From the NCBI RefSeq assembly GCF_025854335.1, contig NZ_CP107716.1:2411001-2475000 (forward strand): a stretch of DNA of 64,000 nt, given 5' to 3'. Below are positions 1-64,000 of this stretch, piece after piece. The notes beneath the pieces were generated by a model, which did no database searches, was not told the origin of the DNA, and saw only the letters and a list, made by a program, of their open reading frames with translations. How positions within the stretch are numbered: the stretch's first letter is position 1; every line of letters begins with the position of its first letter. The stretch comes from Pelagibacterium flavum. GTDB taxonomy: Bacteria > Pseudomonadota > Alphaproteobacteria > Rhizobiales > Devosiaceae. The translations under genes and the position numbers were made by a program.

Positions 1-316
1 GAAAGCTGCGCTCTCCATCGGGATCGACAAGGCAGATCAGCGTGCCGGTGGGATTGGCCACATCGCCGCTCAGATGGGCGGTGACGCCCTGCCCTTCGAA
101 ATGGCGACGAAGGCGAACCACATCGGGGGCGCCCACGCGGGCGGCGAAATGGGCGTCGACGCCCATGGCCGCCAGCCACACGGCCTGATTGGCGCCCGAA
201 CCGCCGGGCATCTGGCGGATGGTGGCCGGTGTATCGGTGCCGCGCGCAACGGGCCCTTCGGGCACGACGAGAATATCGGTGATGACGTCGCCAACGACGA
301 GGATGCGGCCAGTCAC
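1..316 (-). CDS. PfkB-family sugar kinase, probably pseudouridine kinase (3' end outside window)
   Basis: Only the first 105 codons are in the window; the gene runs off the left edge. The N-terminus has the PfkB/ribokinase pattern: a hydrophobic strand ending in GDVITD, then GGSGANQAVWLAAMG, which matches the family's first signature around residues 38-52. The family phosphorylates sugars or nucleosides with ATP in the cytoplasm. It starts with GTG two bases after the psuG stop, so the two genes are one operon. That pairing points to pseudouridine kinase (PsuK), which makes pseudouridine 5'-phosphate for PsuG. Another nucleoside or ribose kinase cannot be excluded from the fragment. Confidence 0.8.
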   Translation of the reverse strand, partial: MTGRILVVGDVITDILVVPEGPVARGTDTPATIRQMPGGSGANQAVWLAAMGVDAHFAARVGAPDVVRLRRHFEGQGVTAHLSGDVANPTGTLICLVDPDGERSF

Positions 317-318
317 GG

Positions 319-1236
319 TCAGTGGTTCTTGACGAGGGCGGCCGCGATCCGGGCTGCCACGGCGGCGTTGTTCTTGACCAGTGCGATGTTTGCGACCAGC
401 GACTTGCCGTCGGTCAGCTCAAAGATGCGGTTGAGCAGATAGGGGGTGAGATCCTTGCGGGTCACGCCTTGCCGCTCGGCATCGGCGATGGCGGCGGCGA
501 TGCGGCCGTTGATTTCGTCGGCGTCGAGGGCGTCGGCCTCGGGGATCGGGTTGGCGACCAGAACGCCGCCGGTCATGTTCAGCGCGGCCTGTGTGGCGAT
601 GAGGGCCGCGACCTCCTGGGGCGTGTCGAGGCGGTAATCGACCCCATATCCGCTTTCGCGCGCGAAGAAGGCCGGGAAGGCGTCGGTGCCATAACCGATG
701 ACGGGAACACCATTGGATTCAAGCACTTCGAGGGTTTTCGGAATGTCGAGAATCGACTTGGCGCCGGCGCAAACCACGGCGACAGGGGTTTGGGACAGCT
801 CGGTGAGATCGGCGGAAATATCGAAGGTGGATTCGGCCCCGCGATGCACGCCGCCGATGCCGCCGGTGGCAAAGACCCTGATGCCGGCCATGGCAGCGAT
901 CTGCATGGTGGTGGCGACGGTGGTTCCGGCGGTGAGGCCCTTGACGAGGATGGCTGCGAGGTCGCGCCGGGAGGCCTTGGCGGCTTCAAGCCCGGTCCTG
1001 GCCAGGTCCTCGAGCGTTTCGCCGGCCACGCCCACATGGCATTTGCCGCCCATGACCGCGATGGTGGCGGGCACCGCGCCATTGTCGCGCACGACCTGCT
1101 CCACCGCCAGCGCGGTCTCGAGGTTCTGCGGATAGGGCATGCCGTGGGTGATGATCGTAGATTCGAGGGCCACGACTGGCTGGCCGTCAGCCAGGGCGTA
1201 TTTGATCTCGGGGGAGATCTCGAGGTAATCAGACAT
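319..1236 (-). CDS. psuG: Pseudouridine-5'-phosphate glycosidase
   Basis: The 305-residue protein matches the PsuG family over its full length. It cleaves the C-C glycosidic bond of pseudouridine 5'-phosphate to uracil and ribose 5-phosphate in the cytoplasm, in RNA nucleoside salvage. Visible family landmarks are ALESTIITHGMPYPQN near the N-terminus, TIAVMGGKCHVG, and the glycine-rich GVFATGGIGGVHRGAE-like segment in the middle. The start chosen is MSDYLEISPEI, because the 18 codons upstream are Arg/Pro-rich and unlike the family. The sugar kinase follows directly on the same strand, the usual psuG-psuK arrangement. Confidence 0.93.
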   Translation of the reverse strand: MSDYLEISPEIKYALADGQPVVALESTIITHGMPYPQNLETALAVEQVVRDNGAVPATIAVMGGKCHVGVAGETLEDLARTGLEAAKASRRDLAAILVKGLTAGTTVATTMQIAAMAGIRVFATGGIGGVHRGAESTFDISADLTELSQTPVAVVCAGAKSILDIPKTLEVLESNGVPVIGYGTDAFPAFFARESGYGVDYRLDTPQEVAALIATQAALNMTGGVLVANPIPEADALDADEINGRIAAAIADAERQGVTRKDLTPYLLNRIFELTDGKSLVANIALVKNNAAVAARIAAALVKNH

Positions 1237-1327
1237 GAAAGGACCTTGTGCGTTTGGGCGATGCAAACCACAGCCGGGGCGACAGCGCAAGCAGCGATCT
1301 TTAGCCTTTCCTGCCTCTTTCTTCCGG

Positions 1328-1430
1328 CGTCATACCGGGCCGGGGATCCGGAATCCGGTAACCGGCAGCGCTGGTGCCGGTATCGCTGGCACGGAGCGTA
1401 CTGGACCCCGGCTCAAGGCCGGGGTGACAA
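1328..1430. repeat. REP-like intergenic palindromic element, copy 1
   Basis: About 100 bases between btuD and psuG are built of GC-rich inverted repeats and end with GTACTGGACCCCGGCTCAAG, then GCCGGGGTGACA. The same ending, and a related beginning (GTCAT-CCGGG...GTAACCG-CAGCG), recur at 11338-11438. The arms CCCCGG and CCGGGG can fold back. This is typical of interspersed REP-type elements in alphaproteobacterial intergenic DNA. It may also end transcription from the btu operon. Confidence 0.75.
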
Positions 1431-1460
1431 GGGAATAGAGTCGCAAGAAAGCGGTAGCCG

Positions 1461-2216
1461 CTATGCCGTGATGGCGCCCTTGATCCGGATCACATCATCG
1501 GCCAGCTCGGCATCGATCCGGTACACTTGGGCCAGCCTTTGGGCCGTCAGGACCTCCGCCAGTGTCCCCGAGGCCGCCAGCCTGCCGTGGTCGAGCAAGA
1601 ATGCCCGGTCGCAAAAGCGGGTGGCGAGGGTGAGATCGTGGAACGAGGCGAGAACCGTCCTGCCCCGGCGTTTGACCGCTTCGAGCAATACATATTGGTA
1701 GTGCAGGTCGAGATGGTTGTGGGGCTCGTCGAGAATGTAGATTTCCGGGTCGAGCGCCAGAATTTGCGCGAAAAACAGGCGCTGTTGTTCGCCGCCGGAG
1801 AGATGGGCGGCATCCTCTCCTGCCCGCCCGGCGAGACCGACGAGGGACAGGGCTTCGTTGCACCGGGCCGCAGCCTCCTGGCGGGGCAGCGCCAGCGGCA
1901 GCAGACCGAGCGCCACGACCTCGTAGAGCGTCAACCCGGCCAGCGACACGGACTCCTGGACCAGTGCCCCGACCCGCGCCGCATAGGCCTTGCGGGGCCA
2001 GTCCTTGAGGGGCTTTCCATCCAGAAGGACCGTTCCGGTATTGTCGGCCTCGGCGCGATAGAGGACGCGCATGAGGCTCGATTTTCCGGCGCCGTTGGGG
2101 CCCAGCAGCGCGTGGAATTTTCCGCGCTCGAGCGCAAACGAGACGCCGTCGAGCAATTGCGCCTCGCCCTTTTTGAGCGAGACCGCTTCAAGAGTGACAA
2201 TCGGGTCAGAAGCCAC
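1461..2216 (-). CDS. btuD: ABC transporter ATP-binding protein, cobalamin/siderophore (FecE/BtuD) type
   Basis: The 251-residue ATPase energises the importer encoded by the two genes upstream. Walker A is GPNGAGKSS, the ABC signature is LSGGEQQR, Walker B is IYILDEPHNHLD, and the switch histidine lies in LASFHDLT. The D-loop and overall length fit the FecE/BtuD/HmuV group rather than amino-acid ATPases. The start is a GTG inside the end of btuC (11-base overlap), giving VASDPIVTLEAV, so translation is probably coupled. The B12 riboswitch at the head of the operon makes cobalamin the most likely substrate. An iron-chelate role is the alternative by family alone. Confidence 0.88.
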   Translation of the reverse strand: MASDPIVTLEAVSLKKGEAQLLDGVSFALERGKFHALLGPNGAGKSSLMRVLYRAEADNTGTVLLDGKPLKDWPRKAYAARVGALVQESVSLAGLTLYEVVALGLLPLALPRQEAAARCNEALSLVGLAGRAGEDAAHLSGGEQQRLFFAQILALDPEIYILDEPHNHLDLHYQYVLLEAVKRRGRTVLASFHDLTLATRFCDRAFLLDHGRLAASGTLAEVLTAQRLAQVYRIDAELADDVIRIKGAITA

Positions 2217-3216
2217 GGCGCACCCTCCGCAGGATGAAGACAAAGGGGGGCGCCGCAAACAGCGCCAGCAGTACGCTGAGCGGCAGTTCTTCGGGGGCCA
2301 GCACGATGCGGCACAGCAGATCGACCACCACCAGCACGATCATGCCGAGCACCACGGCCAGCGGGATCAGCTTTTTGTGGGGCGCGCCGACCAGAAGCCG
2401 GGCCATGTGCGGCACGATGAGCCCGACAAAGCCCACGATCCCCGCTCCGGCCACCGACAGCCCGGTCAGAAGGGCGGCGAGACTGAGCAGAGCCAATCGC
2501 AGGACCGGCAGCGGCACGCCAAGGGCCACAGCCCGCTCGTCGCCGAGCAGCACGGCGTCGAGCATGGTGGCGCACAGCCATGTGGCAAGCAGGCCGAGCG
2601 GCAGGGCGATGGCCAGCGGCGGAAGGTCTGCCCAGCGCGCGCCGGCGGCGGAGCCCATCAGGAAGGACAATGCCTCGCGGGTGACCTGGGGATCGGCGAG
2701 ATGGATGAAAAAGGCGGAAACCGAGGAAAAAAACAGCGATATGGCAACGCCAGCCAATATAAGAACCAGCTTATCCATGCCCCTGCCCGGCTGGAAGGCC
2801 AGCCCGAGGGTGAGAATAAAGGCAAGCATTGCGCCCAGAAAGGCCAGCAGGTCGAGCCCGAAACTGGCAACGAACGTGGCGGGCAGCCAGACGATGGCGG
2901 CGGTCGCCGCAGCGGACGCCCCGGAGGACAGGCCCAGAAGGTAGGGCTCGGCCAGCGGATTGCGCAGCAGGGCCTGCATGATGACGCCCGACAGCGCCAA
3001 CCCGCCCCCGACCAGCGCCACCATGATGACACGCGGCAGGCGCCATTCCCAGATGATCAATTGCAGATTGGGCTGCGCGTCTGGCAGGCGCAGCAGCGCG
3101 CTGATACGCGCATCCCACGGCAGATCGGCGGTGCCCCAGAAGGCACCGGCCAGCATGGCGAGCACGAGAAAGCCTAGCGCCAGCCCGAGGGTGACGCCGT
3201 AGGGAGCGCGGTTCAT
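2206..3216 (-). CDS. btuC: ABC transporter permease, FecCD/BtuC family
   Basis: The 336-residue inner-membrane permease has the many hydrophobic helices and landmarks of the FecCD family: RLPRVIMVALVGGGLALSG near residue 60, LLRNPLAEPYLLGLSSGA, and the C-terminal GFVGLIVPHMARLLVG coupling region that contacts the ATPase. Two copies form the channel for a vitamin B12 or siderophore complex. It begins three bases after the btuF stop and overlaps btuD. The operon lies under a cobalamin riboswitch, so cobalamin or a corrinoid precursor is the inferred cargo. Confidence 0.9.
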   Translation of the reverse strand: MNRAPYGVTLGLALGFLVLAMLAGAFWGTADLPWDARISALLRLPDAQPNLQLIIWEWRLPRVIMVALVGGGLALSGVIMQALLRNPLAEPYLLGLSSGASAAATAAIVWLPATFVASFGLDLLAFLGAMLAFILTLGLAFQPGRGMDKLVLILAGVAISLFFSSVSAFFIHLADPQVTREALSFLMGSAAGARWADLPPLAIALPLGLLATWLCATMLDAVLLGDERAVALGVPLPVLRLALLSLAALLTGLSVAGAGIVGFVGLIVPHMARLLVGAPHKKLIPLAVVLGMIVLVVVDLLCRIVLAPEELPLSVLLALFAAPPFVFILRRVRRGF

Positions 3217-3219
3217 GTT

Positions 3220-4158
3220 CTAGTTCAGGTCCAACTGTTGGAGGCCAGCTGCGAGGCGTTCGACCCCATCGACGAAGCGCAGCCCAAGTATGGTTTCGGA
3301 GAACGGGACGACGACATAGTTCCGTTGCCGGACCGCACGGAGCTGGGAGAGCACCGGGTCACTTTCGAGCTGTGCGCGCTTTTCCTCGGCGGTCGACCAT
3401 TCGGCTTCGATCAGAATGATGACGTCGGGATCCGCCGTCGCCACCGTTTCCCAGGCCAGATCGGCCCAGCGGCCCTCGATGTCGCCCGCGATGTTTTCAA
3501 GACCGACCGACTCCATGAGCAGTCCCGGCGCGCCGCAGCAGGCCGCAGAAAAGGCGGTGTCGGTGCCCGAGTCAAAGAGAAAGGCCGTCAGCCCGGCGCC
3601 CGACGCGCCGGTTGCCGCGGCGTCGAGCCGCGTGCGGATATTGCCGGCAAGTGCGTCCGCCTTATCCTCGACGCCAAAGAGCGCGCCAATGCTTTCAAGG
3701 TCGATGAAGATGGGATCGGTGGTCATGCGTATATCGGCGGGGTGCTGATTGCGGCATTCGGCATTGACCACATAGGTCCCGATGCCGATGTCGTGCCATT
3801 CGGCTTCGGCGCCCAGGTTGGTGTCGTTGAAGGCCGAGGCAAAGCCGGCAAAAAGAAAGTCGGGGTTTTCGGCCAACACCACTTCCCTTGCCGGATAGCG
3901 GTCCGAGAGCACCGGGACGGAATTGTAGGCTTCGAGCCACTGGTCGGGGATCGTGTCGTCGAGATAGGCGGTGCCGATCATTCTGTCTTCGAGCCCCAGC
4001 GCCAGCATGACCTCTGTTGCCTGCTGGTTTAGCGTAATGGCGCGCGCAGGCGGGGAGTCATAGGCAAAGCTGGTGTCGCAGCTCTCAATTGTCTGGGCGA
4101 AGGCCGAGTTGGTCAACAGCGACAGGGCGACGGCGAGTGCCGGGCGCAGCAGGTTCAT
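3220..4158 (-). CDS. btuF: Periplasmic substrate-binding protein, BtuF/FhuD type
   Basis: The 312-residue protein starts with a Sec signal peptide (MNLLRPALAVALSLLTNSAFA, cleaved before QTIES). The mature part has the class III binding-protein layout: NQQATEVMLALGLEDRMIGTAY in the N-lobe, a long linking helix, and a C-lobe with DPDVIILIEAEW. It captures the ligand in the periplasm and hands it to BtuC. Its start overlaps the stop of the ferredoxin-domain gene by four bases. The riboswitch supports a corrinoid ligand, but the sequence similarity by itself would also allow an iron chelate. Confidence 0.85.
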   Translation of the reverse strand: MNLLRPALAVALSLLTNSAFAQTIESCDTSFAYDSPPARAITLNQQATEVMLALGLEDRMIGTAYLDDTIPDQWLEAYNSVPVLSDRYPAREVVLAENPDFLFAGFASAFNDTNLGAEAEWHDIGIGTYVVNAECRNQHPADIRMTTDPIFIDLESIGALFGVEDKADALAGNIRTRLDAAATGASGAGLTAFLFDSGTDTAFSAACCGAPGLLMESVGLENIAGDIEGRWADLAWETVATADPDVIILIEAEWSTAEEKRAQLESDPVLSQLRAVRQRNYVVVPFSETILGLRFVDGVERLAAGLQQLDLN

Positions 4159-4874
4159 TGCGATACCTCATGGATCATCAATTGGGGGAGCGATTTTCCG
4201 TCTTTCAAAACGGTCGAAACGAAGCGGGCGACATCATCGGCGTTCGCCAGCCGGTACCAGTGTCCGGCCGGATAATGGGCTACGACAGGGCCGTTGTTGC
4301 AGGGGAACAGGCAGCCGGTGGTGGCCACCAGGCAATCGCGCGCCACACCCTGGCGCGTCAGTTCCTCGGCAAGAATGGCGCTGAGTGGGCCGGATTCGCG
4401 GAAATTGCAGCGCGGGCCGGTACAGACGAGAAGATGGTGCCGATGCGCCGGCACCTCGTCCCAGCCCGCGCCATCTATCGAACCGCGATCAGTCTCCACA
4501 GGCGTCGCTTCGGCGGCATTATCGAGGCTGGATCGGGCGATTGCCGCCAGTACGGCCTCATCGCCGATCTGATCGGACGCCAGGGCCAGTTCGCCATCAA
4601 ACCCGCGCTCACGCTGCCAATGGGCGAGCGCACCGGGCAGCCAGGCGAAAAGACTGTCGGAAAACGGGATGCCGACCGGCTGAACGAGGATATTTTGTGC
4701 GCCCTCGCCCACCAGCGCGTCGAGCGCCGACATCGGCCCGGCCTCGCGGCCTTCCATGCGAACGATGGCGCACGGGATCGGGCACGCTCGGGTCAGCGAT
4801 GCCTGAAGCGCCTTCAAACGCCTGCCCTTCAGATAGGGCTGAGAAATCAGAAAGAGAATTGCGTCAGGTGTCAT
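4155..4874 (-). CDS. (2Fe-2S) ferredoxin-domain protein with a CbiX-like N-terminal half
   Basis: The 239-residue protein is the first gene under the cobalamin riboswitch. The C-terminal half (about residues 145-235) has the thioredoxin-like ferredoxin cysteine pattern: CTGPRCN, then CLVATTGCLFPCNNGP. The N-terminal half resembles sirohydrochlorin chelatase folds in spacing (ILFLISQPYLKGRR...NILVQPVGIPFSDSLF) but lacks the family's usual GHGS-type histidine start, so chelatase activity is doubtful. Similar fusions are common beside alphaproteobacterial B12 transporters. A role in reducing or handling cobalt or corrinoid after import is inference. Its ATG sits just after a hairpin that hides the ribosome binding site. 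Confidence 0.75.
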   Translation of the reverse strand: MTPDAILFLISQPYLKGRRLKALQASLTRACPIPCAIVRMEGREAGPMSALDALVGEGAQNILVQPVGIPFSDSLFAWLPGALAHWQRERGFDGELALASDQIGDEAVLAAIARSSLDNAAEATPVETDRGSIDGAGWDEVPAHRHHLLVCTGPRCNFRESGPLSAILAEELTRQGVARDCLVATTGCLFPCNNGPVVAHYPAGHWYRLANADDVARFVSTVLKDGKSLPQLMIHEVSQ

Positions 4875-4875
4875 G

Positions 4876-4908
4876 AGCCCACCTTCTCTTGCGAGAAGGC
4901 GGTGGGCT
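4876..4908 (-). promoter_or_regulatory. Hairpin that hides the ribosome binding site
   Basis: Read on the minus strand, AGCCCA-CCG-CCTTCTC-GCAA-GAGAAGG-TGGGCT is followed by CATG. This is a 7-bp inner stem closed by a GNRA-type GCAA loop, plus a 6-bp outer stem. The 3' arm contains the Shine-Dalgarno sequence GAGAAGG, seven bases before the ATG at 4874. It lies between the B12 riboswitch and the first gene, so it is the likely expression platform that blocks translation when the ligand is bound. There is no U-run, so it is not an intrinsic terminator. Confidence 0.75.
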
Positions 4909-4987
4909 TTGTGTCAGCGGACGCGCTGCGTAAAAATCCATACCTGCCCCCTGCCGGCACACCTCGTCCGGCTTGTTGGTCTGTTGC

Positions 4988-5158
4988 AGGCGGCAGGTCT
5001 CCTGACTCGCGGCATAGTCTTCATCTCGAAGACAGTGCAACACCCCTTCCCGACTTTCGTCAGTGGTCTGGCGTTGCGATTCGCCGCTTACAGTTGCGAG
5101 GGCAGCTCCGGAATTGGCCCCTTATGGGTAATCCGCACCGGTATTCCCTTTTCATCCG
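4988..5158 (-). promoter_or_regulatory. Cobalamin (AdoCbl) riboswitch
   Basis: On the minus strand the leader contains the B12 box GAGTCAGGAGACCTGCCTGC (positions 4991-5008 region) and, upstream of it, GCCCTCGCAACTGTAAGCGG. It also has a CCACTG segment (consensus GCCACTG) and the 5' CGGTG element near 5145. These are the conserved parts of the cobalamin riboswitch in the right order and spacing. It precedes the ferredoxin-domain gene and btuFCD, so it should repress B12 uptake when cobalamin is plentiful. The exact 5' boundary is approximate. Confidence 0.93.
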
Positions 5159-5225
5159 CGCTCTACTTGGCGGAACCGTCAGCGGAGCAAGACATAGCCC
5201 TGTGCGAGGGTGGGAGCAAGGGGGT

Positions 5226-5864
5226 TCAGCGCCGAGGCAGCGTCGCGACGAAATCGGCATAGTCGCCGACGCGGATCTTTTCGAGCAGGGTGGAAAGGTC
5301 ATCGAGGGGGGTCAGTGAATAGTCCACGCGCGCATCGATGGCCGGATAGGGCTGGTCAGAAAAGGTCTTTATCGCTGCAGACTGGATGCCGCGCGCATCG
5401 CCGCCCGCCACGTCGCCTGCCGTCAGGGCGGCCAGAAGGCGGAGTTCCAGCGGCCCGCCGGCGCGCAAAAAGCCTTCGGCCATGGCAGGGACAACATCGG
5501 CGTTGGCGAGAAGATTTCCGGCGATGGCGATATCGGTCTGCAACTGCATGCCCACACTCTCGGTGAGGTCCGAGCCGCTCCAGCCCGCCGTTGCGCCCGT
5601 GCGGTCCATGACGATCAATTGCCGCCGTTCGCGCTCGGGGTCGGCAATTGTCAGGGCATAGACGATTGCCTCGGCCCCCTGCCCGGCTTCGAGCGCCGCC
5701 AGCCCGTCAAAGGCATAGAGCGGATTGGTGTAGCCTTGGGTTGCCAGCGCCCCCACCCCTGCGCGCGCGTGGGGCACCAGCGAGCCGACGGCGGGTCCGC
5801 CCGTGGCTGTCGCGACGCCGAAAGCACCGGTTGCGCGGTCGTGGGCGAGGATCGAGAACGTCAT
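5226..5864 (-). CDS. DUF1028 family protein (Ntn-hydrolase-like)
   Basis: The 212-residue protein fits the DUF1028 family: TFSILAHDRATGAFGVATAT at the N-terminus, a VPHARAGVGALATQGYTNP segment and GNLLANADVVPAMAEGF in the middle. The family has an Ntn-hydrolase-like fold and uncharacterised activity; its genes often sit next to peptide transporters and peptidases. Here it is divergent from a peptide ABC transporter operon, which agrees with a role in peptide or amide handling. The ATG at 5864 lies 11 bases after GGGAG; an in-frame TTG six bases upstream is an alternative start. Confidence 0.8.
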   Translation of the reverse strand: MTFSILAHDRATGAFGVATATGGPAVGSLVPHARAGVGALATQGYTNPLYAFDGLAALEAGQGAEAIVYALTIADPERERRQLIVMDRTGATAGWSGSDLTESVGMQLQTDIAIAGNLLANADVVPAMAEGFLRAGGPLELRLLAALTAGDVAGGDARGIQSAAIKTFSDQPYPAIDARVDYSLTPLDDLSTLLEKIRVGDYADFVATLPRR

Positions 5865-5912
5865 GGGCAAAAATTCTCCCTGCCGCCTTTAAGGCGGATC
5901 TTCTTTTTCGCT

Positions 5913-5958
5913 CGGACTTTCGAGACGAGAAAGTGGGGACCACTTTTTCTGAAAGTCC
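5913..5958. repeat. 46-base interspersed palindrome
   Basis: The outer arms are GGACTTT and AAAGTCC and the inner arms GAAAGTGG and CCACTTTTTC. It lies in the divergent region between the DUF1028 gene and the peptide-binding protein gene. Size and design (short outer arms, A/T-run inner arms) match the elements at 13657, 15969 and 16030, so it is probably another member of one family. Confidence 0.6.
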
Positions 5959-6119
5959 TCGTGTAATTTATAGCGATAAATGTATTGCCATGTCCATTTA
6001 TGCTGATAAATTTAATTTCAGACCAGCGCCTCCACGGCAAGCTCTGGGGGCCAAGTCAGAACCGCAAAGGTTCGTTCACTGGTTTACCGCGCACCCAATG
6101 CGCCAAAGGAGAGGTTGTC

Positions 6120-7673
6120 ATGAAAAAGCTTTTAGCCGGGGCCGCCATAGCCGCGCTGATGGCCGCATCGCCGGTCGTCGCCCAGACCCCACCCAATGTC
6201 CTTATCGTCGGACAGATCGCCGAGCCGCAGTCGCTCGACCCGCAGGTTTCCACCGCGGTCAACGACTTTCGCATCCTGGTCAACATCTATGACGGGCTGG
6301 TCCGCTATGCCGATGGCACGCTGGAAGTCGAACCGGCTCTGGCCACGGACTGGACGATTTCCGACGATGGGCTGACCTATACCTTCAATCTGCGCGAAGG
6401 TGTCACGTTCCACGACGGCACGCCGTTCAACGCCGAGGCGGTGAAGTTCAATTTCGATCGCATGCTGGACGAGGACCATCCCTATTACGATACGGGGCCG
6501 TTCCCGCTGTCGTTCAACTTTTCGGCCGTCGACAGCGTCAACGTGATCGACGAGCACACCGTCGAGTTTGTTCTGACCGAACCGTTCGCGCCGTTTCTGT
6601 CCAACCTCGCCTATCCCACGGGGCTCATCGTGTCGCCACAGGGTGTGATGGACAATGTGGACGATTACGGGCGCAATCCGTCGGGGACCGGTCCGTACCG
6701 GTTTGTCGAATGGCAGTCGAACACCCGTGTCGTGGTCGAAGCCAATCGGGACTATTGGGACGGCGCGCCGGCGCTCGAGGCCGTGGTCTTCCGCCCGATC
6801 ACCGATGCCAACACGCGGGTTGCCGAAATGCTTTCAGGCGGCATCGACGTCATGGTCGAAGTTCCGCCCGACAATGTCAGCCAGTTCGAGGAGGATTCCG
6901 CGTTCGAGGTCTATGAGCAGGCAGGGCCGCACGTCTGGTATGTGATGCTGAACGCCCAGTACGGTCCTTTCGCTGACAAGCTGGTTCGCCAGGCCGCGAA
7001 CTACGCGGTCAACAAGGACGCTCTGGTCAACGATATCTTGCAGGGTACGGCCACGGTCTCGGACAGCCCGATCGCTCCGGCGTTCAACTGGGCCTATAAC
7101 GAAGATCTCGAGCCCTATCCGTACGACCCTGACATGGCCGAGCAATTGCTGAGCGAAGCCGGAGTCGATAACCCCGAGGTCACCTTCTATGTCACCGAAG
7201 GTGGTTCGGGCATGCTCGATCCGATCACCATGGGCACGGCCATCCAGGCCGATCTCGAGGCCGTTGGGTTCGATGTGACGATCGAGACCTATGAATGGAA
7301 CACGTTCCTGGGGATCGTGAATCCTGGTCTCGGCGAGGATGTCGACATGGCGGAAATGGCCTGGATGACCAACGATCCGGACGTTCTGCCCTTCCTGACG
7401 CTGCGCACCAATGCCTGGCCGGAGGCCGGGGGCTTCAATTCGTCGTACTATTCCAATGAAGAGGTCGATGAATTGCTCGAGGCGGCGCGGGTGGAAACCG
7501 ACATCGAAGCGCGCGGCGATCTCTACAAGCAGATGCAGGAAATCGTCTATGAAGACGCGCCCTGGATCTTTGTCGCGAACTGGCAGCAGAATGCGGTGAC
7601 GACCGAAGCGGTGGAGGGTTTCTCGTTGCAGCCGAGCTTCCTGCTGCAGCTGGGCGACGTCTCCAAGCAATAG
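6120..7673 (+). CDS. Peptide ABC transporter substrate-binding protein (SBP family 5, DppA/OppA type)
   Basis: The 517-residue periplasmic protein has a clear signal peptide (MKKLLAGAAIAALMAASPVVA, then QTPP). Family 5 landmarks follow: EPQSLDPQVSTAVNDFRILVNIYDGLVRY, the YTFNLREGVTFHDGTPFNAEAV segment, and NPSGTGPYRFVEW. It binds di- or oligopeptides, or in some members nickel or opines, for the permeases encoded next. The start is the ATG at 6120 behind AAAGGAGAGG. The four following plus-strand genes form one transport operon. Substrate specificity cannot be read from the sequence. Confidence 0.93.
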   Translation: MKKLLAGAAIAALMAASPVVAQTPPNVLIVGQIAEPQSLDPQVSTAVNDFRILVNIYDGLVRYADGTLEVEPALATDWTISDDGLTYTFNLREGVTFHDGTPFNAEAVKFNFDRMLDEDHPYYDTGPFPLSFNFSAVDSVNVIDEHTVEFVLTEPFAPFLSNLAYPTGLIVSPQGVMDNVDDYGRNPSGTGPYRFVEWQSNTRVVVEANRDYWDGAPALEAVVFRPITDANTRVAEMLSGGIDVMVEVPPDNVSQFEEDSAFEVYEQAGPHVWYVMLNAQYGPFADKLVRQAANYAVNKDALVNDILQGTATVSDSPIAPAFNWAYNEDLEPYPYDPDMAEQLLSEAGVDNPEVTFYVTEGGSGMLDPITMGTAIQADLEAVGFDVTIETYEWNTFLGIVNPGLGEDVDMAEMAWMTNDPDVLPFLTLRTNAWPEAGGFNSSYYSNEEVDELLEAARVETDIEARGDLYKQMQEIVYEDAPWIFVANWQQNAVTTEAVEGFSLQPSFLLQLGDVSKQ

Positions 7674-7706
7674 GGCGCCTGACGGGTTACCAGCGACTAT
7701 CGGGAT

Positions 7707-7723
7707 CGGCGGGAGAACCGCCG
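7707..7723 (+). promoter_or_regulatory. Intercistronic hairpin after the binding-protein gene
   Basis: CGGCGG-GAGAA-CCGCCG forms a 6-bp GC stem between the binding-protein stop and the first permease. Such hairpins often protect the binding-protein mRNA so that it is made in excess over the permeases. There is no U-run, so full termination is unlikely. Confidence 0.5.
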
Positions 7724-7754
7724 GTCTCCACCGGAGGGACAGAGGAGGCCGCCC

Positions 7755-8702
7755 ATGCTGGCCTATATCGCCAAGCGGCTCGTTGCCGCCATACCCGTAT
7801 TGTTCGGGCTTTCGATCATTGTGTTCGGGATCATGGCCATGATCCCCGGCGATCCGGCCACGGCCATTCTGGGTGCCTACGCCACGCCGGAAAATGTCGA
7901 GCGCGTCAATCGCGATCTCGGGCTCGACCGCTCGCTGCCCGAGCAGTACATCGCCTGGATCACCAATGTCCTTCAGGGCGATTTCGGCCGGTCGTTCAGG
8001 CTCAACCGTCCGGTGCTCGATGAAATTCTCGAGCGTTTCAGCGCAACGCTGATCCTTGCCGGCGCCTCAATGATCCTGTGTTCGATCCTGGGCCTTTTGG
8101 CCGGGGTCGTTTCGGCGGTCCGCCAGTTCGGCTGGACCGACCGGATCGTCACGTTCTTTGTGCTGATCGGCATTTCCACGCCCGCTTTCTGGCTGGGGCT
8201 GATCTTCATCCTCCTGTTCGCCGTGCAATGGCGCGTGCTGCCCGCTTCGGGCATGTATGCCGTCTATGGCGGCGGCGATCTGCCAGACCTTCTGATCCAT
8301 CTGATCCTGCCCGCCACCACGCTGGCCATTGTCGCGACCGGCGTTATCGCGCGGCTCACCCGCGCGGCCATGCTCGAAGTGCTGCGGCAGGATTTCGTGC
8401 GCACGGCGCGGGCCAAGGGGCTCAACGAAGGCGCGGTGATCTACCGGCACGCCTTCAAGGCGGCGCTGGTTTCGATCATTCCCGTGATCGGCATCCAGGC
8501 CGGGTTCGTGATGGGTGGTGCGGTCTATATCGAGACCGTGTTCCAGTGGCCGGGCATCGGGGCGATGCTGGTCAACGCGATTTCCACCCGTGACATTCTT
8601 CTGGTGCAGGGCGGCGTGCTGGTGGTTGCCGTCACTTACGTCCTCATCAACCTGCTCGCCGATGTGGCGCAGGCCATTCTCGACCCGAGGCTCAAGACAT
8701 GA
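7755..8702 (+). CDS. Peptide ABC transporter permease, DppB type
   Basis: The 315-residue inner-membrane protein has about six hydrophobic segments and the DppB/OppB layout: MLAYIAKRLVAAIPVLFGLSI at the N-terminus, GDFGRSFRLNRPV in the periplasmic loop, and the EAA coupling loop FVRTARAKGLNEG near residue 215. It pairs with the DppC half of the next gene to form the channel. A good ribosome binding site (GGGACAGAGGAGG) precedes the ATG. The stop overlaps the next start by four bases, so translation is coupled. Confidence 0.93.
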   Translation: MLAYIAKRLVAAIPVLFGLSIIVFGIMAMIPGDPATAILGAYATPENVERVNRDLGLDRSLPEQYIAWITNVLQGDFGRSFRLNRPVLDEILERFSATLILAGASMILCSILGLLAGVVSAVRQFGWTDRIVTFFVLIGISTPAFWLGLIFILLFAVQWRVLPASGMYAVYGGGDLPDLLIHLILPATTLAIVATGVIARLTRAAMLEVLRQDFVRTARAKGLNEGAVIYRHAFKAALVSIIPVIGIQAGFVMGGAVYIETVFQWPGIGAMLVNAISTRDILLVQGGVLVVAVTYVLINLLADVAQAILDPRLKT

Positions 8703-10489
8703 CCCAGGCGATCGCGACCACCGCGCCTCAGGCGTCCTCGGCACGGCTTTCGAGCTGGAGCCTTTTGCTCAACAACCGGCTGGCGGCCGGGGGGCTTGTC
8801 ATCCTTGTCCTGATCGGGGCGATGGCATTGCTCGCTCCGTTGCTGCCCATTCCCGACCCCGACATCACCCTGCCCGCCAACCGGCTGCAGCCGATCTTTT
8901 CGGACGGGCATCTGCTGGGCACCGACCATTTGGGCCGAGACATTCTGGCCCGGCTGATCTGGGGGTCGCGGGTGTCGATTGCCGTGGGGCTTTCGGCCAC
9001 GCTGATCGCGGCGCTGATCGGCTCGCTGATCGGGCTGGTTTCGGGCTATGCGCGGGGCACCACCGATACCATATTGATGCGCGGCATCGATATGCTGATG
9101 GCGTTTCCCTATATCCTGCTCGCGCTGGCCATTGTCGCGGTGCTCGGGCCGGGGCTGCTCAACGCGCTTTACGCCATCGCGGTCGTCAATATCCCGTTCT
9201 TTGCCCGCAACGTGCGCGGCATCACGGTGGGGCTGGCCGGCCGGGAATTCGTTGACGCCGCCCGGCTTTCGGGCAAATCGCACACGGCGATCCTGTTTTC
9301 CGAAGTGCTGCCCAATGTGTTGCCGGTGATCGTGATCACCATGTCGACCACTGTGGGCTGGATGATCCTTGAAACCGCCGGGCTGTCGTTCCTGGGACTT
9401 GGCGCACAGCCGCCGCAATCGGACCTTGGCTCGATGCTGGGCGAAGGGCGCAGCCTTTTGTTCAATGCCCCGCACGTATCGGTCATTCCCGGACTGATGA
9501 TCTTTGCCATCGTCATGAGCATCAACCTTTTGGGCGATGGCGTGCGCGACGTGCTCGATCCGCGCCTGCGGGCCGGGGATCTAACGCGCCCGCTTTCGGT
9601 GACGCGCATCGAGCGCAAGAAGGCCGCCGAGCCCCAGGACAAACCCACTGCCATACTCGACGTGCGCAATCTCGAAACCAGTTTCCAGCGCGGCCGGGCG
9701 ACCATTCCAGCGGTCAAGGATATTTCCTTCACACTCAACAAGGGCGAGTGCATGGGGCTGATCGGGGAGTCCGGGTCGGGCAAATCGGTCACCGCCCTGT
9801 CGCTGCTCGGGCTTGTCGCCTCCCCGCCGGGCATCATCACCGGCGGGTCGGTGTCCATCGAGGGCGAGGACGTGTTCTCGCGCTCGGAAAGCGGCATCAG
9901 GGCGTTGCGCGGCTCGAAAGTCGCCTATGTGTTTCAGGACCCGCTGACGACGCTCCATCCCCTCTACAAGGTGGGCGAGCAGATCGCCGAAGCTATCACC
10001 ACACATCAGCCGGTCGGCAAGGCGGAAGCGAGACAGCGGGCTATCGCGCTGATGGAACAGGTGGGCATTCGCGATGCCGCCGAGAGGGTCGACGCCTTCC
10101 CGCACCAATTGAGCGGCGGGCAGCGCCAGCGCATCGGCATTGCCATGGCGCTGGCCAACGATCCCGACATCATTATCGCCGACGAGCCGACAACGGCGCT
10201 GGACGTGACCGTGCAGGCGAAAATTCTCGACCTGCTGCAAGATCTGCGGCGCGAGCGCGGGTTGGCGCTGTTGCTCATTACCCACGATTTCGGGGTTGTC
10301 GCCCAGGTGTGCGACCGGGTTGCGGTGATGAAGGATGGCCTTATCGTCGAAAGCGGGAAGACGCCGGATGTGCTGCGCGATCCCCAGCACGATTACACCA
10401 AAAAACTGATCGCCTGCGTGCCGGAGCTGGGCAAGGGCAAGGATTTTCTTGCCACCGTCCGGCCCCTGTTTGCGGAGGGCCAGCCATGA
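8699..10489 (+). CDS. Fused peptide ABC transporter permease (DppC) and ATPase (DppD)
   Basis: This 596-residue protein joins two normally separate subunits. Residues 1-300 are a DppC permease (LGTDHLGRDILARLIWGSR, then the EAA loop FVDAARLSGKSHTAI). Residues about 315-596 are a DppD ATPase with Walker A GESGSGKSV, signature LSGGQRQRIG and Walker B IIIADEPTTALD. The fusion fixes a 1:1 ratio of permease to ATPase. Such fusions are known in Hyphomicrobiales peptide transporters. It overlaps the genes on both sides by four bases. Confidence 0.93.
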   Translation: MTQAIATTAPQASSARLSSWSLLLNNRLAAGGLVILVLIGAMALLAPLLPIPDPDITLPANRLQPIFSDGHLLGTDHLGRDILARLIWGSRVSIAVGLSATLIAALIGSLIGLVSGYARGTTDTILMRGIDMLMAFPYILLALAIVAVLGPGLLNALYAIAVVNIPFFARNVRGITVGLAGREFVDAARLSGKSHTAILFSEVLPNVLPVIVITMSTTVGWMILETAGLSFLGLGAQPPQSDLGSMLGEGRSLLFNAPHVSVIPGLMIFAIVMSINLLGDGVRDVLDPRLRAGDLTRPLSVTRIERKKAAEPQDKPTAILDVRNLETSFQRGRATIPAVKDISFTLNKGECMGLIGESGSGKSVTALSLLGLVASPPGIITGGSVSIEGEDVFSRSESGIRALRGSKVAYVFQDPLTTLHPLYKVGEQIAEAITTHQPVGKAEARQRAIALMEQVGIRDAAERVDAFPHQLSGGQRQRIGIAMALANDPDIIIADEPTTALDVTVQAKILDLLQDLRRERGLALLLITHDFGVVAQVCDRVAVMKDGLIVESGKTPDVLRDPQHDYTKKLIACVPELGKGKDFLATVRPLFAEGQP

Positions 10490-11286
10490 GCAATGCCATC
10501 GTCGTAAAAGATCTGGTCAAGACCTTCGGGGGCAATCGGACGCTGTTTGGTGGCAAGAGCCACGAGGTTCAGGCCGTAAAGGGCGTGACGCTTGAACTCA
10601 GGCAAGGGGAAACGCTGGCCATTGTGGGCGAGAGCGGATCGGGGAAATCGACCATCGCGCGCATGCTGGTGGGCCTGGAAACGCCAACCTCGGGCTCCAT
10701 CGAAATCGGGGGCAAGGGATATGACGCGCTGCAGTCGGAAGGGTCGCGGGCGTTCGGGCGGATGATCCAGTACGTGTTTCAGGACCCTGTTGCTTCTCTG
10801 AATCCACGCAAGACGATAGACAAGATTCTTGATGTGCCGCTCAACCTTCTGCGCGGCTATGATGCCGAAAAGCGCAAGGCGAGAAAGCGCGATCTGCTCG
10901 AAGCCGTGCAGATGCCCAGGGACACGCTGGAGCGCTATCCGCACGAATTTTCCGGTGGGCAAGCGCAGCGTATCGCCATCGCGCGGGCCCTGGCGGCGGA
11001 AGCGAAAATCATGGTCCTCGATGAGCCGGTCTCGGCGCTCGATGTCTCGGTACAGGCGCAGGTGCTGTTGCTGCTGGACGATCTCAAGCGCGAATTCGGG
11101 CTGTCCTATCTGTTCATCAGCCACGATCTGGCGGTCGTGGAATCGGTATCGGACCGGGTCGGGGTCATGTATCTGGGCGAGATGGTGGAACTGGACACTG
11201 CCGAGAAACTGTTTGCGGCGCCGGGCCACGACTATACAAGGGAGTTGATTGCCAGCGCGCCCAGGCTGGCCGCAGCGGCTCAGTAA
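10486..11286 (+). CDS. Peptide ABC transporter ATP-binding protein, DppF/OppF type
   Basis: The 266-residue second ATPase of the importer has Walker A GESGSGKSTIAR, signature FSGGQAQRIAIARAL, Walker B MVLDEPVSALDVS and the switch histidine in FISHDLAV. The start at MSNAIVVKDLVKTFGG overlaps the previous stop (ATGA). It pairs with the ATPase half of the fused protein in the cytoplasm to drive peptide uptake. It ends the transporter operon; a REP-like repeat and a GntR regulator gene follow. Confidence 0.93.
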   Translation: MSNAIVVKDLVKTFGGNRTLFGGKSHEVQAVKGVTLELRQGETLAIVGESGSGKSTIARMLVGLETPTSGSIEIGGKGYDALQSEGSRAFGRMIQYVFQDPVASLNPRKTIDKILDVPLNLLRGYDAEKRKARKRDLLEAVQMPRDTLERYPHEFSGGQAQRIAIARALAAEAKIMVLDEPVSALDVSVQAQVLLLLDDLKREFGLSYLFISHDLAVVESVSDRVGVMYLGEMVELDTAEKLFAAPGHDYTRELIASAPRLAAAAQ

Positions 11287-11337
11287 GATGTTCCCTAAAA
11301 ACCCCATACCCTCCATCATCCCGTCCGCCCCACAATC

Positions 11338-11438
11338 GTCATCCCGGGCGGAGACCCGGGAACCAGTAACCGTCAGCGTCGGCGTTTCAACCGCGAGACC
11401 TGCGTGTACTGGACCCCGGCTCAAGGCCGGGGTGACAG
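11338..11438. repeat. REP-like intergenic palindromic element, copy 2
   Basis: This second copy of the element at 1328-1430 begins GTCATCCCGGGCGGAGACCC and ends GTACTGGACCCCGGCTCAAG, then GCCGGGGTGACA. CCCGGG-CGGAGA-CCCGGG and CCCCGG-CTCAAGG-CCGGGG both fold. It fills the gap between the transporter operon and the GntR gene and could form a terminator-like structure on the RNA. Confidence 0.75.
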
Positions 11439-11460
11439 ACTGGTGGGTGGAGCAAAAGAT

Positions 11461-12273
11461 ATGAACGCCCTCGACACCCCCGCCCCTCTTCGCCGCAAGC
11501 GTACCGACGAAATCGTCGATGCCATCAAGAAGACCATCATCGAGCACGGGTTGCAGCCGGGAGACCGGCTGCCGCAGGAGCGCGAGTTGATGGAGCAATA
11601 CTCGGCCTCGAAAGGAACGATCCGTGAGGCGCTGAAATCGCTCGAAGTGCAGGGATTGATCCGCACCCGCACCGGGCCGGGCGGCGGGGCGTTCATCGAC
11701 ACCATGTCGGAAAGCCGGGCGATGAGCCTGCTGTCCAACTATCTGTTCGCCAAGACGGTGACGATTGGCGACATCTATGCGCTGCGCAAGGTGCTCGAGC
11801 CACTGGTCGCGGTCAGCGCTATGGCCAATATGGACGCCGCCGCCTATCAGCGGCTCGATGACATCATCGCAATTTACGATCACGAGCCGGCCGACGCGCA
11901 GGAGCGCTGGGACCAGCGCATGGCCGAACTCGATTTCCATGCGGTGGTGGCCGAATATGCCGACAATGCGCTGCTCGCCTTCACCTGCCGGTTCCTGCAG
12001 CGGCTTTTGAAAGACCTTGCCGTCTGTCACGATATCTATGTGCAGCCCAAGCCGGTGCTGCGCGCGCAGGGCATCGAATATCAGCGCCAGATGATCGCCG
12101 CCATGCAGGTTGGCGATGCGGACGCCGTCCACAGGATCATGGCCGATCACATGGCCTATGCCGAACGGTCCATGCTCGACCTGCAGGCGGAGCTGAACGG
12201 GGATTTCCTGCACGATCCCGTGGCCCGAGGGCGAACCGGGAAACGGCGGAAGAGCGCTAAAACAAGCGGCTAG
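11461..12273 (+). CDS. GntR-family transcriptional regulator, FadR/FCD subfamily
   Basis: The 270-residue regulator has an N-terminal winged helix (RRKRTDEIVDAIKKTIIEHG, GDRLPQERELMEQYSASKGT, IREALKSLEVQGLIRTRTGPGGG). The FCD ligand-binding domain follows at residues about 100-240, with DLDFH-like metal-site residues (ELDFHAVVAEYADNALL). Such proteins usually repress transport or catabolic genes until a small organic acid or similar ligand binds. The ATG at 11461 follows GGTGGAG. It is likely to control the upstream peptide transporter, but the repeat between them may separate the transcripts. Confidence 0.88.
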   Translation: MNALDTPAPLRRKRTDEIVDAIKKTIIEHGLQPGDRLPQERELMEQYSASKGTIREALKSLEVQGLIRTRTGPGGGAFIDTMSESRAMSLLSNYLFAKTVTIGDIYALRKVLEPLVAVSAMANMDAAAYQRLDDIIAIYDHEPADAQERWDQRMAELDFHAVVAEYADNALLAFTCRFLQRLLKDLAVCHDIYVQPKPVLRAQGIEYQRQMIAAMQVGDADAVHRIMADHMAYAERSMLDLQAELNGDFLHDPVARGRTGKRRKSAKTSG

Positions 12274-12362
12274 AGCCTGTCATCGCCGAATGCGCGTTGG
12301 TTTGGCCGTCCACCTGACGGAACTCGCGGCGCCTGGGGCCCGTTATCGCCGTATCTGTCATA

Positions 12363-13205
12363 ATGGATAGGCGACCCGTGGCCACGCGCGCGCAATCGAA
12401 ACAACAGCAGGGCCTGTTTCCAATTGGCCTGCTGCGCGGCGCTGGTGGCGCCCTGATATTTGCGCTGCCCATGCTGATGACCATGGAGATGTGACAGTTG
12501 GGCATGACGCTGGACCGTTGGCGCCTGCTGGTTCTGCTGGTTGTCGGGTTTCCCTTCCTGATGCGGCTTTCGCGCGAGATCGGGTTCGAAAGCACACGTG
12601 ACTGGCGGCAGGATTTGCGGGATGTAACCATCGCCTATGGCATCGGGATCGTCACAAGCTCGGCGATCATGGTGGTGCTGGCCATATTGGGCAGTCCAGG
12701 AAGCCTGAGCGAGACGATGGGGAAAATCGCGATCCAGACCTTTCCCGCCGCGCTCGGCGCCATGTTAGGGCGGGCCCAGTTCGGCGGCGATTCCGAGCCG
12801 GCCAAAAGGGAAGAAACATTCGGCGGCGAAATGCTGATCATGGCAGCAGGGGCGCTGTTTCTCTCGCTCAACGTGGCACCGACCGAAGAAATGCAGCTCA
12901 TTTCCTTTCGCATGACAGCCTGGCACGCGCTGGCGCTGATTCCGCTCTCGCTGGCCCTCATGCATGCCTTCGTCTTTGCCGCCTCGTTTGCGGGCGGCAG
13001 CGAAATTTCGCCGGAAACACCTTGGTGGAGCGCGTTCCTGCGCTTCACCGTCTCGGGCTACATGGTGGCGCTGGTGATCAGCCTGGCAAGCCTGTGGGTG
13101 CTCGGCCAGATTGACGGCATGGCATTCGAGAGAGCGTTGCGGGTTACGGTCGTACTCGGTTTTCCAGCAGCCATTGGCGCCTCGGCGGCGCGGCTGATCC
13201 TTTAG
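12363..13205 (+). pseudogene. TIGR02587-family integral membrane protein interrupted by an in-frame TGA
   Basis: Read from the ATG at 12363, the frame gives 43 residues ending LPMLMTMEM, then TGA at 12492-12494. It continues in the same frame without a break to 13205 (QLGMTLDRWRLLVLLVVGF...). From memory of the family, this spot normally has tryptophan (MEMW), so TGG has become TGA. The rest has five or six hydrophobic segments typical of TIGR02587. A TTG at 12498 could restart translation to give a 235-residue protein that lacks the first membrane segment. The next gene is TIGR02588, its usual partner. Function is unknown in the literature I recall. Confidence 0.65.
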
Positions 13206-13214
13206 GAGCGCGTG

Positions 13215-13607
13215 ATGGCACCCGGTAAAGGTAAATCAGGTGAGCAGGTCGAATGGATCGTCGCCGCAGCGAGCGCGGTGCTTGTGCTGGCGCTGGCGGG
13301 CTTTATTGCCTTTGAAGCCCTGACCCGAACCGGAGGCGAGCCGCAGATCGGATTTGCCCTGGGCAAGACACTGGCCGTCGCGGACGGTTATGCGGTCGAG
13401 GTCACTATCAGCAATCAGGGTCACGTCACGATTTCGGACGTGGTGGTCGAGGGCGCCGTTGCGCTGGGCGGCGGCCAAAGCGAAACCGCCAGGGTCACGC
13501 TCGACTATCTTCCGGCGGAAAGTGATACCGCGGTTGGACTGGGGTTTTCACAAGAGATCGATCCGGAGCGACTGACGCTCCGGATCGTGGGTTATACTTA
13601 CCCTTAG
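13215..13607 (+). CDS. TIGR02588-family membrane-anchored protein
   Basis: The 130-residue protein has one N-terminal membrane segment (WIVAAASAVLVLALAGFIAF, residues about 13-32). A periplasmic beta-type domain follows, with YAVEVTISNQGHVTISDVVVE resembling a CARDB- or Ig-like fold. Length and pairing with the upstream TIGR02587 gene identify it as TIGR02588; function is unknown. The ATG lies six bases after AGGAG; a GTG three bases earlier is less well spaced. Confidence 0.75.
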   Translation: MAPGKGKSGEQVEWIVAAASAVLVLALAGFIAFEALTRTGGEPQIGFALGKTLAVADGYAVEVTISNQGHVTISDVVVEGAVALGGGQSETARVTLDYLPAESDTAVGLGFSQEIDPERLTLRIVGYTYP

Positions 13608-13656
13608 CGCGCTGCCCCAACAGGCCGGGCCAGCGCTCCAGGTTCATTGATGTCGC

Positions 13657-13695
13657 GCGGTCGAACCGAAAAAGTCTGCAACTTTTTCTGACCGC
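13657..13695. repeat. Palindromic repeat between convergent genes
   Basis: GCGGTC...GACCGC are the outer arms and AAAAAGT-CTGCA-ACTTTTT the inner stem. It sits three bases from the aldehyde dehydrogenase stop and about 50 bases from the TIGR02588 stop. The stem with A/T runs on both strands suits a bidirectional terminator. It belongs to the same structural family as the repeats at 5913, 15969 and 16030. Confidence 0.6.
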
Positions 13696-13698
13696 ACT

Positions 13699-15210
13699 CT
13701 AAAGGTCTGCAGGCAGCAGAGCGTCCGGGATGTTCTGGTAGCTGACCGGACGCAGGAAGCGGCGGATGGAGAGGGTGCCCACCGAGGTGTGCCCGAAGTT
13801 CGTCGAGGCGGGGTATGGGCCGCCATGCACCATGGCATCGGCGACTTCCACGCCGGTGGGGAAGCCGTTGGCCAGCACGCGGCCCGCCTTGCGCTCGAGG
13901 ATGGGCATGAGCGAACGGCCCAGATCGGTGTCGCCGGCATCCATGTGGATGGTGCAGGTCAACTGGCCCTGCAGCGACTTCGCGATCTGGCGCATCTGGT
14001 CTTCGTCCTTGACGGTGACGATCAGTCCGAGCGGGCCGAACACTTCTTCTCCAAGCGCGTGGTTGGCCAGCCAGGTGTCGCCATCGGTTTCGAACAGATA
14101 CGGCGTGGCGTTGCGGAGATCGCAGGTGGACGTGAGAAGCTCCTGAACGCCCGATGATGCGGCAATCCTGTCGCGGCCATCGCGATAGGCCTTGGCGATG
14201 CCGTCGGTCAGCATGGTCTGGGGGCCGACTTCGGAAAGGGCGGCCTTGGCGGTATCGATAAAGGTCCGAGCTTCATCGCCCTCAATCACAACGGCAATTC
14301 CGGGATTGGTGCAGAACTGGCCGGCACCCATGGTCAGCGATCCGGCCCAGCCCTTGCCCATTTCCTCGGCCCGCGACTTGAGCGCGCCGGGGAGAACGAA
14401 CATGGGATTGACCGAACCGAGTTCGCCAAAGAAGGGAATGGGCTCGGGGCGGGCGGCACACAGGTCGAACAGTGCCCTGCCCCCGCCGAGCGATCCGGTA
14501 AAGCCCACGGCCTTGATATCGGGGTGCTGGACCAGCGCCTGGCCAACCGAGCGGTCACCGCCCTGCACGAGCGAGAACACGCCGGGGTGCAGGTTCAGCT
14601 TTTTCCGCGCGGCATCGATGGCCTGGGCGACAATCTCGCCAGTACCGGGATGGGCGCCATGGCCCTTGACGACGACGGGGCAGCCAGCAGCAAGCGCCGC
14701 TGCGGTATCGCCACCGGCGGTGGAGAAGGCCAGCGGGAAGTTGGACGCGCCGAAGACGGCGACCGGGCCGATGGGGCGCTGGACCATCTTGAGGTCAGGG
14801 CGCGGGGCGGGCTTGCGGTCGGGCAGTGCCGCATCGTGACGGCGGTCGAGATAATCGCCCTTCAAAATGTGATCGGCGAAGAGGCGCAACTGGCCGGTGG
14901 TCCGGCCACGCTCGCCTTCGAGGCGCGCCGCGGGAAGCCCGGTTTCCTGTGAGCCGATTTCGGTGATGTCGGCGCCGCGTGCCTCGATTTCGTCGGCGAT
15001 CAGGTTGAGGAACGCCGCACGGTCTTCGCGCGAGGAGTAGCCGTAGGACCAGAAGGCTTCCTCGGCGGCCCTGGCTGCGCGATCGACGAGTTCGGGCGTG
15101 CCGACGGCGAATTCGTGACTCGGGCCGGATGCCGGTTCGGAGGCGAAGGTTCCCGCGCCGGAAACCCACTCGCCCGCGATCAGATGCTTGCCGGAAGGGG
15201 TGAAACTCAT
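13699..15210 (-). CDS. Aldehyde dehydrogenase, alpha-ketoglutaric semialdehyde (2,5-dioxovalerate) type
   Basis: The 503-residue enzyme belongs to the KGSADH branch of the ALDH superfamily, which oxidises 2,5-dioxopentanoate to 2-oxoglutarate in sugar-acid and hydroxyproline breakdown. Supporting segments are GPVAVFGASNFPLAFSTAGG, FTGSLGGGRALFDL, the general-base glutamate in FFGELGSVNPMF and the catalytic cysteine in GAGQFCTNPG. The start at MSFTPSGKHLIAGEWV follows GGAGAG. No other gene of the pathway is adjacent, so the physiological substrate is uncertain. It is transcribed toward the TIGR02588 gene. Confidence 0.85.
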   Translation of the reverse strand: MSFTPSGKHLIAGEWVSGAGTFASEPASGPSHEFAVGTPELVDRAARAAEEAFWSYGYSSREDRAAFLNLIADEIEARGADITEIGSQETGLPAARLEGERGRTTGQLRLFADHILKGDYLDRRHDAALPDRKPAPRPDLKMVQRPIGPVAVFGASNFPLAFSTAGGDTAAALAAGCPVVVKGHGAHPGTGEIVAQAIDAARKKLNLHPGVFSLVQGGDRSVGQALVQHPDIKAVGFTGSLGGGRALFDLCAARPEPIPFFGELGSVNPMFVLPGALKSRAEEMGKGWAGSLTMGAGQFCTNPGIAVVIEGDEARTFIDTAKAALSEVGPQTMLTDGIAKAYRDGRDRIAASSGVQELLTSTCDLRNATPYLFETDGDTWLANHALGEEVFGPLGLIVTVKDEDQMRQIAKSLQGQLTCTIHMDAGDTDLGRSLMPILERKAGRVLANGFPTGVEVADAMVHGGPYPASTNFGHTSVGTLSIRRFLRPVSYQNIPDALLPADL

Positions 15211-15333
15211 GGGAAACTCTCCGAAATTGGGGGATGGGGTGGCGGTAAACCCGCCAGGAGGATTAAGTATGACTTATTGTCCGCAAGGTCTTTTTACAAC
15301 CCCGCAAACTGCGCAACGACAAAAGTTTTCCGC

Positions 15334-15939
15334 TCAGATGCGGGTGGCGGTCCATTCGACGATCTGGCGCAGGATGGCATCGAGGGCGCTGTTGAGGGCC
15401 GCGACTACATTGGCCTGATCGAGGGATGACGAAGGAACATCGGCGCTGAAGGTCTGGCTGGCGATTACGGTGCGGCTGCGGTCGCTGACGAGTTGAATGG
15501 CCAGCGCGACCCGCGCCATGGCGCCGCCACCGGTGGTATCGAGCTCGAAAGCCCGAATGTCGGTGGACAGGATGACATCGAGCGCGATCGGGTCGGTCGG
15601 CTTGCCGATATTGGTGAGCCCCGCATCGCGGAACGATTGCAGCATGCGCGTCTGGACGAGCATGGGGAGTGTATCGGACCATTGAGAGTCGCTGAGGTAG
15701 CTCAGCACGCCACCGGGCTGGCGCACGACAATGCGCTGGGTGTCATAGGTCGAAATGGTCGCGGGTTCGCGCACCACGATGGTGCGGTTGGATCGGCGCG
15801 CGACGGGACCGGGTGTGCCCGGTGTCAGATCGTAGGTGACCGGCGCGATGGCGCCCAGGCTGAAGCAGCCGGCCAGCGTCGAGGTGAGACCGATGGCAGA
15901 CATCGATAGAAAGGCGCGGCGGCCGATTTTGGCAGACAT
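15334..15939 (-). CDS. ABC-type transport auxiliary lipoprotein (PqiC/LptE-like)
   Basis: The 201-residue protein begins with a lipoprotein signal ending in LAGC (lipidation at Cys25; an RR pair lies at residues 7-8). The mature part has the auxiliary-component pattern: PVTYDLTPG, TIVVREPATISTYDTQRIVVR and AFELDTTGGG, and near the end NVVAALNSALDAILRQI. It is probably anchored to a membrane as the last part of the Mla-like system encoded upstream. It is separated from mlaD by a tandem repeat. The start at MSAKIGRRAFL was chosen because the codons upstream lie inside the repeat. Confidence 0.82.
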   Translation of the reverse strand: MSAKIGRRAFLSMSAIGLTSTLAGCFSLGAIAPVTYDLTPGTPGPVARRSNRTIVVREPATISTYDTQRIVVRQPGGVLSYLSDSQWSDTLPMLVQTRMLQSFRDAGLTNIGKPTDPIALDVILSTDIRAFELDTTGGGAMARVALAIQLVSDRSRTVIASQTFSADVPSSSLDQANVVAALNSALDAILRQIVEWTATRI

Positions 15940-15968
15940 CTGGCTCGTCCTTGGTTCTTGTTCTGTCG

Positions 15969-16014
15969 GCGTTCCCGAACCGCAAAACCGGTGCCCACTT
16001 TTGCTGGGAACGCT
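15969..16014. repeat. 46-base palindromic repeat, tandem copy A
   Basis: GCGTTCCCGAACCGCAAAAC starts the element and TTTTGCTGGGAACGCT ends it. Outer arms (GCGTTCCC/GGGAACGC) and inner arms (GCAAAA/TTTTGC) are complementary. An identical copy lies at 16030-16075. Very similar elements are common between genes in Hyphomicrobiales genomes. Confidence 0.8.
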
Positions 16015-16029
16015 TCGCTTTCCTTTGTC

Positions 16030-16075
16030 GCGTTCCCGAACCGCAAAACCGGTGCCCACTTTTGCTGGGAACGCT
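16030..16075. repeat. 46-base palindromic repeat, tandem copy B
   Basis: This copy is identical to the element at 15969-16014, 61 bases apart start to start, and ends five bases before the stop codon of the MlaD-like gene. The pair of stem-loops in the mRNA between mlaD and the lipoprotein gene may slow decay or lower expression of the last gene. Confidence 0.8.
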
Positions 16076-16079
16076 TTTG

Positions 16080-17747
16080 TTACGGCGTAAACTCTCGCAC
16101 GGTTTCTCCGCCGAACACCAGCGACTGCGGATTGCGCTCGATTTGTTGCATAACGCGGTTGAACAGCTCAAGGCTCCGTACCGCCTCGTTGGCGAGGGTG
16201 GTGTAGGCGCCCAGACCGTTGTTGGTGAATGTGACAAGGCCGTTGGAAATGGCCAGCGTGCGCTCGTCGAGCGCATTGGCAAGGCTTTCGATGGAGTTGG
16301 CCGCCGAGGCGATGTCGGCGATGACCCGCTGCCCCTCGGGGGACGCGGCGACGGTGTTGAGCGTATCGGACAGTTCGCGGATCGAAGTGGCCGCAGCGCT
16401 GAAATCGGCAAAGAGCGACTGACCATCCTCGGATGCCACCATGCCGTCGACACGGTCGATGAGCTGGCGCAACGCGGTCGCGGTGGCGCCGAATTCCTCG
16501 AACAGCATGCGCCCGTCCTCGGTGGTGATCATACCGTCGATGCGGGCGATGATGGTATCGGCCCGTTCGGTGGCGTTGCCGAGGGTTTCGGTGAAGGTGC
16601 GCGTGTTGGTCAATATCTGATCGACATTGACGGCATTGTTGCCCAGCGCCGTCGAGAATGCGTCGATATTGTCCATGGCGCGGGCAATGACTTCGGGATC
16701 GACGGCGGAGGAAGCGCGATCGATCAGGTCGAGGGTGCCCTGCAGACCGTCCGAGACACCCGAAAGATTGGTAGCCAGGGAGCGCGCGTCGTCGAAAAAG
16801 CCCTGGATGTTCTCGGTATTGTTGGCCAGCGTCTGGGCGAAGGCGCCGATGTCGGAGACGGTGGAGCGCACGTCCTCAGGCGGGATCGCGGCCACGATCT
16901 CGCGGACCTGGACGGTCAAATCGCGCAATTCATCGGCCAGCGGGCCGATGCGTTCGCTGGTGGCGGTCATGGAGGACAGGAAGCCGTCGATGCCCTCGGA
17001 ATTGGACGCAAGGGCGTTGGAAAAGGTCTCCGCGTTGGCGATGGTCGCGGTGAGGCTTTCGCGGTTGTCGGCAACCAGAAGTTCAAGCTCGGACAGCGTC
17101 GCCGTGGCGCTTTCAAGCGCCGTGCTGACATTGGAAACCACAGCGTCGAAATCGGACCCGTCGCCGGCGCCGGCCACCAGATTCGCAAGCCCGCTCGATA
17201 GCTCATCGATGCTGGTAAGGGTGGAGGTCAGGCGCTCTTCATTGGTGGCAAAGAACGCGTCGATGCGCTCGAAGGTGGTTTCAGCGCTGGCGATAATGTC
17301 GCGCGCGCCTTCCATGATCAGCTGGAAATCGGACGCCTCGCCGCGCATGACCGCTATCGTCTGACCCGGTTGCGGCTCAAGCCGGCCCGCTTCGAGCGTG
17401 CCGCCCAGAAGCTGGATGTTGGCAAAGCCGGTCAGCCCCTGCACCTCGAGTATGGCGCGGGTGTCGTTCATCACGGGTGCATCGGCTTCCACGCCGATAC
17501 GGGCCAGCACCTGGCTGGGATCTTCGGGATTGATGGACACCGCCTCGACCGTTCCGACCGGCAGACCGTTGAACAGAACGGTGGTGCCGGGTGCCAGGCC
17601 GGTCACCGCTCCATCGAAAACGATGCGATAGACGGCGCGCTCGCTGACCTGATCGGCAACCGAGAACCAATAGACAAAGCCCATGAACCCGGCGATGACC
17701 AGGGACACAAAGGCGCCGACGATGGCGTAATTGGCCTTGTTTTCCAT
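16080..17747 (-). CDS. MlaD/MCE-family lipid transport protein with a long helical tail
   Basis: The 555-residue protein has one N-terminal membrane anchor (YAIVGAFVSLVIAGFMGFVYW). An MCE domain follows at residues about 38-120 (YRIVFDGAVTGLAPGTTVLFNG, GLTGFANIQLLGG). The remaining 430 residues are rich in Ala, Thr, Ser and Asp in a repeated pattern (SDGLQGTLDLIDRASSAV, ATALRQLIDRVDGMVASEDG) that looks like long helices or coiled coil. MCE proteins bind lipids between the inner and outer membranes. It lies directly after the ATPase and permease genes, so it is the substrate-binding part of that importer or exporter. Confidence 0.88.
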   Translation of the reverse strand: MENKANYAIVGAFVSLVIAGFMGFVYWFSVADQVSERAVYRIVFDGAVTGLAPGTTVLFNGLPVGTVEAVSINPEDPSQVLARIGVEADAPVMNDTRAILEVQGLTGFANIQLLGGTLEAGRLEPQPGQTIAVMRGEASDFQLIMEGARDIIASAETTFERIDAFFATNEERLTSTLTSIDELSSGLANLVAGAGDGSDFDAVVSNVSTALESATATLSELELLVADNRESLTATIANAETFSNALASNSEGIDGFLSSMTATSERIGPLADELRDLTVQVREIVAAIPPEDVRSTVSDIGAFAQTLANNTENIQGFFDDARSLATNLSGVSDGLQGTLDLIDRASSAVDPEVIARAMDNIDAFSTALGNNAVNVDQILTNTRTFTETLGNATERADTIIARIDGMITTEDGRMLFEEFGATATALRQLIDRVDGMVASEDGQSLFADFSAAATSIRELSDTLNTVAASPEGQRVIADIASAANSIESLANALDERTLAISNGLVTFTNNGLGAYTTLANEAVRSLELFNRVMQQIERNPQSLVFGGETVREFTP

Positions 17748-17750
17748 CGC

Positions 17751-18530
17751 TCAGTGATGCTCCAGATGGTGCTTGGCGCGCGGGCCGTGGAAATAATCGA
17801 CGAGCCAGGGGTCATCGGAAGCCTGCAGCTCGGCCAGCGTGCCGACCTCCAGCAATTTGCCCTGCCCGATGGCAGCGATACGGTCGCAGACTGTTACAAG
17901 ACTGTCGAGGTCATGAGTGACCATATAGACGGTAAGCCCCAGCGCCGTCTTGAGGCTCAACACAAGTTCATCGAACCGGGCGGCGCCGATCGGGTCGAGC
18001 CCGGCGGTGGGCTCGTCGAGGAAAATAATGTCGGGATCGAGCGCCAGAGCGCGGGCCAGAGCGGCGCGCTTTATCATGCCGCCCGACAATTCAGCGGGAT
18101 AGAGGTTTTCCGATTCGGGGCTGAGACCGACGAGATCGATCTTGAAGCGGGCGATTTCGCGACGCAGCTTTCGGGGAATGTCGAAATGCTCGCGCATGGG
18201 AAATTCGACGTTTTCCAGGACCGTCAGCGAGGAAAACAGAGCCCCTTGCTGGAACAGCACGCCCCAGCGGCGCTCGACGGCCACGCGGTCCCGCACGGAC
18301 ATGCCGGCATAATCCTGGCCGAAGACCTCTATTGTGCCGGCGCGCTTGGGCAAAAGGCCGATCAGCGCGCGCAAGGTCACCGATTTTCCCGAGCCGGACG
18401 GGCCGATGATGCCGAGCACTTCGCCCTTGCGCACATCAAGCGAAAAGCCTTCGATGACATTGCGGTCGCCAAAGCCCACGACGAGGTCGCGGATCGAGAT
18501 GATGGGATCGGGTGTGGTTGTATCGACCAT
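17751..18530 (-). CDS. ABC transporter ATP-binding protein, MlaF/Ttg2A type
   Basis: The 259-residue ATPase has Walker A GPSGSGKSVTLR, the signature LSGGMIKRAALARAL and Walker B IIFLDEPTAGLDPIG. The LSGGM variant is typical of MlaF/Ttg2A lipid ATPases. It powers the MlaE-like permease encoded upstream and works with the MCE protein downstream (three-base gaps on both sides). Residues around 90 (LFQQGALFSSLTVLENVEFP) are also characteristic of this group. The cargo is probably phospholipid. Confidence 0.9.
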   Translation of the reverse strand: MVDTTTPDPIISIRDLVVGFGDRNVIEGFSLDVRKGEVLGIIGPSGSGKSVTLRALIGLLPKRAGTIEVFGQDYAGMSVRDRVAVERRWGVLFQQGALFSSLTVLENVEFPMREHFDIPRKLRREIARFKIDLVGLSPESENLYPAELSGGMIKRAALARALALDPDIIFLDEPTAGLDPIGAARFDELVLSLKTALGLTVYMVTHDLDSLVTVCDRIAAIGQGKLLEVGTLAELQASDDPWLVDYFHGPRAKHHLEHH

Positions 18531-18533
18531 GCG

Positions 18534-19673
18534 CTAAACTCCGATGGCCGCAAAGAACATGGCGAACAGACCATCGGCGACGATGACCAGGAAAATCGCG
18601 CGCACGACGGACGCCGTGGTGTGGCGGCCAAGAGATTCGGCGCTGCCCTTCACCTTGAACCCCTCGTTGGTGGCGACCAGGCCGATAATGACGGCCATGA
18701 AGGGCGCCTTGACCATGCCGACCATGAGCGTCTGCATGTTGAGCGCGTCCTGCAGCCGTTCAAGAAAGATATCGAACGGGATGCCGCCATAGACCAAGGC
18801 TACGACAGCCGCGCCCACGAGTCCGGACAGCGCCCCGATGAACGCCAGGAACGGCAGGCCGATCAACAGCGCGATCATGCGCGGCAGGATCAGCACCTGG
18901 TAGGGATCTACCCCCATGACCTTGAGCGCGTCGAGTTCCTCGCGCATGCGCATGGAACCCAGCTCGGCGGTAATGGCCGAACCCGACCGGCCGGCGATCA
19001 TGATAGCAGCGAGCAGGAGCCCGACCTCGCGCAGCATCAGAATGGCGGCCAGATCGACCACATAGATCGCCACGCCGAAATTGTTGAGCTGGAGAATGGA
19101 TTGCTGGGTGATGATGGCGCCGACCACCACCGAAATGAGCATGACAATGGGCACGGCGCGGAAGGCGATCAGATCGAGTTGGTTGACCAGCGCAGCAAGC
19201 CGGAACGGGGCGCGAAAGGTGAGCGTGGCCCCGGCCGCGGCCATCACCCGGCCAAGAACGGCGTGAATGGTGACCACATCGCCCAGCGCATTGGCGGTCA
19301 TGCGGCCCAGTTCGTCGAATGGGCGCACAAGCCAGGGCAGCTTGTGCCTGGCGACAGGAGCGTGCGGCTCTATGGCATTGACGTGGCTTAAAAGCGCTTC
19401 CTGCGCCTGAGTTGTTCCGGTGATCGCGGTCTGAACGCCCTGCCCCATTTCTTCGCGGCGGCGGGCCAGAAGGAAGGCGCCGACCGTGTCGAGCGCAGTC
19501 ACCCCGCTCAGATCGAACTCAAGGCGGGACGGCACGGTATGAGCGGAAAAGGCCGAATCGATCCGCGCCTGGATCTGCTGCGTCCATTGCGTAGTCCACG
19601 CGCCGGAAAGACGCGCAACGAGAACACCGTCTGCGCCGGACATCTCGATCCTGGGCTCATCGAGCTGGGTCAT
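18534..19673 (-). CDS. MlaE-family permease with N-terminal STAS domain
   Basis: The 379-residue protein has an N-terminal STAS-like domain (residues about 1-95: LEFDLSGVTALDTVGAFLLARR). An MlaE permease domain follows (LVNQLDLIAFRAVPIVMLISV, GREVGLLLAAIMIAGRSGSAITAELGSMR-type region, ELDALKVMGVDPYQVL). In E. coli the STAS protein MlaB is separate; here it is fused to the permease, as in several alphaproteobacteria. It is the first gene of the operon, starting at MTQLDEPRIEMSG. Confidence 0.9.
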   Translation of the reverse strand: MTQLDEPRIEMSGADGVLVARLSGAWTTQWTQQIQARIDSAFSAHTVPSRLEFDLSGVTALDTVGAFLLARRREEMGQGVQTAITGTTQAQEALLSHVNAIEPHAPVARHKLPWLVRPFDELGRMTANALGDVVTIHAVLGRVMAAAGATLTFRAPFRLAALVNQLDLIAFRAVPIVMLISVVVGAIITQQSILQLNNFGVAIYVVDLAAILMLREVGLLLAAIMIAGRSGSAITAELGSMRMREELDALKVMGVDPYQVLILPRMIALLIGLPFLAFIGALSGLVGAAVVALVYGGIPFDIFLERLQDALNMQTLMVGMVKAPFMAVIIGLVATNEGFKVKGSAESLGRHTTASVVRAIFLVIVADGLFAMFFAAIGV

Positions 19674-19826
19674 CAAGTCTGAGCTTATACTCCCGTGCGG
19701 GACGCCCACCGGAACGGGGCAGTCCTTGGCGATTCCTTAACATGCGGATTGGCGCTTGTCCCGACAGGGTGGCAAGCTTCACCAGGTTGTGGCCGCACTC
19801 GGCGCTGCGGGCGCCCGCCTGCCCCC

Positions 19827-20747
19827 TCAATCGATCCAGGCGTGGGCCGGATTGACCTTTGCACAGTAGTGTTCGGCGGTTGCGCGCGCTCTCCTGACGA
19901 CCCGCCTGATGAAATCCTGCTGAGTGGATGCCTGATAGCTGGCAATGATCGGCATCGGCGGGAATCGCTTGGCGACCTTGATCGGATTGAGCAGACCTGA
20001 ACTGAGCTCGCGGCTGATCGTGACGCTGGGGACGGCTCCGACGCCGAACCCGTCGATAAGAAGGTTGATGATCGCGTAGAGCGAATTGCAGCTGGTGAGC
20101 TTTGAGGCGAGAACCTGCTCGTCGTGAAAATACGGTGCCACCATCTGGTATGGCGGGGAATCCTTGGGAAAGGAGATGATCGGCATATCGGCCAGCGCCG
20201 CGACAGAATAGGTGCGATCGGGATCGATCAGTTTCGGCGAGCCGGCCCAGGTCATCTGAAAGACGCAGGCCGTGTAGTTGCGAAAGCCGTCGTCGAGAAC
20301 GGGATGGAGGCAGAAGACCAGATCGAAATCGCCCTTGCGCATGCCGGTGAGCAAGGGCTTGGTCCCATCGACCGTCATTTCGATCTTGAGGTTGGGAAAG
20401 GTGTGGTGAAGCGAGTCGATCAGCAGCGGCATCCAGGTCGAGGACACGGAATCGATTGCCCCGATGCGGAGCGGACCGGGGGCATGGCCGGCGCCCTCGC
20501 CGATTTCACCACGCAGGGTTTCTATGTTTTCGAGAATGGTTTCGAAATGGCGCAGCACATGCTCGCCATCGAGCGTGAGCGCGAAGCGCCCTTCTCCGCG
20601 CTCGACCAGCCGGCAGGCAAATTCGCGCTCGATGGCCGCCAGCCGGCTGGAAATGGCCGGCTGGGTCGTGTTGAGCTCTTCCGCCGTCCGGCCGAAATGG
20701 CGGTTGCGGGCCAGAACCACGAAGGTCTTCATGTCGAGTATGCGCAT
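19827..20747 (-). CDS. LysR-family transcriptional regulator
   Basis: The 306-residue protein has the LysR winged helix at residues 1-60 (MRILDMKTFVVLARNRHFGRTAEELNTTQP region, AISSRLAAIEREF). A periplasmic-binding-like effector domain follows (GPLRIGAIDSVSSTWMPLLI, GDFDLVFCLHP). It lies 44 bases after the PatD-like dehydrogenase gene on the same strand, so it may be the last gene of the polyamine operon and control it. A promoter of its own cannot be excluded. Effector unknown. Confidence 0.88.
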   Translation of the reverse strand: MRILDMKTFVVLARNRHFGRTAEELNTTQPAISSRLAAIEREFACRLVERGEGRFALTLDGEHVLRHFETILENIETLRGEIGEGAGHAPGPLRIGAIDSVSSTWMPLLIDSLHHTFPNLKIEMTVDGTKPLLTGMRKGDFDLVFCLHPVLDDGFRNYTACVFQMTWAGSPKLIDPDRTYSVAALADMPIISFPKDSPPYQMVAPYFHDEQVLASKLTSCNSLYAIINLLIDGFGVGAVPSVTISRELSSGLLNPIKVAKRFPPMPIIASYQASTQQDFIRRVVRRARATAEHYCAKVNPAHAWID

Positions 20748-20791
20748 GGCTATCTTCTAGAACGCCATCCACCCGAGGGAAAGGGCCCTGC

Positions 20792-22216
20792 TCAGGACGC
20801 GATCATGACGTGGCGAGCCTGGGTGTAGTCGAGCAGCGACTGCATGGACAAATCCGATCCATAGCCCGAATTCTTCATTCCGCCATGGGGCATCTCGGTG
20901 GCGAAAACGCCGTGAGTGTTGACCCATGTCACGCCATATTCGAGCGCGTTGGCGATCGACATGGCCGAGGATGCGTCGCGGGACCAGACCGAGGACGCCA
21001 GGCCGTATTCGGACGCGTTGGCCCATTCGAGCGCTTGGTCGGGCGTATCGAAGGGGGTTATGGTCACCACCGGACCGAACACTTCCTTTTGCACGATCTC
21101 GCTGGAAATGCCGGCCTGGACGAGGGTCGGCTCGTGGAAGAACCCTTCGCCGTCCGGCGTATTTCCGCCAGACAGGATTTCCGCGCCTTCCGATTTGGCA
21201 CGAGAGACGAACCCGGCGACACGGTCCTGCTGTGCCCTCGAAATCAGCGGCCCGAATTCCACGTCATCGCGCTCGGGCGCGCCATAGACAAGGCTGCCGA
21301 CCATTTGGCTCATGCGCGCGTTGAGATCGGGCAGGATGGCGCGGTCGACGAAAATCCGGCACGCCGCCGTGCAATCCTGGCCGGCATTATAAAAACTCGC
21401 TTCGCGCAGCGTTTCGACCAAGGCGTCGAGATCGGCATCCTTGAGGACGATCACCGGGGCCTTGCCGCCCAGTTCGAGATGGGTGCGCTTGATGGTCTCG
21501 CCGGCGGCGGCCTTGAGAACGGCTCGACCTGTCCTCACATCCCCCGTCAGCGAAATCATCCGCACCAAGGGGTGCGATATCAGCTTCTGGCCGACATCGA
21601 GCCCATTGCCGCAGATGATGTTGACGACCCCCCTGGGCAAGATGTCGTTGAGAAGACCACCGAGGGCCAGAAGGCTGAGGGGGGTATTTTCAGACGGCTT
21701 GATGACCACGGTGTTGCCGGCCGCGAGCGCGGGAGCGATTTTCCAGGCTGCCATGAGCAGCGGATAGTTCCAGGGGGCGATCGAGGCCACCACCCCGATC
21801 GGGTCGCGCCGGAGCATCGAGACCATATTGTCGGCGCGATAGCCATTGGCGGCAACGCCGGGGATGTTGCGGGCGGCTGTGGCGAAAAAACGGAACACGT
21901 CAGCCACATTGGCCAGTTCGGCGGCTTTGACGAAGCGCACGGGCTTTCCGGCATTGCGCGACTCCACATGGGCCAGCGCGTCGGCGTTGGCCTCCACGGC
22001 GTCGGCTATGGCCCACAACAGGCGCGAGCGCAGTTTGGGCGTGGTCTTGCGCCATTCGCCAAAGGCGCGGTGTGCGGCGGTTACAGCCTGTTCGACCTGA
22101 CCGGCATCGGCGGATGCCACTTCGGCAAGCACTTTTCCAAGGGCCGGTTCGAACGCTGTTTCACTCGGTCCCTGCCCGGCGACATAGGCGCCATCGATCA
22201 AGAGGCGGGTTTCCAT
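20792..22216 (-). CDS. Aldehyde dehydrogenase, gamma-aminobutyraldehyde (PatD) type
   Basis: The 474-residue NAD(P)-dependent enzyme has LELGGKAPVIVLKDADLDAL with the general-base glutamate, and NAGQDCTAACRIFV with the catalytic cysteine. The CTAACR form is the hallmark of gamma-aminobutyraldehyde dehydrogenases such as E. coli PatD. It would turn 4-aminobutanal, from putrescine, into GABA. The start METRLLIDGAYV follows GGAGAA by seven bases; an upstream in-frame ATG overlaps that ribosome site. It follows the polyamine transporter genes, and gabT and gabD lie farther upstream in the same operon direction. Confidence 0.86.
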   Translation of the reverse strand: METRLLIDGAYVAGQGPSETAFEPALGKVLAEVASADAGQVEQAVTAAHRAFGEWRKTTPKLRSRLLWAIADAVEANADALAHVESRNAGKPVRFVKAAELANVADVFRFFATAARNIPGVAANGYRADNMVSMLRRDPIGVVASIAPWNYPLLMAAWKIAPALAAGNTVVIKPSENTPLSLLALGGLLNDILPRGVVNIICGNGLDVGQKLISHPLVRMISLTGDVRTGRAVLKAAAGETIKRTHLELGGKAPVIVLKDADLDALVETLREASFYNAGQDCTAACRIFVDRAILPDLNARMSQMVGSLVYGAPERDDVEFGPLISRAQQDRVAGFVSRAKSEGAEILSGGNTPDGEGFFHEPTLVQAGISSEIVQKEVFGPVVTITPFDTPDQALEWANASEYGLASSVWSRDASSAMSIANALEYGVTWVNTHGVFATEMPHGGMKNSGYGSDLSMQSLLDYTQARHVMIAS

Positions 22217-22258
22217 GATGCAATTCTCCATAATCGGTGCGCAGCCAGGGGCGACGGG

Positions 22259-23302
22259 TCAGGCGTTGGACGGGCTTTCGTCGAGCACCCTGATGCGCGC
22301 GGGGTCGATCTTGAGGCCGATCTTGTCGCCGCGCTCGTAGATGGTATCGGTGCCAGCCAGGACCCGCAGTTCGGTATCGGCGAGGCGCAGGACGTAGCGG
22401 TTCCGGGCGCCCAGAAAGATCCGGGTGCCGACCGTGGCGGTGATCTGGCCTTCATTGGCGGGGCAGATCACGAGGTCTTCCTGGCGCATGGCCAGAAGGC
22501 GTTCTCCTTGGGCTTCTGAACCGAGTTCCAGCGTCTGGCCATCGGCGAGCCTGGCGCTGCGGCCCGAAATGGTGGCGGGGAGAAGATTGGCCGCTCCAAG
22601 GAAGTTCGACGCATAGCCGGTGCGCGGCTGGGAGTAGATTTCGGCCGGCGCGCCTTCCTGCTCGATCTTGCCCTGATTGAGGAGCACGATCCTGTCGGAA
22701 AGGCTCAGCGCCTCTTCCTGATCGTGGGTCACAAAGATCGTGGTCAGCCCAAGGCGCTTGTGGATTTCGATCAGTTCGACCTGCATGTCTTCGCGCAGGC
22801 GGGCGTCGAGATTGGACAGCGGTTCGTCAAGCAACAGGACCAATGGCCGGGTCACGATGGCCCGAGCCAAGGCCACGCGCTGCTGCTGGCCGCCCGAAAG
22901 CTGGGTCGGCTTGCGGTCGGCCAGGTGCCCGAGCTGGACGGTATCGAGGGCGCCGCGAACCTTGTCCTGCTGTTCGTCCCGGTTGCCGATTCCACGCATC
23001 CTGAGGGGAAACCGCACATTTTCGAACACCGAGAGGTGCGGCAGCAGGGCGTAGGACTGGAACATCATGGCGATGTCGCGTTTTTCGGGCGGCAGCCGGG
23101 TTACATCTGTGCCGTCGATCTCGACGCTGCCGCTGGTGACGCCTTCGAGCCCGGCGACGATGCGCAGCAAGGTGGTCTTTCCGCACCCCGAAGCGCCGAG
23201 CAGACTGAGGAATTCCCCCGATGCGATATCGAGCGAAATGCCATGCAGCACCTGCACGGGACCGAAGGATTTCTTGATCGAAGTCAGACGAACATCAGCC
23301 AT
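22259..23302 (-). CDS. potA: Polyamine-type ABC transporter ATP-binding protein (PotA)
   Basis: The 347-residue ATPase has Walker A GASGCGKTTLLR, the Q-loop region MMFQSYALLPHLSVFENV, signature LSGGQQQRVALARA and Walker B LLLDEPLSNLDARL. A C-terminal TOBE domain (residues about 270-340) follows. This is the spermidine/putrescine branch of the family. It drives the permeases encoded just upstream. The surrounding genes for 4-aminobutanal and GABA oxidation make putrescine or a related amine the likely substrate. Confidence 0.88.
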   Translation of the reverse strand: MADVRLTSIKKSFGPVQVLHGISLDIASGEFLSLLGASGCGKTTLLRIVAGLEGVTSGSVEIDGTDVTRLPPEKRDIAMMFQSYALLPHLSVFENVRFPLRMRGIGNRDEQQDKVRGALDTVQLGHLADRKPTQLSGGQQQRVALARAIVTRPLVLLLDEPLSNLDARLREDMQVELIEIHKRLGLTTIFVTHDQEEALSLSDRIVLLNQGKIEQEGAPAEIYSQPRTGYASNFLGAANLLPATISGRSARLADGQTLELGSEAQGERLLAMRQEDLVICPANEGQITATVGTRIFLGARNRYVLRLADTELRVLAGTDTIYERGDKIGLKIDPARIRVLDESPSNA

Positions 23303-23308
23303 GGCAAA

Positions 23309-24112
23309 TCAGGAACTCGCGAATTTCTGCACGCCGAGCATGCGGTCGATGATGAGGATCAGGGCAATGGTGATGCCGATCATGATGGTGGAGACGGCGG
23401 CCACCGAAGGGTCGGGGCTGAATTCAAGCTGGCCGTAAATCTGCACCGGCAGCGTGGTGAGCCCGGGCGTGCGCAGGAACAGTGCCAGCACCGCCTCGTC
23501 AAAGGAGATATTGAAGGCAAAGAACGCTCCGGCGATCAGGCCCGGCCGGCATTGCGGCACGACCACCAGCCAGAGCCGCTGGAGCCGGTTGGCGCCCATG
23601 GTCTGGGCGGCCTCTTCGAGGAAAGGATCGGATTCCGAGAGCACGGCCAGAGTGGTCCGCACGACATAGGGGATCGTGATGACGGTATGGCTGATCCAGA
23701 GCGTGACCAGCGATACCGGGCCGAACAGAGCACTCCAGAGCATGAGCATGCCAATGGCATAGATGATCGTGGGAAGGACGAGTGGCGAGAGGAAGAACGT
23801 CGCCAGACCGCCTGAAAAGGGTAATGCGCGCCGGTGAATGGCGATAGCCGCGGCTCCGCCGATGAGGGTCGCGCTGAGCGTTACTAGCAGCGCCACCTGC
23901 AGGCTGAGCCATGCAGCGCCGAGATAGGCATCCGAGGCGAGCACGTTTTCATACCAGCGCAGCGAGAACCCGGCGGGAGGAAAGGCGATGAACTGGCTTT
24001 CCGACACGGACACACCGACCACGACGACCAGCGGCGCGAGCAGGAACAGCGCGGTCAGAACCACAAAGATCGTCGTCGCAACGCGCAAGGGAGTGGAAAT
24101 GGACTTAACCAT
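23309..24112 (-). CDS. potC: Polyamine-type ABC transporter permease (PotC)
   Basis: The 267-residue permease has six hydrophobic stretches and the coupling loop LEEAAQTMGANRLQRLWLVVVPQC with the EAA motif. The PotC pattern PAGFSLRWYENVL is present near residue 50. Its ATG overlaps the end of potB by eight bases. With PotB it forms the inner-membrane channel. Confidence 0.9.
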   Translation of the reverse strand: MVKSISTPLRVATTIFVVLTALFLLAPLVVVVGVSVSESQFIAFPPAGFSLRWYENVLASDAYLGAAWLSLQVALLVTLSATLIGGAAAIAIHRRALPFSGGLATFFLSPLVLPTIIYAIGMLMLWSALFGPVSLVTLWISHTVITIPYVVRTTLAVLSESDPFLEEAAQTMGANRLQRLWLVVVPQCRPGLIAGAFFAFNISFDEAVLALFLRTPGLTTLPVQIYGQLEFSPDPSVAAVSTIMIGITIALILIIDRMLGVQKFASS

Positions 24113-24929
24113 TGGATCGCCCTCCTCCAAGTCGCGCATATGGCACGAGGATGATCAGGATGCCCACAAAGAGGATAACCGCCTGGGCAGCCGCGAAGGG
24201 CCAATCCAGCGTCTGGGTCACCGAACGGTAGATCGACGCTGCCAGAACCTGAATGCGCGAACCGCCGAGCAGATTGGGGGTAACAAAGGACGAGGCGGAA
24301 AGCGTGAAGACCAGCAGAGACCCGGCCACGATACCCGGCAGAGCCAGCGGCAGGACAACGGTTCTGAGCGATTGCAGGAACGTGCAGCCCATGGTGCGGG
24401 CGGCTTCTTCGAGGCGTGTATCGATGCGGGTTACGACACCGAGGATCGAAAGGGTCATGAACGGCAGGAGCACCTGGACCATGCCGATGACGATGGCGGT
24501 CTCGGTTTGCATGAGCGAAAAGTTGCGGCCCACCAGGCCAAGGCTCTGGAGCGTTTCGGAGACCAGGCCCGAGCGCCCCAGCAGCACCATCCAGCCGAAG
24601 GTGCGCACGACAACGCTGGTCATGAGCGGCAGGATGACCAGCACGATGAGCCAGAGCCGCAGGCGCGGGCCGACGCGGGCCATGATATAGGCCAGGGGAA
24701 AGCCGATGGCCGCGCAGATCACTGTGATCAGCAGCGAAAGCCGAACGGTGCGCCAGAGAACGCCGAGATAATAGCTGTCGGTCAGAAACCGGGTGAAATG
24801 ATCAAGCGTCGGTCCCTGTTCGCCCGAAACCGACAAGATGAGCATCTGGGCGATGGGGACAAAGAAGGCCAGCGCCAGCAGCAGCGCGCCTGGCAGCAGC
24901 AACAGCGAATTCTCGGTACGGTCGCTCAT
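24105..24929 (-). CDS. potB: Polyamine-type ABC transporter permease (PotB)
   Basis: The 274-residue permease has six hydrophobic segments and the EAA loop LEEAARTMGCTFLQSLRTVVLP. The segment TSVVVRTFGWMVLLGRSGLV is typical of PotB. It lies between potD and potC on the minus strand. A strong hairpin at 24954-24982 separates it from potD and probably lowers its expression relative to the binding protein. Confidence 0.9.
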   Translation of the reverse strand: MSDRTENSLLLLPGALLLALAFFVPIAQMLILSVSGEQGPTLDHFTRFLTDSYYLGVLWRTVRLSLLITVICAAIGFPLAYIMARVGPRLRLWLIVLVILPLMTSVVVRTFGWMVLLGRSGLVSETLQSLGLVGRNFSLMQTETAIVIGMVQVLLPFMTLSILGVVTRIDTRLEEAARTMGCTFLQSLRTVVLPLALPGIVAGSLLVFTLSASSFVTPNLLGGSRIQVLAASIYRSVTQTLDWPFAAAQAVILFVGILIILVPYARLGGGRSNG

Positions 24930-24953
24930 TGATTGGCCTCGGAGAACGTGTGC

Positions 24954-24982
24954 GCCATGCGCGGATACTATCCGCGCATGGC
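24954..24982 (-). promoter_or_regulatory. Perfect 14-bp hairpin between potD and potB
   Basis: GCCATGCGCGGATA and TATCCGCGCATGGC are exact reverse complements with one base between them. It lies after the potD stop and before potB. No U-run follows, so it more likely protects the 3' end of the potD message, or partly terminates, than fully stops transcription. Confidence 0.7.
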
Positions 24983-25000
24983 AGGGTAAGGGTTATCCGC

Positions 25001-26035
25001 TTACTGCGCGATAGTGCGGTTCCAGGCGTCGACCCAGTCGGCGCGGTTGGCCTCGATCACTGTCGGGTCGAAACGCAGAAGACCTGCCACCGCGTCGGGA
25101 CCGTAAACGACGTCCGCCGCCACTTCCTCGCTCAATTCCACCTTCGAATTGGTCGGGGTATAGCGCAGGGCATCGGCAAAGCAAGCCTGAGCTTCCGGCG
25201 ATATCTCCATGTCGATGAACTTGAGAGCCAACTCGTCATTGTCGCGGCCGGCGACAAGGTTTGCCGTGATGAAGCTGGCCGGGGTGCCCTCTTCGCCCTG
25301 CACGAATGCCGTGGGCAGGCCCGCGTTGCGCAGGGTGAAGGCATAGTCGGAGGCGTAAGGGGCGACCCAGGCGTCGTTCTGAGCAAACTCCTGCTGGATT
25401 TCAGGCGACGTCGAAACGATGATCGCGCCGTTTTCCAGAAGCGAACTGACCGCGTCGAGACCGGGCTGGATATCGTCAAGGCTACCACCCTGAACCTGGT
25501 TGAGCATCAGAAAGCCCAGCATGCCATAGCCGTTGGAAATATCGGTCAGGACGATATGGTCGGCATAGGCCTCATCGAGAATATCGGTCCACGAAGACGG
25601 CGCTTCGGGAGCATTTTCGGTGTTGTAGATCATGCCGATCGCAGCGATCGAATAGGCAGGCCCCTCGCCGGCTTCAAGGTTGGATTTGGCGAAGTCGTAA
25701 AGGTCGGCCGCGTTGGAGAGGCTTGCCGGATCGATCGGATCGAGCAGACCTTCCTGGGCGCCGACGATTTCCTGACCGCCCGAGAAGTGAATGACGTCGA
25801 ACTGGGGCGCCTGGGCCTGGGCCCGCAACTGGGCGAAAGCATCGGCCGAATAGGCCGTGACGATCTGCACGGTGGCGCCGGTCTCGGCTTCGAACGGATC
25901 GATGACGCATTGGCGGTGTGCTTCTTCATAGGCGCCACCGAAGGAATTGATGGTGATTGTTCCGCCCTGGGCGAAGGCCGTGGTGGCCATCAGGGCAGCG
26001 ACGCCGGAAAGGGCGATTGAAGAGTAGATTTTCAT
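25001..26035 (-). CDS. potD: Polyamine-type periplasmic substrate-binding protein (PotD)
   Basis: The 344-residue protein starts with a signal peptide (MKIYSSIALSGVAALMATTAFA, then QGGTI). The mature part has the PotD/family 1 pattern: TINSFGGAYEEAHRQCVIDPF, VIHFSGGQEIVGAQEGLLDPID and NGYGMLGFLMLNQVQGG. It collects the amine in the periplasm for PotB and PotC. The start is the ATG at 26035. Within this family ligands vary (putrescine, spermidine, GABA and others), so exact specificity is open. Confidence 0.85.
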   Translation of the reverse strand: MKIYSSIALSGVAALMATTAFAQGGTITINSFGGAYEEAHRQCVIDPFEAETGATVQIVTAYSADAFAQLRAQAQAPQFDVIHFSGGQEIVGAQEGLLDPIDPASLSNAADLYDFAKSNLEAGEGPAYSIAAIGMIYNTENAPEAPSSWTDILDEAYADHIVLTDISNGYGMLGFLMLNQVQGGSLDDIQPGLDAVSSLLENGAIIVSTSPEIQQEFAQNDAWVAPYASDYAFTLRNAGLPTAFVQGEEGTPASFITANLVAGRDNDELALKFIDMEISPEAQACFADALRYTPTNSKVELSEEVAADVVYGPDAVAGLLRFDPTVIEANRADWVDAWNRTIAQ

Positions 26036-26074
26036 GACTGGTATCCTCTCTTTGGTTCCAAGCTGGTGGTGCTG

Positions 26075-26106
26075 ATGCGCGGCCATCCCCTCTGGCGGCC
26101 GCGCAT
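26075..26106 (-). promoter_or_regulatory. Perfect 10-bp inverted repeat upstream of potD
   Basis: ATGCGCGGCC at 26075 and GGCCGCGCAT at 26097 are exact reverse complements with a 12-base loop. The repeat sits between the DUF3830 stop and the potD start. It could be an mRNA stem-loop or an operator. It shares the core GCGCGG with the hairpin after potD. Confidence 0.5.
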
Positions 26107-26115
26107 GGTGAAGGC

Positions 26116-26589
26116 TCAAAGCCGGCCAAATTCGACGGTCTTGATGCCTTCCTTGCGGATAAGCCTGCATTGCTCGGCAATGGCGTCGAGACCTTCAGTC
26201 ATCCGGGCGAAATATGTGCATGGTATCCAACCGGTGGGACCGAAGGTTCGTCCGCCTACTCCGTAGAACATCCCGACTTCCCAGAACTCGTCAGGGTCGA
26301 TCTTGAAGAAATTCCTGGGCTGATAGAACCACAGCATATCACCGGGTTCGGGCAGGACTGTCTGGTTTTCAGGCGGCAGGCTGGTCGGATCGAAATTGCG
26401 GGCGCTTTCGGGCAGGCCCATCATGATTTCGGGGCCCGAGAAGATGGCATGGCTGGCCGGAACCTGGATGGGTTTTTCCAGGGCGCCCCAGATCGCCTTG
26501 CACGTTTCGGGTGCGTTGTCCCAATAAAGGGAAATGATCCCCTTAACGTCGGATTCGACAAATTTCAGATAGAGCTTGCGGTCTGTCAT
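26116..26589 (-). CDS. DUF3830 family protein (cyclophilin-like fold)
   Basis: The 157-residue protein matches DUF3830: WDNAPETCKAIWGALEKPIQ, ASHAIFSGPEIMMGLPES, and GDMLWFYQPRNFF. The family has a cyclophilin-like fold and no known activity. Its genes recur in operons for amine or amide uptake and breakdown. Here it sits between the puuD-like gene and potD, consistent with that. The start used is MTDRKLYLKFVESD. Confidence 0.8.
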   Translation of the reverse strand: MTDRKLYLKFVESDVKGIISLYWDNAPETCKAIWGALEKPIQVPASHAIFSGPEIMMGLPESARNFDPTSLPPENQTVLPEPGDMLWFYQPRNFFKIDPDEFWEVGMFYGVGGRTFGPTGWIPCTYFARMTEGLDAIAEQCRLIRKEGIKTVEFGRL

Positions 26590-26687
26590 TCTGCCTCCAG
26601 CAATTCGATATGCCAGCATCACAGGGCATTGGCGCGCATGTGTCCAATCTTAATGCGCGATTGATCCGATAAATCTTTTTTATCGCT

Positions 26688-27431
26688 TCAGCGCATTGCG
26701 GCGCGTGCGGCCTGTCCCAGATAACGCCAGAAGGCCAGATCGTGCTCGCGCACGGCCGGACGCCATTCCGGATGCCACTGAACGGCGAGAACAGGCGCGT
26801 TCGTGTCCGAAGCCGAGAGCGCTTCGATAACGCCATCGGAAGCCTGCGCTTCGACCCGCAATCCTTCACCAAGGCGCGCGACCGTCTGGAAATGCACGCT
26901 GTTTATGGCCAACTCGCCCTCCCCCATTATCCTCGACAGAAGCCCGCCGGGGGCAATCGAAGCGCCATGAGAGTGTCCGAACATGGTTTCGAGATCGGCG
27001 CCGTCGGCAGCGTGATGGGAAAAGGCGGGCGTGGCCCCCGCGCGTTCGTCGGCCAAGGTTCCCCCAAAGGCAACGTTGATTTCCTGCAGGCCGCGACAAA
27101 CACCGAAGACCGGTTTGCTCATGGCGATGGCCGCGTGGATCAGATGTTGGCTGAGGCCGTCGCGGGCCGTGTCGAAGGGCGGCGTTCCTTCACCCGAAGC
27201 CCCATAGCGGTGGGGCTCGATGTTGGAATTGGAACCTGTCAGCAAGATCGCATCGACCCGTTCGACGATAGCATGGGCGGCCAGCGCATCGCTCCAGGCG
27301 GGGACGATGATCGGGACGGCGTCGGCGTGTTTTGCAACGGCCTCGAGATAGCGCTTCTTGACGATGCTGGCCGGCTCGCCCTCCACCTCGCGAACGCAGG
27401 AAATGACGGCGACGAGGGGTTTTGATGTCAA
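26688..27431 (-). CDS. Gamma-glutamyl-GABA hydrolase family protein (PuuD-like, peptidase C26)
   Basis: The 247-residue class I glutamine-amidotransferase-type hydrolase has the nucleophile cysteine in PVFGVCRGLQEINV and the catalytic His-x-Glu in LAVQWHPEW. PuuD-type members release GABA or another amine from its gamma-glutamyl form in the cytoplasm. It overlaps gabD by four bases, so it is in the same operon. The gamma-glutamyl synthetase (PuuA) and oxidase (PuuB) of the classic pathway are not in the window. The substrate may therefore be made elsewhere or be a different gamma-glutamyl amide. Confidence 0.85.
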   Translation of the reverse strand: MTSKPLVAVISCVREVEGEPASIVKKRYLEAVAKHADAVPIIVPAWSDALAAHAIVERVDAILLTGSNSNIEPHRYGASGEGTPPFDTARDGLSQHLIHAAIAMSKPVFGVCRGLQEINVAFGGTLADERAGATPAFSHHAADGADLETMFGHSHGASIAPGGLLSRIMGEGELAINSVHFQTVARLGEGLRVEAQASDGVIEALSASDTNAPVLAVQWHPEWRPAVREHDLAFWRYLGQAARAAMR

Positions 27432-28870
27432 ACGTCGAGCCCTCCGATCAGGCCATATTTGAGTTCGGTGAATTCGGTGATCCCATGATGCGATCCTTCG
27501 CGGGCATTGCCGCTTTGCTTGACACCGCCGAACGGCGCCATTTCGGAAGACAATATGCCAGTGTTGATGCCAACCATACCGTATTCGAGATTTTCGAGCA
27601 TGCGATAGGTGCGGGCCATGTCTGTTGTAAACACGTAAGCAGCAAGCCCGGTTTCGCTGGCATTGGCCGCGGCGAGCACTTCGGCCTCGTCGGCAAAGGA
27701 AAAGACCGGTGCGAGCGGCCCGAAGGTCTCTTCGCGTGCCACGCGCATCTTTGCGCTGGCGCCCTTGAGCACCGTTGGTTCGAAAAACGTGCCGCCCAGG
27801 GCGTGCCGGTGACCTCCGGTGACCAGTTCTGCACCATGGGCAAGCGCATCGGCAATGTGGGACTGGACTTTTTCAAGCGCGGCGGCGTTGATCAGTGGTC
27901 CTTGCGTGACCCCCTCATCGCCGCCATGGCCGATCTTTAGCGCTTCGACCGCCTTGGCAAGCCGGGCGGTAAAATCGTCGGCAACGCTCTGGTGCACATA
28001 GATGCGGTTGGCGCATACGCAGGTCTGGCCCATGTTGCGGAATTTGGACGCCATGGCACCCGCCACCGCCGCGTCGAGATCGGCATCTTCGAACACGATG
28101 AAGGGGGCGTTGCCGCCCAATTCGAGTGCCACGCGCTTCATCGATTCCGCGGCGCGGCCCATGAGATATTTGCCGACCGGTGTCGATCCCGTGAAGCCGA
28201 TGAGCCGGACATCGGGATGGGTTACGAACGCCTCGCCGATGGCCCTGGCGTCGCCGGTTATGACGTTGAGCACCCCGTCAGGCACGCCGGCGCGCTGAGC
28301 CAATGCCGCCAGCGCCAGGGCCGTAAGGGGTGTTTCGGGCGCCGGCTTGAGCACAACCGTGCAGCCGCTGGCCAGGGCGGGGGCGACCTTGCGGGTGATC
28401 ATCGCCGCCGGAAAGTTCCAGGGGGTGATCAGCGCAACCACCCCGATCGGCTGGCGCAGCACCATGGCGCGGGTTCCCTCGCGGGGCGGCGGCAGGATTT
28501 CACCCAGGATGCGCTTGGCCTCCTCGGCGTAGTATTCGATGTAGGAGGCCGCGTAATCGATCTCGCCGCGCGCCTCGGCGATCGGCTTGCCCTGTTCGGC
28601 GGTCAGCAGCGCCGCGAGTTCATCGCGGTGTTCGACGATGAAATCGAACCAGGCCCGGAGTACCCCCGACCGCAATTTGACCGGCTGACGCTTCCAATCG
28701 GCAAAGGCTTCCGCAGCGGCATCGAGCGCCCCTTTGGCTTCAGTTTCGCCAAGCAGGGGGACATTGGCGATGACCTCACCGGTGGCAGGGTTGGTGACCG
28801 GCGAGTGCGCCTCGCCGACCCATTTGCCATCAACCAGACATCTGGTTTCCATCCAGTCCGCGATGATCAT
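27428..28870 (-). CDS. gabD: Succinate-semialdehyde dehydrogenase
   Basis: The 480-residue ALDH is of the GabD type: LITPWNFPAAMITRKVAPALASG, FTGSTPVGKYLMGRAAES, LELGGNAPFIVFEDADLD with the active glutamate, and GQTCVCANRIYV with the catalytic cysteine. It oxidises succinate semialdehyde, made by GabT, to succinate in the cytoplasm. The ATG at 28870 follows the gabT stop by one base and has AAAGG upstream; METRCLVDGKWV six codons later is a possible second start. Confidence 0.9.
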   Translation of the reverse strand: MIIADWMETRCLVDGKWVGEAHSPVTNPATGEVIANVPLLGETEAKGALDAAAEAFADWKRQPVKLRSGVLRAWFDFIVEHRDELAALLTAEQGKPIAEARGEIDYAASYIEYYAEEAKRILGEILPPPREGTRAMVLRQPIGVVALITPWNFPAAMITRKVAPALASGCTVVLKPAPETPLTALALAALAQRAGVPDGVLNVITGDARAIGEAFVTHPDVRLIGFTGSTPVGKYLMGRAAESMKRVALELGGNAPFIVFEDADLDAAVAGAMASKFRNMGQTCVCANRIYVHQSVADDFTARLAKAVEALKIGHGGDEGVTQGPLINAAALEKVQSHIADALAHGAELVTGGHRHALGGTFFEPTVLKGASAKMRVAREETFGPLAPVFSFADEAEVLAAANASETGLAAYVFTTDMARTYRMLENLEYGMVGINTGILSSEMAPFGGVKQSGNAREGSHHGITEFTELKYGLIGGLDV

Positions 28871-28871
28871 T

Positions 28872-30146
28872 TCAGTTGTCCTTTCCGAGGGCCGTGCCGA
28901 GCCGGGAAAGCCCGTCTTCGAGCTGATCGTCCGGCACGGTCAGGGGCACGAGAATGCGGATGGTGTTGCCGAAAATACCGCAGGTGAGAATGACCAGACC
29001 CAGCTCAAGCGCTCGCAGGGCGACCGCCTTGGCCGCCGCCGCATCCGGGCGGCCTTCGGCATCGATGATGTCAAAGGCAATCATTGCGCCCGACCCGCGA
29101 AGGCCATCGATGCGAACTCCGGTTTCGCTTTTCGCGAAACCTTCAAGCCGCTCGCATATGCGGGCGCCGATCAGGCTGGCGCGCTCGAGGAGGCCTTCTT
29201 CTTCAATGACATCGAGCACGGCCAGCGCGGCGGCGCACGCTACGGGGTTGCCCGCGTAGGTTCCGCCCAGGCTCCCCGGCGCTGCCTGGTCCATCAGGTC
29301 GGCGCGGCCAATCACCCCCGAGAGAGGAAACCCGCCGGCAAGCGATTTCGCAACCGTGATCAGATCGGGCCTTATCGAACTGTGTTCGATGGCGAACATC
29401 TTGCCGGTGCGCCCGAACCCGGACTGGATTTCGTCGGCGATCAGGACAATGCCGTGCGTGTCGGCGAGCGCGCGCAATTGGGCCAGCAAGGCGTCCGGCG
29501 CTGAATGAAACCCGCCTTCCCCCTGTACCGGTTCGATGATGATTGCGGCAACGTCGGTGGGCGCAATATCGGCCCGGAACAACCTCTCGAGCGCTTTCAG
29601 GCTGTCTTCAACGCTCACGCCATCGGCCTGACAGGGGAACGGCACGTGGAAAATGCCGGCCGGTCCCAGCCCGAGCCGATCCCTGTAGGGGGATATTTTT
29701 CCGGTCAAACTCATCGCCAGATGGGTGCGGCCATGAAAGCCGCCGGTAAAGGCGATAACCCCTGCCCGGCCCGTGGCGGCCCGTGCGATCTTTATCGCGT
29801 TCTCCACCGCCTCGGCACCGGTGGAAAAGAACACCGACTTTGCCGGGCCGTCGATCGGCGCCAGAGCGTTCAGGCGCTCGGCCAGCGCGATATAGGGCTC
29901 GTAGGGCAGAATCTGAAAGGCGGTATGGGTGTAGGCCTCGATCTGAGCCGTGGCGGCAGCCAGAACCTTTGGATGCCGATGGCCGGTATTGAGAACCGCA
30001 ATACCGCCGGCGAAGTCGATGAAGGATCTGCCCTCAACGTCCCAGATGCGCGCGTTCTCGGCGCGCTCGACGAAGATCGGATAGGCGCTGGCGAGGCCGC
30101 GCGCCACTGCTGCATCGCGGCGGGAAATGAGCTTACTGTTTGTCAC
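28872..30146 (-). CDS. gabT: 4-aminobutyrate aminotransferase
   Basis: The 424-residue PLP enzyme transfers the amino group of GABA to 2-oxoglutarate. Family landmarks are GGIAVLNTGHRHPKVLAA, FFSTGAEAVENAIKIARAATG, IIIEPVQGEGGF, the PLP aspartate in LIADEIQSGFGRTG and the Schiff-base lysine in ITVAKSLAGGFPLSG. The start chosen is the GTG at 30146 (VTNSKLISRRDAAVARG), with AAGGAA five bases upstream. The longer frame runs back through the divergent promoter and is not protein-like. It is the first gene of the polyamine/GABA operon. Confidence 0.92.
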   Translation of the reverse strand: MTNSKLISRRDAAVARGLASAYPIFVERAENARIWDVEGRSFIDFAGGIAVLNTGHRHPKVLAAATAQIEAYTHTAFQILPYEPYIALAERLNALAPIDGPAKSVFFSTGAEAVENAIKIARAATGRAGVIAFTGGFHGRTHLAMSLTGKISPYRDRLGLGPAGIFHVPFPCQADGVSVEDSLKALERLFRADIAPTDVAAIIIEPVQGEGGFHSAPDALLAQLRALADTHGIVLIADEIQSGFGRTGKMFAIEHSSIRPDLITVAKSLAGGFPLSGVIGRADLMDQAAPGSLGGTYAGNPVACAAALAVLDVIEEEGLLERASLIGARICERLEGFAKSETGVRIDGLRGSGAMIAFDIIDAEGRPDAAAAKAVALRALELGLVILTCGIFGNTIRILVPLTVPDDQLEDGLSRLGTALGKDN

Positions 30147-30270
30147 GATGGTTCCTTGCACAAACGGGTTCAAGGCTCGTGCTAGCATGCGCCGGGCAGC
30201 GTGAGAGGCGACATTGCGTTTGCCCTCGTGGTGCTCTAGAGTTTCCACCAATCGCCTTTGGAGACCGAGC
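30147..30270. promoter_or_regulatory. Divergent control region, gabT / lysR
   Basis: These 124 bases separate the divergent gabT operon and the LysR gene. This layout usually holds overlapping promoters and the LysR binding site. A short palindrome-like GTGCTCTAGAGTTTCCAC at 30230-30247 lies near the LysR side. No -35/-10 pair can be assigned with confidence. Confidence 0.5.
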
Positions 30271-31173
30271 TTGACCGTCCCGACCCTGCCGCCACTGCAC
30301 CTGCTGCGAGCCTTTCACGCGGTTGCGCAGACCGGGAGCATCCGCAGAGGTGCTGAAGCGCTGGGACTGACCCATACGGTGGTCAGCAGGCATGTGCGAA
30401 ATCTCGAGGCCTATCTGGGATCGAAACTTTTCGACCGCCGCACGACCGGCGCTGTGCTGACCGGCGCGGGACGGGAGTTGTTTGCCGCGACCGATGCGGC
30501 GCTGGTTCAACTCGAGAGCGCCATCGAAAAACTCATGCCGCGAACGGCGCTGGGCCGCCTGCGGATATGGGCCATGCCGGGCCTTGCGGCGCGCTGGCTG
30601 AGCCCCAGGCTCACCGATCTCCAGGCCGTATTGCGCGAGGTGGAGATCGTGCTGCGGGCCTCGGAAACCGCTCCGGATTTTGATGCGAGTGAAGCCGATA
30701 TCTTTATCGGATTTGCCGCCACAAACGAGATTCCGGCTGACGCGGAGTTGCTGGCAACGCCCAGGATGTTCCCGGTGGCCAGTCCGCAATGGCTCGCTCA
30801 GCATGGCGTGCCTGAGGATTTGCCGGCTGTATCACGCCAGCCGCTGATTCATGAGAATGATCACCGCCAATGGACGTCATGGCTGCGAACGGCCGGACTG
30901 GAGCCTGTGCCACCGCTCATGGGGCCGAGCCTGTGGAATGCCAGCCTGGGCCTTGACGCCGCGCTTGCTCATCAAGGCATCGCTCTGGCAACCCAACTGA
31001 GCGTGGCGGGGGACATCGCCGCCGGCCGGCTTACGGAAATCCTCGATACCAACGTAACAACCGGAAGCTATTATCTGCAGACGGCCGCGGACAAAAAGAA
31101 CAAGGGGCATGTGACCCGGTTCCGCAAATGGCTGGAGAGCGAGATGGCCTCGGGCATCTCCAGGGGCGATTGA
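30271..31173 (+). CDS. LysR-family transcriptional regulator (GcvA-like)
   Basis: The 300-residue regulator has a helix-turn-helix at residues about 10-65 (LHLLRAFHAVAQTGSIRRGA, THTVVSRHVRNLEAYLGSKLF), matching GcvA-type LysR proteins. The effector domain begins at LGRLRIWAMPGLAARWLSP. The start is a TTG at 30271 placed seven bases after GGAG; no ATG fits. It is divergent from gabT and is the best candidate regulator of the polyamine/GABA operon. Its stop lies four bases from that of the convergent ThDP enzyme gene. Confidence 0.88.
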   Translation: MTVPTLPPLHLLRAFHAVAQTGSIRRGAEALGLTHTVVSRHVRNLEAYLGSKLFDRRTTGAVLTGAGRELFAATDAALVQLESAIEKLMPRTALGRLRIWAMPGLAARWLSPRLTDLQAVLREVEIVLRASETAPDFDASEADIFIGFAATNEIPADAELLATPRMFPVASPQWLAQHGVPEDLPAVSRQPLIHENDHRQWTSWLRTAGLEPVPPLMGPSLWNASLGLDAALAHQGIALATQLSVAGDIAAGRLTEILDTNVTTGSYYLQTAADKKNKGHVTRFRKWLESEMASGISRGD

Positions 31174-31177
31174 TCGC

Positions 31178-32848
31178 CTAGGATCGTTTGTCCAACGCGG
31201 CCTGACGCAATTTGTCCAGTGTTGTCCGAGGCGTGATGGCCTGCGGATCGAGCTTGAGTTCGATCACCGCCGCCCGGCCTGATGCCAGCGCGCGCTCCAT
31301 GGCCGGCGCAAATTCGGCGGTGGTGGCGACCGTCTCACCGTGCGCACCGAATGCCCTGGCGTAGGCGGCGAAATCGGGATTGACCAGATCGGTGGCAGAG
31401 ATACGCCCCGGATAATGGTTCTCCTGATGCATGCGGATGGTGCCTAAAATGCCATTGTTGAAGACAATGGTGATCGGTTTGGCGCCTGCCGCCATGGCCG
31501 TTGCCAGGTCCTGCCCGCTCATGAGGAAATCGCCATCACCGGCGAAGCAGACAACCGGGCTGCCGGGTTTGACGATCGAAGCCGCTACGGCCGCAGGAAA
31601 CCCGTATCCCATTGACCCCGACGTGGGCGCCAGTTCGGTGCCCAGGCGCCGGTAGCGATGGAAGCGGTGGAGCCAGACCGAGAAATTGCCCGCTCCGTTG
31701 GTGTATATGGTTTCAACCGGCATGTTGGCCTCGAGCCATGCCATGACCGTACCAAGCTGGATGTCGCCAGGGTTGGCCGGGCAGACCTGCCACTCGGTGT
31801 AATCGGCATGCGCGGCCTCGCCTGTGCCCTGCCAGACCGGGTTGGAAACCGGTTCGAGCGCGGAAAGCGACTTTGCAAATTCACGCGGGGTCGCATTGAT
31901 CGCCAGGACCGGATGATAGACCCGGCCAAGCTCCTCGGGGTCCGGATGAACGTGGATCAGCGTCTGCCTGGGGACCGGTATGTCGAACAGGGTGTACCCT
32001 CCGGTCGTCATTTCGGTGAGCCGTGCGCCAATGACGAGCAGAAGATCTGCCGCCTCGATGGTCTTGAGCAGTTTGGGATTGGGGCCGATGCCAAGATCGC
32101 CCGCGTAGAGCGGATGGGCGTTGTCGAACCGGTCGGCGCGGCGGAAAGTGGTTATGACCGGCAAATGGTTGGCTTCGGCGAAAGTCTGTATGGCGGCGAC
32201 CGATGCCTCATCCCAAGGCGCGCCGCCAAGCAAAAGCATGGGCCGCCGGGCTGCTGCGAGCATTTCGCGCAGTTGCACCAGTTGGGCGGGCCCCGGCCAG
32301 CTTTCGAGCGGCGCAAAGGGTAAGGCATCGTCCACCTCGGCCATCTCGGTCAGCATATCTTCCGGCAATGCAATGGCGACCGGTCCGGGGCGGCCGCTGG
32401 TCGCGACGCGGAAAGCGCGGGCGATCAATTCGGGCAGCCGGGCCGCATCGTCGATCTGGGCCGTCCACTTTGTGACTTGACCGAACATGCGGCGATAGTC
32501 GATTTCCTGAAACGCTTCGCGCTCGATCTGGTCGCGGGCAACCTGGCCGATAAACAGAATCATCGGAGTGGCGTCCTGCATGGCCACGTGCAGCCCCGCA
32601 CTGGCGTTGGTCGCGCCCGGTCCGCGGGTCACCATGCAGATGCCAGGGCGATTGGTGAGCTTGCCATGGGCCTCGGCCATCATGGCCGCGTTGCCCTCCT
32701 GCCGGCAGGTGACGGTTTTGATTTCGGGCGCGTCATAGAGTGCATCGAGAACCGCCAGGTAGCTTTCACCGGGCACGCAGAACACGTGGTCGGCGCCGTG
32801 GATCTTGAGCTGATCGACGAGTATCTGTCCGCCGGTGCGGGTGGTCAT
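31178..32848 (-). CDS. Thiamine-diphosphate enzyme, acetolactate-synthase-like
   Basis: The 556-residue protein has the three ThDP-enzyme domains. The first is the Pyr domain with the catalytic glutamate in CRQEGNAAMMAEAHG (residue about 50). The central domain carries LLVIGARLTEMTTGGY. The PP domain has the GDG...NN motif (CFAGDGDFLMSGQDLATAMA, then IVFNNGILGTIR). The family includes acetolactate synthase, glyoxylate carboligase, sulfoacetaldehyde acetyltransferase and oxalyl-CoA decarboxylase. No feature seen here selects among them, and no small regulatory subunit is adjacent. The start MTTRTGGQIL follows GGGAG. Confidence 0.82.
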   Translation of the reverse strand: MTTRTGGQILVDQLKIHGADHVFCVPGESYLAVLDALYDAPEIKTVTCRQEGNAAMMAEAHGKLTNRPGICMVTRGPGATNASAGLHVAMQDATPMILFIGQVARDQIEREAFQEIDYRRMFGQVTKWTAQIDDAARLPELIARAFRVATSGRPGPVAIALPEDMLTEMAEVDDALPFAPLESWPGPAQLVQLREMLAAARRPMLLLGGAPWDEASVAAIQTFAEANHLPVITTFRRADRFDNAHPLYAGDLGIGPNPKLLKTIEAADLLLVIGARLTEMTTGGYTLFDIPVPRQTLIHVHPDPEELGRVYHPVLAINATPREFAKSLSALEPVSNPVWQGTGEAAHADYTEWQVCPANPGDIQLGTVMAWLEANMPVETIYTNGAGNFSVWLHRFHRYRRLGTELAPTSGSMGYGFPAAVAASIVKPGSPVVCFAGDGDFLMSGQDLATAMAAGAKPITIVFNNGILGTIRMHQENHYPGRISATDLVNPDFAAYARAFGAHGETVATTAEFAPAMERALASGRAAVIELKLDPQAITPRTTLDKLRQAALDKRS

Positions 32849-33020
32849 CAAGAGGCTCCCGTGCTGTCTGCGGTCACACTGTTCCCGATCGGCGCGGGCC
32901 GTGTCGAGATCAATCACACGTTATCCCCTGCCCTCGAGCACCGGAATCGACGAGACAGATGCTACCGGACCCGCGCATGCAGGGGTTCGCTTCCGGCAAC
33001 TTCAGGAATTTGGGGGAAAT
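32849..33020. other. Intergenic region at the left edge of the accessory island
   Basis: The region upstream of the ThDP enzyme holds its likely promoter. No gene is seen. GC-rich chromosome-like sequence passes to AT-richer sequence from about 33060, which marks the island edge. Confidence 0.4.
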
Positions 33021-33173
33021 GGCGGAGAGAAAGTCCGCCATACCTTTATCCGTCGATGTTCGCAGCCATCCGAAATTCCTTCAAAATTTGAAGTATTTGG
33101 CTATGTAGTTGGTTTTTGCCATTCGCTCATGTACGCTGCAATCCGGTGATTTCTTTAGGGTTGGTTTTAGGGT
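33020..33173 (+). other. Left end of integrative element: att-like core and arm-type repeats
   Basis: TGGCGGAGAG (33020-33029) recurs at the right end at 38865-38874. TTTAGGGT occurs twice here, at 33154-33161 and 33166-33173, four bases apart, and the same pair with a four-base gap recurs at 38789-38808. The core resembles the reverse complement of a tRNA 3' end (CTCTCCGCCA, as in many serine tRNAs), but no tRNA body is present. The layout next to an integrase gene fits an attachment site with integrase arm-binding sites. The assignment is inferred. Confidence 0.5.
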
Positions 33174-33185
33174 GGAACGGCAAAC

Positions 33186-33611
33186 ATGGCCAAGCAGACA
33201 CACAGGCTGAGCGCACGGTCGGTGACGACCATAACCAAGCCGGGCCTGCATGCCGATGGTGATGGCTTGTACCTTGTAGTAGACAAGACCGGCGCCAAGC
33301 GTTGGGCCTTCATTTTCCAGTGGGACGGCAAGCGCAAAGAGATGGGATTGGGCAACCTGGCGTCCATCGGCCTCGCTGATGCCCGAGGCATCGCCGCAGA
33401 CGCTCGCAGACTGTTGGCAACGGGCAAGAATCCGATCGAAGAGCGAAGGCGCGCCAAAGCCGAGCGCGAAGTCGCTGCCATGACCTTTAGCAGATATGCG
33501 GAGGAATTTGTCGGCGACGTCACCAAGGGTTTTCACAACGACAAGCATCAGGCTCAGTGGCGCATGACTCTTTCCGTGGTCAGGGATATTGATCCCTTCC
33601 ATCGCCTTTAA
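33186..33611 (+). pseudogene. Tyrosine integrase, N-terminal fragment (arm-binding and core-binding domains only)
   Basis: The 141-residue frame starts like a P4/DUF4102-type integrase: LSARSVTTITKPGLHADGDG, WAFIFQWDGKRKEMGLG, LADARGIAADARRLLATGKN. It then enters the core-binding domain (FSRYAEEFVGDVTKGFHND, KHQAQWRMTL) and stops. About 260 residues with the catalytic domain are missing, so it cannot recombine DNA alone. The joint at about 33580 leads into an unrelated integrase tail, which shows a deletion or recombination event. The start ATG follows GGAACGG. Confidence 0.85.
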
Positions 33612-33618
33612 GAACTCC

Positions 33619-34083
33619 ATGTCGTCCTTCTTCGGTAGTAAGCCGTTCAGATTGGTCCTGCCCGATCTGGGCCAGCTCTACCGTTACATCGAGGACTACA
33701 TCGATCGGCACAGAGCACGCCTTCTGAATGGCGCCAGCGATCCCAGTACGTTCTTTGTGAAAACCGTCAAAGTCTCGTCCGCGAACGCGGCCTACAGCCA
33801 AACTACCTTTTATGAAGCCTGGCGCCTGATCATCCAGCGGTATGGCATCTATAACCCATGGACCAACCGGGGCGCGATCAAGGGTCTACTCCCTCACGGT
33901 TCCCACAATGTTCGGGACGTGTTGGCGACACATATTCTGAAACAAACAGGATCGTACGAGCAGGCGAGTTATGCGATCCAAGATACCCCTGAGATGGTAG
34001 CCCAACACTATGGACGCTTCCTGCCGCAGGACAAGGCTGCACTTGCGGCTCGCATTCTCAACAAGGTTTGGGAAGCTGCGTAG
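33619..34083 (+). pseudogene. Tyrosine recombinase, C-terminal fragment of a different integrase
   Basis: The 154-residue frame ends with recombinase active-site features. LLPHGSHNVRDVLATHIL supplies the His-x-x-Arg box, and MVAQHYGRFLPQDKAALAAR has the nucleophile-type tyrosine followed by GRF. The preceding residues (SKPFRLVLPDLGQLYRYIEDY) look like the middle of a long integrase. It differs from the P4-type tail expected after the previous fragment, so two integrases appear to have been joined. The first catalytic arginine region is missing, so it is probably inactive. Confidence 0.7.
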
Positions 34084-34108
34084 GCCTGAGACGACCACGC
34101 AACGTTGG

Positions 34109-34138
34109 CCTGCTGGACATATTCAATCGTCCAGCAGG
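34109..34138. repeat. Perfect 10-bp inverted repeat after the integrase remnant
   Basis: CCTGCTGGAC and GTCCAGCAGG flank a 10-base AT-rich loop (ATATTCAATC). It follows the integrase tail stop by about 25 bases. No T-run follows, so it may be a leftover protein-binding site rather than a terminator. Confidence 0.5.
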
Positions 34139-34517
34139 TATTCGATTACTGCTACAGCCAGCTTAAGTAGAAATTTCCAATCTCGCGGATGCATGTTGGG
34201 CCTCCGATGTCTGCCTTTGGAGCATCATCATGTGGCCAGTCGAACGCATGGGGATAAGTTACTGGACCTACCAGAAGCCAAATAGCTGCCCGATGGCCGG
34301 CACGAAGCTCAAGGAGAGGCAGACGGCGCCAATTGCGGCCAGTGTGCGCGGCAACATCAGTTGATTTCTCCCTTGAGTTTGGCAACCAAGGTTTCGGCGC
34401 GGATTAGCCGTTACCACATCTGGCGCTCTCGCCTTTAACAACCATTCGACAAGCGGCGATATCGGTCAGCGGATAGGAAAGCTTGATGAGCTGATCGCCG
34501 ACTTCAACGCCGTCGAA
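34139..34517. other. Mostly non-coding stretch in the integrative relic
   Basis: Apart from a possible 29-residue hydrophobic peptide on the minus strand (34268-34357), no gene is seen. From about 34400 the plus strand has an open frame (SGDIGQRIGKLDELIADFNA) leading into the next gene, without a start codon. That gene may have lost its 5' end. Confidence 0.4.
34268..34357 (-). CDS. Possible small hydrophobic peptide (29 aa)
   Basis: ATG...TAG gives MLPRTLAAIGAVCLSLSFVP, then AIGQLFGFW. This is one hydrophobic segment like a signal peptide or small membrane protein. GGGAG lies ten bases upstream. With only 29 codons, chance cannot be excluded. No family is recognised. Confidence 0.25.
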   Translation of the reverse strand: MLPRTLAAIGAVCLSLSFVPAIGQLFGFW

Positions 34518-34781
34518 GTGGAGTTGATTGGGAAGATGGAGGAAACAGATACCCATCTAGGGCCTGGGAAAAACGCACCCGATCATATCTGGGCAGAGCA
34601 GTTTGTCGTCGGCGATAGGTTGGATGCTGCAGCGCTCAGCATTTGCTCTTACCACCCAGCGAATGCAGCGGAACATGTCGCGAAAGCCGAGTGGCTGCTC
34701 AATAACTGGTGGCGCGACACACAGCCTGAATGGCATGAAGTGCAAGCGCTGTTGCACTCCATGATGGAGATGGCCGCATGA
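34518..34781 (+). CDS. Hypothetical protein of the integrative element (possibly 5'-truncated)
   Basis: The 87-residue acidic, helical protein has PANAAEHVAKAEWLLNNWWR and ends EVQALLHSMMEMAA. I do not recognise a family. The GTG start has no clear ribosome site, and the same frame stays open and protein-like for over 30 codons upstream. The true N-terminus may therefore have been lost. The stop overlaps the next ATG by four bases, so the two form an operon. Similar small gene pairs occur in rhizobial genomic islands. Confidence 0.5.
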   Translation: MELIGKMEETDTHLGPGKNAPDHIWAEQFVVGDRLDAAALSICSYHPANAAEHVAKAEWLLNNWWRDTQPEWHEVQALLHSMMEMAA

Positions 34782-35206
34782 ATCGCCGCGACCTTATCAA
34801 GGGCTTGCCCGCCGCTGCGCTCCTCCCCACTGCGCTTGTCGCCACCCCATCTGCTGCGCACGAGCTGTCAGCCAAGGAACGATACGATTATCACCTGGCC
34901 GAGTTCCAGCGGGCGGCCGAGGAGTTGGACCCGATGATCGGTCGCTGGAACCTCATGCAGCCCGACGGTCCCGGTGAGCCGGTCCGCCTTTATGCCCACC
35001 GTGTGACCGGCCGCTACGAGGGCGACGGCATCTATGAGAGTGGTCAGGAAACCGCCATGGGTGGCCGCATTCACTATCGCGTCGAGCTGACCAACGACAT
35101 CATCGATGGCAAGCGCACATTCATGGTTTCATGCTCCGGCGAACACTCCCGGGTGCTCGAACATGTTCTTGAAACGCGAATAGGAAGGCGGCTCTCCGCA
35201 CTGTGA
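34778..35206 (+). CDS. Hypothetical exported protein with twin-arginine-like signal
   Basis: The 142-residue protein starts MNRRDLIKGLPAAALLPTAL, a Tat-like signal (RRDLIK followed by a hydrophobic stretch), with likely cleavage at SAAHE. The mature part is small and polar with no recognised domain. Its last residues (ETRIGRRLSAL) look like read-through into unrelated sequence, so the 3' end may be altered. It overlaps the preceding gene by four bases. Function unknown. Confidence 0.55.
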   Translation: MNRRDLIKGLPAAALLPTALVATPSAAHELSAKERYDYHLAEFQRAAEELDPMIGRWNLMQPDGPGEPVRLYAHRVTGRYEGDGIYESGQETAMGGRIHYRVELTNDIIDGKRTFMVSCSGEHSRVLEHVLETRIGRRLSAL

Positions 35207-35288
35207 TGACCCATCGGCGAGGGCGGATACCCGCCCTCGCCTACCTGCATTCTGTGGTCAGATCGAAGTCGCCAAGCCGCTAACCGAT

Positions 35289-36005
35289 TCAGAGGGTCGG
35301 GCCGGCAATCAAATTCCGCCTGACCGGTTCGGGGCAGTATCGGAGCGGCCTCCACATCCAACCGTACTTGCGTCCGACTCCCCATTGCACATGACGCAAG
35401 CCAAGAACGGATTGGTATCTGCGAAGCATTGCCCTTCTGCGCCGCGCGAATAGGAAGTTTGCGCGCTCGGGCTCGTCAGGCCCTTCATTCTCGAATTCCA
35501 ACGGAAATGCACACAGCAACAAGACGGAGGCCCGCCGCATGAATTCGCGTTCTATCCCACGTGCGATGAGCTTGAGCGCCATCCGATCAGGATCAGCCTC
35601 TGAACGAACCACCAAGCGGTCGAAATGCACAGCATTGCCATAATCAAATGGCGGGTCATAGTCGGGCCAATTTTCTATAATGATGGTGGCGAACGTCTCG
35701 CTTTGGCTGCTGACGCCATCGGCCGCATGCCAGAAATCCTCAAGGTCGAGGCTCGATTCCACACGCCATTCATTGAATTGGGCGACTGCGCAAAGCCCAT
35801 TGGCACTATAGCAGCGGATCCATACATCCCTGCTCGATATGTATTCGAGCTCCTCGAAATAGGCATATCTGACGCATTGCAACTCGTAACTTCCGTGCTG
35901 CTGCCTCCAAGTCGGACGCCTGCTCAATGTGTGTTCAGAGTTTGTGACGATTTGTTCCCACGCCTTGTGGCGCGCGACCCTGATGTTCCAAGCTTTCTGA
36001 TTCAT
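35289..36005 (-). CDS. Hypothetical protein
   Basis: The 238-residue soluble protein has many Trp, Arg and Tyr residues (KAWEQIVTNSEHTLSRRPTW, DFWHAADGVSSQSETFATII). A central part (RMALKLIARGIEREFMRRAS, VLLLCAFPLEFEN) has the helix-strand alternation of an acyltransferase or similar alpha/beta fold. No catalytic motif is identifiable. It is convergent with the exported-protein gene and divergent from the excisionase gene. Possible cargo of the integrative element. Confidence 0.5.
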   Translation of the reverse strand: MNQKAWNIRVARHKAWEQIVTNSEHTLSRRPTWRQQHGSYELQCVRYAYFEELEYISSRDVWIRCYSANGLCAVAQFNEWRVESSLDLEDFWHAADGVSSQSETFATIIIENWPDYDPPFDYGNAVHFDRLVVRSEADPDRMALKLIARGIEREFMRRASVLLLCAFPLEFENEGPDEPERANFLFARRRRAMLRRYQSVLGLRHVQWGVGRKYGWMWRPLRYCPEPVRRNLIAGPTL

Positions 36006-36175
36006 CCCGCTTCACCTTCCGCCCCGAGTTGTCGAAAAGTGCCCCAAGGAAACATGCATGAGATTCGCGATTTGGTCGAGAACTCGTGTGCCTTGCTACG
36101 ATGTGTGAATAATGGGGAGCGCAGTCATTGATAGTGGGTGCGCGCACCGGCCGTTAAGCCGGCGGAGCACCGACC

Positions 36176-36370
36176 ATGCGCCCCATGGCTTACTCCGTGT
36201 CCGATGTGATCGAGATGATCGGCATTGGTCGCACCAAGTTCTACCAACTCGTCAGCGCTGGCGAAATCAAGACTCGGAAGATTGGCAACCGCACTGTCGT
36301 CCTGGCGGCTGATTTAGATACGTGGCTCGCCTCCCTGCCCTCCTCGACCAATCAGGAGGTGAACCAGTGA
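36176..36370 (+). CDS. AlpA/excisionase-like helix-turn-helix protein
   Basis: The 64-residue protein fits the HTH_17/excisionase fold: YSVSDVIEMIGIGRTKFYQL, VSAGEIKTRKIGNRTVVLAA, DLDTWLASLP. Such proteins steer integrases or activate element genes. It is the small regulator expected in an integrative element with a tyrosine integrase. The ATG at 36176 is eight bases after GGAG; MAYSVSDV nine bases later is an alternative. It overlaps the next gene's GTG. Confidence 0.8.
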   Translation: MRPMAYSVSDVIEMIGIGRTKFYQLVSAGEIKTRKIGNRTVVLAADLDTWLASLPSSTNQEVNQ

Positions 36371-36747
36371 CCGAACACCATTCCTCCCGCCGCGCGAAGC
36401 GTCTCAAGCAGGACGCGAACCGGTCTCAGAAGCTTCGCGACAAGCTCAAGGGACAAGGCATCCCCACAACCCATCAGAATAACCGCGCGCTGGCTGAAGG
36501 CTTTTTCTACCAGGTGGCCGCCAAGCGCAACGCGGCAATCCCAATGAAGGAGATCCATATCCCCGCTCAATTGGTGCTGGCTTACGCCCTTCGCATTCTC
36601 ACATCGAAGTCGAACGGTACGAGCCAGTTCGATCAGGACGCCACTTTCGAGGCCATCAAACAGCGCCTGTCACGGGAATGCAGCACCCCTTTCAGGATCG
36701 ACTCTCTGAGGATGCTCCCACGTGATGACATCACTGATGAAAACTGA
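36367..36747 (+). CDS. Hypothetical protein coupled to the excisionase gene
   Basis: The 126-residue basic protein begins with a Lys/Arg-rich stretch (HHSSRRAKRLKQDANRSQKL, RDKLKGQGIP). A helical region follows (EIHIPAQLVLAYALRILTSK). AGGAGG lies seven bases before the GTG start, an excellent ribosome site. No family is recognised. A DNA-binding or replication accessory role for the element is a guess from charge and position. Confidence 0.5.
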   Translation: MTEHHSSRRAKRLKQDANRSQKLRDKLKGQGIPTTHQNNRALAEGFFYQVAAKRNAAIPMKEIHIPAQLVLAYALRILTSKSNGTSQFDQDATFEAIKQRLSRECSTPFRIDSLRMLPRDDITDEN

Positions 36748-36847
36748 GTACACACCCGTTACCTCATCAGATGACATCACGGTCGACCAGCGTGTGAATA
36801 TCGAGGACATCGGCGAGATCGACCTTTCATCCATCCGCCATCGATAA
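36725..36847 (+). CDS. Possible small acidic protein (40 aa)
   Basis: ATG at 36725 to TAA at 36847 gives MTSLMKTEYTPVTSSDDITV, then an acidic tail DIGEIDLSSIRHR. It overlaps the previous gene's 3' end by 23 bases, as in coupled small genes. It also overlaps a minus-strand frame with a good ribosome site, so only one of the two may be real. Function unknown. Confidence 0.3.
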   Translation: MTSLMKTEYTPVTSSDDITVDQRVNIEDIGEIDLSSIRHR

Positions 36848-36941
36848 TTGCGTATCTGTCCAGTTGAGCCATGGCCGGCTGAGTTGCGGCGGCTGTCATG
36901 AACGCGGGCAGTACACTGGCCCACAGCGTTGATTTGAACAT
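36777..36941 (-). CDS. Possible truncated small secreted protein (54 aa)
   Basis: A GGGGGAGG ribosome site stands two bases before ATG. The product MFKSTLWASVLPAFMTAAAT, then QPAMAQ, has a convincing signal peptide with cleavage at AMA. The remaining 28 residues (LDRYAIIDGGWMKG...) are not a known domain and end with Arg/Ser-rich nonsense-like sequence. This suggests an exported protein that lost its body. It overlaps a plus-strand small frame. Confidence 0.35.
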   Translation of the reverse strand: MFKSTLWASVLPAFMTAAATQPAMAQLDRYAIIDGGWMKGRSRRCPRYSHAGRP

Positions 36942-37027
36942 CGCCTCCCCCCGTACGTGTAGGTAATAATATTCCCAGTTCCTACCCATGCCGAACTTTC
37001 ATCCAGCCCACCTAAATTTGCAGGCGG

Positions 37028-37519
37028 CTAGAACCATCCTGAAATTCGCGCCAGCCCCCGCGCAAAAAACACATAGCTCCCAATAGCTGTGGCGATTGTC
37101 ACTAACGAAAGGGTAAAATAGGCGCCGCCCCATATCTTTGATGCCCGTGTGGAGCGGATAAATGGCTCGACGAAATGCTTGCTCATCGAGGCGGCAGACT
37201 CGCCGGCGCAAAGGTTGGTCAAATATCCGAGTCCGGCAGTGACGGCAGCAGCCAGAGCGCCTTTGGAGAACTCCATCAGCGCGTTCATGAAAAGCGCAAT
37301 CAGCTGCGCGGTTGCAGGTTCGCCGTCGATGGACGAGATAGTAGAAGCCAGAAAGCCAAGGAGCGCTATGCAAGCGGCTCCGTTTAGTAGAAGTGCTGCT
37401 TTGACGGCGTGGTGGCCGGATTCGATTGCCGCATTGATCTGGCTTTCGAAGCGAATGTCCTGCCGATCGAAGGCTCGCTTTTGCCAAAAATGAGGATCCT
37501 CGCGGAATTCATCGCCCAT
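37028..37519 (-). CDS. Hypothetical membrane protein
   Basis: The 163-residue protein has a short soluble N-terminus (GDEFREDPHFWQKRAFDRQD) and four hydrophobic segments: ALLLNGAACIALLGFLAS, QLIALFMNALMEF, ALAAAVTAGLGYL and GAYFTLSLVTIATAIGSYVF. The start was set at MGDEF because GGAGG lies six bases upstream. No family name can be given; similar four-helix proteins occur as cargo of rhizobial islands. Confidence 0.55.
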   Translation of the reverse strand: MGDEFREDPHFWQKRAFDRQDIRFESQINAAIESGHHAVKAALLLNGAACIALLGFLASTISSIDGEPATAQLIALFMNALMEFSKGALAAAVTAGLGYLTNLCAGESAASMSKHFVEPFIRSTRASKIWGGAYFTLSLVTIATAIGSYVFFARGLARISGWF

Positions 37520-37605
37520 GCCCATCCTCCAAACCAACGTCACGAGAGCTACACCCGAGCGCTGCCCCAAGGCAAGACAGCGGACATGGCCTATTCACAG
37601 GCTCC

Positions 37606-37731
37606 TTATAACCACTCGAAGAATGACATAACGTCATCGAACTGCAACCGGGTGTGCCCTGTCGCGGCCCAATAGATGACCATCAGCACCACCACGCCGA
37701 TTGCGAAGATTGAGGCTATGCGATGCTTCAT
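37606..37731 (-). CDS. Small single-pass membrane protein (41 aa)
   Basis: The frame gives MKHRIASIFAIGVVVLMVIY, then WAATGHTRLQFDDVMSFFEWL. It has a basic N-terminus, one membrane segment, and a short amphipathic C-terminus. AGGGGA precedes the ATG by five bases. It lies between two membrane-protein genes on the same strand, which supports a real gene. Function unknown. Confidence 0.5.
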   Translation of the reverse strand: MKHRIASIFAIGVVVLMVIYWAATGHTRLQFDDVMSFFEWL

Positions 37732-37831
37732 CCGCGTCCCCTATGGTGCTGGTGCACCCGAACAGAAACCATGAACGCCCCTCGCGCCGAAGCAACAGTG
37801 GTCTATCAACAAATAGGGGCACAAGCTGAGT

Positions 37832-38506
37832 TCAGCCGTCCGCTGCAGGGAGTCCCCATTGGTGGATGTTCCCGTAGGGTGCGGGGAGCGCCTTATAGTC
37901 GCTGGTCTTTATCTGCTGACCGGTCAGTACAAATACTGACTGCGCTCGGTTAAGCTTTCCAAAAACGTCGATGGATGACGTTATGGCACTCACGTAAATG
38001 GCTGAATGCCCCGCCATAACGGCATTGTATTCGGCCAGTGAAATGGGTTTGAGCGCGGAAATAATATGCGTGGCGGCGGCCCCTGGCGATAAGCCTGTCG
38101 TTCTCTTCGCCTCCTGCGTGCGAACAAAAGGCTGGTTCGGCTGGGATGGGTAGTCGGCAACTATGATAGTTCCAAGAATATCGACGTCAGCGGCAGGCGT
38201 AATACCCTCGTTTCTGAAATGAACCCGAGCCTGGGGAATCTGCTCTGCTCCCGGGCGCTGGAGATCACACGACGTGACGATGACATACGCACGAGTTTGA
38301 GCCTCGCCGATCGTCCTGGTTTCATTGAGCGCAGCCTCGGCAACCTTAGTTGCCGCTTCGGCTTGAACAACAGCCTCTCTCGTGGCGCGAAGCGTTCTGA
38401 GCAAGATGAAGAGGGCAATCGCACTCAATAGTAGTGCCAGCGCGCTCGTCGCAGCCATCGCGGCGTCAGACCACCCCACTGCTTCGGTCCAATTAATTTT
38501 GAACAT
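37832..38506 (-). CDS. Hypothetical membrane-anchored protein
   Basis: The 224-residue protein has an N-terminal membrane segment (AATSALALLLSAIALFILL), then a helical stretch (REAVVQAEAATKVAEAALNE). A C-terminal beta-rich domain follows (TRAYVIVTSCDLQ, VHFRNEGITPAADVDI). This layout is common in island-encoded proteins of unknown role. GGGGG before ATG at 38506 sets the start. First gene of the minus-strand trio of membrane proteins. Confidence 0.55.
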   Translation of the reverse strand: MFKINWTEAVGWSDAAMAATSALALLLSAIALFILLRTLRATREAVVQAEAATKVAEAALNETRTIGEAQTRAYVIVTSCDLQRPGAEQIPQARVHFRNEGITPAADVDILGTIIVADYPSQPNQPFVRTQEAKRTTGLSPGAAATHIISALKPISLAEYNAVMAGHSAIYVSAITSSIDVFGKLNRAQSVFVLTGQQIKTSDYKALPAPYGNIHQWGLPAADG

Positions 38507-38530
38507 TTTTGCCCCCATTTCGCAGGCAAC

Positions 38531-38798
38531 ATGCCCCGCAAGCCTCCGTCGCGCAAGCACGCTGCCCAACGGAGCAGGCGAGAGCAGCGCCGTACCTACG
38601 ACCGCAAGCGCGATCAACAGGAATGGCGCCGCTGGTACAAGACAGCGGTGGCGGCGAAAACGGCAAGCCCAGCATCAGGACGAGCCACTATGCGCCCTTT
38701 GCGTCAAGGCAGGCCGGACGACGGCCGTTACGGTCGCCGACCAAGTCGGAAGCATAATGCCGGCTATGACAGGTTCTGCACGGCAGGCTTTAGGGTGA
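38531..38798 (+). pseudogene. HNH endonuclease, frameshifted and truncated
   Basis: The first frame (MPRKPPSRKHAAQRSRREQR, DQQEWRRWYKTA) matches the N-terminus of phage-type HNH nucleases. After YKTA the protein-like reading moves to another frame (RWRRKRQAQHQDEPLCALCV, KAGRTTAVTVADQ), which supplies the Cys-x-x-Cys and the usual VADH position, here VADQ. A small indel near 38646 explains the shift. The final His-Asn-His part is lost. The gene is therefore inactive. Such genes usually stand next to phage terminase genes, none of which is present. Confidence 0.7.
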
Positions 38799-38880
38799 AC
38801 TTTAGGGTATCCGCACTCCCGGTAATTGAAATCAACGCAATTTCAAATACTTCGGGAGGGAAAGTGGCGGAGAGGAAGGG
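38789..38880 (+). other. Right end of integrative element: arm-type repeats and att-like core
   Basis: TTTAGGGT at 38789-38796 and 38801-38808, four bases apart, copy the pair upstream of the integrase. AAAGTGGCGGAGAGGAAG follows at 38861-38878, matching AAATGGCGGAGAGAAAG at the left end. CAAATACTTC at about 38844 is the reverse complement of GAAGTATTTG near 33090. Together they suggest attL/attR of a 5.9-kb element. The core resembles a tRNA 3' end read backward, but no intact tRNA is next to it. Confidence 0.5.
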
Positions 38881-38974
38881 ACTCTCTGCCGAAATACATT
38901 TTTCCTAGCGATTCCAAATTGTTCAGGCGATACTTCGACTTACAAGTGCAATCGTGGATACAATGCAGGATACA

Positions 38975-39329
38975 TTAGCCGGGGCCGGTGCGTGCATCAA
39001 GACCTAACTTGTCCTCCCCCCTCGTCTGGACCGGCTCTGTGCGATGCTGGCCGATCGCCATAACCTCGTGACCGGTGACGACCTTTTTCGCGATCAGGAG
39101 ATCAGCGAGCTCCAATATATCATCCCGGTGGTTCTCGACCAATGTTCGTGCCGTGCTCATGGCGCGGTCGAGCTCATTGGCAAGATGATCGGAGAAGCGC
39201 AGGCCGTTGAGTACGGGGTCGAGTGACTGCAGGCCATCCGTAGTCGTGAGCCAACCGAAAAGCCCATCCTGCATCATTGAAGCGCGAAGCAACTCATTGG
39301 CGTGGCTAAGAGCCCAACCCGAAAAGAGT
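38975..39329 (-). pseudogene. C-terminal remnant of an FtsH-like AAA/M41 protein
   Basis: The minus-strand frame left of the IS5 element ends with LDRAMSTARTLVENHRDDIL, ELADLLIAKKVVTGHEV, the usual helical tail of M41 peptidases. It is the missing 3' part of the gene at 40222-41858. Joining the two halves after removing the insertion sequence gives ETLFGLG but then a frame problem, so the remnant has also drifted since insertion. Not functional alone. Confidence 0.75.
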
Positions 39330-40221
39330 TGAGCAGTTTCAGCAGGTTGTGATTCAGTTCGGTTGCGAGACTGAACGGAGAACACAATGGCCTGGACCGA
39401 AACTGCCCGACACGAGTATGCGCGACGTGGGCGTCGTTATTCAAGCGATCTGACCGACCAGGAATGGGCGATCATCGCGCCCCTCATGCCGCCTGCGCGA
39501 TCTATCGGTCGACCGAGGACCACGAATTTGCGGTCCGTGATGGATGCTGTGCTCTACATGGCCTCGAGCGGTTGCCAATGGAGCCTGCTGCCAGGAGAGT
39601 TTCCGCCACCATCGACGGTGCAGCGCTATTTCTATGACTGGCGTGACAGCGGTTTGCTCGCCATCATCAACCATCACCTGGTGATGATAGCCCGCGAGTG
39701 CGAAGGGCGTGAGGCTTCACCCTCGGCGGGCGTGATCGACAGCCAAAGTGTCAAGACCACCGAAAGCGGCGGGGTCCGGGGCTATGATGCAGGAAAGAAG
39801 ATCAAGGGTCGCAAGCGCCATATCGTCACCGACACGCTGGGCTTAATGGTAGGGCTGGTCGTCCACAGTGCCGATGTCCAGGATCGGGACGGTGCTGCCA
39901 CCGTGCTCCAATCGATCCGTTCGAGCTTTCCCTGGCTGCGTCATGTCTTCGCCGATGGTGGCTATGCTGGCCCCAAATTACGCGGTTCATTGGCCAAGAT
40001 AGGCCGCTGGGATCTGCAAATCGTCAAACGCTCCGACACTGCCAAGGGGTTCGAGCTCTTACCGCGCCGCTGGGTCGTCGAGCGCACCTTTGCCTGGTTG
40101 GGACGCTGTCGGCGCTTGGCCAAAGACTGGGAAAGATCGGTCGCCAGCGCCCAGGCGTGGATCTTCATCGCACACATCCGAATCCTAACACGGCGGATCG
40201 CAAGGCACTGCAATTGCTCAT
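39330..40221 (+). mobile_element. IS5-family insertion sequence
   Basis: Imperfect terminal repeats TGAGCAGTTTCAG (39330) and, reversed at the right end, TGAGCAATTGCAG (ending 40220) flank one transposase gene. AGAGT stands on both sides (39325-39329 and 40222-40226) as a probable target duplication of 4-6 bases. The element, about 890 bp, splits an FtsH-like gene, whose two parts lie in the same orientation on either side. Confidence 0.85.
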
Positions 40222-40223
40222 AG
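39387..40223 (+). CDS. IS5-family transposase
   Basis: The 278-residue DDE transposase has LTDQEWAIIAPLMPPARSIG at the N-terminus. The first aspartate is in GVIDSQSVKTTE, the second in FADGGYAGPK, and the glutamate in WVVERTFAWLGRCRRLAKDW. All catalytic residues are present and the frame is intact, so it may be active. Its TAG stop (40221-40223) crosses the IS end: the last two bases come from the target site. The protein end therefore depends on the insertion site. Confidence 0.93.
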   Translation: MAWTETARHEYARRGRRYSSDLTDQEWAIIAPLMPPARSIGRPRTTNLRSVMDAVLYMASSGCQWSLLPGEFPPPSTVQRYFYDWRDSGLLAIINHHLVMIARECEGREASPSAGVIDSQSVKTTESGGVRGYDAGKKIKGRKRHIVTDTLGLMVGLVVHSADVQDRDGAATVLQSIRSSFPWLRHVFADGGYAGPKLRGSLAKIGRWDLQIVKRSDTAKGFELLPRRWVVERTFAWLGRCRRLAKDWERSVASAQAWIFIAHIRILTRRIARHCNCS

Positions 40224-41858
40224 AGTTTCGAGTCGGGCACTAAGATCGGCCGACGCGCCCGAGTTGGGCCCCTTCCCCAAATGTTCGTCCGCCGCCCGTC
40301 CGGCCAGCAAGGCAATAACGAAGTTCCGGACCTCATTGAGGGTTCTGGTCTTTCCGGTCCGCTGGATGCTTGTCCAGCCGCCAGAGGTGCCTTCGGGCAG
40401 GATACTCACCTCTCCGACCTCGAGACCACAGGTCCACGCGACTATTGCATGACCGGCCTCGTGGATGGCCACAGTTCTTTCATGGTCTGGATCGGTAGCA
40501 TGCTCAAGCAACGGCCCGAACAAGTCATCGACCTGAAGGGGACGGTTCTGGCGGGTGGCAGACGATATCGCCGATAGCGCAAGGGAACGCAGATCAGCGG
40601 CGGTCTTGCCTATCGTCAGCCGTCCCAGAGCGGAATAGGTATCTGATGCCAGTCGCTCACCAAGGTAGTGCCGGAGAATCCTTCCCCGGTCAGCTTCAGA
40701 CGGCAGTCCAACATGAACATGCCGTTCAAGACGACCGGCCCGCACCAGGGCTTTTTCGACGTTGTTGAGATAGTTCGTTCCGGCAAGAAGAAGGATCGGT
40801 CGATCAAGACGCTTGAGCTGATCAATCTTGGTCATCACGCCCGTCACGACCGGTGTCCACCACTGCCTGTTCTCACCCGTCATTGTTCCACGGTCGCCAA
40901 GGGACTCGATCTCATCGATCATTCCCACGACTGGACGATCCGACTGTTCGAGCTTTTGAAAGAACTCGCCGATCTGCTGCATGACGCTGCCAAGATGGCC
41001 ACCGCCGGCTTCGAACCACCACCCGACCGACGTGTAGTGATACGCCCAGCCGGCCGTTTTGGCGATGCTTTCGCAAACGGTCGTCTTTCCAGTTCCGGGT
41101 GGTCCATAGACGATTGAGTATGGCAGGTGGGCGGCAGACGTTTGACCGCTCGCGACCGAGTTCATGAGCTCTACCGCTTCTGTCGCCCACTCCTCCACGC
41201 CTCTGGGAAGTGGCAAATCCTTGAGGAGCGGCGCATCATTGAGTGAGTTACCAGATGGCATATGCCGGGCATTTGCCGCGCGGAGATTGGCGACGCACTG
41301 TTTCGGCGAATGATCGGGGCGGATGGCTGCAGCGATCTCATCAAGGTCGAGGTTTTCGTAGTCGGCAGCGTTGAGGCTCCGCACCGTGTGGCCGGTGACA
41401 ACGCGAATTGCATCGCGCAGCGTTTTGAGTGTCGGCTTGCCAATAGAGTAGCGGTTATTGGCGGCGTAAAGCAGTTTTGGATGGACCATCCCTTCCGGAT
41501 CCTGCGAATAAACAACCAGGCTCGCACCTGGAAAAATCGCTGCGAGCCGGTCGGCACCAGTCGGCTCGTATTTGCCGCTGCGGCGCAAAAGCTCGGTTAT
41601 CGCGTCGCTGTCAGTTCCAACGTTGCGATATTCGACGTTGCGCTCAAACTGGATCGCCCATTCGGCGCTGGGGGTCTTCACGACTGAGATGTTTCCCGGC
41701 TGCTCGAGCGCCTTGCGTTGACGTGCGCTGAAGCTATTTTGAAAATGCAGACGAACCAAAATCTCGACCGTCGTTTGAGGACGACGACGCTGCGGCGGGA
41801 GATTGGACCCAGTCAGGTCATTCAAGTTGTCGGATTTGGAAACCTTGGAAAACGACAT
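40222..41858 (-). pseudogene. FtsH-like AAA+ ATPase / M41 zinc peptidase, interrupted by IS5 element
   Basis: The 5' part codes for 546 residues. An N-terminal unknown domain (about 200 residues) is followed by an AAA+ module with Walker A VYGPPGTGKTTVCE near residue 252, Walker B VVGMIDEIES and the arginine-containing RAGRLERHV. The start of an M41 peptidase follows with the zinc motif HEAGH near residue 465. The frame ends ASADLSARLETL and stops at the IS border. The zinc-ligand aspartate helix of M41 is lost or separated. GAGGAATACC precedes the ATG. Unlike true FtsH it has no membrane segment, so it was probably an island-encoded protein, possibly in defence. Confidence 0.85.
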
Positions 41859-41927
41859 GGTATTCCTCGCACCGGGCAGCGTATTGACGCTGCTCCGGTC
41901 ATTGAGTTGAGAATGAACGATGGACGA

Positions 41928-43196
41928 TTAATGCAGGCGGACGGGCTGCAACTGCTCGGACAAAGGCGTCCAATTCACACGAGAGCGCCCCTTGGCACCG
42001 CACAAAAACTGCGACGCCCCACTGCACGTCGGGAAGACAACATCGCGGGTTAAAACCAGAACGCCATCAACGTCGTCGGCCGGCTCCAGGATACCCGAAT
42101 GCAGCCATTGGGCCCGCAGGAATCCAACAGTGCTGTTGGCCGACGCCACAAAATCGGCACGAACTTCCGATCCTCGCATAACGAGCCATCTGCCATCGGC
42201 GCATTCAGCCGCCGCCGCGGTGAGCCCGCCGAACTCAAGTCCATAGATTTGGCCGTCTGGCCGTTCACGCGCCGGGCGATCAGGTCCAAGGCGCTCATGC
42301 TCGGTAGCAGGACCGGCAAAGACATAGCGCATGTCCTGCCAAAGAAAGGCGACGCCGTTGGCGCGCAAGGTGGCGCAGGCTTCGGATAAGAACAAGGCAA
42401 GCTGGTCATAGCGTCCCGGCTCAACCGCCCCGCCGTGCGGCACGGAATTGATCATGCTTTCAACGTCATAATCGCCATTGAGCCGGTCGAACAGCATACG
42501 CTCGAGAACCTTCGCATCGTCACGCGACAAGCCGTCGCCTTCATCAACGATTGCAACCATCTTTTCGGGGCGGCCCTCGGGGAGCTGACGGCCGGCACCA
42601 ATGCGGCGCGCGACATTGTCGGCGCGGCCGACATAGCACTGGCCACGGTGGTAGAGAACGTAGACCCCGGGGCGCCTGAGTGCCGGTTGACTGGCGAAAT
42701 CGGCGCGCCGCGCGCCTTCGCCGAAGAAGAGGGCCGGCTTGAGCGCGGTAAAGCTCAGGTGCCGGATGGCCGGATTCGCCGGGTCTGGCTCGTTGTCACC
42801 AGAGCCTTGCTTCTCCGCCTTGAGCCGACTCTGCTGAGGCCCAGAGGTGATATCGGCAAAGCCCTCGGTTTTCAGACCCTGCCCTCCCGAAGTCCGCTGA
42901 ACAAGTGAATGAGCGTCCAAGAAGCCAGGCGCAGTAATCTCGATAGCGCCCGCCTGCTCCATTGCCAAAAGGGCCGAGACCGGATCGGGCTCGGCAGCCA
43001 GTAGATCAATAAGGTCCCCGACAGTCGATGAGCCCGTCTCGTCGAGTGCACGAAAGACAGAAACTTGAACCCGGGGCGGAACCTCCGGGCGGCCGATGAG
43101 ACCACGATGATTGGGGAAAGGGTCTGCCTCCAAGTTCTGGATGGCAGAAAGGGGGTTGCGCGCGGACGCAGTGCCCGCGAAAAGAGTATCAGCCAT
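41928..43196 (-). CDS. GIY-YIG nuclease-domain protein with C-terminal DUF4357-like domain
   Basis: The 422-residue protein has an N-terminal winged-helix-like part (VSVFRALDETGSSTVGDLID, ALLAMEQAGAIEIT). A GIY-YIG module follows (RRPGVYVLYHRGQCYVGRAD, NVARRI), about residues 175-245. The C-terminus (WLVMRGSEVRADFVASANS, SRVNWTPLSEQ) resembles DUF4357. The GIY-YIG arginine (ARR) is present, and a later glutamate (KVLERMLFDRLNG) could complete the active site. The combination is frequent near restriction and defence genes. MADTLFAG is taken as the start; a GTG 18 bases upstream is possible. Confidence 0.75.
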   Translation of the reverse strand: MADTLFAGTASARNPLSAIQNLEADPFPNHRGLIGRPEVPPRVQVSVFRALDETGSSTVGDLIDLLAAEPDPVSALLAMEQAGAIEITAPGFLDAHSLVQRTSGGQGLKTEGFADITSGPQQSRLKAEKQGSGDNEPDPANPAIRHLSFTALKPALFFGEGARRADFASQPALRRPGVYVLYHRGQCYVGRADNVARRIGAGRQLPEGRPEKMVAIVDEGDGLSRDDAKVLERMLFDRLNGDYDVESMINSVPHGGAVEPGRYDQLALFLSEACATLRANGVAFLWQDMRYVFAGPATEHERLGPDRPARERPDGQIYGLEFGGLTAAAAECADGRWLVMRGSEVRADFVASANSTVGFLRAQWLHSGILEPADDVDGVLVLTRDVVFPTCSGASQFLCGAKGRSRVNWTPLSEQLQPVRLH

Positions 43197-43711
43197 GTCA
43201 ATCTCGCTGTTCACGCAGTGAGGTCATGGTCAGGTCGGCGGGAGGTTTGCAGACCCCTCGTCGACCGCCTTTGCAGCGGCGGCTTCTGACCAGCAGGCGC
43301 GGAATTGCGCCGGTTCCCACAAGATGGGGCGAAGTTTCCAATTTGCAAACGAAAACCCGGCGCAATGCGCATTAAGCACCAACACGGTTAATTTTTGACC
43401 GCTTCCGGGAAGAAATTTAATTCAAATTCGTATTAAACGATCTAAAAACTTCTTGAGGAAGCCCTTTTATCTAGCGGAATTTCAGCGCGATTGGTCATTC
43501 TTGACATGCCGTGCCAGGCTGGGCCGATGTGCGGTTTAGACCGGCTCGTTTGCGACTGTGCCATCATCGCTCCAGGTTGGGTAAAGGTGCATCTTGTGCT
43601 GAACCGCAATCAAGGAGGGAATTTGCATATCTCGGATTTGAAACGGCGGTAAGGTTGGTGACCTTAACATCGAAACTGGCAATAGGCGCTCTTCCTCACC
43701 GAGGCAATTTG
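43197..43711. other. AT-rich intergenic region between GIY-YIG and NYN genes
   Basis: About 500 bases without a convincing gene. The stretch 43380-43460 is rich in A and T (TTTAATTCAAATTCGTATTA) and probably holds the promoter of the GIY-YIG gene. No repeat or RNA structure stands out. Confidence 0.4.
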
Positions 43712-44470
43712 CTATCTTGTCGTTGACTTAATCTCGCTGGCCCGCACCTGCGCTTTCCGTCGGATGCGGACAGCGCCGCCGGTTGGATGATCGACTTCGA
43801 ATTCGGGAATCTTACGAACCAGATCGCTGAGCTTTCGAAATCCGAAATTGCGGGGATCAAAATCCGATTCTAGGTTGGCCAACTGCTTACCCACAGTCGC
43901 CAGTGCCACCCAGCCGTCGTCGTTATCGATTTCGGCGATAACCTTTCGAATAACAGGACCCGCCTTACTGGTTGGCTGCAACGGCCTGCCGACCAGCACG
44001 TCGTCTTCACTGCTTGAGGATGCGGAGGCGATAAGATTTTCTGTATAGACGAACCGCCGGCACGCTTGGCGAAAGCTTTCTGGGGTCTTGTGTTCCCCAA
44101 AACCGTATACGTCTACACCCTGCTCCCGGATTCTCGCGGCAAGCCGAGTGAAATCACTGTCCGAAGAAACGAGACAGAAGCCGTCGAAACGCCCACTGTG
44201 CAAAAGATCCATGGCGTCGATGACCAGCGCGATGTCAGACGCGTTCTTGCCTGTCGTGTAAGCGAACTGCTGGTGCGGGATGATCGCGTGCTTTGATAAC
44301 ACTTCGGTCCAGGATCGAGATCTTGCGTGCGAGAAATCTCCGTAAATGCGTCGGACGCTGGCCTCACCCAACTTCGCGATCTCGGCAAACAGACCATCCG
44401 AAATTTTGGCCGATGCGTTATCCGCATCAATCAGCACTGCAAGACGCCTTGAACGCTCATCACTCGCCAT
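43712..44470 (-). CDS. NYN-domain ribonuclease-like protein with OST-HTH/LOTUS domain
   Basis: The 252-residue protein has an NYN (PIN-like) domain at residues about 8-150 with the acidic residues in AVLIDADNASAKI, ASDIALVIDAMDLL and CLVSSDSDFTRLA, then GFGEHKTPESFRQAC. The C-terminal part (GPVIRKVIAEIDNDDGWVAL, FGFRKLSDLVRKIPEFEVDH) is an OST-HTH/LOTUS domain that binds RNA. Proteins of this DUF88/LabA-type class are predicted RNases. It is divergent from the helicase operon and may belong with it or be a separate RNA-targeting defence gene. Confidence 0.85.
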   Translation of the reverse strand: MASDERSRRLAVLIDADNASAKISDGLFAEIAKLGEASVRRIYGDFSHARSRSWTEVLSKHAIIPHQQFAYTTGKNASDIALVIDAMDLLHSGRFDGFCLVSSDSDFTRLAARIREQGVDVYGFGEHKTPESFRQACRRFVYTENLIASASSSSEDDVLVGRPLQPTSKAGPVIRKVIAEIDNDDGWVALATVGKQLANLESDFDPRNFGFRKLSDLVRKIPEFEVDHPTGGAVRIRRKAQVRASEIKSTTR

Positions 44471-44840
44471 CAGGAGCCCTCTAATGTTTCGTGCCAGCGC
44501 ACCGATGCTCTACCAAATATCGCACCACAACAATAAAATTTGCAACGCGGTAATATTTGGCAGCAGATATCCACAAGAGTGAATCAAATATCCACAGTTT
44601 AGCAACGCATTTCCAGAATCAAATTCCTTCGAATTTCGAAGCATTCTAAATTTCGGATAAGTGTTGCGCTTTTGCGTATATTTGATTCAGAATGAGGAGG
44701 TAACGGGGGCGTTACGAGGGGAGTTTTTAGCAAACATTGTAGCGTTGTTTTTGCAACGGCGGTGACGCGTAGCAATAAGTTGTCGACACCGTCGCAACGC
44801 GGCTGGGGATAGGTCGCGACGGGTTTAAAGAGGACAATAA
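44471..44840. promoter_or_regulatory. AT-rich divergent control region before the helicase operon
   Basis: ATATCCACA occurs at 44567 and 44588, 21 bases apart (two helical turns), close to the DnaA-box form TTATCCACA. GAATCAAAT occurs at 44581 and about 44616, and inverted near 44682. GTAACG-GGGG-CGTTAC (44700-44715) is a short palindrome that could be an operator. The region separates the NYN gene from the 268-residue protein gene and must hold both promoters. Confidence 0.5.
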
Positions 44841-45647
44841 ATGGGCAAGGCTGAAACGGTTCGCGTCAGCAAACTGGGCAAGAAAGAACTAAGACTTGTT
44901 AACATGAATGGCCGCTTTTTCGGATTGGCGGATGGGGTTCAATGTGCCGAGGGCGACAACGCGGACGATGTCTGGCGGCTGTTGCACGATGATGCGGGAA
45001 AGAGCGATCCGAAGTACTTCGGCTTCGGCGGCGCGCGCAGCCGTTTTCTGACGTTTTTTCCGAACGGCTTTCACTCCGGTGGATATACCTCACAGGAGCG
45101 CGACTACAAGCTCGCGGCGAAAGCGAAGCTCGACCAGACAGCACCTCTTGATCGGGCGATAGAGGGAGACGGTTTCGGCGAAGCGGTGCTCGCGGCATTC
45201 CGGGGCACCAATATGCTTTCACCGTTCGAAAAGACGCGCCTTCAGGACCTGTTGCGCGGCCATCGAGCCGACGACTTCATTCGGGCTGCGGCCCGTTTCA
45301 CGATGGACGGACGTGATTCCGACCTTTTCGCCATGGAGCAGGCTTTACGACCGCACGACAGCGCAAAATGGACGGTCGCGACGTACCTGCCATTTCTCTG
45401 GCGGCCGGACAAGCATATGTTTTTAAAGCCGGAAGTCACGAAGGACTTCGCCAGTCGCGTGGGCCATCGCTTGGCCGCGGACTACGAAGCGCGGCTCCAT
45501 CTTCCCGTCTATAAGAGTCTGCTTGATCTCGTTGACAAGACCGAGCGAGAACTGGCGGACATGCGACCACGCGACCGGATCGACATCCAGAGCTTCATCT
45601 GGGTAGTGGGCGACTACCGCGAAGGACGGGAGGCTGTCTATCAATAG
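44841..45647 (+). CDS. Uncharacterised 268-residue protein, partner of the exonuclease-helicase fusion
   Basis: It is soluble, with no signal or membrane segment. The N-terminal part (ELRLVNMNGRFFGLADGVQC, KYFGFGGARSRFLTFFPNGF) looks like a small beta-rich domain. The C-terminal part (WTVATYLPFLWRPDKHMFLK, PEVTKDFASRVGHRLAADYE, MRPRDRIDIQSFIWVVGDYR) resembles a segment I recall from uncharacterised proteins beside restriction genes. No catalytic motif is clear. It ends 14 bases before the 1700-residue helicase gene, so the two are co-transcribed. Function unknown; a sensor, adaptor or DNA-binding subunit is possible. Confidence 0.7.
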   Translation: MGKAETVRVSKLGKKELRLVNMNGRFFGLADGVQCAEGDNADDVWRLLHDDAGKSDPKYFGFGGARSRFLTFFPNGFHSGGYTSQERDYKLAAKAKLDQTAPLDRAIEGDGFGEAVLAAFRGTNMLSPFEKTRLQDLLRGHRADDFIRAAARFTMDGRDSDLFAMEQALRPHDSAKWTVATYLPFLWRPDKHMFLKPEVTKDFASRVGHRLAADYEARLHLPVYKSLLDLVDKTERELADMRPRDRIDIQSFIWVVGDYREGREAVYQ

Positions 45648-45661
45648 GAGCGGAAAGCCGC

Positions 45662-48600
45662 ATGATTGAACCGTTTCAAGCTTTTCTGCAGCGGTGCATT
45701 TCGGTTGATCTTGAGGTGAACCCGACCAGTGCCAAGGTTTTTGCTTTGGCAGCAGTGCATGCCGACGGCGAACCGGCAGTTGTTGCGCGTCAGCCACCAA
45801 TTGAACCGACGCTCGACCGCCTGGAGCAGGAGCTGGCCGGTCTGGAGCATATTGTCGGCCACAACATCCTGCGCCATGACCTGCCGCATCTTACGGCGCT
45901 GCGACCGCGGCTCGTGAAAATGTGCAAAGCGCCGATCGACACGTTGTGGCTTAATCCGTTGGCGTTTCCACGCAATCCTTACCACCATTTGGTAAAGCAC
46001 TATCATGACGGACGCCTACTGGCGGGCCACGTCAGCGATCCCGAGCGAGACGCTCTGCTGGTGTTCGACGTGCTGCACAACCAATTGAAAGCGCTGCGTC
46101 AGCAAAACATAGAACAACCCGACGCTGTGGCAACATTCCACTACCTGACCACGCGGATGGAGAACCCTGCTGGATTTGACGCAGTGTTTCGCGAGGTCCG
46201 CCAGTTGCCGCAGCCGTCCCATGCGGTGGCGCGCGAAGCGATTTCCCGTCTGCTTAAAGGCCGAGCTTGTATCATCGGTATCGACCGTGTCCACGAACAC
46301 TTCGCAAGTCCGTCAATGGGCTGGCCTACGGCATACGCCCTGTCCTGGATACTCGTGGCGGGCGGAGACTCGGTGATGCCACCTTGGGTCAGGATGCAGT
46401 TTCCTGAGTCGGCGCGGATTGTGAAGCTGTTGCGGGACACTGCCTGTGACCAGCCCGATTGCACATGGTGTCGCGAACAGAATGACCCGATCAAAGCCCT
46501 GATGCGCTGGTTCGGGTTCGAAAATTTCCGGCCGCAACCCGTGGATGATATGGGTCGACCGCTGCAGGAACGGATCGTTGACGAGGCCATGCGCGGTAAA
46601 AGCATTCTTGGCATCCTTCCAACCGGCACCGGCAAATCGGTCTGCTATCAGATTCCGGCGCTATCGAAATTCGATCGCACGGGCGCGCTGACGGTGGTGA
46701 TCTCACCACTCGTCGCGCTCATGGCAGATCAAGTTCAGGGTATGGCGCGGGCCGGCATCTCTTCGGCGGTCACCATCAATGGCATGCTTTCCATGCCTGA
46801 ACGGCAGGACGCCCTCGACAAGGTGCGCTTGGGCGATGCGGCGATGTTGCTGATTTCGCCAGAGCAGTTGCGCAGCAATACCGTTCGCTCTGTGCTAAAG
46901 CAGCGCGAAGTCGGTCTATGGGTGCTGGACGAGGCCCACTGTGTTTCCAAATGGGGTCACGACTTCCGGCCGGACTATCGCTATATCGGTCGCTTCATGA
47001 AGGAAAGCGCGGGCGACGAGGCGCCCGCGCCGGTGCTGTGCCTCACGGCAACCGCCAAACCCGAGGTCGTGCGCGATATCTGTGAGCATTTTCAGGCGCG
47101 GCTTGGCGTAGAACTGCTCTTGCTCGATGGTGGGGCGGTGCGCACCAATCTCAGCTTCGAAGTGCGCCAAACCAATCGCGGCACCAAACTTACCGATATT
47201 CTCGACGTGATCGAAACGAGATTGCCGCCAGAGGGCGCGTCTGGCGCAATCGTCTATTGCGCCACCCGCAGCGCGACTGAGCGGGTCGCAACTTTTCTCA
47301 AGCAACAGGGCCTGTCCGCCGAACGTTTCCATGCCGGTCTGCCGCCCGATGAAAAGCGTAGCGTCCAAGAGCGGTTTCGCACTGGCGAACTGCGTATCAT
47401 CGCGGCGACCAACGCCTTCGGCATGGGCATCGACAAGCCTGACATCCGCCTCGTAGTCCACGGGGACATACCAGGTTCGCTGGAAAACTATCTACAAGAA
47501 GCTGGTCGCGCCGGCCGCGACCGTAATCATGCCAACTGTGTTCTGTTGTTCTCATCCGAGGACGTGGAAAGGCAGTTCTCGCTATCTGCCCGGTCACGGC
47601 TGGCCCGACACGAGATCGGCGCTATCCTCAAAGCGCTGCGCCGGGTGGACGAACGCACAAAAAAGACTGGCACCGTGGTGGCAACATCGGGCGAAATCGT
47701 GAGGGCGGAACTCGATCGCGAGTTCGAGCGAGAAAGCGCCACCGACGACACCCGGGTGAAGACGGCTGTTTCCTGGCTCGAGGAAGCCGTGCTGCTGTCA
47801 CGCGAGGAAAACCGGGTGGAGGTGTTCCCGTCATCCTTGCTGGTTCGCACTCTGGATGAAGCCGAGGCGATCATCGTCAATGCCCCTGGCATATCCGAGG
47901 AGCGGCGCAAACAGCTGCGTAGTATCGTGCGGCACCTCATGAATGCCCCACTCGATCAGGGCATCAGCACCGACGAGTTGACGGGGGCAAGCGGGCTCAA
48001 TGCCTGGGCCGTAAACAAGGCGCTCGCCGACCTCGAGACGCTAAGGATCGCCCGCAATGACGTGGCGGCTACAGTGTTCGTGCACGTGGGCGTGGAAGAC
48101 AGTTCGCGGCACCGGTTTGCGCTGGCCTCACGGCTTGAGGTCGACCTGATCGCGCTGATGCGTGAGGGGGCGCCCGAAGCGGAAATTGACACGGGGTTGC
48201 CGCTCAACCTGCAGGTCGCCTGCCAGACGCTGCGTGACCGGGGCCATGCGAGCGTTCGACCCGATATCGTCGAGCGGTTGGTGCGCGGTATGGCTCGCGA
48301 CGGGCGCGACCAAGAGGGCGGCCGCGGCAATGTGCGGTTGCGGAAGGTCTCGAACAACACGCTTGCCGTGGTCTTGCAGCGAACGTGGCAGGTACTTGAG
48401 CAGACGGCAAACGTCCGCCGCCAGGCCGTGGAGCTGTTGCTGGCACATCTGGTGGGCAAAGTCAGCAAAGGAACGCGCGGCAAGGACATCCAGATAGAAA
48501 CCACGCTTGGTGACCTACTTGCCATTTTGAATGGCGACTCCTTGCTGCGCGCCAACGGCATCCGCGATATGACCAAGCTGATGGAGCGGGCCTTGCTCTG

Positions 48601-50764
48601 GATGCACGAGCAGGAAGTAGCGAGCTTGGGCAAGGGGCTGACAATTTTTCGCCAAGCCATGACCGTTCACCTCAATCCGGCCGGCGGCCAATTTACCCAG
48701 AAAGATTTCATGCCCCTCGAAGAGCATTACGCTGAACAGACGGCACAGACCCACGTGATGGCCGCCTATGCTGAGCGCGGTCTGGGGGCGATGAACGAAG
48801 CGCAACGGCTCTCCGAGGACTATTTCGTCCTCGACCGTGATGCCTTCCTGCGCCGCTGGTTGCCCGGCAAGGGACGGGAATTGCGTCGCCAGACTACAGG
48901 AGCATCCTGGAAAGCGATCGTTGAGGCTCTAGACAACCCGGTCCAGCAGGAGATCGTCGCCGACGACCGCGAGCAGACCAATGTTCTGGTGCTGGCCGGC
49001 CCTGGCTCAGGCAAGACCCGCGTGCTGGTGCACCGAATTGCCTACCTGATCCGCGTCCGGCGCGAAGACCCGCGCGACATTCTCGTCCTCACCTATAACC
49101 GCCACGCCGCCGCAGAAATCCGTGCCCGTCTTCGACACCTCGTTGGCGACGATGCCGGTGCCGTCACGGTGTCGACATGCCATGCGCTGGCGATGAGGCT
49201 GGTTGGAGCGAGCTTTACCGGTTTGCACAACAACGAGCATGATTTTGACGGCGTGTTGATGGAGGCGGTGCGTCAACTTAATGGCGAGGGGCTGAGTAGG
49301 TCCGAAGCTGAGGCGCAACGCGAAACGCTGATCCAGGGTCATCGCTGGATCCTGGTCGATGAGTATCAGGACATTGGGCCGGAGGAATACGCATTGATCT
49401 CAGCGGTGGCCGGTCGCTCGCTGGAGGACCCTGATCTGCGCCTCAGTCTGTTTGCCGTTGGCGATGACGACCAGAACATCTACGGCTTTGCCGGTGCCTC
49501 GATCGACTTCATCCGCCGGTTCGAAGCCGACTACCGCGCCAAGCCCAAATATCTTTTGGAGAACTATCGCTCAAGTGGTCACATCATCGCCGCTGCCAAT
49601 GCTGTGATTGGGCCGGCCGCATCGCGAATGAAGGCAGGCCACGACGTCACCATTGATCGCAAGCGGGCCAAGGAGAGGCAGGGCGGCGAAATGGCAACAC
49701 TCGATCCTGTGGCACAGGGTCGGGTCCAGGTGCTCGATTGTGTCCGAGACGACAGCATCCAGGCAAAAGTGGCGCTGGACGAGCTGGTGCGGCTCTCGCG
49801 CCTTGACCCCGACTGGAGCTGGGCGCGGACGGCGATCATCGCCCGCGACTGGCGGCGGCTTTCCCTGGTGCGGGCGCAGGCCGAGGCGATGGGTATTGAG
49901 GTCGAGATGGCCAACGAAACCTTGCCCAGCATATGGCGCCTGCGCGAAATGGCGCAGTTCATTGCATTAGTGCGCAGCGAACCGACGCATCTCTTGAACA
50001 TTCATGATCTGGTGGAGATGAAGAACACCATCGCCACCAATCGCTGGACCGATCTCATTGCCGAAGGCATTGCGGCACTGGCCCGTGAGCTCAATGCCAA
50101 GACCATGCCGGTGCCTGACCTGGTGGAATGGTTCGCAGAATGGGCCCGCGACGCCCGAACTGAGCAGCGATCACTGCTCTTGCTGACCGCCCATCGTGCC
50201 AAGGGTCTCGAGTTCGATGACGTCGTGATACTTGATGGCGGCTGGGACAGGCCATCAGAGGGAGAGGACGCAGATGCGCCCCGCCGCCTGTTCTACGTCG
50301 CCATGACCCGCGCCCGGCGCAGCCTCGCTATCTTGTCAAACGGCCAGCATCGCTTCTTGCCGCGGGGGAATCTGCACGTGCTGGGTCGACCGGCCCCGCC
50401 CATGGCAGAGGGGACGCGTCCCCCGATCGCCCGCTACCAGATGCCCGACCTCAAGGTCGTCGATCTTTCCTGGGCCGGCAGGCTGGGCGCCGGCAATCAC
50501 GCACTTACCGCCATCGCCCGGGCGAAAGCTGGCGACTGCCTTAACCTTGTCCAGAAGGATGCGGACTGGATGCTGGAAACGCCGGACGGGCACCCCATCG
50601 GCCGCATGGCAAAAAGCTGGTCGCCACCACCCGGCCTCGCCTTTAAGCGGGGTGAAATCGGCGCGATCATCCGCTGGAGGCGATCAGATGGCAGCGAAGA
50701 TTACTGGACTTATATGCGCAGGGACGAATGGGAGGTGGTCGTGCCAGAGCTGGTGTTCGGCTGA
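45662..50764 (+). CDS. DEDD exonuclease - RecQ helicase - UvrD/Rep helicase fusion (1700 aa)
   Basis: Three enzymes are joined in one chain. Residues 1-140 are a DEDD-type 3'-5' exonuclease with D16 and E18 (SVDLEV), GHNILRHD (residues 67-73) and D130 (SDPERD). Residues about 290-650 are a RecQ helicase with Walker A PTGTGKS (320-326), DEAH (423-426), the aromatic loop CVSKWGHDFRPDY and QEAGRAGRD. Residues about 1080-1600 are a superfamily 1 helicase with GPGSGKT (1113-1119), DEYQD (1233-1237), GDDDQNIYGFAGAS and HRAKGLEFDD (from 1511). All motifs are intact. It would unwind and degrade DNA in the cytoplasm. Position in a nuclease-rich island suggests anti-phage or anti-plasmid defence rather than general repair. 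Confidence 0.88.
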   Translation: MIEPFQAFLQRCISVDLEVNPTSAKVFALAAVHADGEPAVVARQPPIEPTLDRLEQELAGLEHIVGHNILRHDLPHLTALRPRLVKMCKAPIDTLWLNPLAFPRNPYHHLVKHYHDGRLLAGHVSDPERDALLVFDVLHNQLKALRQQNIEQPDAVATFHYLTTRMENPAGFDAVFREVRQLPQPSHAVAREAISRLLKGRACIIGIDRVHEHFASPSMGWPTAYALSWILVAGGDSVMPPWVRMQFPESARIVKLLRDTACDQPDCTWCREQNDPIKALMRWFGFENFRPQPVDDMGRPLQERIVDEAMRGKSILGILPTGTGKSVCYQIPALSKFDRTGALTVVISPLVALMADQVQGMARAGISSAVTINGMLSMPERQDALDKVRLGDAAMLLISPEQLRSNTVRSVLKQREVGLWVLDEAHCVSKWGHDFRPDYRYIGRFMKESAGDEAPAPVLCLTATAKPEVVRDICEHFQARLGVELLLLDGGAVRTNLSFEVRQTNRGTKLTDILDVIETRLPPEGASGAIVYCATRSATERVATFLKQQGLSAERFHAGLPPDEKRSVQERFRTGELRIIAATNAFGMGIDKPDIRLVVHGDIPGSLENYLQEAGRAGRDRNHANCVLLFSSEDVERQFSLSARSRLARHEIGAILKALRRVDERTKKTGTVVATSGEIVRAELDREFERESATDDTRVKTAVSWLEEAVLLSREENRVEVFPSSLLVRTLDEAEAIIVNAPGISEERRKQLRSIVRHLMNAPLDQGISTDELTGASGLNAWAVNKALADLETLRIARNDVAATVFVHVGVEDSSRHRFALASRLEVDLIALMREGAPEAEIDTGLPLNLQVACQTLRDRGHASVRPDIVERLVRGMARDGRDQEGGRGNVRLRKVSNNTLAVVLQRTWQVLEQTANVRRQAVELLLAHLVGKVSKGTRGKDIQIETTLGDLLAILNGDSLLRANGIRDMTKLMERALLWMHEQEVASLGKGLTIFRQAMTVHLNPAGGQFTQKDFMPLEEHYAEQTAQTHVMAAYAERGLGAMNEAQRLSEDYFVLDRDAFLRRWLPGKGRELRRQTTGASWKAIVEALDNPVQQEIVADDREQTNVLVLAGPGSGKTRVLVHRIAYLIRVRREDPRDILVLTYNRHAAAEIRARLRHLVGDDAGAVTVSTCHALAMRLVGASFTGLHNNEHDFDGVLMEAVRQLNGEGLSRSEAEAQRETLIQGHRWILVDEYQDIGPEEYALISAVAGRSLEDPDLRLSLFAVGDDDQNIYGFAGASIDFIRRFEADYRAKPKYLLENYRSSGHIIAAANAVIGPAASRMKAGHDVTIDRKRAKERQGGEMATLDPVAQGRVQVLDCVRDDSIQAKVALDELVRLSRLDPDWSWARTAIIARDWRRLSLVRAQAEAMGIEVEMANETLPSIWRLREMAQFIALVRSEPTHLLNIHDLVEMKNTIATNRWTDLIAEGIAALARELNAKTMPVPDLVEWFAEWARDARTEQRSLLLLTAHRAKGLEFDDVVILDGGWDRPSEGEDADAPRRLFYVAMTRARRSLAILSNGQHRFLPRGNLHVLGRPAPPMAEGTRPPIARYQMPDLKVVDLSWAGRLGAGNHALTAIARAKAGDCLNLVQKDADWMLETPDGHPIGRMAKSWSPPPGLAFKRGEIGAIIRWRRSDGSEDYWTYMRRDEWEVVVPELVFG

Positions 50765-51207
50765 CTTGGCACAACGCCATACGAAAACAAGCGACTGTTG
50801 CGTTCTTTGTGCTTTATCGAATCGGAATGAAGAAGCACCGGTAGGTAAAGAGGAGATGTAATCGATACTAAGTGACTACCTCTTGCGGTGTCTAGTTCCC
50901 TCTAATTCTGATCGACTGAAATTTCGCGAGCCAACCGGGAATCCATGTTGGATGATGGTCGGCAGGATACTCTCTTTATCAATTTTTTAGCTAGTAAGGC
51001 CAATGATGGTCGCCGAACCCCTGGAGATCTGAGGTGGGCCACACACAGCCTCCCTGCTTCAAGATGTTGGCACCAACTTGGCCTGAGCGGGATCGTATCT
51101 CCAGTCGGTGATCGTCCCGTCTGTGATGCGTTCGACGGCTTCTTCGATCACGAACAGAGGGACCAAGAACCTGTTCCCCGTCAGCGCCTATGGCACAGAT
51201 TTGAGGT
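50765..51207. other. Intergenic stretch left of the IS3 element
   Basis: After the helicase stop there is lower-GC sequence with no complete gene. The part 51059-51187 holds a broken minus-strand coding fragment. The rest shows nothing recognisable. Confidence 0.4.
51059..51187 (-). pseudogene. Broken coding fragment of an unidentified gene
   Basis: A protein-like minus-strand frame reads GNRFLVPLFVIEEAVERITD, then GTITDWRYDPAQAKLVPTS and stop. It has no start codon and meets a stop upstream, near the IS3 border. This looks like the last 40 codons of a gene cut by the insertion or deletion. Family not recognised. Confidence 0.4.
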
Positions 51208-51256
51208 TGTGATTTAAGGAGGATTTGGGTCTCATCGTAGTGACGAAGGAACGAAG

Positions 51257-51643
51257 ATGAGACCCAAATCCTCCAATGCAAAATCGCGGACCAAGGCCCC
51301 TGCGGAAGCCGTGGTAAAGGACATCCGCCGGGCCACCCGGCGGCATTTTTCGGCGGAAGACAAGATCAGGATCGTCCTGGAAGGCTTGCGCGGCGATGAC
51401 AGCATCGCCGAGTTGTGCCGCAAGGAAGGCATCGCCCAGAGCCTGTATTACACCTGGTCGAAGGAATTCATGGAAGCGGGAAAGCGTCGGCTTTCTGGCG
51501 ATACAGCCCGGGCCGCCACCAGCGACGAGGTCAAGGATCTGCGCCGTGAGGCCGGAGCGCTCAAGGAATGTGTTGCCGATCTGACGCTGGAAAACCGTCT
51601 GCTTAAAAAAAGCATGATCGCGGATGGGGACGACGACGCATGA
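51257..51643 (+). CDS. IS3-family transposase OrfA
   Basis: The 128-residue protein has the helix-turn-helix of IS3 OrfA (FSAEDKIRIVLEGLRGDDSI, AELCRKEGIAQSLYYTWSKE). A leucine-rich coiled region follows (LKECVADLTLENRLLKKSMI). It binds the IS ends. The frame overlaps orfB by four bases (ATGA) rather than by the usual slippery site, so orfB may be translated by reinitiation as well as by frameshift. Confidence 0.9.
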   Translation: MRPKSSNAKSRTKAPAEAVVKDIRRATRRHFSAEDKIRIVLEGLRGDDSIAELCRKEGIAQSLYYTWSKEFMEAGKRRLSGDTARAATSDEVKDLRREAGALKECVADLTLENRLLKKSMIADGDDDA

Positions 51644-52620
51644 GGTATCCATCATCCGAGAAGCTCGAGATCATCAGGCTGGTCGAGCAATCCCATCTGC
51701 CAGCAACACGAACGCTCGATAAACTGGGAATCCCACGCCGGACCTTCTACCGCTGGTATGACCGCTACCTCGAAGGCGGCCCAGAGGCGCTGAAAGATCG
51801 GCCATCGGCACCAAGCCGGGTGTGGAACCGTATCCCGCCTGACATCCGCGACCAGATCATCGAGCTGGCGCTGGAACAGTCCGAGCTGAGCCCGAGAGAA
51901 CTGGCCGTGCGCTTCACCGATGAGAAGCGCTACTTCGTGTCGGAGGCCACGGTTTACCGCCTGCTGAAGGCCCAGGACCTGATCACCAGCCCGGCCTATG
52001 TGGTGATCAAGGCCGCCGATCGCTTCCATACCCAGACCACGCGGCCCAACGAGATGTGGCAGACCGATTTTACCTACTTCAAGATCATCGGCTGGGGTTG
52101 GATGTATCTGTCGACTGTGCTCGACGATTACTCGCGCTACATCATCAGCTGGAAGCTGTGCAGCACGATGCGCGCCGAGGACGTCACCGACACGCTGGAT
52201 CTGGCGCTCGCGGCCTCGGACTGCGATCAGGCCCATGTGTGCCACAAACCCCGGCTGCTCAGCGACAACGGCCCCAGCTACATCGCCGGCGACCTGGCCG
52301 AATATATTGAGGCCCAAGCCATGAGCCATGTGCGCGGCGCTCCAATGCATCCCCAGACCCAGGGCAAGATCGAGCGTTGGCATCAGACGCTGAAGAACCG
52401 CATCCTGCTGGAAAACTACTTCCTGCCGGGCGATCTCGAGGCCCAGATCGAGGCGTTCGTCGAGCACTATAACCACCGGCGCTATCACGAGAGCCTGCGC
52501 AATGTGACCCCCGCCGACGCCTACTTCGGCAGAGCCGCCGCCATCATCGAACAGCGAGAAAGGATCAAACGCAAGACAATCGAACATCGGCGCTTGCAGC
52601 ACCGCAAGCTCGCCGCTTAA
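51640..52620 (+). CDS. IS3-family transposase OrfB (DDE integrase)
   Basis: The 326-residue protein has an HTH region (TRTLDKLGIPRRTFYRWYDR) and an rve integrase core with D in EMWQTDFTYFK, D in LLSDNGPSYIAG and E in QGKIERWHQTLKNR. The DDE triad and the frame are intact, so the element could still move. The protein is typical in length. Confidence 0.92.
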   Translation: MRYPSSEKLEIIRLVEQSHLPATRTLDKLGIPRRTFYRWYDRYLEGGPEALKDRPSAPSRVWNRIPPDIRDQIIELALEQSELSPRELAVRFTDEKRYFVSEATVYRLLKAQDLITSPAYVVIKAADRFHTQTTRPNEMWQTDFTYFKIIGWGWMYLSTVLDDYSRYIISWKLCSTMRAEDVTDTLDLALAASDCDQAHVCHKPRLLSDNGPSYIAGDLAEYIEAQAMSHVRGAPMHPQTQGKIERWHQTLKNRILLENYFLPGDLEAQIEAFVEHYNHRRYHESLRNVTPADAYFGRAAAIIEQRERIKRKTIEHRRLQHRKLAA

Positions 52621-52694
52621 TATTAACCCCCAGATGAGGCCAATGCTCCGCTAATCTACACCGCGAGTTGCGCCAAATGTTCTGACGACGGACA

Positions 52695-53891
52695 ATGCAT
52701 GTGGGTGCTTTAGTCTCAGTGGAGTCGCTGTTCGAGAGTTATCGGCGCTGGATCCTCAACACCCGCCCCTATGGAGGCGACGTGACGAAAGAGCTCGAAT
52801 CGATCTCAGCGACTGCAGCGATCGAGCGGCGTCTCTTCGACCAGACGGCCGGCGACGTAATCGGCAATTTCGGCCGATTCGCGGATGCCTTCGACGTGTC
52901 CACCGCCATGCCGCTCGTGCTCTATCTCGCGACCGAGCCGGAGGTCGGCTCCGACCTCGATCGCGCGCTTTCCGTGCTGGAAAGCTATATTCTTCGACGC
53001 GACATCTGTGGCCTGACCACTAAGAACTACAACCGCCTCTTTGTGGGCATCATCGATCGCCTGCGCTCTGCGGAGGGCAACAAGGTCGACGCCCTCTTGC
53101 AGTACCTCTCGAGCCGCCAATCCGACATAGATCGCTGGCCGGACGACATCGAATGGCAGCGAGCCTGGATCGGTCGAGACCAGTACAAGGGATCCCGACA
53201 AGCGAGGCTGAGATATATTTTCGAGGCCATCGAACTTGCCAAGAGAACCGCTCTCAACGAGGACATCGAGATCAAGTCCGCTTTGACCGTCGAGCACATC
53301 ATGCCGCAAAAGTGGCGGACGAATTGGCCGATTCCCGGGTTCGACCATCTCGACGATGATGATGTCGACCCGGACCATGTTGCGGCGAAGATGGAGCGTG
53401 ACAGCGTGATCGACAATATGGGCAACCTGACCCTGTTGACGCATTCGTTGAATGCAAGCGTGTCCAATGGCCCCTATTCGGTCAAAATGCCCGCAGTCCG
53501 ATCTCATTCAAGCCTCGCGCTCAATCGAGAGCTCAATGCTTATAATGAATGGAACGAGACCAGCATCGCTTCCCGCGGACTGGCACTGTTCGGGACGGCC
53601 AAGGGCATTTGGACGGCCCCATGCCGGCCTCCTGCCCCAGAGGCTCCGGAAAATCAGAGCAACCGTCTGCCGGAAGAAGGCACAATGTGCAGATTCAGCT
53701 ACGCGGGCGCCGAATATACCGGCACGGTGATCAACGAACGCCTTGTTGTGAACGGCATCGACACGCCATTCGCGACCTTCTCAGCCGCCTCAAAGGCGAT
53801 CACACAGACAAGCCGGAATGGTTGGAACGACTGGTATGTTCGGGATGCCGTTGGGGGATGGACGTTGGCCGACGACTGGCGAAAGGGTTAG
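52695..53891 (+). pseudogene. GmrSD-type (DUF262/DUF1524) protein lacking its N-terminal DUF262 domain
   Basis: The 398-residue frame begins in the middle of the family (FESYRRWILNTRPYGGDVTK; DICGLTTKNYNRLF). It contains the DUF1524 HNH nuclease with LTVEHIMPQKWR and DNMGNLTLLTHSLNASVSN, and ends with a RAMA/DUF4357-like domain (FSYAGAEYTGTVI, ASKAITQTSRNGWNDWYVRD). The DUF262 part (roughly 250-300 residues, with the nucleotide-sensing DGQQR motif) is absent, and a TGA lies four codons before the ATG. The IS3 end lies 34 bases upstream. GmrSD enzymes cut modified phage DNA. This copy is probably a truncated relic, unless the nuclease part works alone. Confidence 0.8.
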
Positions 53892-54235
53892 CTGGGGCGA
53901 TATAGCGTCGGCCTTGCGCCCTCATTTCAGCCATTCAGACCGCTTTTCCGATTTCCTGAAAGTTGACGTTCCGCGAACAAGCCATACGACGAGGATCAGC
54001 GCCCGACTTTTCGGTCGCTACGCTACCTTCTGAAGCCAGCCATTCGCTGAGAGCTACCTCGTCGGACACAACATTCGCGTACTTCGCAGACGTCTTGCTT
54101 GGTCCATTGTCAAGGGGCAGGATAGCCGAACGCGCCAGCTGAAAAGTGACCAGGTTCCTGTCCCAAGCCCGGGCCGACAGGAGAAGTTGCGCAAGCTCAG
54201 ATGGCCGTGATCCAATTTCAAAGAAGGAGAGAATA
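53892..54235. other. Intergenic region, right edge of the accessory island
   Basis: There is no convincing gene in these 344 bases. A minus-strand open frame crosses it but overlaps the stress-protein gene and has no family resemblance. The promoter of the stress-protein gene is probably here. Confidence 0.4.
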
Positions 54236-54670
54236 TTGTACAAACACATTTTCATTGCGACGGACGGTTCAGAGATGGCAAGTCGCGGCCTCAACCATGG
54301 CCTGAAACTTGCGGCATCCATTGGTGCTAAAGTCACGATTGTCTCGGTCACCGACATCTGGGCTTCCGGGGCCCTTGCCGAGGCGGATGCGAACGCGATC
54401 GCGAGCTATGAGGAGGCTATGGGTCAAGCCATCAAGGAAATCCTGAGCGAGGCGGGCCGGAGAGCGGAGGCGGAAGGCGTGCAGTACGAAACCCTGCATA
54501 TCCCAAACCGATATGCCGCGGATGCGATCGTTGAAACCGCCCAGAATCTGGGAGCCGATCTCATCGTTATGGCGTCCCACGGGCGCCGCGGCTTTCGCAA
54601 GATGCTTTTGGGCAGCCAAACCAATGAGGTCCTGACCACAAGCACAATCCCGGTTCTCGTCGTGCGGTGA
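54236..54670 (+). CDS. Universal stress protein (UspA family)
   Basis: The 144-residue protein has the Usp fold: HIFIATDGSEMASRGLNHGL at the N-terminus and the ATP-binding motif GADLIVMASHGRRGFRKMLL, GSQTNEVLTTSTIPVLVVR at the C-terminus (G-2x-G-9x-G-S/T type). Such proteins act in stress survival in the cytoplasm. The start is a TTG (54236) behind AAGGAG; no ATG fits. It stands alone, next to the cytochrome gene. Confidence 0.9.
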   Translation: MYKHIFIATDGSEMASRGLNHGLKLAASIGAKVTIVSVTDIWASGALAEADANAIASYEEAMGQAIKEILSEAGRRAEAEGVQYETLHIPNRYAADAIVETAQNLGADLIVMASHGRRGFRKMLLGSQTNEVLTTSTIPVLVVR

Positions 54671-54835
54671 TCGCGCTAGATCCGGTCGGAGCCGGCTTGT
54701 AACCGGACGCGAAATCGCCAATCACGCCTTGGTGATGGCAAGGCCCAGAGCGGCGCTACTGCACCCGCTCTGGGTTGACTGCAAAAATGCCTGCCGGCAG
54801 TGGGCGCATGCGCCAGCAATTCCACGAGCCCGTCC

Positions 54836-55894
54836 CTAGCGGGGCCTTTCTCCTATTTCCACCTGCTTTCCTGATGCTGCAGACAGATCCACGATGCTGT
54901 CATAGAGCAGTTGCAGGGCGTAGTGGGGATTGTGCGCATAGGCGCCTGGGTCGCCGGTGACGAATGCAAAATTGTAGCTGGCGCGCAAAAGGCGCGGCGT
55001 CCAGGCCGTATAAGGTGATCCGGCGCCTTCCTCTCCTTCGGCCAACATGAAATAGGGATAGCGCTCCACATAGGCGATTTGCTCTCCCGAGACCTCGATC
55101 GAATAGTGCTCAATGGCGTCGAGAAGCATGGTTTTCAATCCGTCGATTTCCGTGTGGATGCCGGTGGCGGTGTCGCCGTCGCCATCGAAATCGGGTTCGG
55201 ATGTGCGAATAGCCCTCGGAGACTCGGTGCCGTGACAGCGCGCACAGGTTTCGGTCTGGACTTCGAGCGTGTGCGGATCATGGCAGTCGGTACAGGTGGA
55301 AAACCGGGCGACATGCTGGAACCGGGTCATATAGCTCTTGCCCGGATACTGATAGCCGCCGCCAACCTGACTGCCGAAGAGAGTGGCGGCGGCGACCGCG
55401 TAGTGGGGATTGATAAAGCCCAAGCCGGGATCAACAGTATCGTCCTCGATGCCGCCTGTGGCCGCTGCGACCGCGCCACCAGATTGCCGCCCCTGATGAC
55501 AGCTCAGGCATGTAGCCGAGGAGCCGGGATGATCGATATTCATCCCTGATGGAAATTCCACCCTCTCGATTGCTGCTGCGCCGTCGTTGTGACAGGTGGC
55601 GCAATCAACCACACCTCCTGGGGCAATCAAACCTTCAATGCTTCCAGCGACACTCCCGTCGAACCCGTGGTAGTCCCGGAACCCTTCGCCGGAGTGACAC
55701 ATGGCGCAAGTTCCCGGAATCGCCTGCTCCCCCTCCCAGTGACGGAACGAGGGGGACTGTGCATCGGCGTGTCCTGAGCTGAGCCATTGCTGGACAATAC
55801 TCACAGTCGGTTCGCTTTGCTGAGCCCACGCCGCGTTGGGAAATGCTCCGAGAATGGCAAGCACCGTTCCCGTCCTGAGAATAAGAGCAAACAT
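54836..55894 (-). CDS. Exported five-heme cytochrome c family protein
   Basis: The 352-residue protein has a signal peptide (ILRTGTVLAILGAFPNAAWA, then QQSEP). Five CxxCH heme sites follow in order: CAMCH, CATCH, CLSCH, CTDCH and CARCH, with extra histidines for axial ligands (HGFDG, NPHYA, HDPHT). It should carry electrons in the periplasm. AAAGGG precedes the ATG by six bases. It is divergent from the nqr operon with 117 bases between starts, so the two may share control and an electron path. The partner and reaction are unknown. Confidence 0.85.
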   Translation of the reverse strand: MFALILRTGTVLAILGAFPNAAWAQQSEPTVSIVQQWLSSGHADAQSPSFRHWEGEQAIPGTCAMCHSGEGFRDYHGFDGSVAGSIEGLIAPGGVVDCATCHNDGAAAIERVEFPSGMNIDHPGSSATCLSCHQGRQSGGAVAAATGGIEDDTVDPGLGFINPHYAVAAATLFGSQVGGGYQYPGKSYMTRFQHVARFSTCTDCHDPHTLEVQTETCARCHGTESPRAIRTSEPDFDGDGDTATGIHTEIDGLKTMLLDAIEHYSIEVSGEQIAYVERYPYFMLAEGEEGAGSPYTAWTPRLLRASYNFAFVTGDPGAYAHNPHYALQLLYDSIVDLSAASGKQVEIGERPR

Positions 55895-56011
55895 TGCTAT
55901 CCCTTTCGGTTTGCGCCAAACATGCCCAAATGCTAGGCCTTTGGGATTGATCGAGGTCAAGGTCGCCTGTCCCTGAACGTGCATGGTGGCGTTTGCAACC
56001 GGTGAGGTCAA

Positions 56012-57259
56012 ATGAGAATTGCTTTGCGGCGGGGCCTGACCGTGCCCCTCAAGGGTACGCCCGAACCTAAGGTCGACCGGGCCGTGGAGGTTACGCGCGT
56101 TGGGCTCCTCGGCCATGATCTCGGCGGGATCAGGGCCGAAATGCTCGTCGAGCCCTCAGAGCGGGTCAGTATCGGTACGCCGCTCTTCAGGGCCCGCAAC
56201 AACCCCCGTCTCGTTTTCTGTTCTCCGGTTTCAGGCGAGATCGAGCGCGTCGAGTTCGGTGCGCGTCGCAGGCTCAGTGAGGTCAGCATCCTCAATGACG
56301 GCGAAGACCGGCGCATGGAGTTCGATGCGGCAATTGCATCCACCCAAAAAGGTTTGCGCGAGTTGTTGTTAGCGTGCGGCCAATGGCCGGCGCTGCGAGC
56401 ACGGCCCTTTGATCGGATCGCCGATCCTGACGGCGAGGCCCAGGCCATCTTCGTGACCGCAATCGATACGGCACCCCATGCGCCCGATCCCCGCGCCATC
56501 ATCGATGAACGGCGCGAAGACTTCTCGCGGGGTCTTGCAGCTCTCGCGCTTTTGACGGCGGGGCCGATCTTTCTCTGCCAGGCTGATGGCCTTGCGCTGG
56601 GTGAAGACAGCAAGCAATTGCAGATTGCCCGGTTTTCCGGTCCCCATCCGGCTGGTCTGGTGGGGACCCACATTGCTCAACTTTTCCGGCCGCGAGAGGG
56701 GCAGAAGGTTTGGCATATCGGATATCAAGACGTCATTGCCATTGGTCACCTTCTTGCGACCGGCAGAATTGATCCCTTTCGGGTCATTGCCCTGTCCGGC
56801 CCGGGACTGCGCAATCCGCGGCTCGCACAGGTCCCGCTGGGCGCTGACCTGCATGCCCTGACGCGGGCAGATCTGACCCCGGGGTCGAAAACGATCCTTT
56901 CCGGCTCGCTGATTGCGGGTCGCGAGAGCGCCTTTCTTGGACGTTACGATCGACAGGTAACCATCATCGAGCGCCGTCAGCCGGCGCGATCTCACTGGCT
57001 GGTCGAAGCGCTGCGCAAGGCGCAAAAGCCGGCGCCCTTCATCCCCACACAAGCACTTGAGCAAAGCCTTGGATCCAATGTTCCGGTGGTGCCTTTGCTG
57101 CGGGCCCTTTCAATCACCGATGTGGAAGCGGCGGAAAGGCTTGGCTGCGCCTGGCTTGCCGAAGAGGATATGGCACTGGCGACCTATCTGACGGGCGGGC
57201 AGACCGACTTTGGCCAAAGGCTGAGGATGGTGCTGGACAGTCTGGAGGCGGGGGCATGA
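56012..57259 (+). CDS. nqrA: Na+-translocating NADH:quinone reductase subunit A-like
   Basis: The 415-residue protein has NqrA landmarks: the N-terminal LRRGLTVPLKGTPEP, GLLGHDLGGIRAEMLV, PRLVFCSPVSGEIERVEFGA, and GTHIAQLFRPREGQKVWHIG, YQDVIAIGHLLATG. NqrA is the soluble quinone-side subunit of the complex on the cytoplasmic face. It is slightly shorter than typical members (about 445 residues). It starts the nqrABCDEF-apbE-nqrM operon, whose genes overlap or nearly touch. Confidence 0.88.
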   Translation: MRIALRRGLTVPLKGTPEPKVDRAVEVTRVGLLGHDLGGIRAEMLVEPSERVSIGTPLFRARNNPRLVFCSPVSGEIERVEFGARRRLSEVSILNDGEDRRMEFDAAIASTQKGLRELLLACGQWPALRARPFDRIADPDGEAQAIFVTAIDTAPHAPDPRAIIDERREDFSRGLAALALLTAGPIFLCQADGLALGEDSKQLQIARFSGPHPAGLVGTHIAQLFRPREGQKVWHIGYQDVIAIGHLLATGRIDPFRVIALSGPGLRNPRLAQVPLGADLHALTRADLTPGSKTILSGSLIAGRESAFLGRYDRQVTIIERRQPARSHWLVEALRKAQKPAPFIPTQALEQSLGSNVPVVPLLRALSITDVEAAERLGCAWLAEEDMALATYLTGGQTDFGQRLRMVLDSLEAGA

Positions 57260-58041
57260 GAGCCGGCGTATGGCACCGGGACACGATTTCCTGGATGATC
57301 GCGGCGGCGGCGCTTCCTGCTGCTGCGGCAGCGATCGGTGCATTCGGCCCGGTTGCTCTCTGGCACATGGTCCTGACACTGATCGTCGTGATTGCCTGGC
57401 AACTGGTCTTTCTGTGGGCTCGCGCACAACCGGTCTCTCCGATCGCACTTGTCACTGCAATTGCCGTGGGCATCCTGGCTCCGGGCGATTTCGCCCCCTG
57501 GCAGATTGTGCTCGCGGCGAGTTTCGGCACGGTCATCGGCGAACAGGTGTTTGGTGGATGGGGGCGAAACATCGTCAATTCCGCCGTGGCAACGCTTGCC
57601 TTTCTTTTTTTCGCTTTCCCGCAAACAGATATCGACGCCGGAGGGCTGCTCCTCGCTTTTGCCGTCCTTCCGGGGGCACTCTTGCTGATGGCGACTGGCA
57701 TCCTCTCCTGGCAAATCGTCATATCGTCGATCATCGGGTCGGTTCTTGTTTCGGTCGTCCTCGGACACGATCCGTTGCTCATCTTCACCCAGGGCAGCCT
57801 GATGTTCGGCCTGGTGTTTCTGGTCGGAGATCCTGTGGCGTCTTCGGCAACCCGGATCGGTCGCTGGGCCTATGGATTTGGCGCCGGTGCTCTTCTGGCG
57901 CTTTTTGGCTGGCGGGACACGGGCTTTGATGGTCCGCAAGCCATAATCTTTGCGACGCTTGTCGTTTCCCTGTTTGCTCCCCTTATCGATGCTGCAGTCA
58001 TCGCGGCAATAAAACGGTCATGGAGGCCCCGCAATGGCTGA
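57256..58041 (+). CDS. nqrB: NqrB/RnfD-type membrane subunit, short form without the usual FMN site
   Basis: The 261-residue protein has about eight membrane segments and NqrB-like landmarks: FGTVIGEQVFGGWGRNIVNS, AFLFFAFPQ, LVGDPVASSATRIGRWAYGF and ATLVVSLFAPLIDAAVIAA. Typical NqrB is about 400 residues and carries FMN on the threonine of an SGAT motif. Neither the motif nor the region around it is present here. It overlaps nqrA by four bases and nqrC by eight. It may be a degenerate or variant subunit of a modified NQR. Confidence 0.75.
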   Translation: MRAGVWHRDTISWMIAAAALPAAAAAIGAFGPVALWHMVLTLIVVIAWQLVFLWARAQPVSPIALVTAIAVGILAPGDFAPWQIVLAASFGTVIGEQVFGGWGRNIVNSAVATLAFLFFAFPQTDIDAGGLLLAFAVLPGALLLMATGILSWQIVISSIIGSVLVSVVLGHDPLLIFTQGSLMFGLVFLVGDPVASSATRIGRWAYGFGAGALLALFGWRDTGFDGPQAIIFATLVVSLFAPLIDAAVIAAIKRSWRPRNG

Positions 58042-58840
58042 CCTCAACCCGGTGGCGCGCTGGCGCAATCTGCTTGCCCTGCCCAATGAGAGCCGCACCA
58101 AAACCCTTGCTGTCGCTTTTGCCGTTTCTACGGTTTGCGCGGTTGTCGTCTCGGGCGCGGCGGTGATCCTTGGACCAATCCAGCAGGCCAACCTTGCCGC
58201 CGAACAGGCTGCGCGGATGGAGGAAATGCTGGCCTCGATGCCCGAAATGGCGGCGCTGATCGAAGAGGCGGGCGGTGACAGTCTCGAGAAGATCGTGGTC
58301 GACCTGCGCACCGGCCAAATTGCAGAAGATGTTGACCCCGAGACTTCTGATGCCGCGGCAGCGCGCGACGATCCGGAAACCTCAACGGTTCTTTCCGCTG
58401 AGGAGGACATCGCCGGAATCGGTCGCCGCCCCGATCTGGTGCCCATTCACGTCCTGCGTGAGGCAGGGCAATTGCGTCTGGTTATCTTGCCCATCTCCGG
58501 CGCCGGCTATCAGTCGGTCATAAGGGCCAATCTTGCTCTTGAGGGCGATCTCAACACCGTCGCCGCTTTCTCGGTGACCGAGCAGGGGGAGACGCCCGGG
58601 CTCGGGGCACGGATCGAGGAGCCCGCCTGGCAGTCGCTCTGGCCAGGCAAGCATCTTGTCGGGCCGGAGGGTGACATTCGGCTCGATGTCGTGCGCGGTC
58701 GGGCGACGACCGAATTCGAGATCGACGGGATAACCGGGGCGACGCGAACCGGAAACGGTATCACCAATGCCGTGCACTTCTGGCTGGGGCCGAACGGGTT
58801 CGGTCCGGTGCTCGACAACCTTGCGCGCGGAGAGCTTTGA
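58034..58840 (+). CDS. nqrC: Na+-NQR subunit C (FMN-binding)
   Basis: The 268-residue protein has one N-terminal membrane segment (TLAVAFAVSTVCAVVVSGAA) and a periplasmic FMN-binding domain. The flavinylation motif is DGITGATRTGNGI near residue 240, where the threonine takes FMN by a phosphoester link from ApbE. GETPGLGARIEEPAW is also typical. It passes electrons from the cytoplasmic to the periplasmic side in the complex. Confidence 0.9.
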   Translation: MADLNPVARWRNLLALPNESRTKTLAVAFAVSTVCAVVVSGAAVILGPIQQANLAAEQAARMEEMLASMPEMAALIEEAGGDSLEKIVVDLRTGQIAEDVDPETSDAAAARDDPETSTVLSAEEDIAGIGRRPDLVPIHVLREAGQLRLVILPISGAGYQSVIRANLALEGDLNTVAAFSVTEQGETPGLGARIEEPAWQSLWPGKHLVGPEGDIRLDVVRGRATTEFEIDGITGATRTGNGITNAVHFWLGPNGFGPVLDNLARGEL

Positions 58841-58843
58841 GCG

Positions 58844-59500
58844 ATGAACGCGCTGCGTACCCTTTACGGTCCCATCATCGACAACAATCCTGTCACGCTG
58901 CAGATCCTTGGAATCTGTTCGGCCCTCGCAGTGACAACGTCGATGTCGACAGCGGCGATCATGTGCCTTGCGCTGACCGCCGTTCTGATCACAGGTAGCG
59001 CGATTATTTCGCTGATCAGGCGGCACATTCCCACCTCGATCCGGCTGATCGTCCAGATTACCATCATCGCCTCACTGGTGATCGTAGCCGATCAGATCAT
59101 TGAAGCCTTCGCCTTCGAAATGAGCCAGCGCCTTTCGATCTTTGTGGGACTGATCGTCACCAACTGCCTGGTGCTTGGCCGGGCCGAGGCGTTTGCCATG
59201 CACAATCCGCCCGCGCCCTCGATGCTCGACGCACTGGGAAATGGGCTGGGCTATTCGCTGGTGCTGCTGATCGTGGGATTTTTTCGCGAACTGTTTGGCG
59301 CCGGCACGCTATTCGGCCAGACGGTTTTTCTTACCATCTATGACGGGGGTTGGTTTGTTCCGCTCAATCTGATGCTGCTTGCGCCCAGCGCATTTTTCGT
59401 CCTCGGCCTGCTGATTTGGGCCATTCGCTCGGTCCGCACTGCCCAAGTGGAGCCGGTTGACTTCGATCTTGAACCGGGAACCAAGGAGAGAGCGAAGTGA
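58844..59500 (+). CDS. nqrD: Na+-NQR subunit D
   Basis: The 218-residue protein has six membrane segments. The family motifs [20 protein letters not shown] (with the conserved cysteine that helps bind the membrane iron-sulfur cluster), [20 protein letters not shown] and [13 protein letters not shown] are present. It starts three bases after nqrC and overlaps nqrE by four. With NqrE it forms the core of the ion and electron path. Confidence 0.93.
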
Positions 59501-60093
59501 TCGACCTCTTCCTGCGATCGGTCTTTGCGGAAAACCTCGCGCTGAGCTTCTTTCTGGGCATCTGCACGTTTCTTGCCGTCTCCAAACGCCTCGAAACGGC
59601 TGTCGGTTTGGGAATTGCCCTGACTGTGGTCCAGACGATCACCGTGCCCCTCAACTTCCTTATCTTTTCCTATCTGCTTCAACCCGACACCTGGGTGGCT
59701 CTGGGCCTGGGCAGCTTTGATCTCACATTCCTCAACCTGATTGCCTTCATTGGCGTCATTGCCGCGATGGTGCAAATCCTCGAGCTGGTTCTCGACCGGT
59801 TCGTCCCAGCGCTCTATCGCGCCCTCGGGATTTACCTGCCGCTGATTACAGTCAACTGCGCCATCCTCGGGGGATCGCTGTTCATGGTGGAACGGGGATA
59901 TGATTTCGGCGAAAGTGTCGTGTTCGGCTTTGGCAGTGGGGTCGGTTGGGCGCTGGCCATCATGGCTCTTGCCGCGCTGCGAGAGCGGCTCAATTATGCC
60001 GACATCCCCGATGGTCTGCGCGGTCTCGGTATGGCTTTCATTGTTACGGGCCTGCTCTCGATGGGGTTTACGGCGTTCGCGGGGATAGGCTGA
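59497..60093 (+). CDS. nqrE: Na+-NQR subunit E
   Basis: The 198-residue protein has six membrane segments and NqrE motifs: [20 protein letters not shown] (conserved cysteine), [37 protein letters not shown] (second cysteine), and [20 protein letters not shown]. NqrD and NqrE are related, inverted subunits. The stop overlaps the nqrF start by one base. Confidence 0.93.
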
Positions 60094-61310
60094 TGACCCA
60101 AATCCTGCTGGCAACCGGCCTGATCGTTTCGCTGATTCTCGCGCTTTCCATTGTCGTAATGACAGCTCGCTCCATTCTCTCCCCGGCCAGACCGGTGGCG
60201 ATCACCGTCAACCGAAACCGGGAGATCGTCGGCACAACCGGCACCAAACTGTTGACCGCCCTCAACGACGCGGGAATTGCTGTTCCGTCCGCATGTGCGG
60301 GAGGAGGTACGTGCGGTCAGTGCCGGGTCGGTTTGCGCGAGGGAGGCGGTGAGCCCTTGCCCACCGAGACGGCGCTGCTGGGCCGCTCGGGGATCCGTGA
60401 GGGCCAACGGCTCTCCTGTCAGGTGGTCGTGCGTGGCCCTCTGGACGTTGAAGTTGCTGAAGATATCCTTTCGGCAGAACGGTGGACCTCGCAGGTGCTT
60501 TCGACCCGGCACCTCGCCCCCCTTATACGTGAACTTGTTCTGTCTATTCCTGGAGACACCGCGTTCGACTTCGCAGCCGGCGCCTATGTCCAGGTCGACG
60601 CGCCCGCCTATGACCTCGGCCTGTCTGCGCTAAAGGCAGAGGCGCGGTTTGAACCCACGTGGAGCGAGCTGGGCGTGCGCGACCTGCGCGTGCACAATGC
60701 CGAGCCCACCCATCGGGCCTATTCGGTCGCAAGCCGCCCCGAAGACAAGAGCAAGATTGTGCTCAATATTCGCCTCGCCTTGCCGCCCGCCGGTGCGCGC
60801 GATATTCTTCCGGGTATTGTCTCGTCCTATCTGTTCAGTCTCGAACCTGGCGACAGTGTCGAAGTTTCCGGCCCGTTTGGCGATTTCCGGGTCCAGGACA
60901 CAGACAAGGAAATGATCTTTATCGGCGGCGGCGTCGGCATGGCGCCCCTTCGCGCCATGATCCACGAACAACTCGCCAAGGGGACCAGGCGCAAAATCAG
61001 CTTCTGGTATGGCGCACGGAGCGGTGCGGACATCTTCTATCGCGATGAGTTCGATGCGCTCGCAAGAGAACACGAAAATTTCTCCTGGACCCTGGCGTTG
61101 TCCGAGCCGCAACCGGAGGATGGCTGGGAGGGGCCAGTCGGCTTCATTCATGAGGTGGTGCATGATCGCTACCTCAAGGACCATCCGGCGCCCCATGATT
61201 GCGAGTTTTATTTGTGTGGGCCGCCCCTGATGATCTCAGCGGTATTTGCCATGCTCGACGAAAACGGGGTCGAGCCAGCTTCCATCTTCAACGACGATTT
61301 CGGGATATGA
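60093..61310 (+). CDS. nqrF: Na+-NQR subunit F (NADH dehydrogenase subunit)
   Basis: The 405-residue protein has one N-terminal membrane anchor. A 2Fe-2S domain follows (PSACAGGGTCGQCRVG, then C in QRLSCQV), then an FAD domain (HRAYSVASRPEDKSKIVLNI) and an NAD domain (MIFIGGGVGMAPLRAMIHEQ, FYLCGPPLM). NADH is oxidised here at the cytoplasmic face. The frame is intact with all cofactor ligands visible. The start [10 protein letters not shown] overlaps the nqrE stop. Confidence 0.95.
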   Translation: MTQILLATGLIVSLILALSIVVMTARSILSPARPVAITVNRNREIVGTTGTKLLTALNDAGIAVPSACAGGGTCGQCRVGLREGGGEPLPTETALLGRSGIREGQRLSCQVVVRGPLDVEVAEDILSAERWTSQVLSTRHLAPLIRELVLSIPGDTAFDFAAGAYVQVDAPAYDLGLSALKAEARFEPTWSELGVRDLRVHNAEPTHRAYSVASRPEDKSKIVLNIRLALPPAGARDILPGIVSSYLFSLEPGDSVEVSGPFGDFRVQDTDKEMIFIGGGVGMAPLRAMIHEQLAKGTRRKISFWYGARSGADIFYRDEFDALAREHENFSWTLALSEPQPEDGWEGPVGFIHEVVHDRYLKDHPAPHDCEFYLCGPPLMISAVFAMLDENGVEPASIFNDDFGI

Positions 61311-62266
61311 CCATGCTGACGCGCCGTAGTTTTCTCGCCCTTACCGGTGCCGCCTCGCTGGCCCCAACCGCAGGCTGGGCCGCTGCTGGTGTCGATGTGA
61401 TCGGAGGGGCTGCATTTGGCAGCTATTGGCGGCTGACGGTTCCAAGCGGCATTGAACCGGCGCGCGCGGCACTTGAGACAATCGTCGACGATGTCGATCT
61501 TGAATTTTCTCCCTATCGGCCAAATAGCGCCCTGTCCGTGTTCAATGGCGCCATGACAACGGACTGGCTGCCCGCTTCCGATCAGTTCCGGACGGTTCTG
61601 AGCAAGGGGCTCGATATCGCTCACCAGAGCCGGGGGGCCTTCGATCCAACCGTCGGCCCTGTTGTCGCGCGCTACGGTTTTGGCCCCATCCATGCTGAGG
61701 CCTGGGGACAGTATGAGGGGCTTGGGATCAACGAGGTGGCGGTTCGCAAGTCAGATGCGGGGTTGAGCGCGGACCTTTGCGGCATCGCCAAGGGGCATGC
61801 GCTCGACCGGATGGCCGCGGCGCTGGAGGCGCAAGGTGTTGGAGACTTTTTGCTCGATCTGGGGGGCGAGCTGTGCGCGCGGGGAAGACATCCCGATGGC
61901 CGGGATTGGCAAGTGGCTATTGAAGGAGCATCTGGCACTCTGGGGATGGGGCTGAAGCTGCGCGACAGCGCCATCGCTACGTCGGGGATTTCGGCTCAGG
62001 TCTATGGCGTCGATGGCCATCAGGTCAGTCATATCATCGATCCTCGGACCGGGAGCCCGGTTTCGGGCCGGACGGTATCGGTTTCCGTAGTGGCCAAGAG
62101 CGCTGCAACCGCAGATGGCTGGGCGACGGCCCTGATGGCAATGGAGCACGATCAGGCCGAGGCCCTGGCCACCGAGCTGGGCCTGGATGCGGTTTTGCTG
62201 GTGCGCGACGGTGGGGCAATTCGGACCATTATGGTCGGGGCCATTGGCGATCATGTGCTGGGTTGA
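61307..62266 (+). CDS. apbE: FAD:protein FMN transferase (ApbE)
   Basis: The 319-residue protein has a Tat-like signal (MLTRRSFLALTGAASLAPTA). The ApbE domain follows: FGSYWRLTV, the segment DLCGIAKGHALDRMAAAL, DLGGELCARGRHPDGRDW, and SHIIDPRTGSPVSG with the metal-binding aspartate. ApbE attaches FMN to threonine in NqrC (and normally NqrB) on the periplasmic side. Its ATG overlaps the nqrF stop (ATGA); MLTRR two codons later may be the true start. Confidence 0.92.
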   Translation: MTMLTRRSFLALTGAASLAPTAGWAAAGVDVIGGAAFGSYWRLTVPSGIEPARAALETIVDDVDLEFSPYRPNSALSVFNGAMTTDWLPASDQFRTVLSKGLDIAHQSRGAFDPTVGPVVARYGFGPIHAEAWGQYEGLGINEVAVRKSDAGLSADLCGIAKGHALDRMAAALEAQGVGDFLLDLGGELCARGRHPDGRDWQVAIEGASGTLGMGLKLRDSAIATSGISAQVYGVDGHQVSHIIDPRTGSPVSGRTVSVSVVAKSAATADGWATALMAMEHDQAEALATELGLDAVLLVRDGGAIRTIMVGAIGDHVLG

Positions 62267-62275
62267 GGAGGCTTC

Positions 62276-62443
62276 ATGCTGATCCTGTTTACTCTTGTGG
62301 TCTTTTTGTTGGCGTTTGGCGGCCTGGCATTGGGCGTCGTGGCAGGGCGCCCGCCGATCAAGGGATCGTGCGGCGGCCTCGACTGCATCGAGGGCATCGA
62401 ATGCGGTGTGTGCCGACGAAAAAGCGGAAGGAAGGCGCCTTGA
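62276..62443 (+). CDS. nqrM: (Na+)-NQR maturation protein NqrM
   Basis: This 55-residue gene gives one membrane segment (LILFTLVVFLLAFGGLALGV), then KGSCGGLDCIEGIECGVCRR. The four closely placed cysteines and CGGL are the hallmark of NqrM (DUF539), which delivers iron to the NqrD/NqrE cluster. GAGGAGG lies just before the ATG. It completes the operon and supports a working NQR-type complex. Confidence 0.9.
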   Translation: MLILFTLVVFLLAFGGLALGVVAGRPPIKGSCGGLDCIEGIECGVCRRKSGRKAP

Positions 62444-62829
62444 AGGGACAGATTTCGATCGCGCAGTTCATGGTTACCGATGTCAGGACGCTCTCGCCGG
62501 AAAACGAGATCGGGTTTGCTGCAGGATTTCTTATGGATGAAGCCATTGCGGGAGCACCGGTGGTCGATGGCTCGGGTGAGCTTGTGGGGATACTCACCAA
62601 GAAGGACTGCTTTAAAGCCGCGCTGACCGCCGCCTATTACGGGCAGTGGGGCGGGACCGTCGAGCGCTACATGACGCGCAATCCCGAGACCCTGGACGCG
62701 GCCACAGATATCGTTTCGGCTGCAGAGCGGTTCATCGCCCGGCCTTACCGCATGTTCCCGGTCCTCGATGAGGAGATGATGGTGGGAATACTGACCCGGT
62801 CTGATTTGTTGCGCAGTTTTCTTGTTTGA
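62440..62829 (+). CDS. CBS-domain pair protein
   Basis: The 129-residue protein consists of two CBS domains (ISIAQFMVTDVRTLSPENEI, GSGELVGILTKKDCFKAAL; VERYMTRNPETLDAATDIV, MMVGILTRSDLLRSFL). CBS pairs bind adenine nucleotides and act as energy sensors. The TTG start overlaps the nqrM stop and follows GGAAGGAAGG; an ATG at 62401 would add 13 residues and overlap nqrM further. Its place at the end of the operon suggests it may report cell energy state to NQR, which is inference. Confidence 0.82.
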   Translation: MKGQISIAQFMVTDVRTLSPENEIGFAAGFLMDEAIAGAPVVDGSGELVGILTKKDCFKAALTAAYYGQWGGTVERYMTRNPETLDAATDIVSAAERFIARPYRMFPVLDEEMMVGILTRSDLLRSFLV

Positions 62830-63194
62830 TCTCGTCCGCAACGCAACTAGGGATGCTGTGAACGACTACTGGACAGCAATGGGGACGATGTCGCCAAACG
62901 ACATCAATACCACTTTGAGTCGTCTGGACCCTGGCCACCATCCTGATGGATGCGACCTGACGTGCGGTCGCCATTGCAGCAAAGGCGACGCCACCACCGG
63001 CTTGGGCCAGCTTTTTATCCAATGAGATCGCCCCTGACCATTTTGAGATGTATCGTGAGCGGCACGTGGAGGCCATGCTGATAGCCCTGCATTCGACTGA
63101 AGTCGTGTGGTAGGCTTAACATCAGCAGATCACCCGCACAGCGATGCCGGGGTTGCTAGCTCGGGCGAGCACACCCGACAAGAAAGGACAGACT
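62830..63194. other. Intergenic region
   Basis: No convincing gene is seen in about 360 bases. A short frame at the right end (MYRERHVEAMLIALHSTEVV) and other short frames have no family resemblance. The promoter of the SDR gene is probably here; GAAAGGACAG precedes its ATG. Confidence 0.4.
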
Positions 63195-63947
63195 ATGACT
63201 TTCCAAAACAAGGTTGCCTTGGTTACCGGCGCAGGCTCCGGGATAGGCGAAGCGATTGCCAAGGAACTGGCGAGCCTCGGCGCCAGTATTGTCGTGGCTG
63301 ATATCAGCGAAGCAGGAGCCCAAAGAGTAGCTGACGAAATTGCAGCTGCTGGCGGAACGGCGAGCCCGTTCGTCGCGGACAGTGCCTCGCCGGACGGCAA
63401 CGAACGGGCTGTTGCGTTCGCACTCAGCACTTATGGCAAACTGAACTACGCGGTGAACAATGCCGGAATTGGTGGAAACGCTGCTCCTACCGGTGAAGTC
63501 GATCTTACAGATTGGAATCGCGTGATCGACATCAACCTCAATGGTGTTCTCTACGCCATGCGCTACCAGATCCCTGCCATGCTCGAAGCAGGCGCCGCAG
63601 AAAGTGCCATTGTCAACATGGCCTCTATCCATGGCATGGTCGCGGCAATCGGCAACAGCGCCTATACGGCGGCAAAGCATGGTGTCGTCGGGCTGACGAA
63701 AAACGCTGCGGCAGAGTATGGGCCGCAGGGCCTGCGCATCAATTGTGTCGGCCCGGCCTATATTGACACCCCACTTCTAGCAAACCTGCCTCAGGATGTC
63801 CGAGAGCAACTGGTGGCACGCCATCCGCTCGGCCGCCTTGGAAGGGCAGATGAGGTGGCGAAGGTTGTGCGGTTCTTGTTGTCCGACGATGCATCGTTTG
63901 TCAGTGGCAGCTATTACCTCGTCGACGGAGGATACACGGCAATCTGA
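63195..63947 (+). CDS. Short-chain dehydrogenase/reductase (SDR)
   Basis: The 250-residue classical SDR has the NAD(P)-binding TGAGSGIGEAIAKELA at residues about 12-27, NNAGIGG, and the active site with Ser in IVNMASIHG and YTAAKHG (Tyr-x-x-x-Lys). The C-terminal SGSYYLVDGGYTAI is typical. Aspartate after the second strand (VVADIS) favours NAD over NADP. The substrate cannot be told. It stands alone at the right end of the window. Confidence 0.9.
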   Translation: MTFQNKVALVTGAGSGIGEAIAKELASLGASIVVADISEAGAQRVADEIAAAGGTASPFVADSASPDGNERAVAFALSTYGKLNYAVNNAGIGGNAAPTGEVDLTDWNRVIDINLNGVLYAMRYQIPAMLEAGAAESAIVNMASIHGMVAAIGNSAYTAAKHGVVGLTKNAAAEYGPQGLRINCVGPAYIDTPLLANLPQDVREQLVARHPLGRLGRADEVAKVVRFLLSDDASFVSGSYYLVDGGYTAI

Positions 63948-64000
63948 CGCGATTGTAAGCGAACTCGGAGACAAGGACCAGTTCGCCCTCTGCCACGCTC

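What the first reader, a model, noticed from the sequence alone, without database searches (positions are those of the whole stretch)
45662..50764. Three-enzyme fusion: DEDD exonuclease, RecQ helicase and UvrD helicase in one 1700-residue chain
The sequence directly shows complete motif sets for a 3'-5' exonuclease (D16, E18, D73, D130), a RecQ helicase (PTGTGKS, DEAH, QEAGRAGRD) and an SF1 helicase (GPGSGKT, DEYQD, HRAKGLEFDD). RecQ with exonuclease is known (for example WRN), and UvrD-like proteins act in several defence systems. All three in one protein, in a two-gene operon within a nuclease-rich island, is not a standard repair arrangement I can name. It may be an uncharacterised anti-phage or anti-plasmid system.
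Basis: partly seen in the sequence, partly recalled or inferred. Interest (0 to 1): 0.82.

Follow-up and report, generated by a model that had tools for sequence, protein, structure and literature searches.

The report
Exonuclease-RecQ-UvrD fusion, probable phage-defence enzyme
A single very large bacterial protein joins a DNA-chewing enzyme to two different DNA-unwinding motors; it belongs to a widespread but unnamed family whose patchy spread and neighbours suggest that it protects bacteria against invading DNA such as phages, though no test of this was found.

Summary
One 1700-residue ORF (45662-50764, +) carries a DEDD exonuclease domain (relative of DinG's), a RecQ SF2 core and a UvrD-type SF1 helicase. 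It is a real family: in 240 listed homologues (the window's own included) both helicase motif sets are kept, and DEDD is intact in 222; 16 lack the N-terminus in the record and 2 have E18G. Named members span Proteobacteria, Cyanobacteria, Campylobacterota, Bacteroidota and others.

The two-gene operon is not conserved: of 60 homologous loci (56 with at least 1 kb upstream) none has the 268-residue gene beside it.

The defence reading rests on context alone. The gene is patchy (only 1 of 13 genomes of the genus, the window's own). In the same-species genome the island's left junction borders a Gabija system instead. Homologues occur on plasmids, beside a prophage, and near DISARM, Lamassu, type I R-M or CRISPR genes. 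120 neighbours from 14 loci match 214 PADLOC models; 134 proteins from stretches of the same genomes match 14. No catalogue model listed covers the protein; eight literature searches found no description. Best reading: a helicase-exonuclease that attacks 3' ends of invading or replicating foreign DNA. Untested.

The parts
45662..50764 (+). gene of the 1700-aa exonuclease-RecQ-UvrD fusion
45662..46468 (+). N-terminal DEDD (DnaQ-like) exonuclease region, about residues 1-269; D16, E18, D73, D130; S125 at the ExoIII position
   Evidence: (secondary structure)
46469..47617 (+). RecQ SF2 helicase core, residues 270-652 (PTGTGKS 320-326, DEAH 423-426, QEAGRAGRD 612-620)
47618..48907 (+). middle region, residues 653-1082, mixed helical with short strands, no family assigned
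   Evidence: conserved in the family
48908..50389 (+). UvrD-type SF1 helicase, residues 1083-1576 (GPGSGKT 1113-1119, DEYQD 1233-1237, GDDDQ 1267-1271, NYRS 1301-1304, HRAKGLEF 1511-1518)
50390..50761 (+). C-terminal beta-rich tail, residues 1577-1700, no family assigned
44841..45647 (+). upstream 268-aa gene, conserved hypothetical; 14-base gap to the fusion with an AGGAG between them; not a conserved partner
33025..33025 (.). left junction of the island: the same-species genome is 99% identical up to here and then carries another insert
33186..34083 (+). two integrase-like fragments just inside the junction (read by eye)

Best explanation
A one-gene accessory defence effector against invading DNA. 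Shown: a DEDD 3'-5' exonuclease domain, a RecQ core and a UvrD core in one chain with conserved catalytic residues. Inferred from family knowledge: both motors translocate 3' to 5' on single-stranded DNA. Inferred mechanism: the protein loads at 3' tails, gaps or forks of linear, recombining or replicating foreign DNA; RecQ opens the duplex, the exonuclease removes the exposed 3' strand, and UvrD strips bound proteins or drives along the partner strand, so that the foreign genome cannot circularise, prime or recombine. How self DNA is spared is unknown; protection of the chromosome by RecBCD/AddAB, as proposed for Gabija, is one possibility.
For: Domain and residue evidence. Own genome has separate RecQ-like and UvrD-like genes, so it is not the housekeeping enzyme. 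Patchy: 1 of 13 in the genus, 5 of 136 in the family, 15 of 398 sampled in the phylum, 5 of 61 in family f39. Same island junction in the same-species genome borders GajA (2.4e-267) and GajB (1.2e-237). Neighbours: 214 PADLOC models matched by 120 proteins of 14 loci v 14 by 134 proteins of control stretches of the same genomes; 219 by 146 v 41 by 125 against ordinary RecQ loci. Scytonema homologue is co-directional behind drmMI-drmA-drmB-drmC; Thiothrix near CRISPR I-D, Allochromatium near type I R-M. A homologue lies between prophage-like and host genes in L130 (read by eye). Plasmid homologues: 21 records cover 80% or more.
Against: No functional data. 10 of 13 annotated plasmid loci have no R-M, CRISPR or DISARM gene within 10 kb (5 of those 10 have toxin-antitoxin-type genes). 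PADLOC models are not independent, and ordinary RecQ neighbours account for some matches (DpdF, PsyrT). G+C of the gene (61.1%) is close to the left flank (62.8%). Generic repair motors can spread on mobile elements without a defence role.
Confidence: 0.55

Rival explanations
1. Accessory DNA-repair or replication-restart enzyme carried by mobile elements: it processes stalled forks, R-loops or gaps (like DinG, RecQ and UvrD separately) and happens to travel with islands.
For: Closest solved exonuclease relative is DinG, which by its abstract degrades 3' ends and R-loops and acts at forks (PMC12525004). RecQ and UvrD families are repair helicases. In f39, three loci pair the fusion with an XPB-type helicase. 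Some loci show no defence gene.
Against: Absent from most relatives; own genome already has RecQ and UvrD; strong defence-gene surplus around it.
Confidence: 0.27
2. Element-serving factor of plasmids, integrative elements or prophages: it helps their own replication, conversion of entering single strands, or fights rival elements.
For: Plasmid records; next to parAB and replication genes in Aliarcobacter plasmid pACIB; next to prophage-like genes in L130.
Against: Many loci are chromosomal contigs; neighbours differ from locus to locus; in f39 it sits between an ileS-like and a 480-nt gene in L168, L169 and L173 without element genes called there.
Confidence: 0.15

Closest known systems
WRN (Werner syndrome protein)
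   Same: DEDD exonuclease ahead of a RecQ core in one chain (WRN layout recalled; RecQ core matches WRN chains)
   Different: WRN has no UvrD helicase; here the ExoIII residue is Asn/Ser and no RQC or HRDC Pfam match was found
DinG of Firmicutes (DEDD exonuclease plus XPD-like helicase)
   Same: closest solved exonuclease relative by sequence (8zef, E=1.3e-6); exonuclease-helicase fusion
   Different: DinG's motor is XPD-like and single; here RecQ plus UvrD
Gabija (GajA OLD nuclease + GajB UvrD-like helicase)
   Same: nuclease joined functionally to a UvrD-like helicase; a Gabija system occupies the same junction in the same-species genome
   Different: two genes, OLD/TOPRIM nuclease; here one chain, DEDD exonuclease and an extra RecQ motor
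PsyrT/RqlH and DpdF (RecQ-like defence helicases in PADLOC)
   Same: best PADLOC matches of the RecQ part (DpdF 2.5e-113, PsyrT 1.6e-89)
   Different: matches cover only residues of about 272-698; no other Dpd gene matched in the 8 ORFs scanned; score 200.8 against DpdF cut-off 550
Druantia III DruE
   Same: helicase-nuclease effector said to engage 3'-tailed, ssDNA-containing replication intermediates (abstract and headings, PMC13192584)
   Different: YprA-family helicase, works with DruH; not related by any test here

Membership tests
RecQ family helicase | complete RecQ SF2 core and score above the subfamily cut-off | tested here: met
RecQ family helicase (bacterial RecQ equivalog) | TIGR01389 cut-off | tested here: not met
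   348.2 bits against 640.2
UvrD/PcrA helicase | SF1A core motifs and fold | tested here: met
DEDD (DnaQ-like) exonuclease | four acidic residues and homology to a known member | tested here: met
   hhalign against two single generic exonucleases was not significant
DEDDh or DEDDy subclass | His five before, or Tyr four before, the last Asp (recalled) | tested here: not met
   position -5 is Asn 235, Ser 3 of 238; position -4 is Asp 30, Asn 17, Glu 1 of 48
WRN-type RecQ | RQC and HRDC domains after the core | tested here: inconclusive
   no Pfam match at E<=0.01; middle region not searched as a fold on its own
Gabija | GajA OLD nuclease beside GajB | tested here: not met
   none among 8 neighbouring ORFs scanned, 35289-53891
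PsyrTA | C-terminal phosphoribosyltransferase on the RecQ-like protein (recalled) | tested here: not met
   no such Pfam match in the 1700-aa protein
Dpd (DpdF) | DpdF equivalog cut-off | tested here: not met
   NF041063 200.8 bits against 550
anti-phage defence system | protection against phage in a plating or DNA-replication assay | not testable with these tools
   no experiment possible

The most novel reading that the evidence does not exclude
A large, unnamed family of single-polypeptide defence machines that couple two same-polarity motors of different superfamilies (RecQ, UvrD) to a DEDD exonuclease of a new subclass (Asn or Ser in place of the catalytic His/Tyr), working as a self-contained 3'-end-directed degrader of invading DNA, with modular add-ons: a NERD domain in some 1900-residue homologues and an XPB-helicase operon in one proteobacterial family.
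Probability: 0.35. Interest if true: 0.78.

Novelty: new variant of a known kind. Interest (0 to 1): 0.6.

Why it matters
If it defends, it is one of the larger uncatalogued defence-enzyme families: it is annotated only as 'RecQ family ATP-dependent DNA helicase', reaches many phyla, and combines activities that in known systems (Gabija, Druantia, RecBCD-like machines) are split over several proteins. It offers a single-gene test of how nuclease-helicase systems tell invading DNA from self, and an exonuclease site without the usual His or Tyr is a clear biochemical question. If it proves to be a repair enzyme, it shows that repair motors travel as island cargo.

Tried and rejected
Two-gene operon: rejected. 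The 268-aa gene has many homologues (1444 of 2893 candidates), but tblastn with it and six homologues on 60 fusion loci (56 with at least 1 kb upstream; some near-duplicates) found none beside the fusion; L002 has one partial match (27-57% over 30-110 residues) about 6.5 kb away. It matched no Pfam, PADLOC or NCBIfam model and no solved structure.

HIRAN or another 3'-end-binding domain at the C-terminus: considered from memory, not borne out.

Exonuclease by hhalign to two single plasmid-borne exonucleases: not significant (probability 0.3 and 5.7; control 0.2). The DinG match carries the claim. No exonuclease chain was among the 50 rows, which the RecQ core fills; the exonuclease was not folded or fold-searched alone.

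'Core in f39': rejected. In one search my query overlapped the RecQ core, so the tool's tally of 61 of 61 counts ordinary RecQ; by E-value (2e-170 or lower) and open frame (1686-1748 aa) 5 of 61 carry the fusion.

Bacteroides core test: not run, the tool took no such centre.

Right end of the island: not found within 40 kb beyond the window; the sister assembly is in about 90 contigs and 92% complete, so this is weak.

Full report

Conservation: in 240 homologues listed by the two searches (P0001-P0120, P0241-P0360; P0001 is the window's own), D16 is kept in 224 of 224, E18 in 222 of 224, D73 and D130 in 238 of 238 with a residue; 16 rows are gapped at D16/E18, 2 of them at all four. RecQ K325, D423, E424, H426, R616, R619 and UvrD G1117, K1118, D1233, E1234, Q1236, D1237, R1303 are 240 of 240. 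Selection has therefore kept all three sites. The residue five before D130 is Asn in 235 of 238; this protein has Ser. H67, N68, D93, H108 and K112 are 48 of 48 in the smaller set.

The family is broad. Of 8000 candidates scored, 5003 passed for the window protein and 7995 for a divergent profile; shorter helicases may be among them, but the 120 listed in each are about 1340-1908 residues with both helicase parts. Named sources include Rhizobium, Mesorhizobium, Paracoccus, Cereibacter, Azoarcus, Aromatoleum, Thiocapsa, Allochromatium, Nostoc, Scytonema, Arcobacter and Kiritimatiellae; plasmid records add Thiothrix, Bacteroides and Phocaeicola. P0248, P0250 and P0251 (1894-1908 aa) carry an extra NERD domain in an N-terminal extension, with DEDD intact.

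It is accessory. With a family-specific probe (residues 641-1085): 1 of 13 genomes of the genus, the window's own; 5 of 136 in the family; 15 of 398 in an even sample of the phylum. In family f39, 5 of 61. The own genome has a separate RecQ-like (619-aa frame) and UvrD-like genes. The same-species genome G001 (92% complete) is 99% identical to the window up to 33025 and then carries another insert whose first genes match GajA (2.4e-267) and GajB (1.2e-237). That insert resembles a second place in the own genome at 72% (G000:1306412-1310008). Integrase-like fragments lie just inside the junction (33186-34083, by eye).

Neighbourhood. In a first comparison, 146 neighbours of fusion loci matched 219 PADLOC models (type IV and type I restriction enzymes, retron-type reverse transcriptases and others), against 41 for 125 neighbours of 34 ordinary RecQ loci; the taxa differ. 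In a second, the 14 loci other than the window's own from the even phylum sample gave 120 neighbours matching 214 models, some full length (LmuB 0, LmuA 3.2e-253, DrmD 8e-295, type IIG 2.3e-181), against 14 models for 134 proteins from stretches of the same 14 genomes (13 yielded genes) chosen by contig number. Caveats: models overlap, genes were called by my own script, control stretches are shorter, two of the 14 loci seem to be contigs already in the first set, and ordinary RecQ neighbours explain DpdF and PsyrT matches. Pfam tallies agree in kind.

Single loci. Fifteen plasmid regions were viewed, 13 annotated: 3 have CRISPR, type I R-M or DISARM genes within 10 kb (L092, L093, L094), 5 have toxin-antitoxin-type genes (L089, L090, L097, L126, L127), 5 neither (L091, L095, L124, L125, L128). 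In Scytonema the fusion follows drmMI, drmA, drmB and drmC on the same strand with two genes between. In viral contig L130 it lies between phage-like terminase and methylase genes and host-like transporter genes (by eye). No neighbour family recurs widely: the most common cluster was in 6 of about 43 loci and looks like a transporter. In f39, L168, L169 and L173 hold the fusion between an IleS-like gene and a 480-nt gene; L169, L171 and L172 add an XPB helicase (best solved match XPB, 1.6e-76, tested for L169) and 750-770-aa paralogues without a solved relative (tested for L169).

Against known systems: PADLOC's best matches (DpdF, PsyrT, GajB) each cover one helicase part (best 25 of 80); NCBIfam gives only the RecQ subfamily above cut-off among the rows shown (best 25 of 52). 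Literature: searches of the held open-access library found no paper on the fusion. I saw passages of PMC5512222 (UvrD in polyvalent proteins; RecQ only in references) and PMC9122126 (RecQ only in references), and abstracts with outlines of PMC13192584, PMC12525004 and PMC12407980; the rest only as listings. Subscription papers and newer catalogues are not covered.

Mechanism. RecQ and UvrD families move 3' to 5' and DinG's exonuclease digests 3' ends (abstract; helicase polarity recalled). A chain with all three suits 3' tails, gaps and forks: open, digest, clear. Gabija is proposed to act on linear DNA devoid of RecBCD (abstract) and Druantia III's DruE on ssDNA-containing intermediates (abstract); the present protein could work likewise as one gene. 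This is inference: polarity, nuclease activity and protection are untested, and the Asn/Ser ExoIII residue leaves open a slow or altered exonuclease.

Verdict: the architecture is real and old, the operon is not general, the defence role is likely but unproven (0.55).

Noticed in passing
L149 (G001:C35:1-9000), 2968-6644: The same-species genome carries a Gabija pair (GajA, GajB) directly at the island junction where the window has its own island: a swap site for defence cargo. The own genome has a 72% similar stretch elsewhere.
   Followed up: yes
window 54202-62851: An 8.6-kb stretch (with a multi-CXXCH cytochrome-like gene) is duplicated at 98% identity at G000:1422359-1430996.
   Followed up: no
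window 38975-41858: An AAA plus M41-peptidase (FtsH-like) gene is cut by an IS-type transposase gene (39387-40223) of which four more near-identical copies lie in the genome. Described only.
   Followed up: no
window 51170-53891: An IS3-type element (three more copies) abuts a 398-aa ORF that matches only the C-terminal domain of GmrSD-type restriction enzymes, probably a truncated gene.
   Followed up: no
window 43712-44470 and 41928-43214: NYN plus OST-HTH/LOTUS protein, and a GIY-YIG-like protein matching the PADLOC candidate PDC-S14.
   Followed up: no
L169 7465-11387, L171 6289-14998, L172 2294-6234: In one proteobacterial family the fusion follows an XPB-type helicase and one to three diverged paralogues of about 760 aa: a possible multi-helicase system.
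   Followed up: partly
P0248, P0250, P0251: Homologues of about 1900 aa with an extra NERD domain ahead of the exonuclease.
   Followed up: partly
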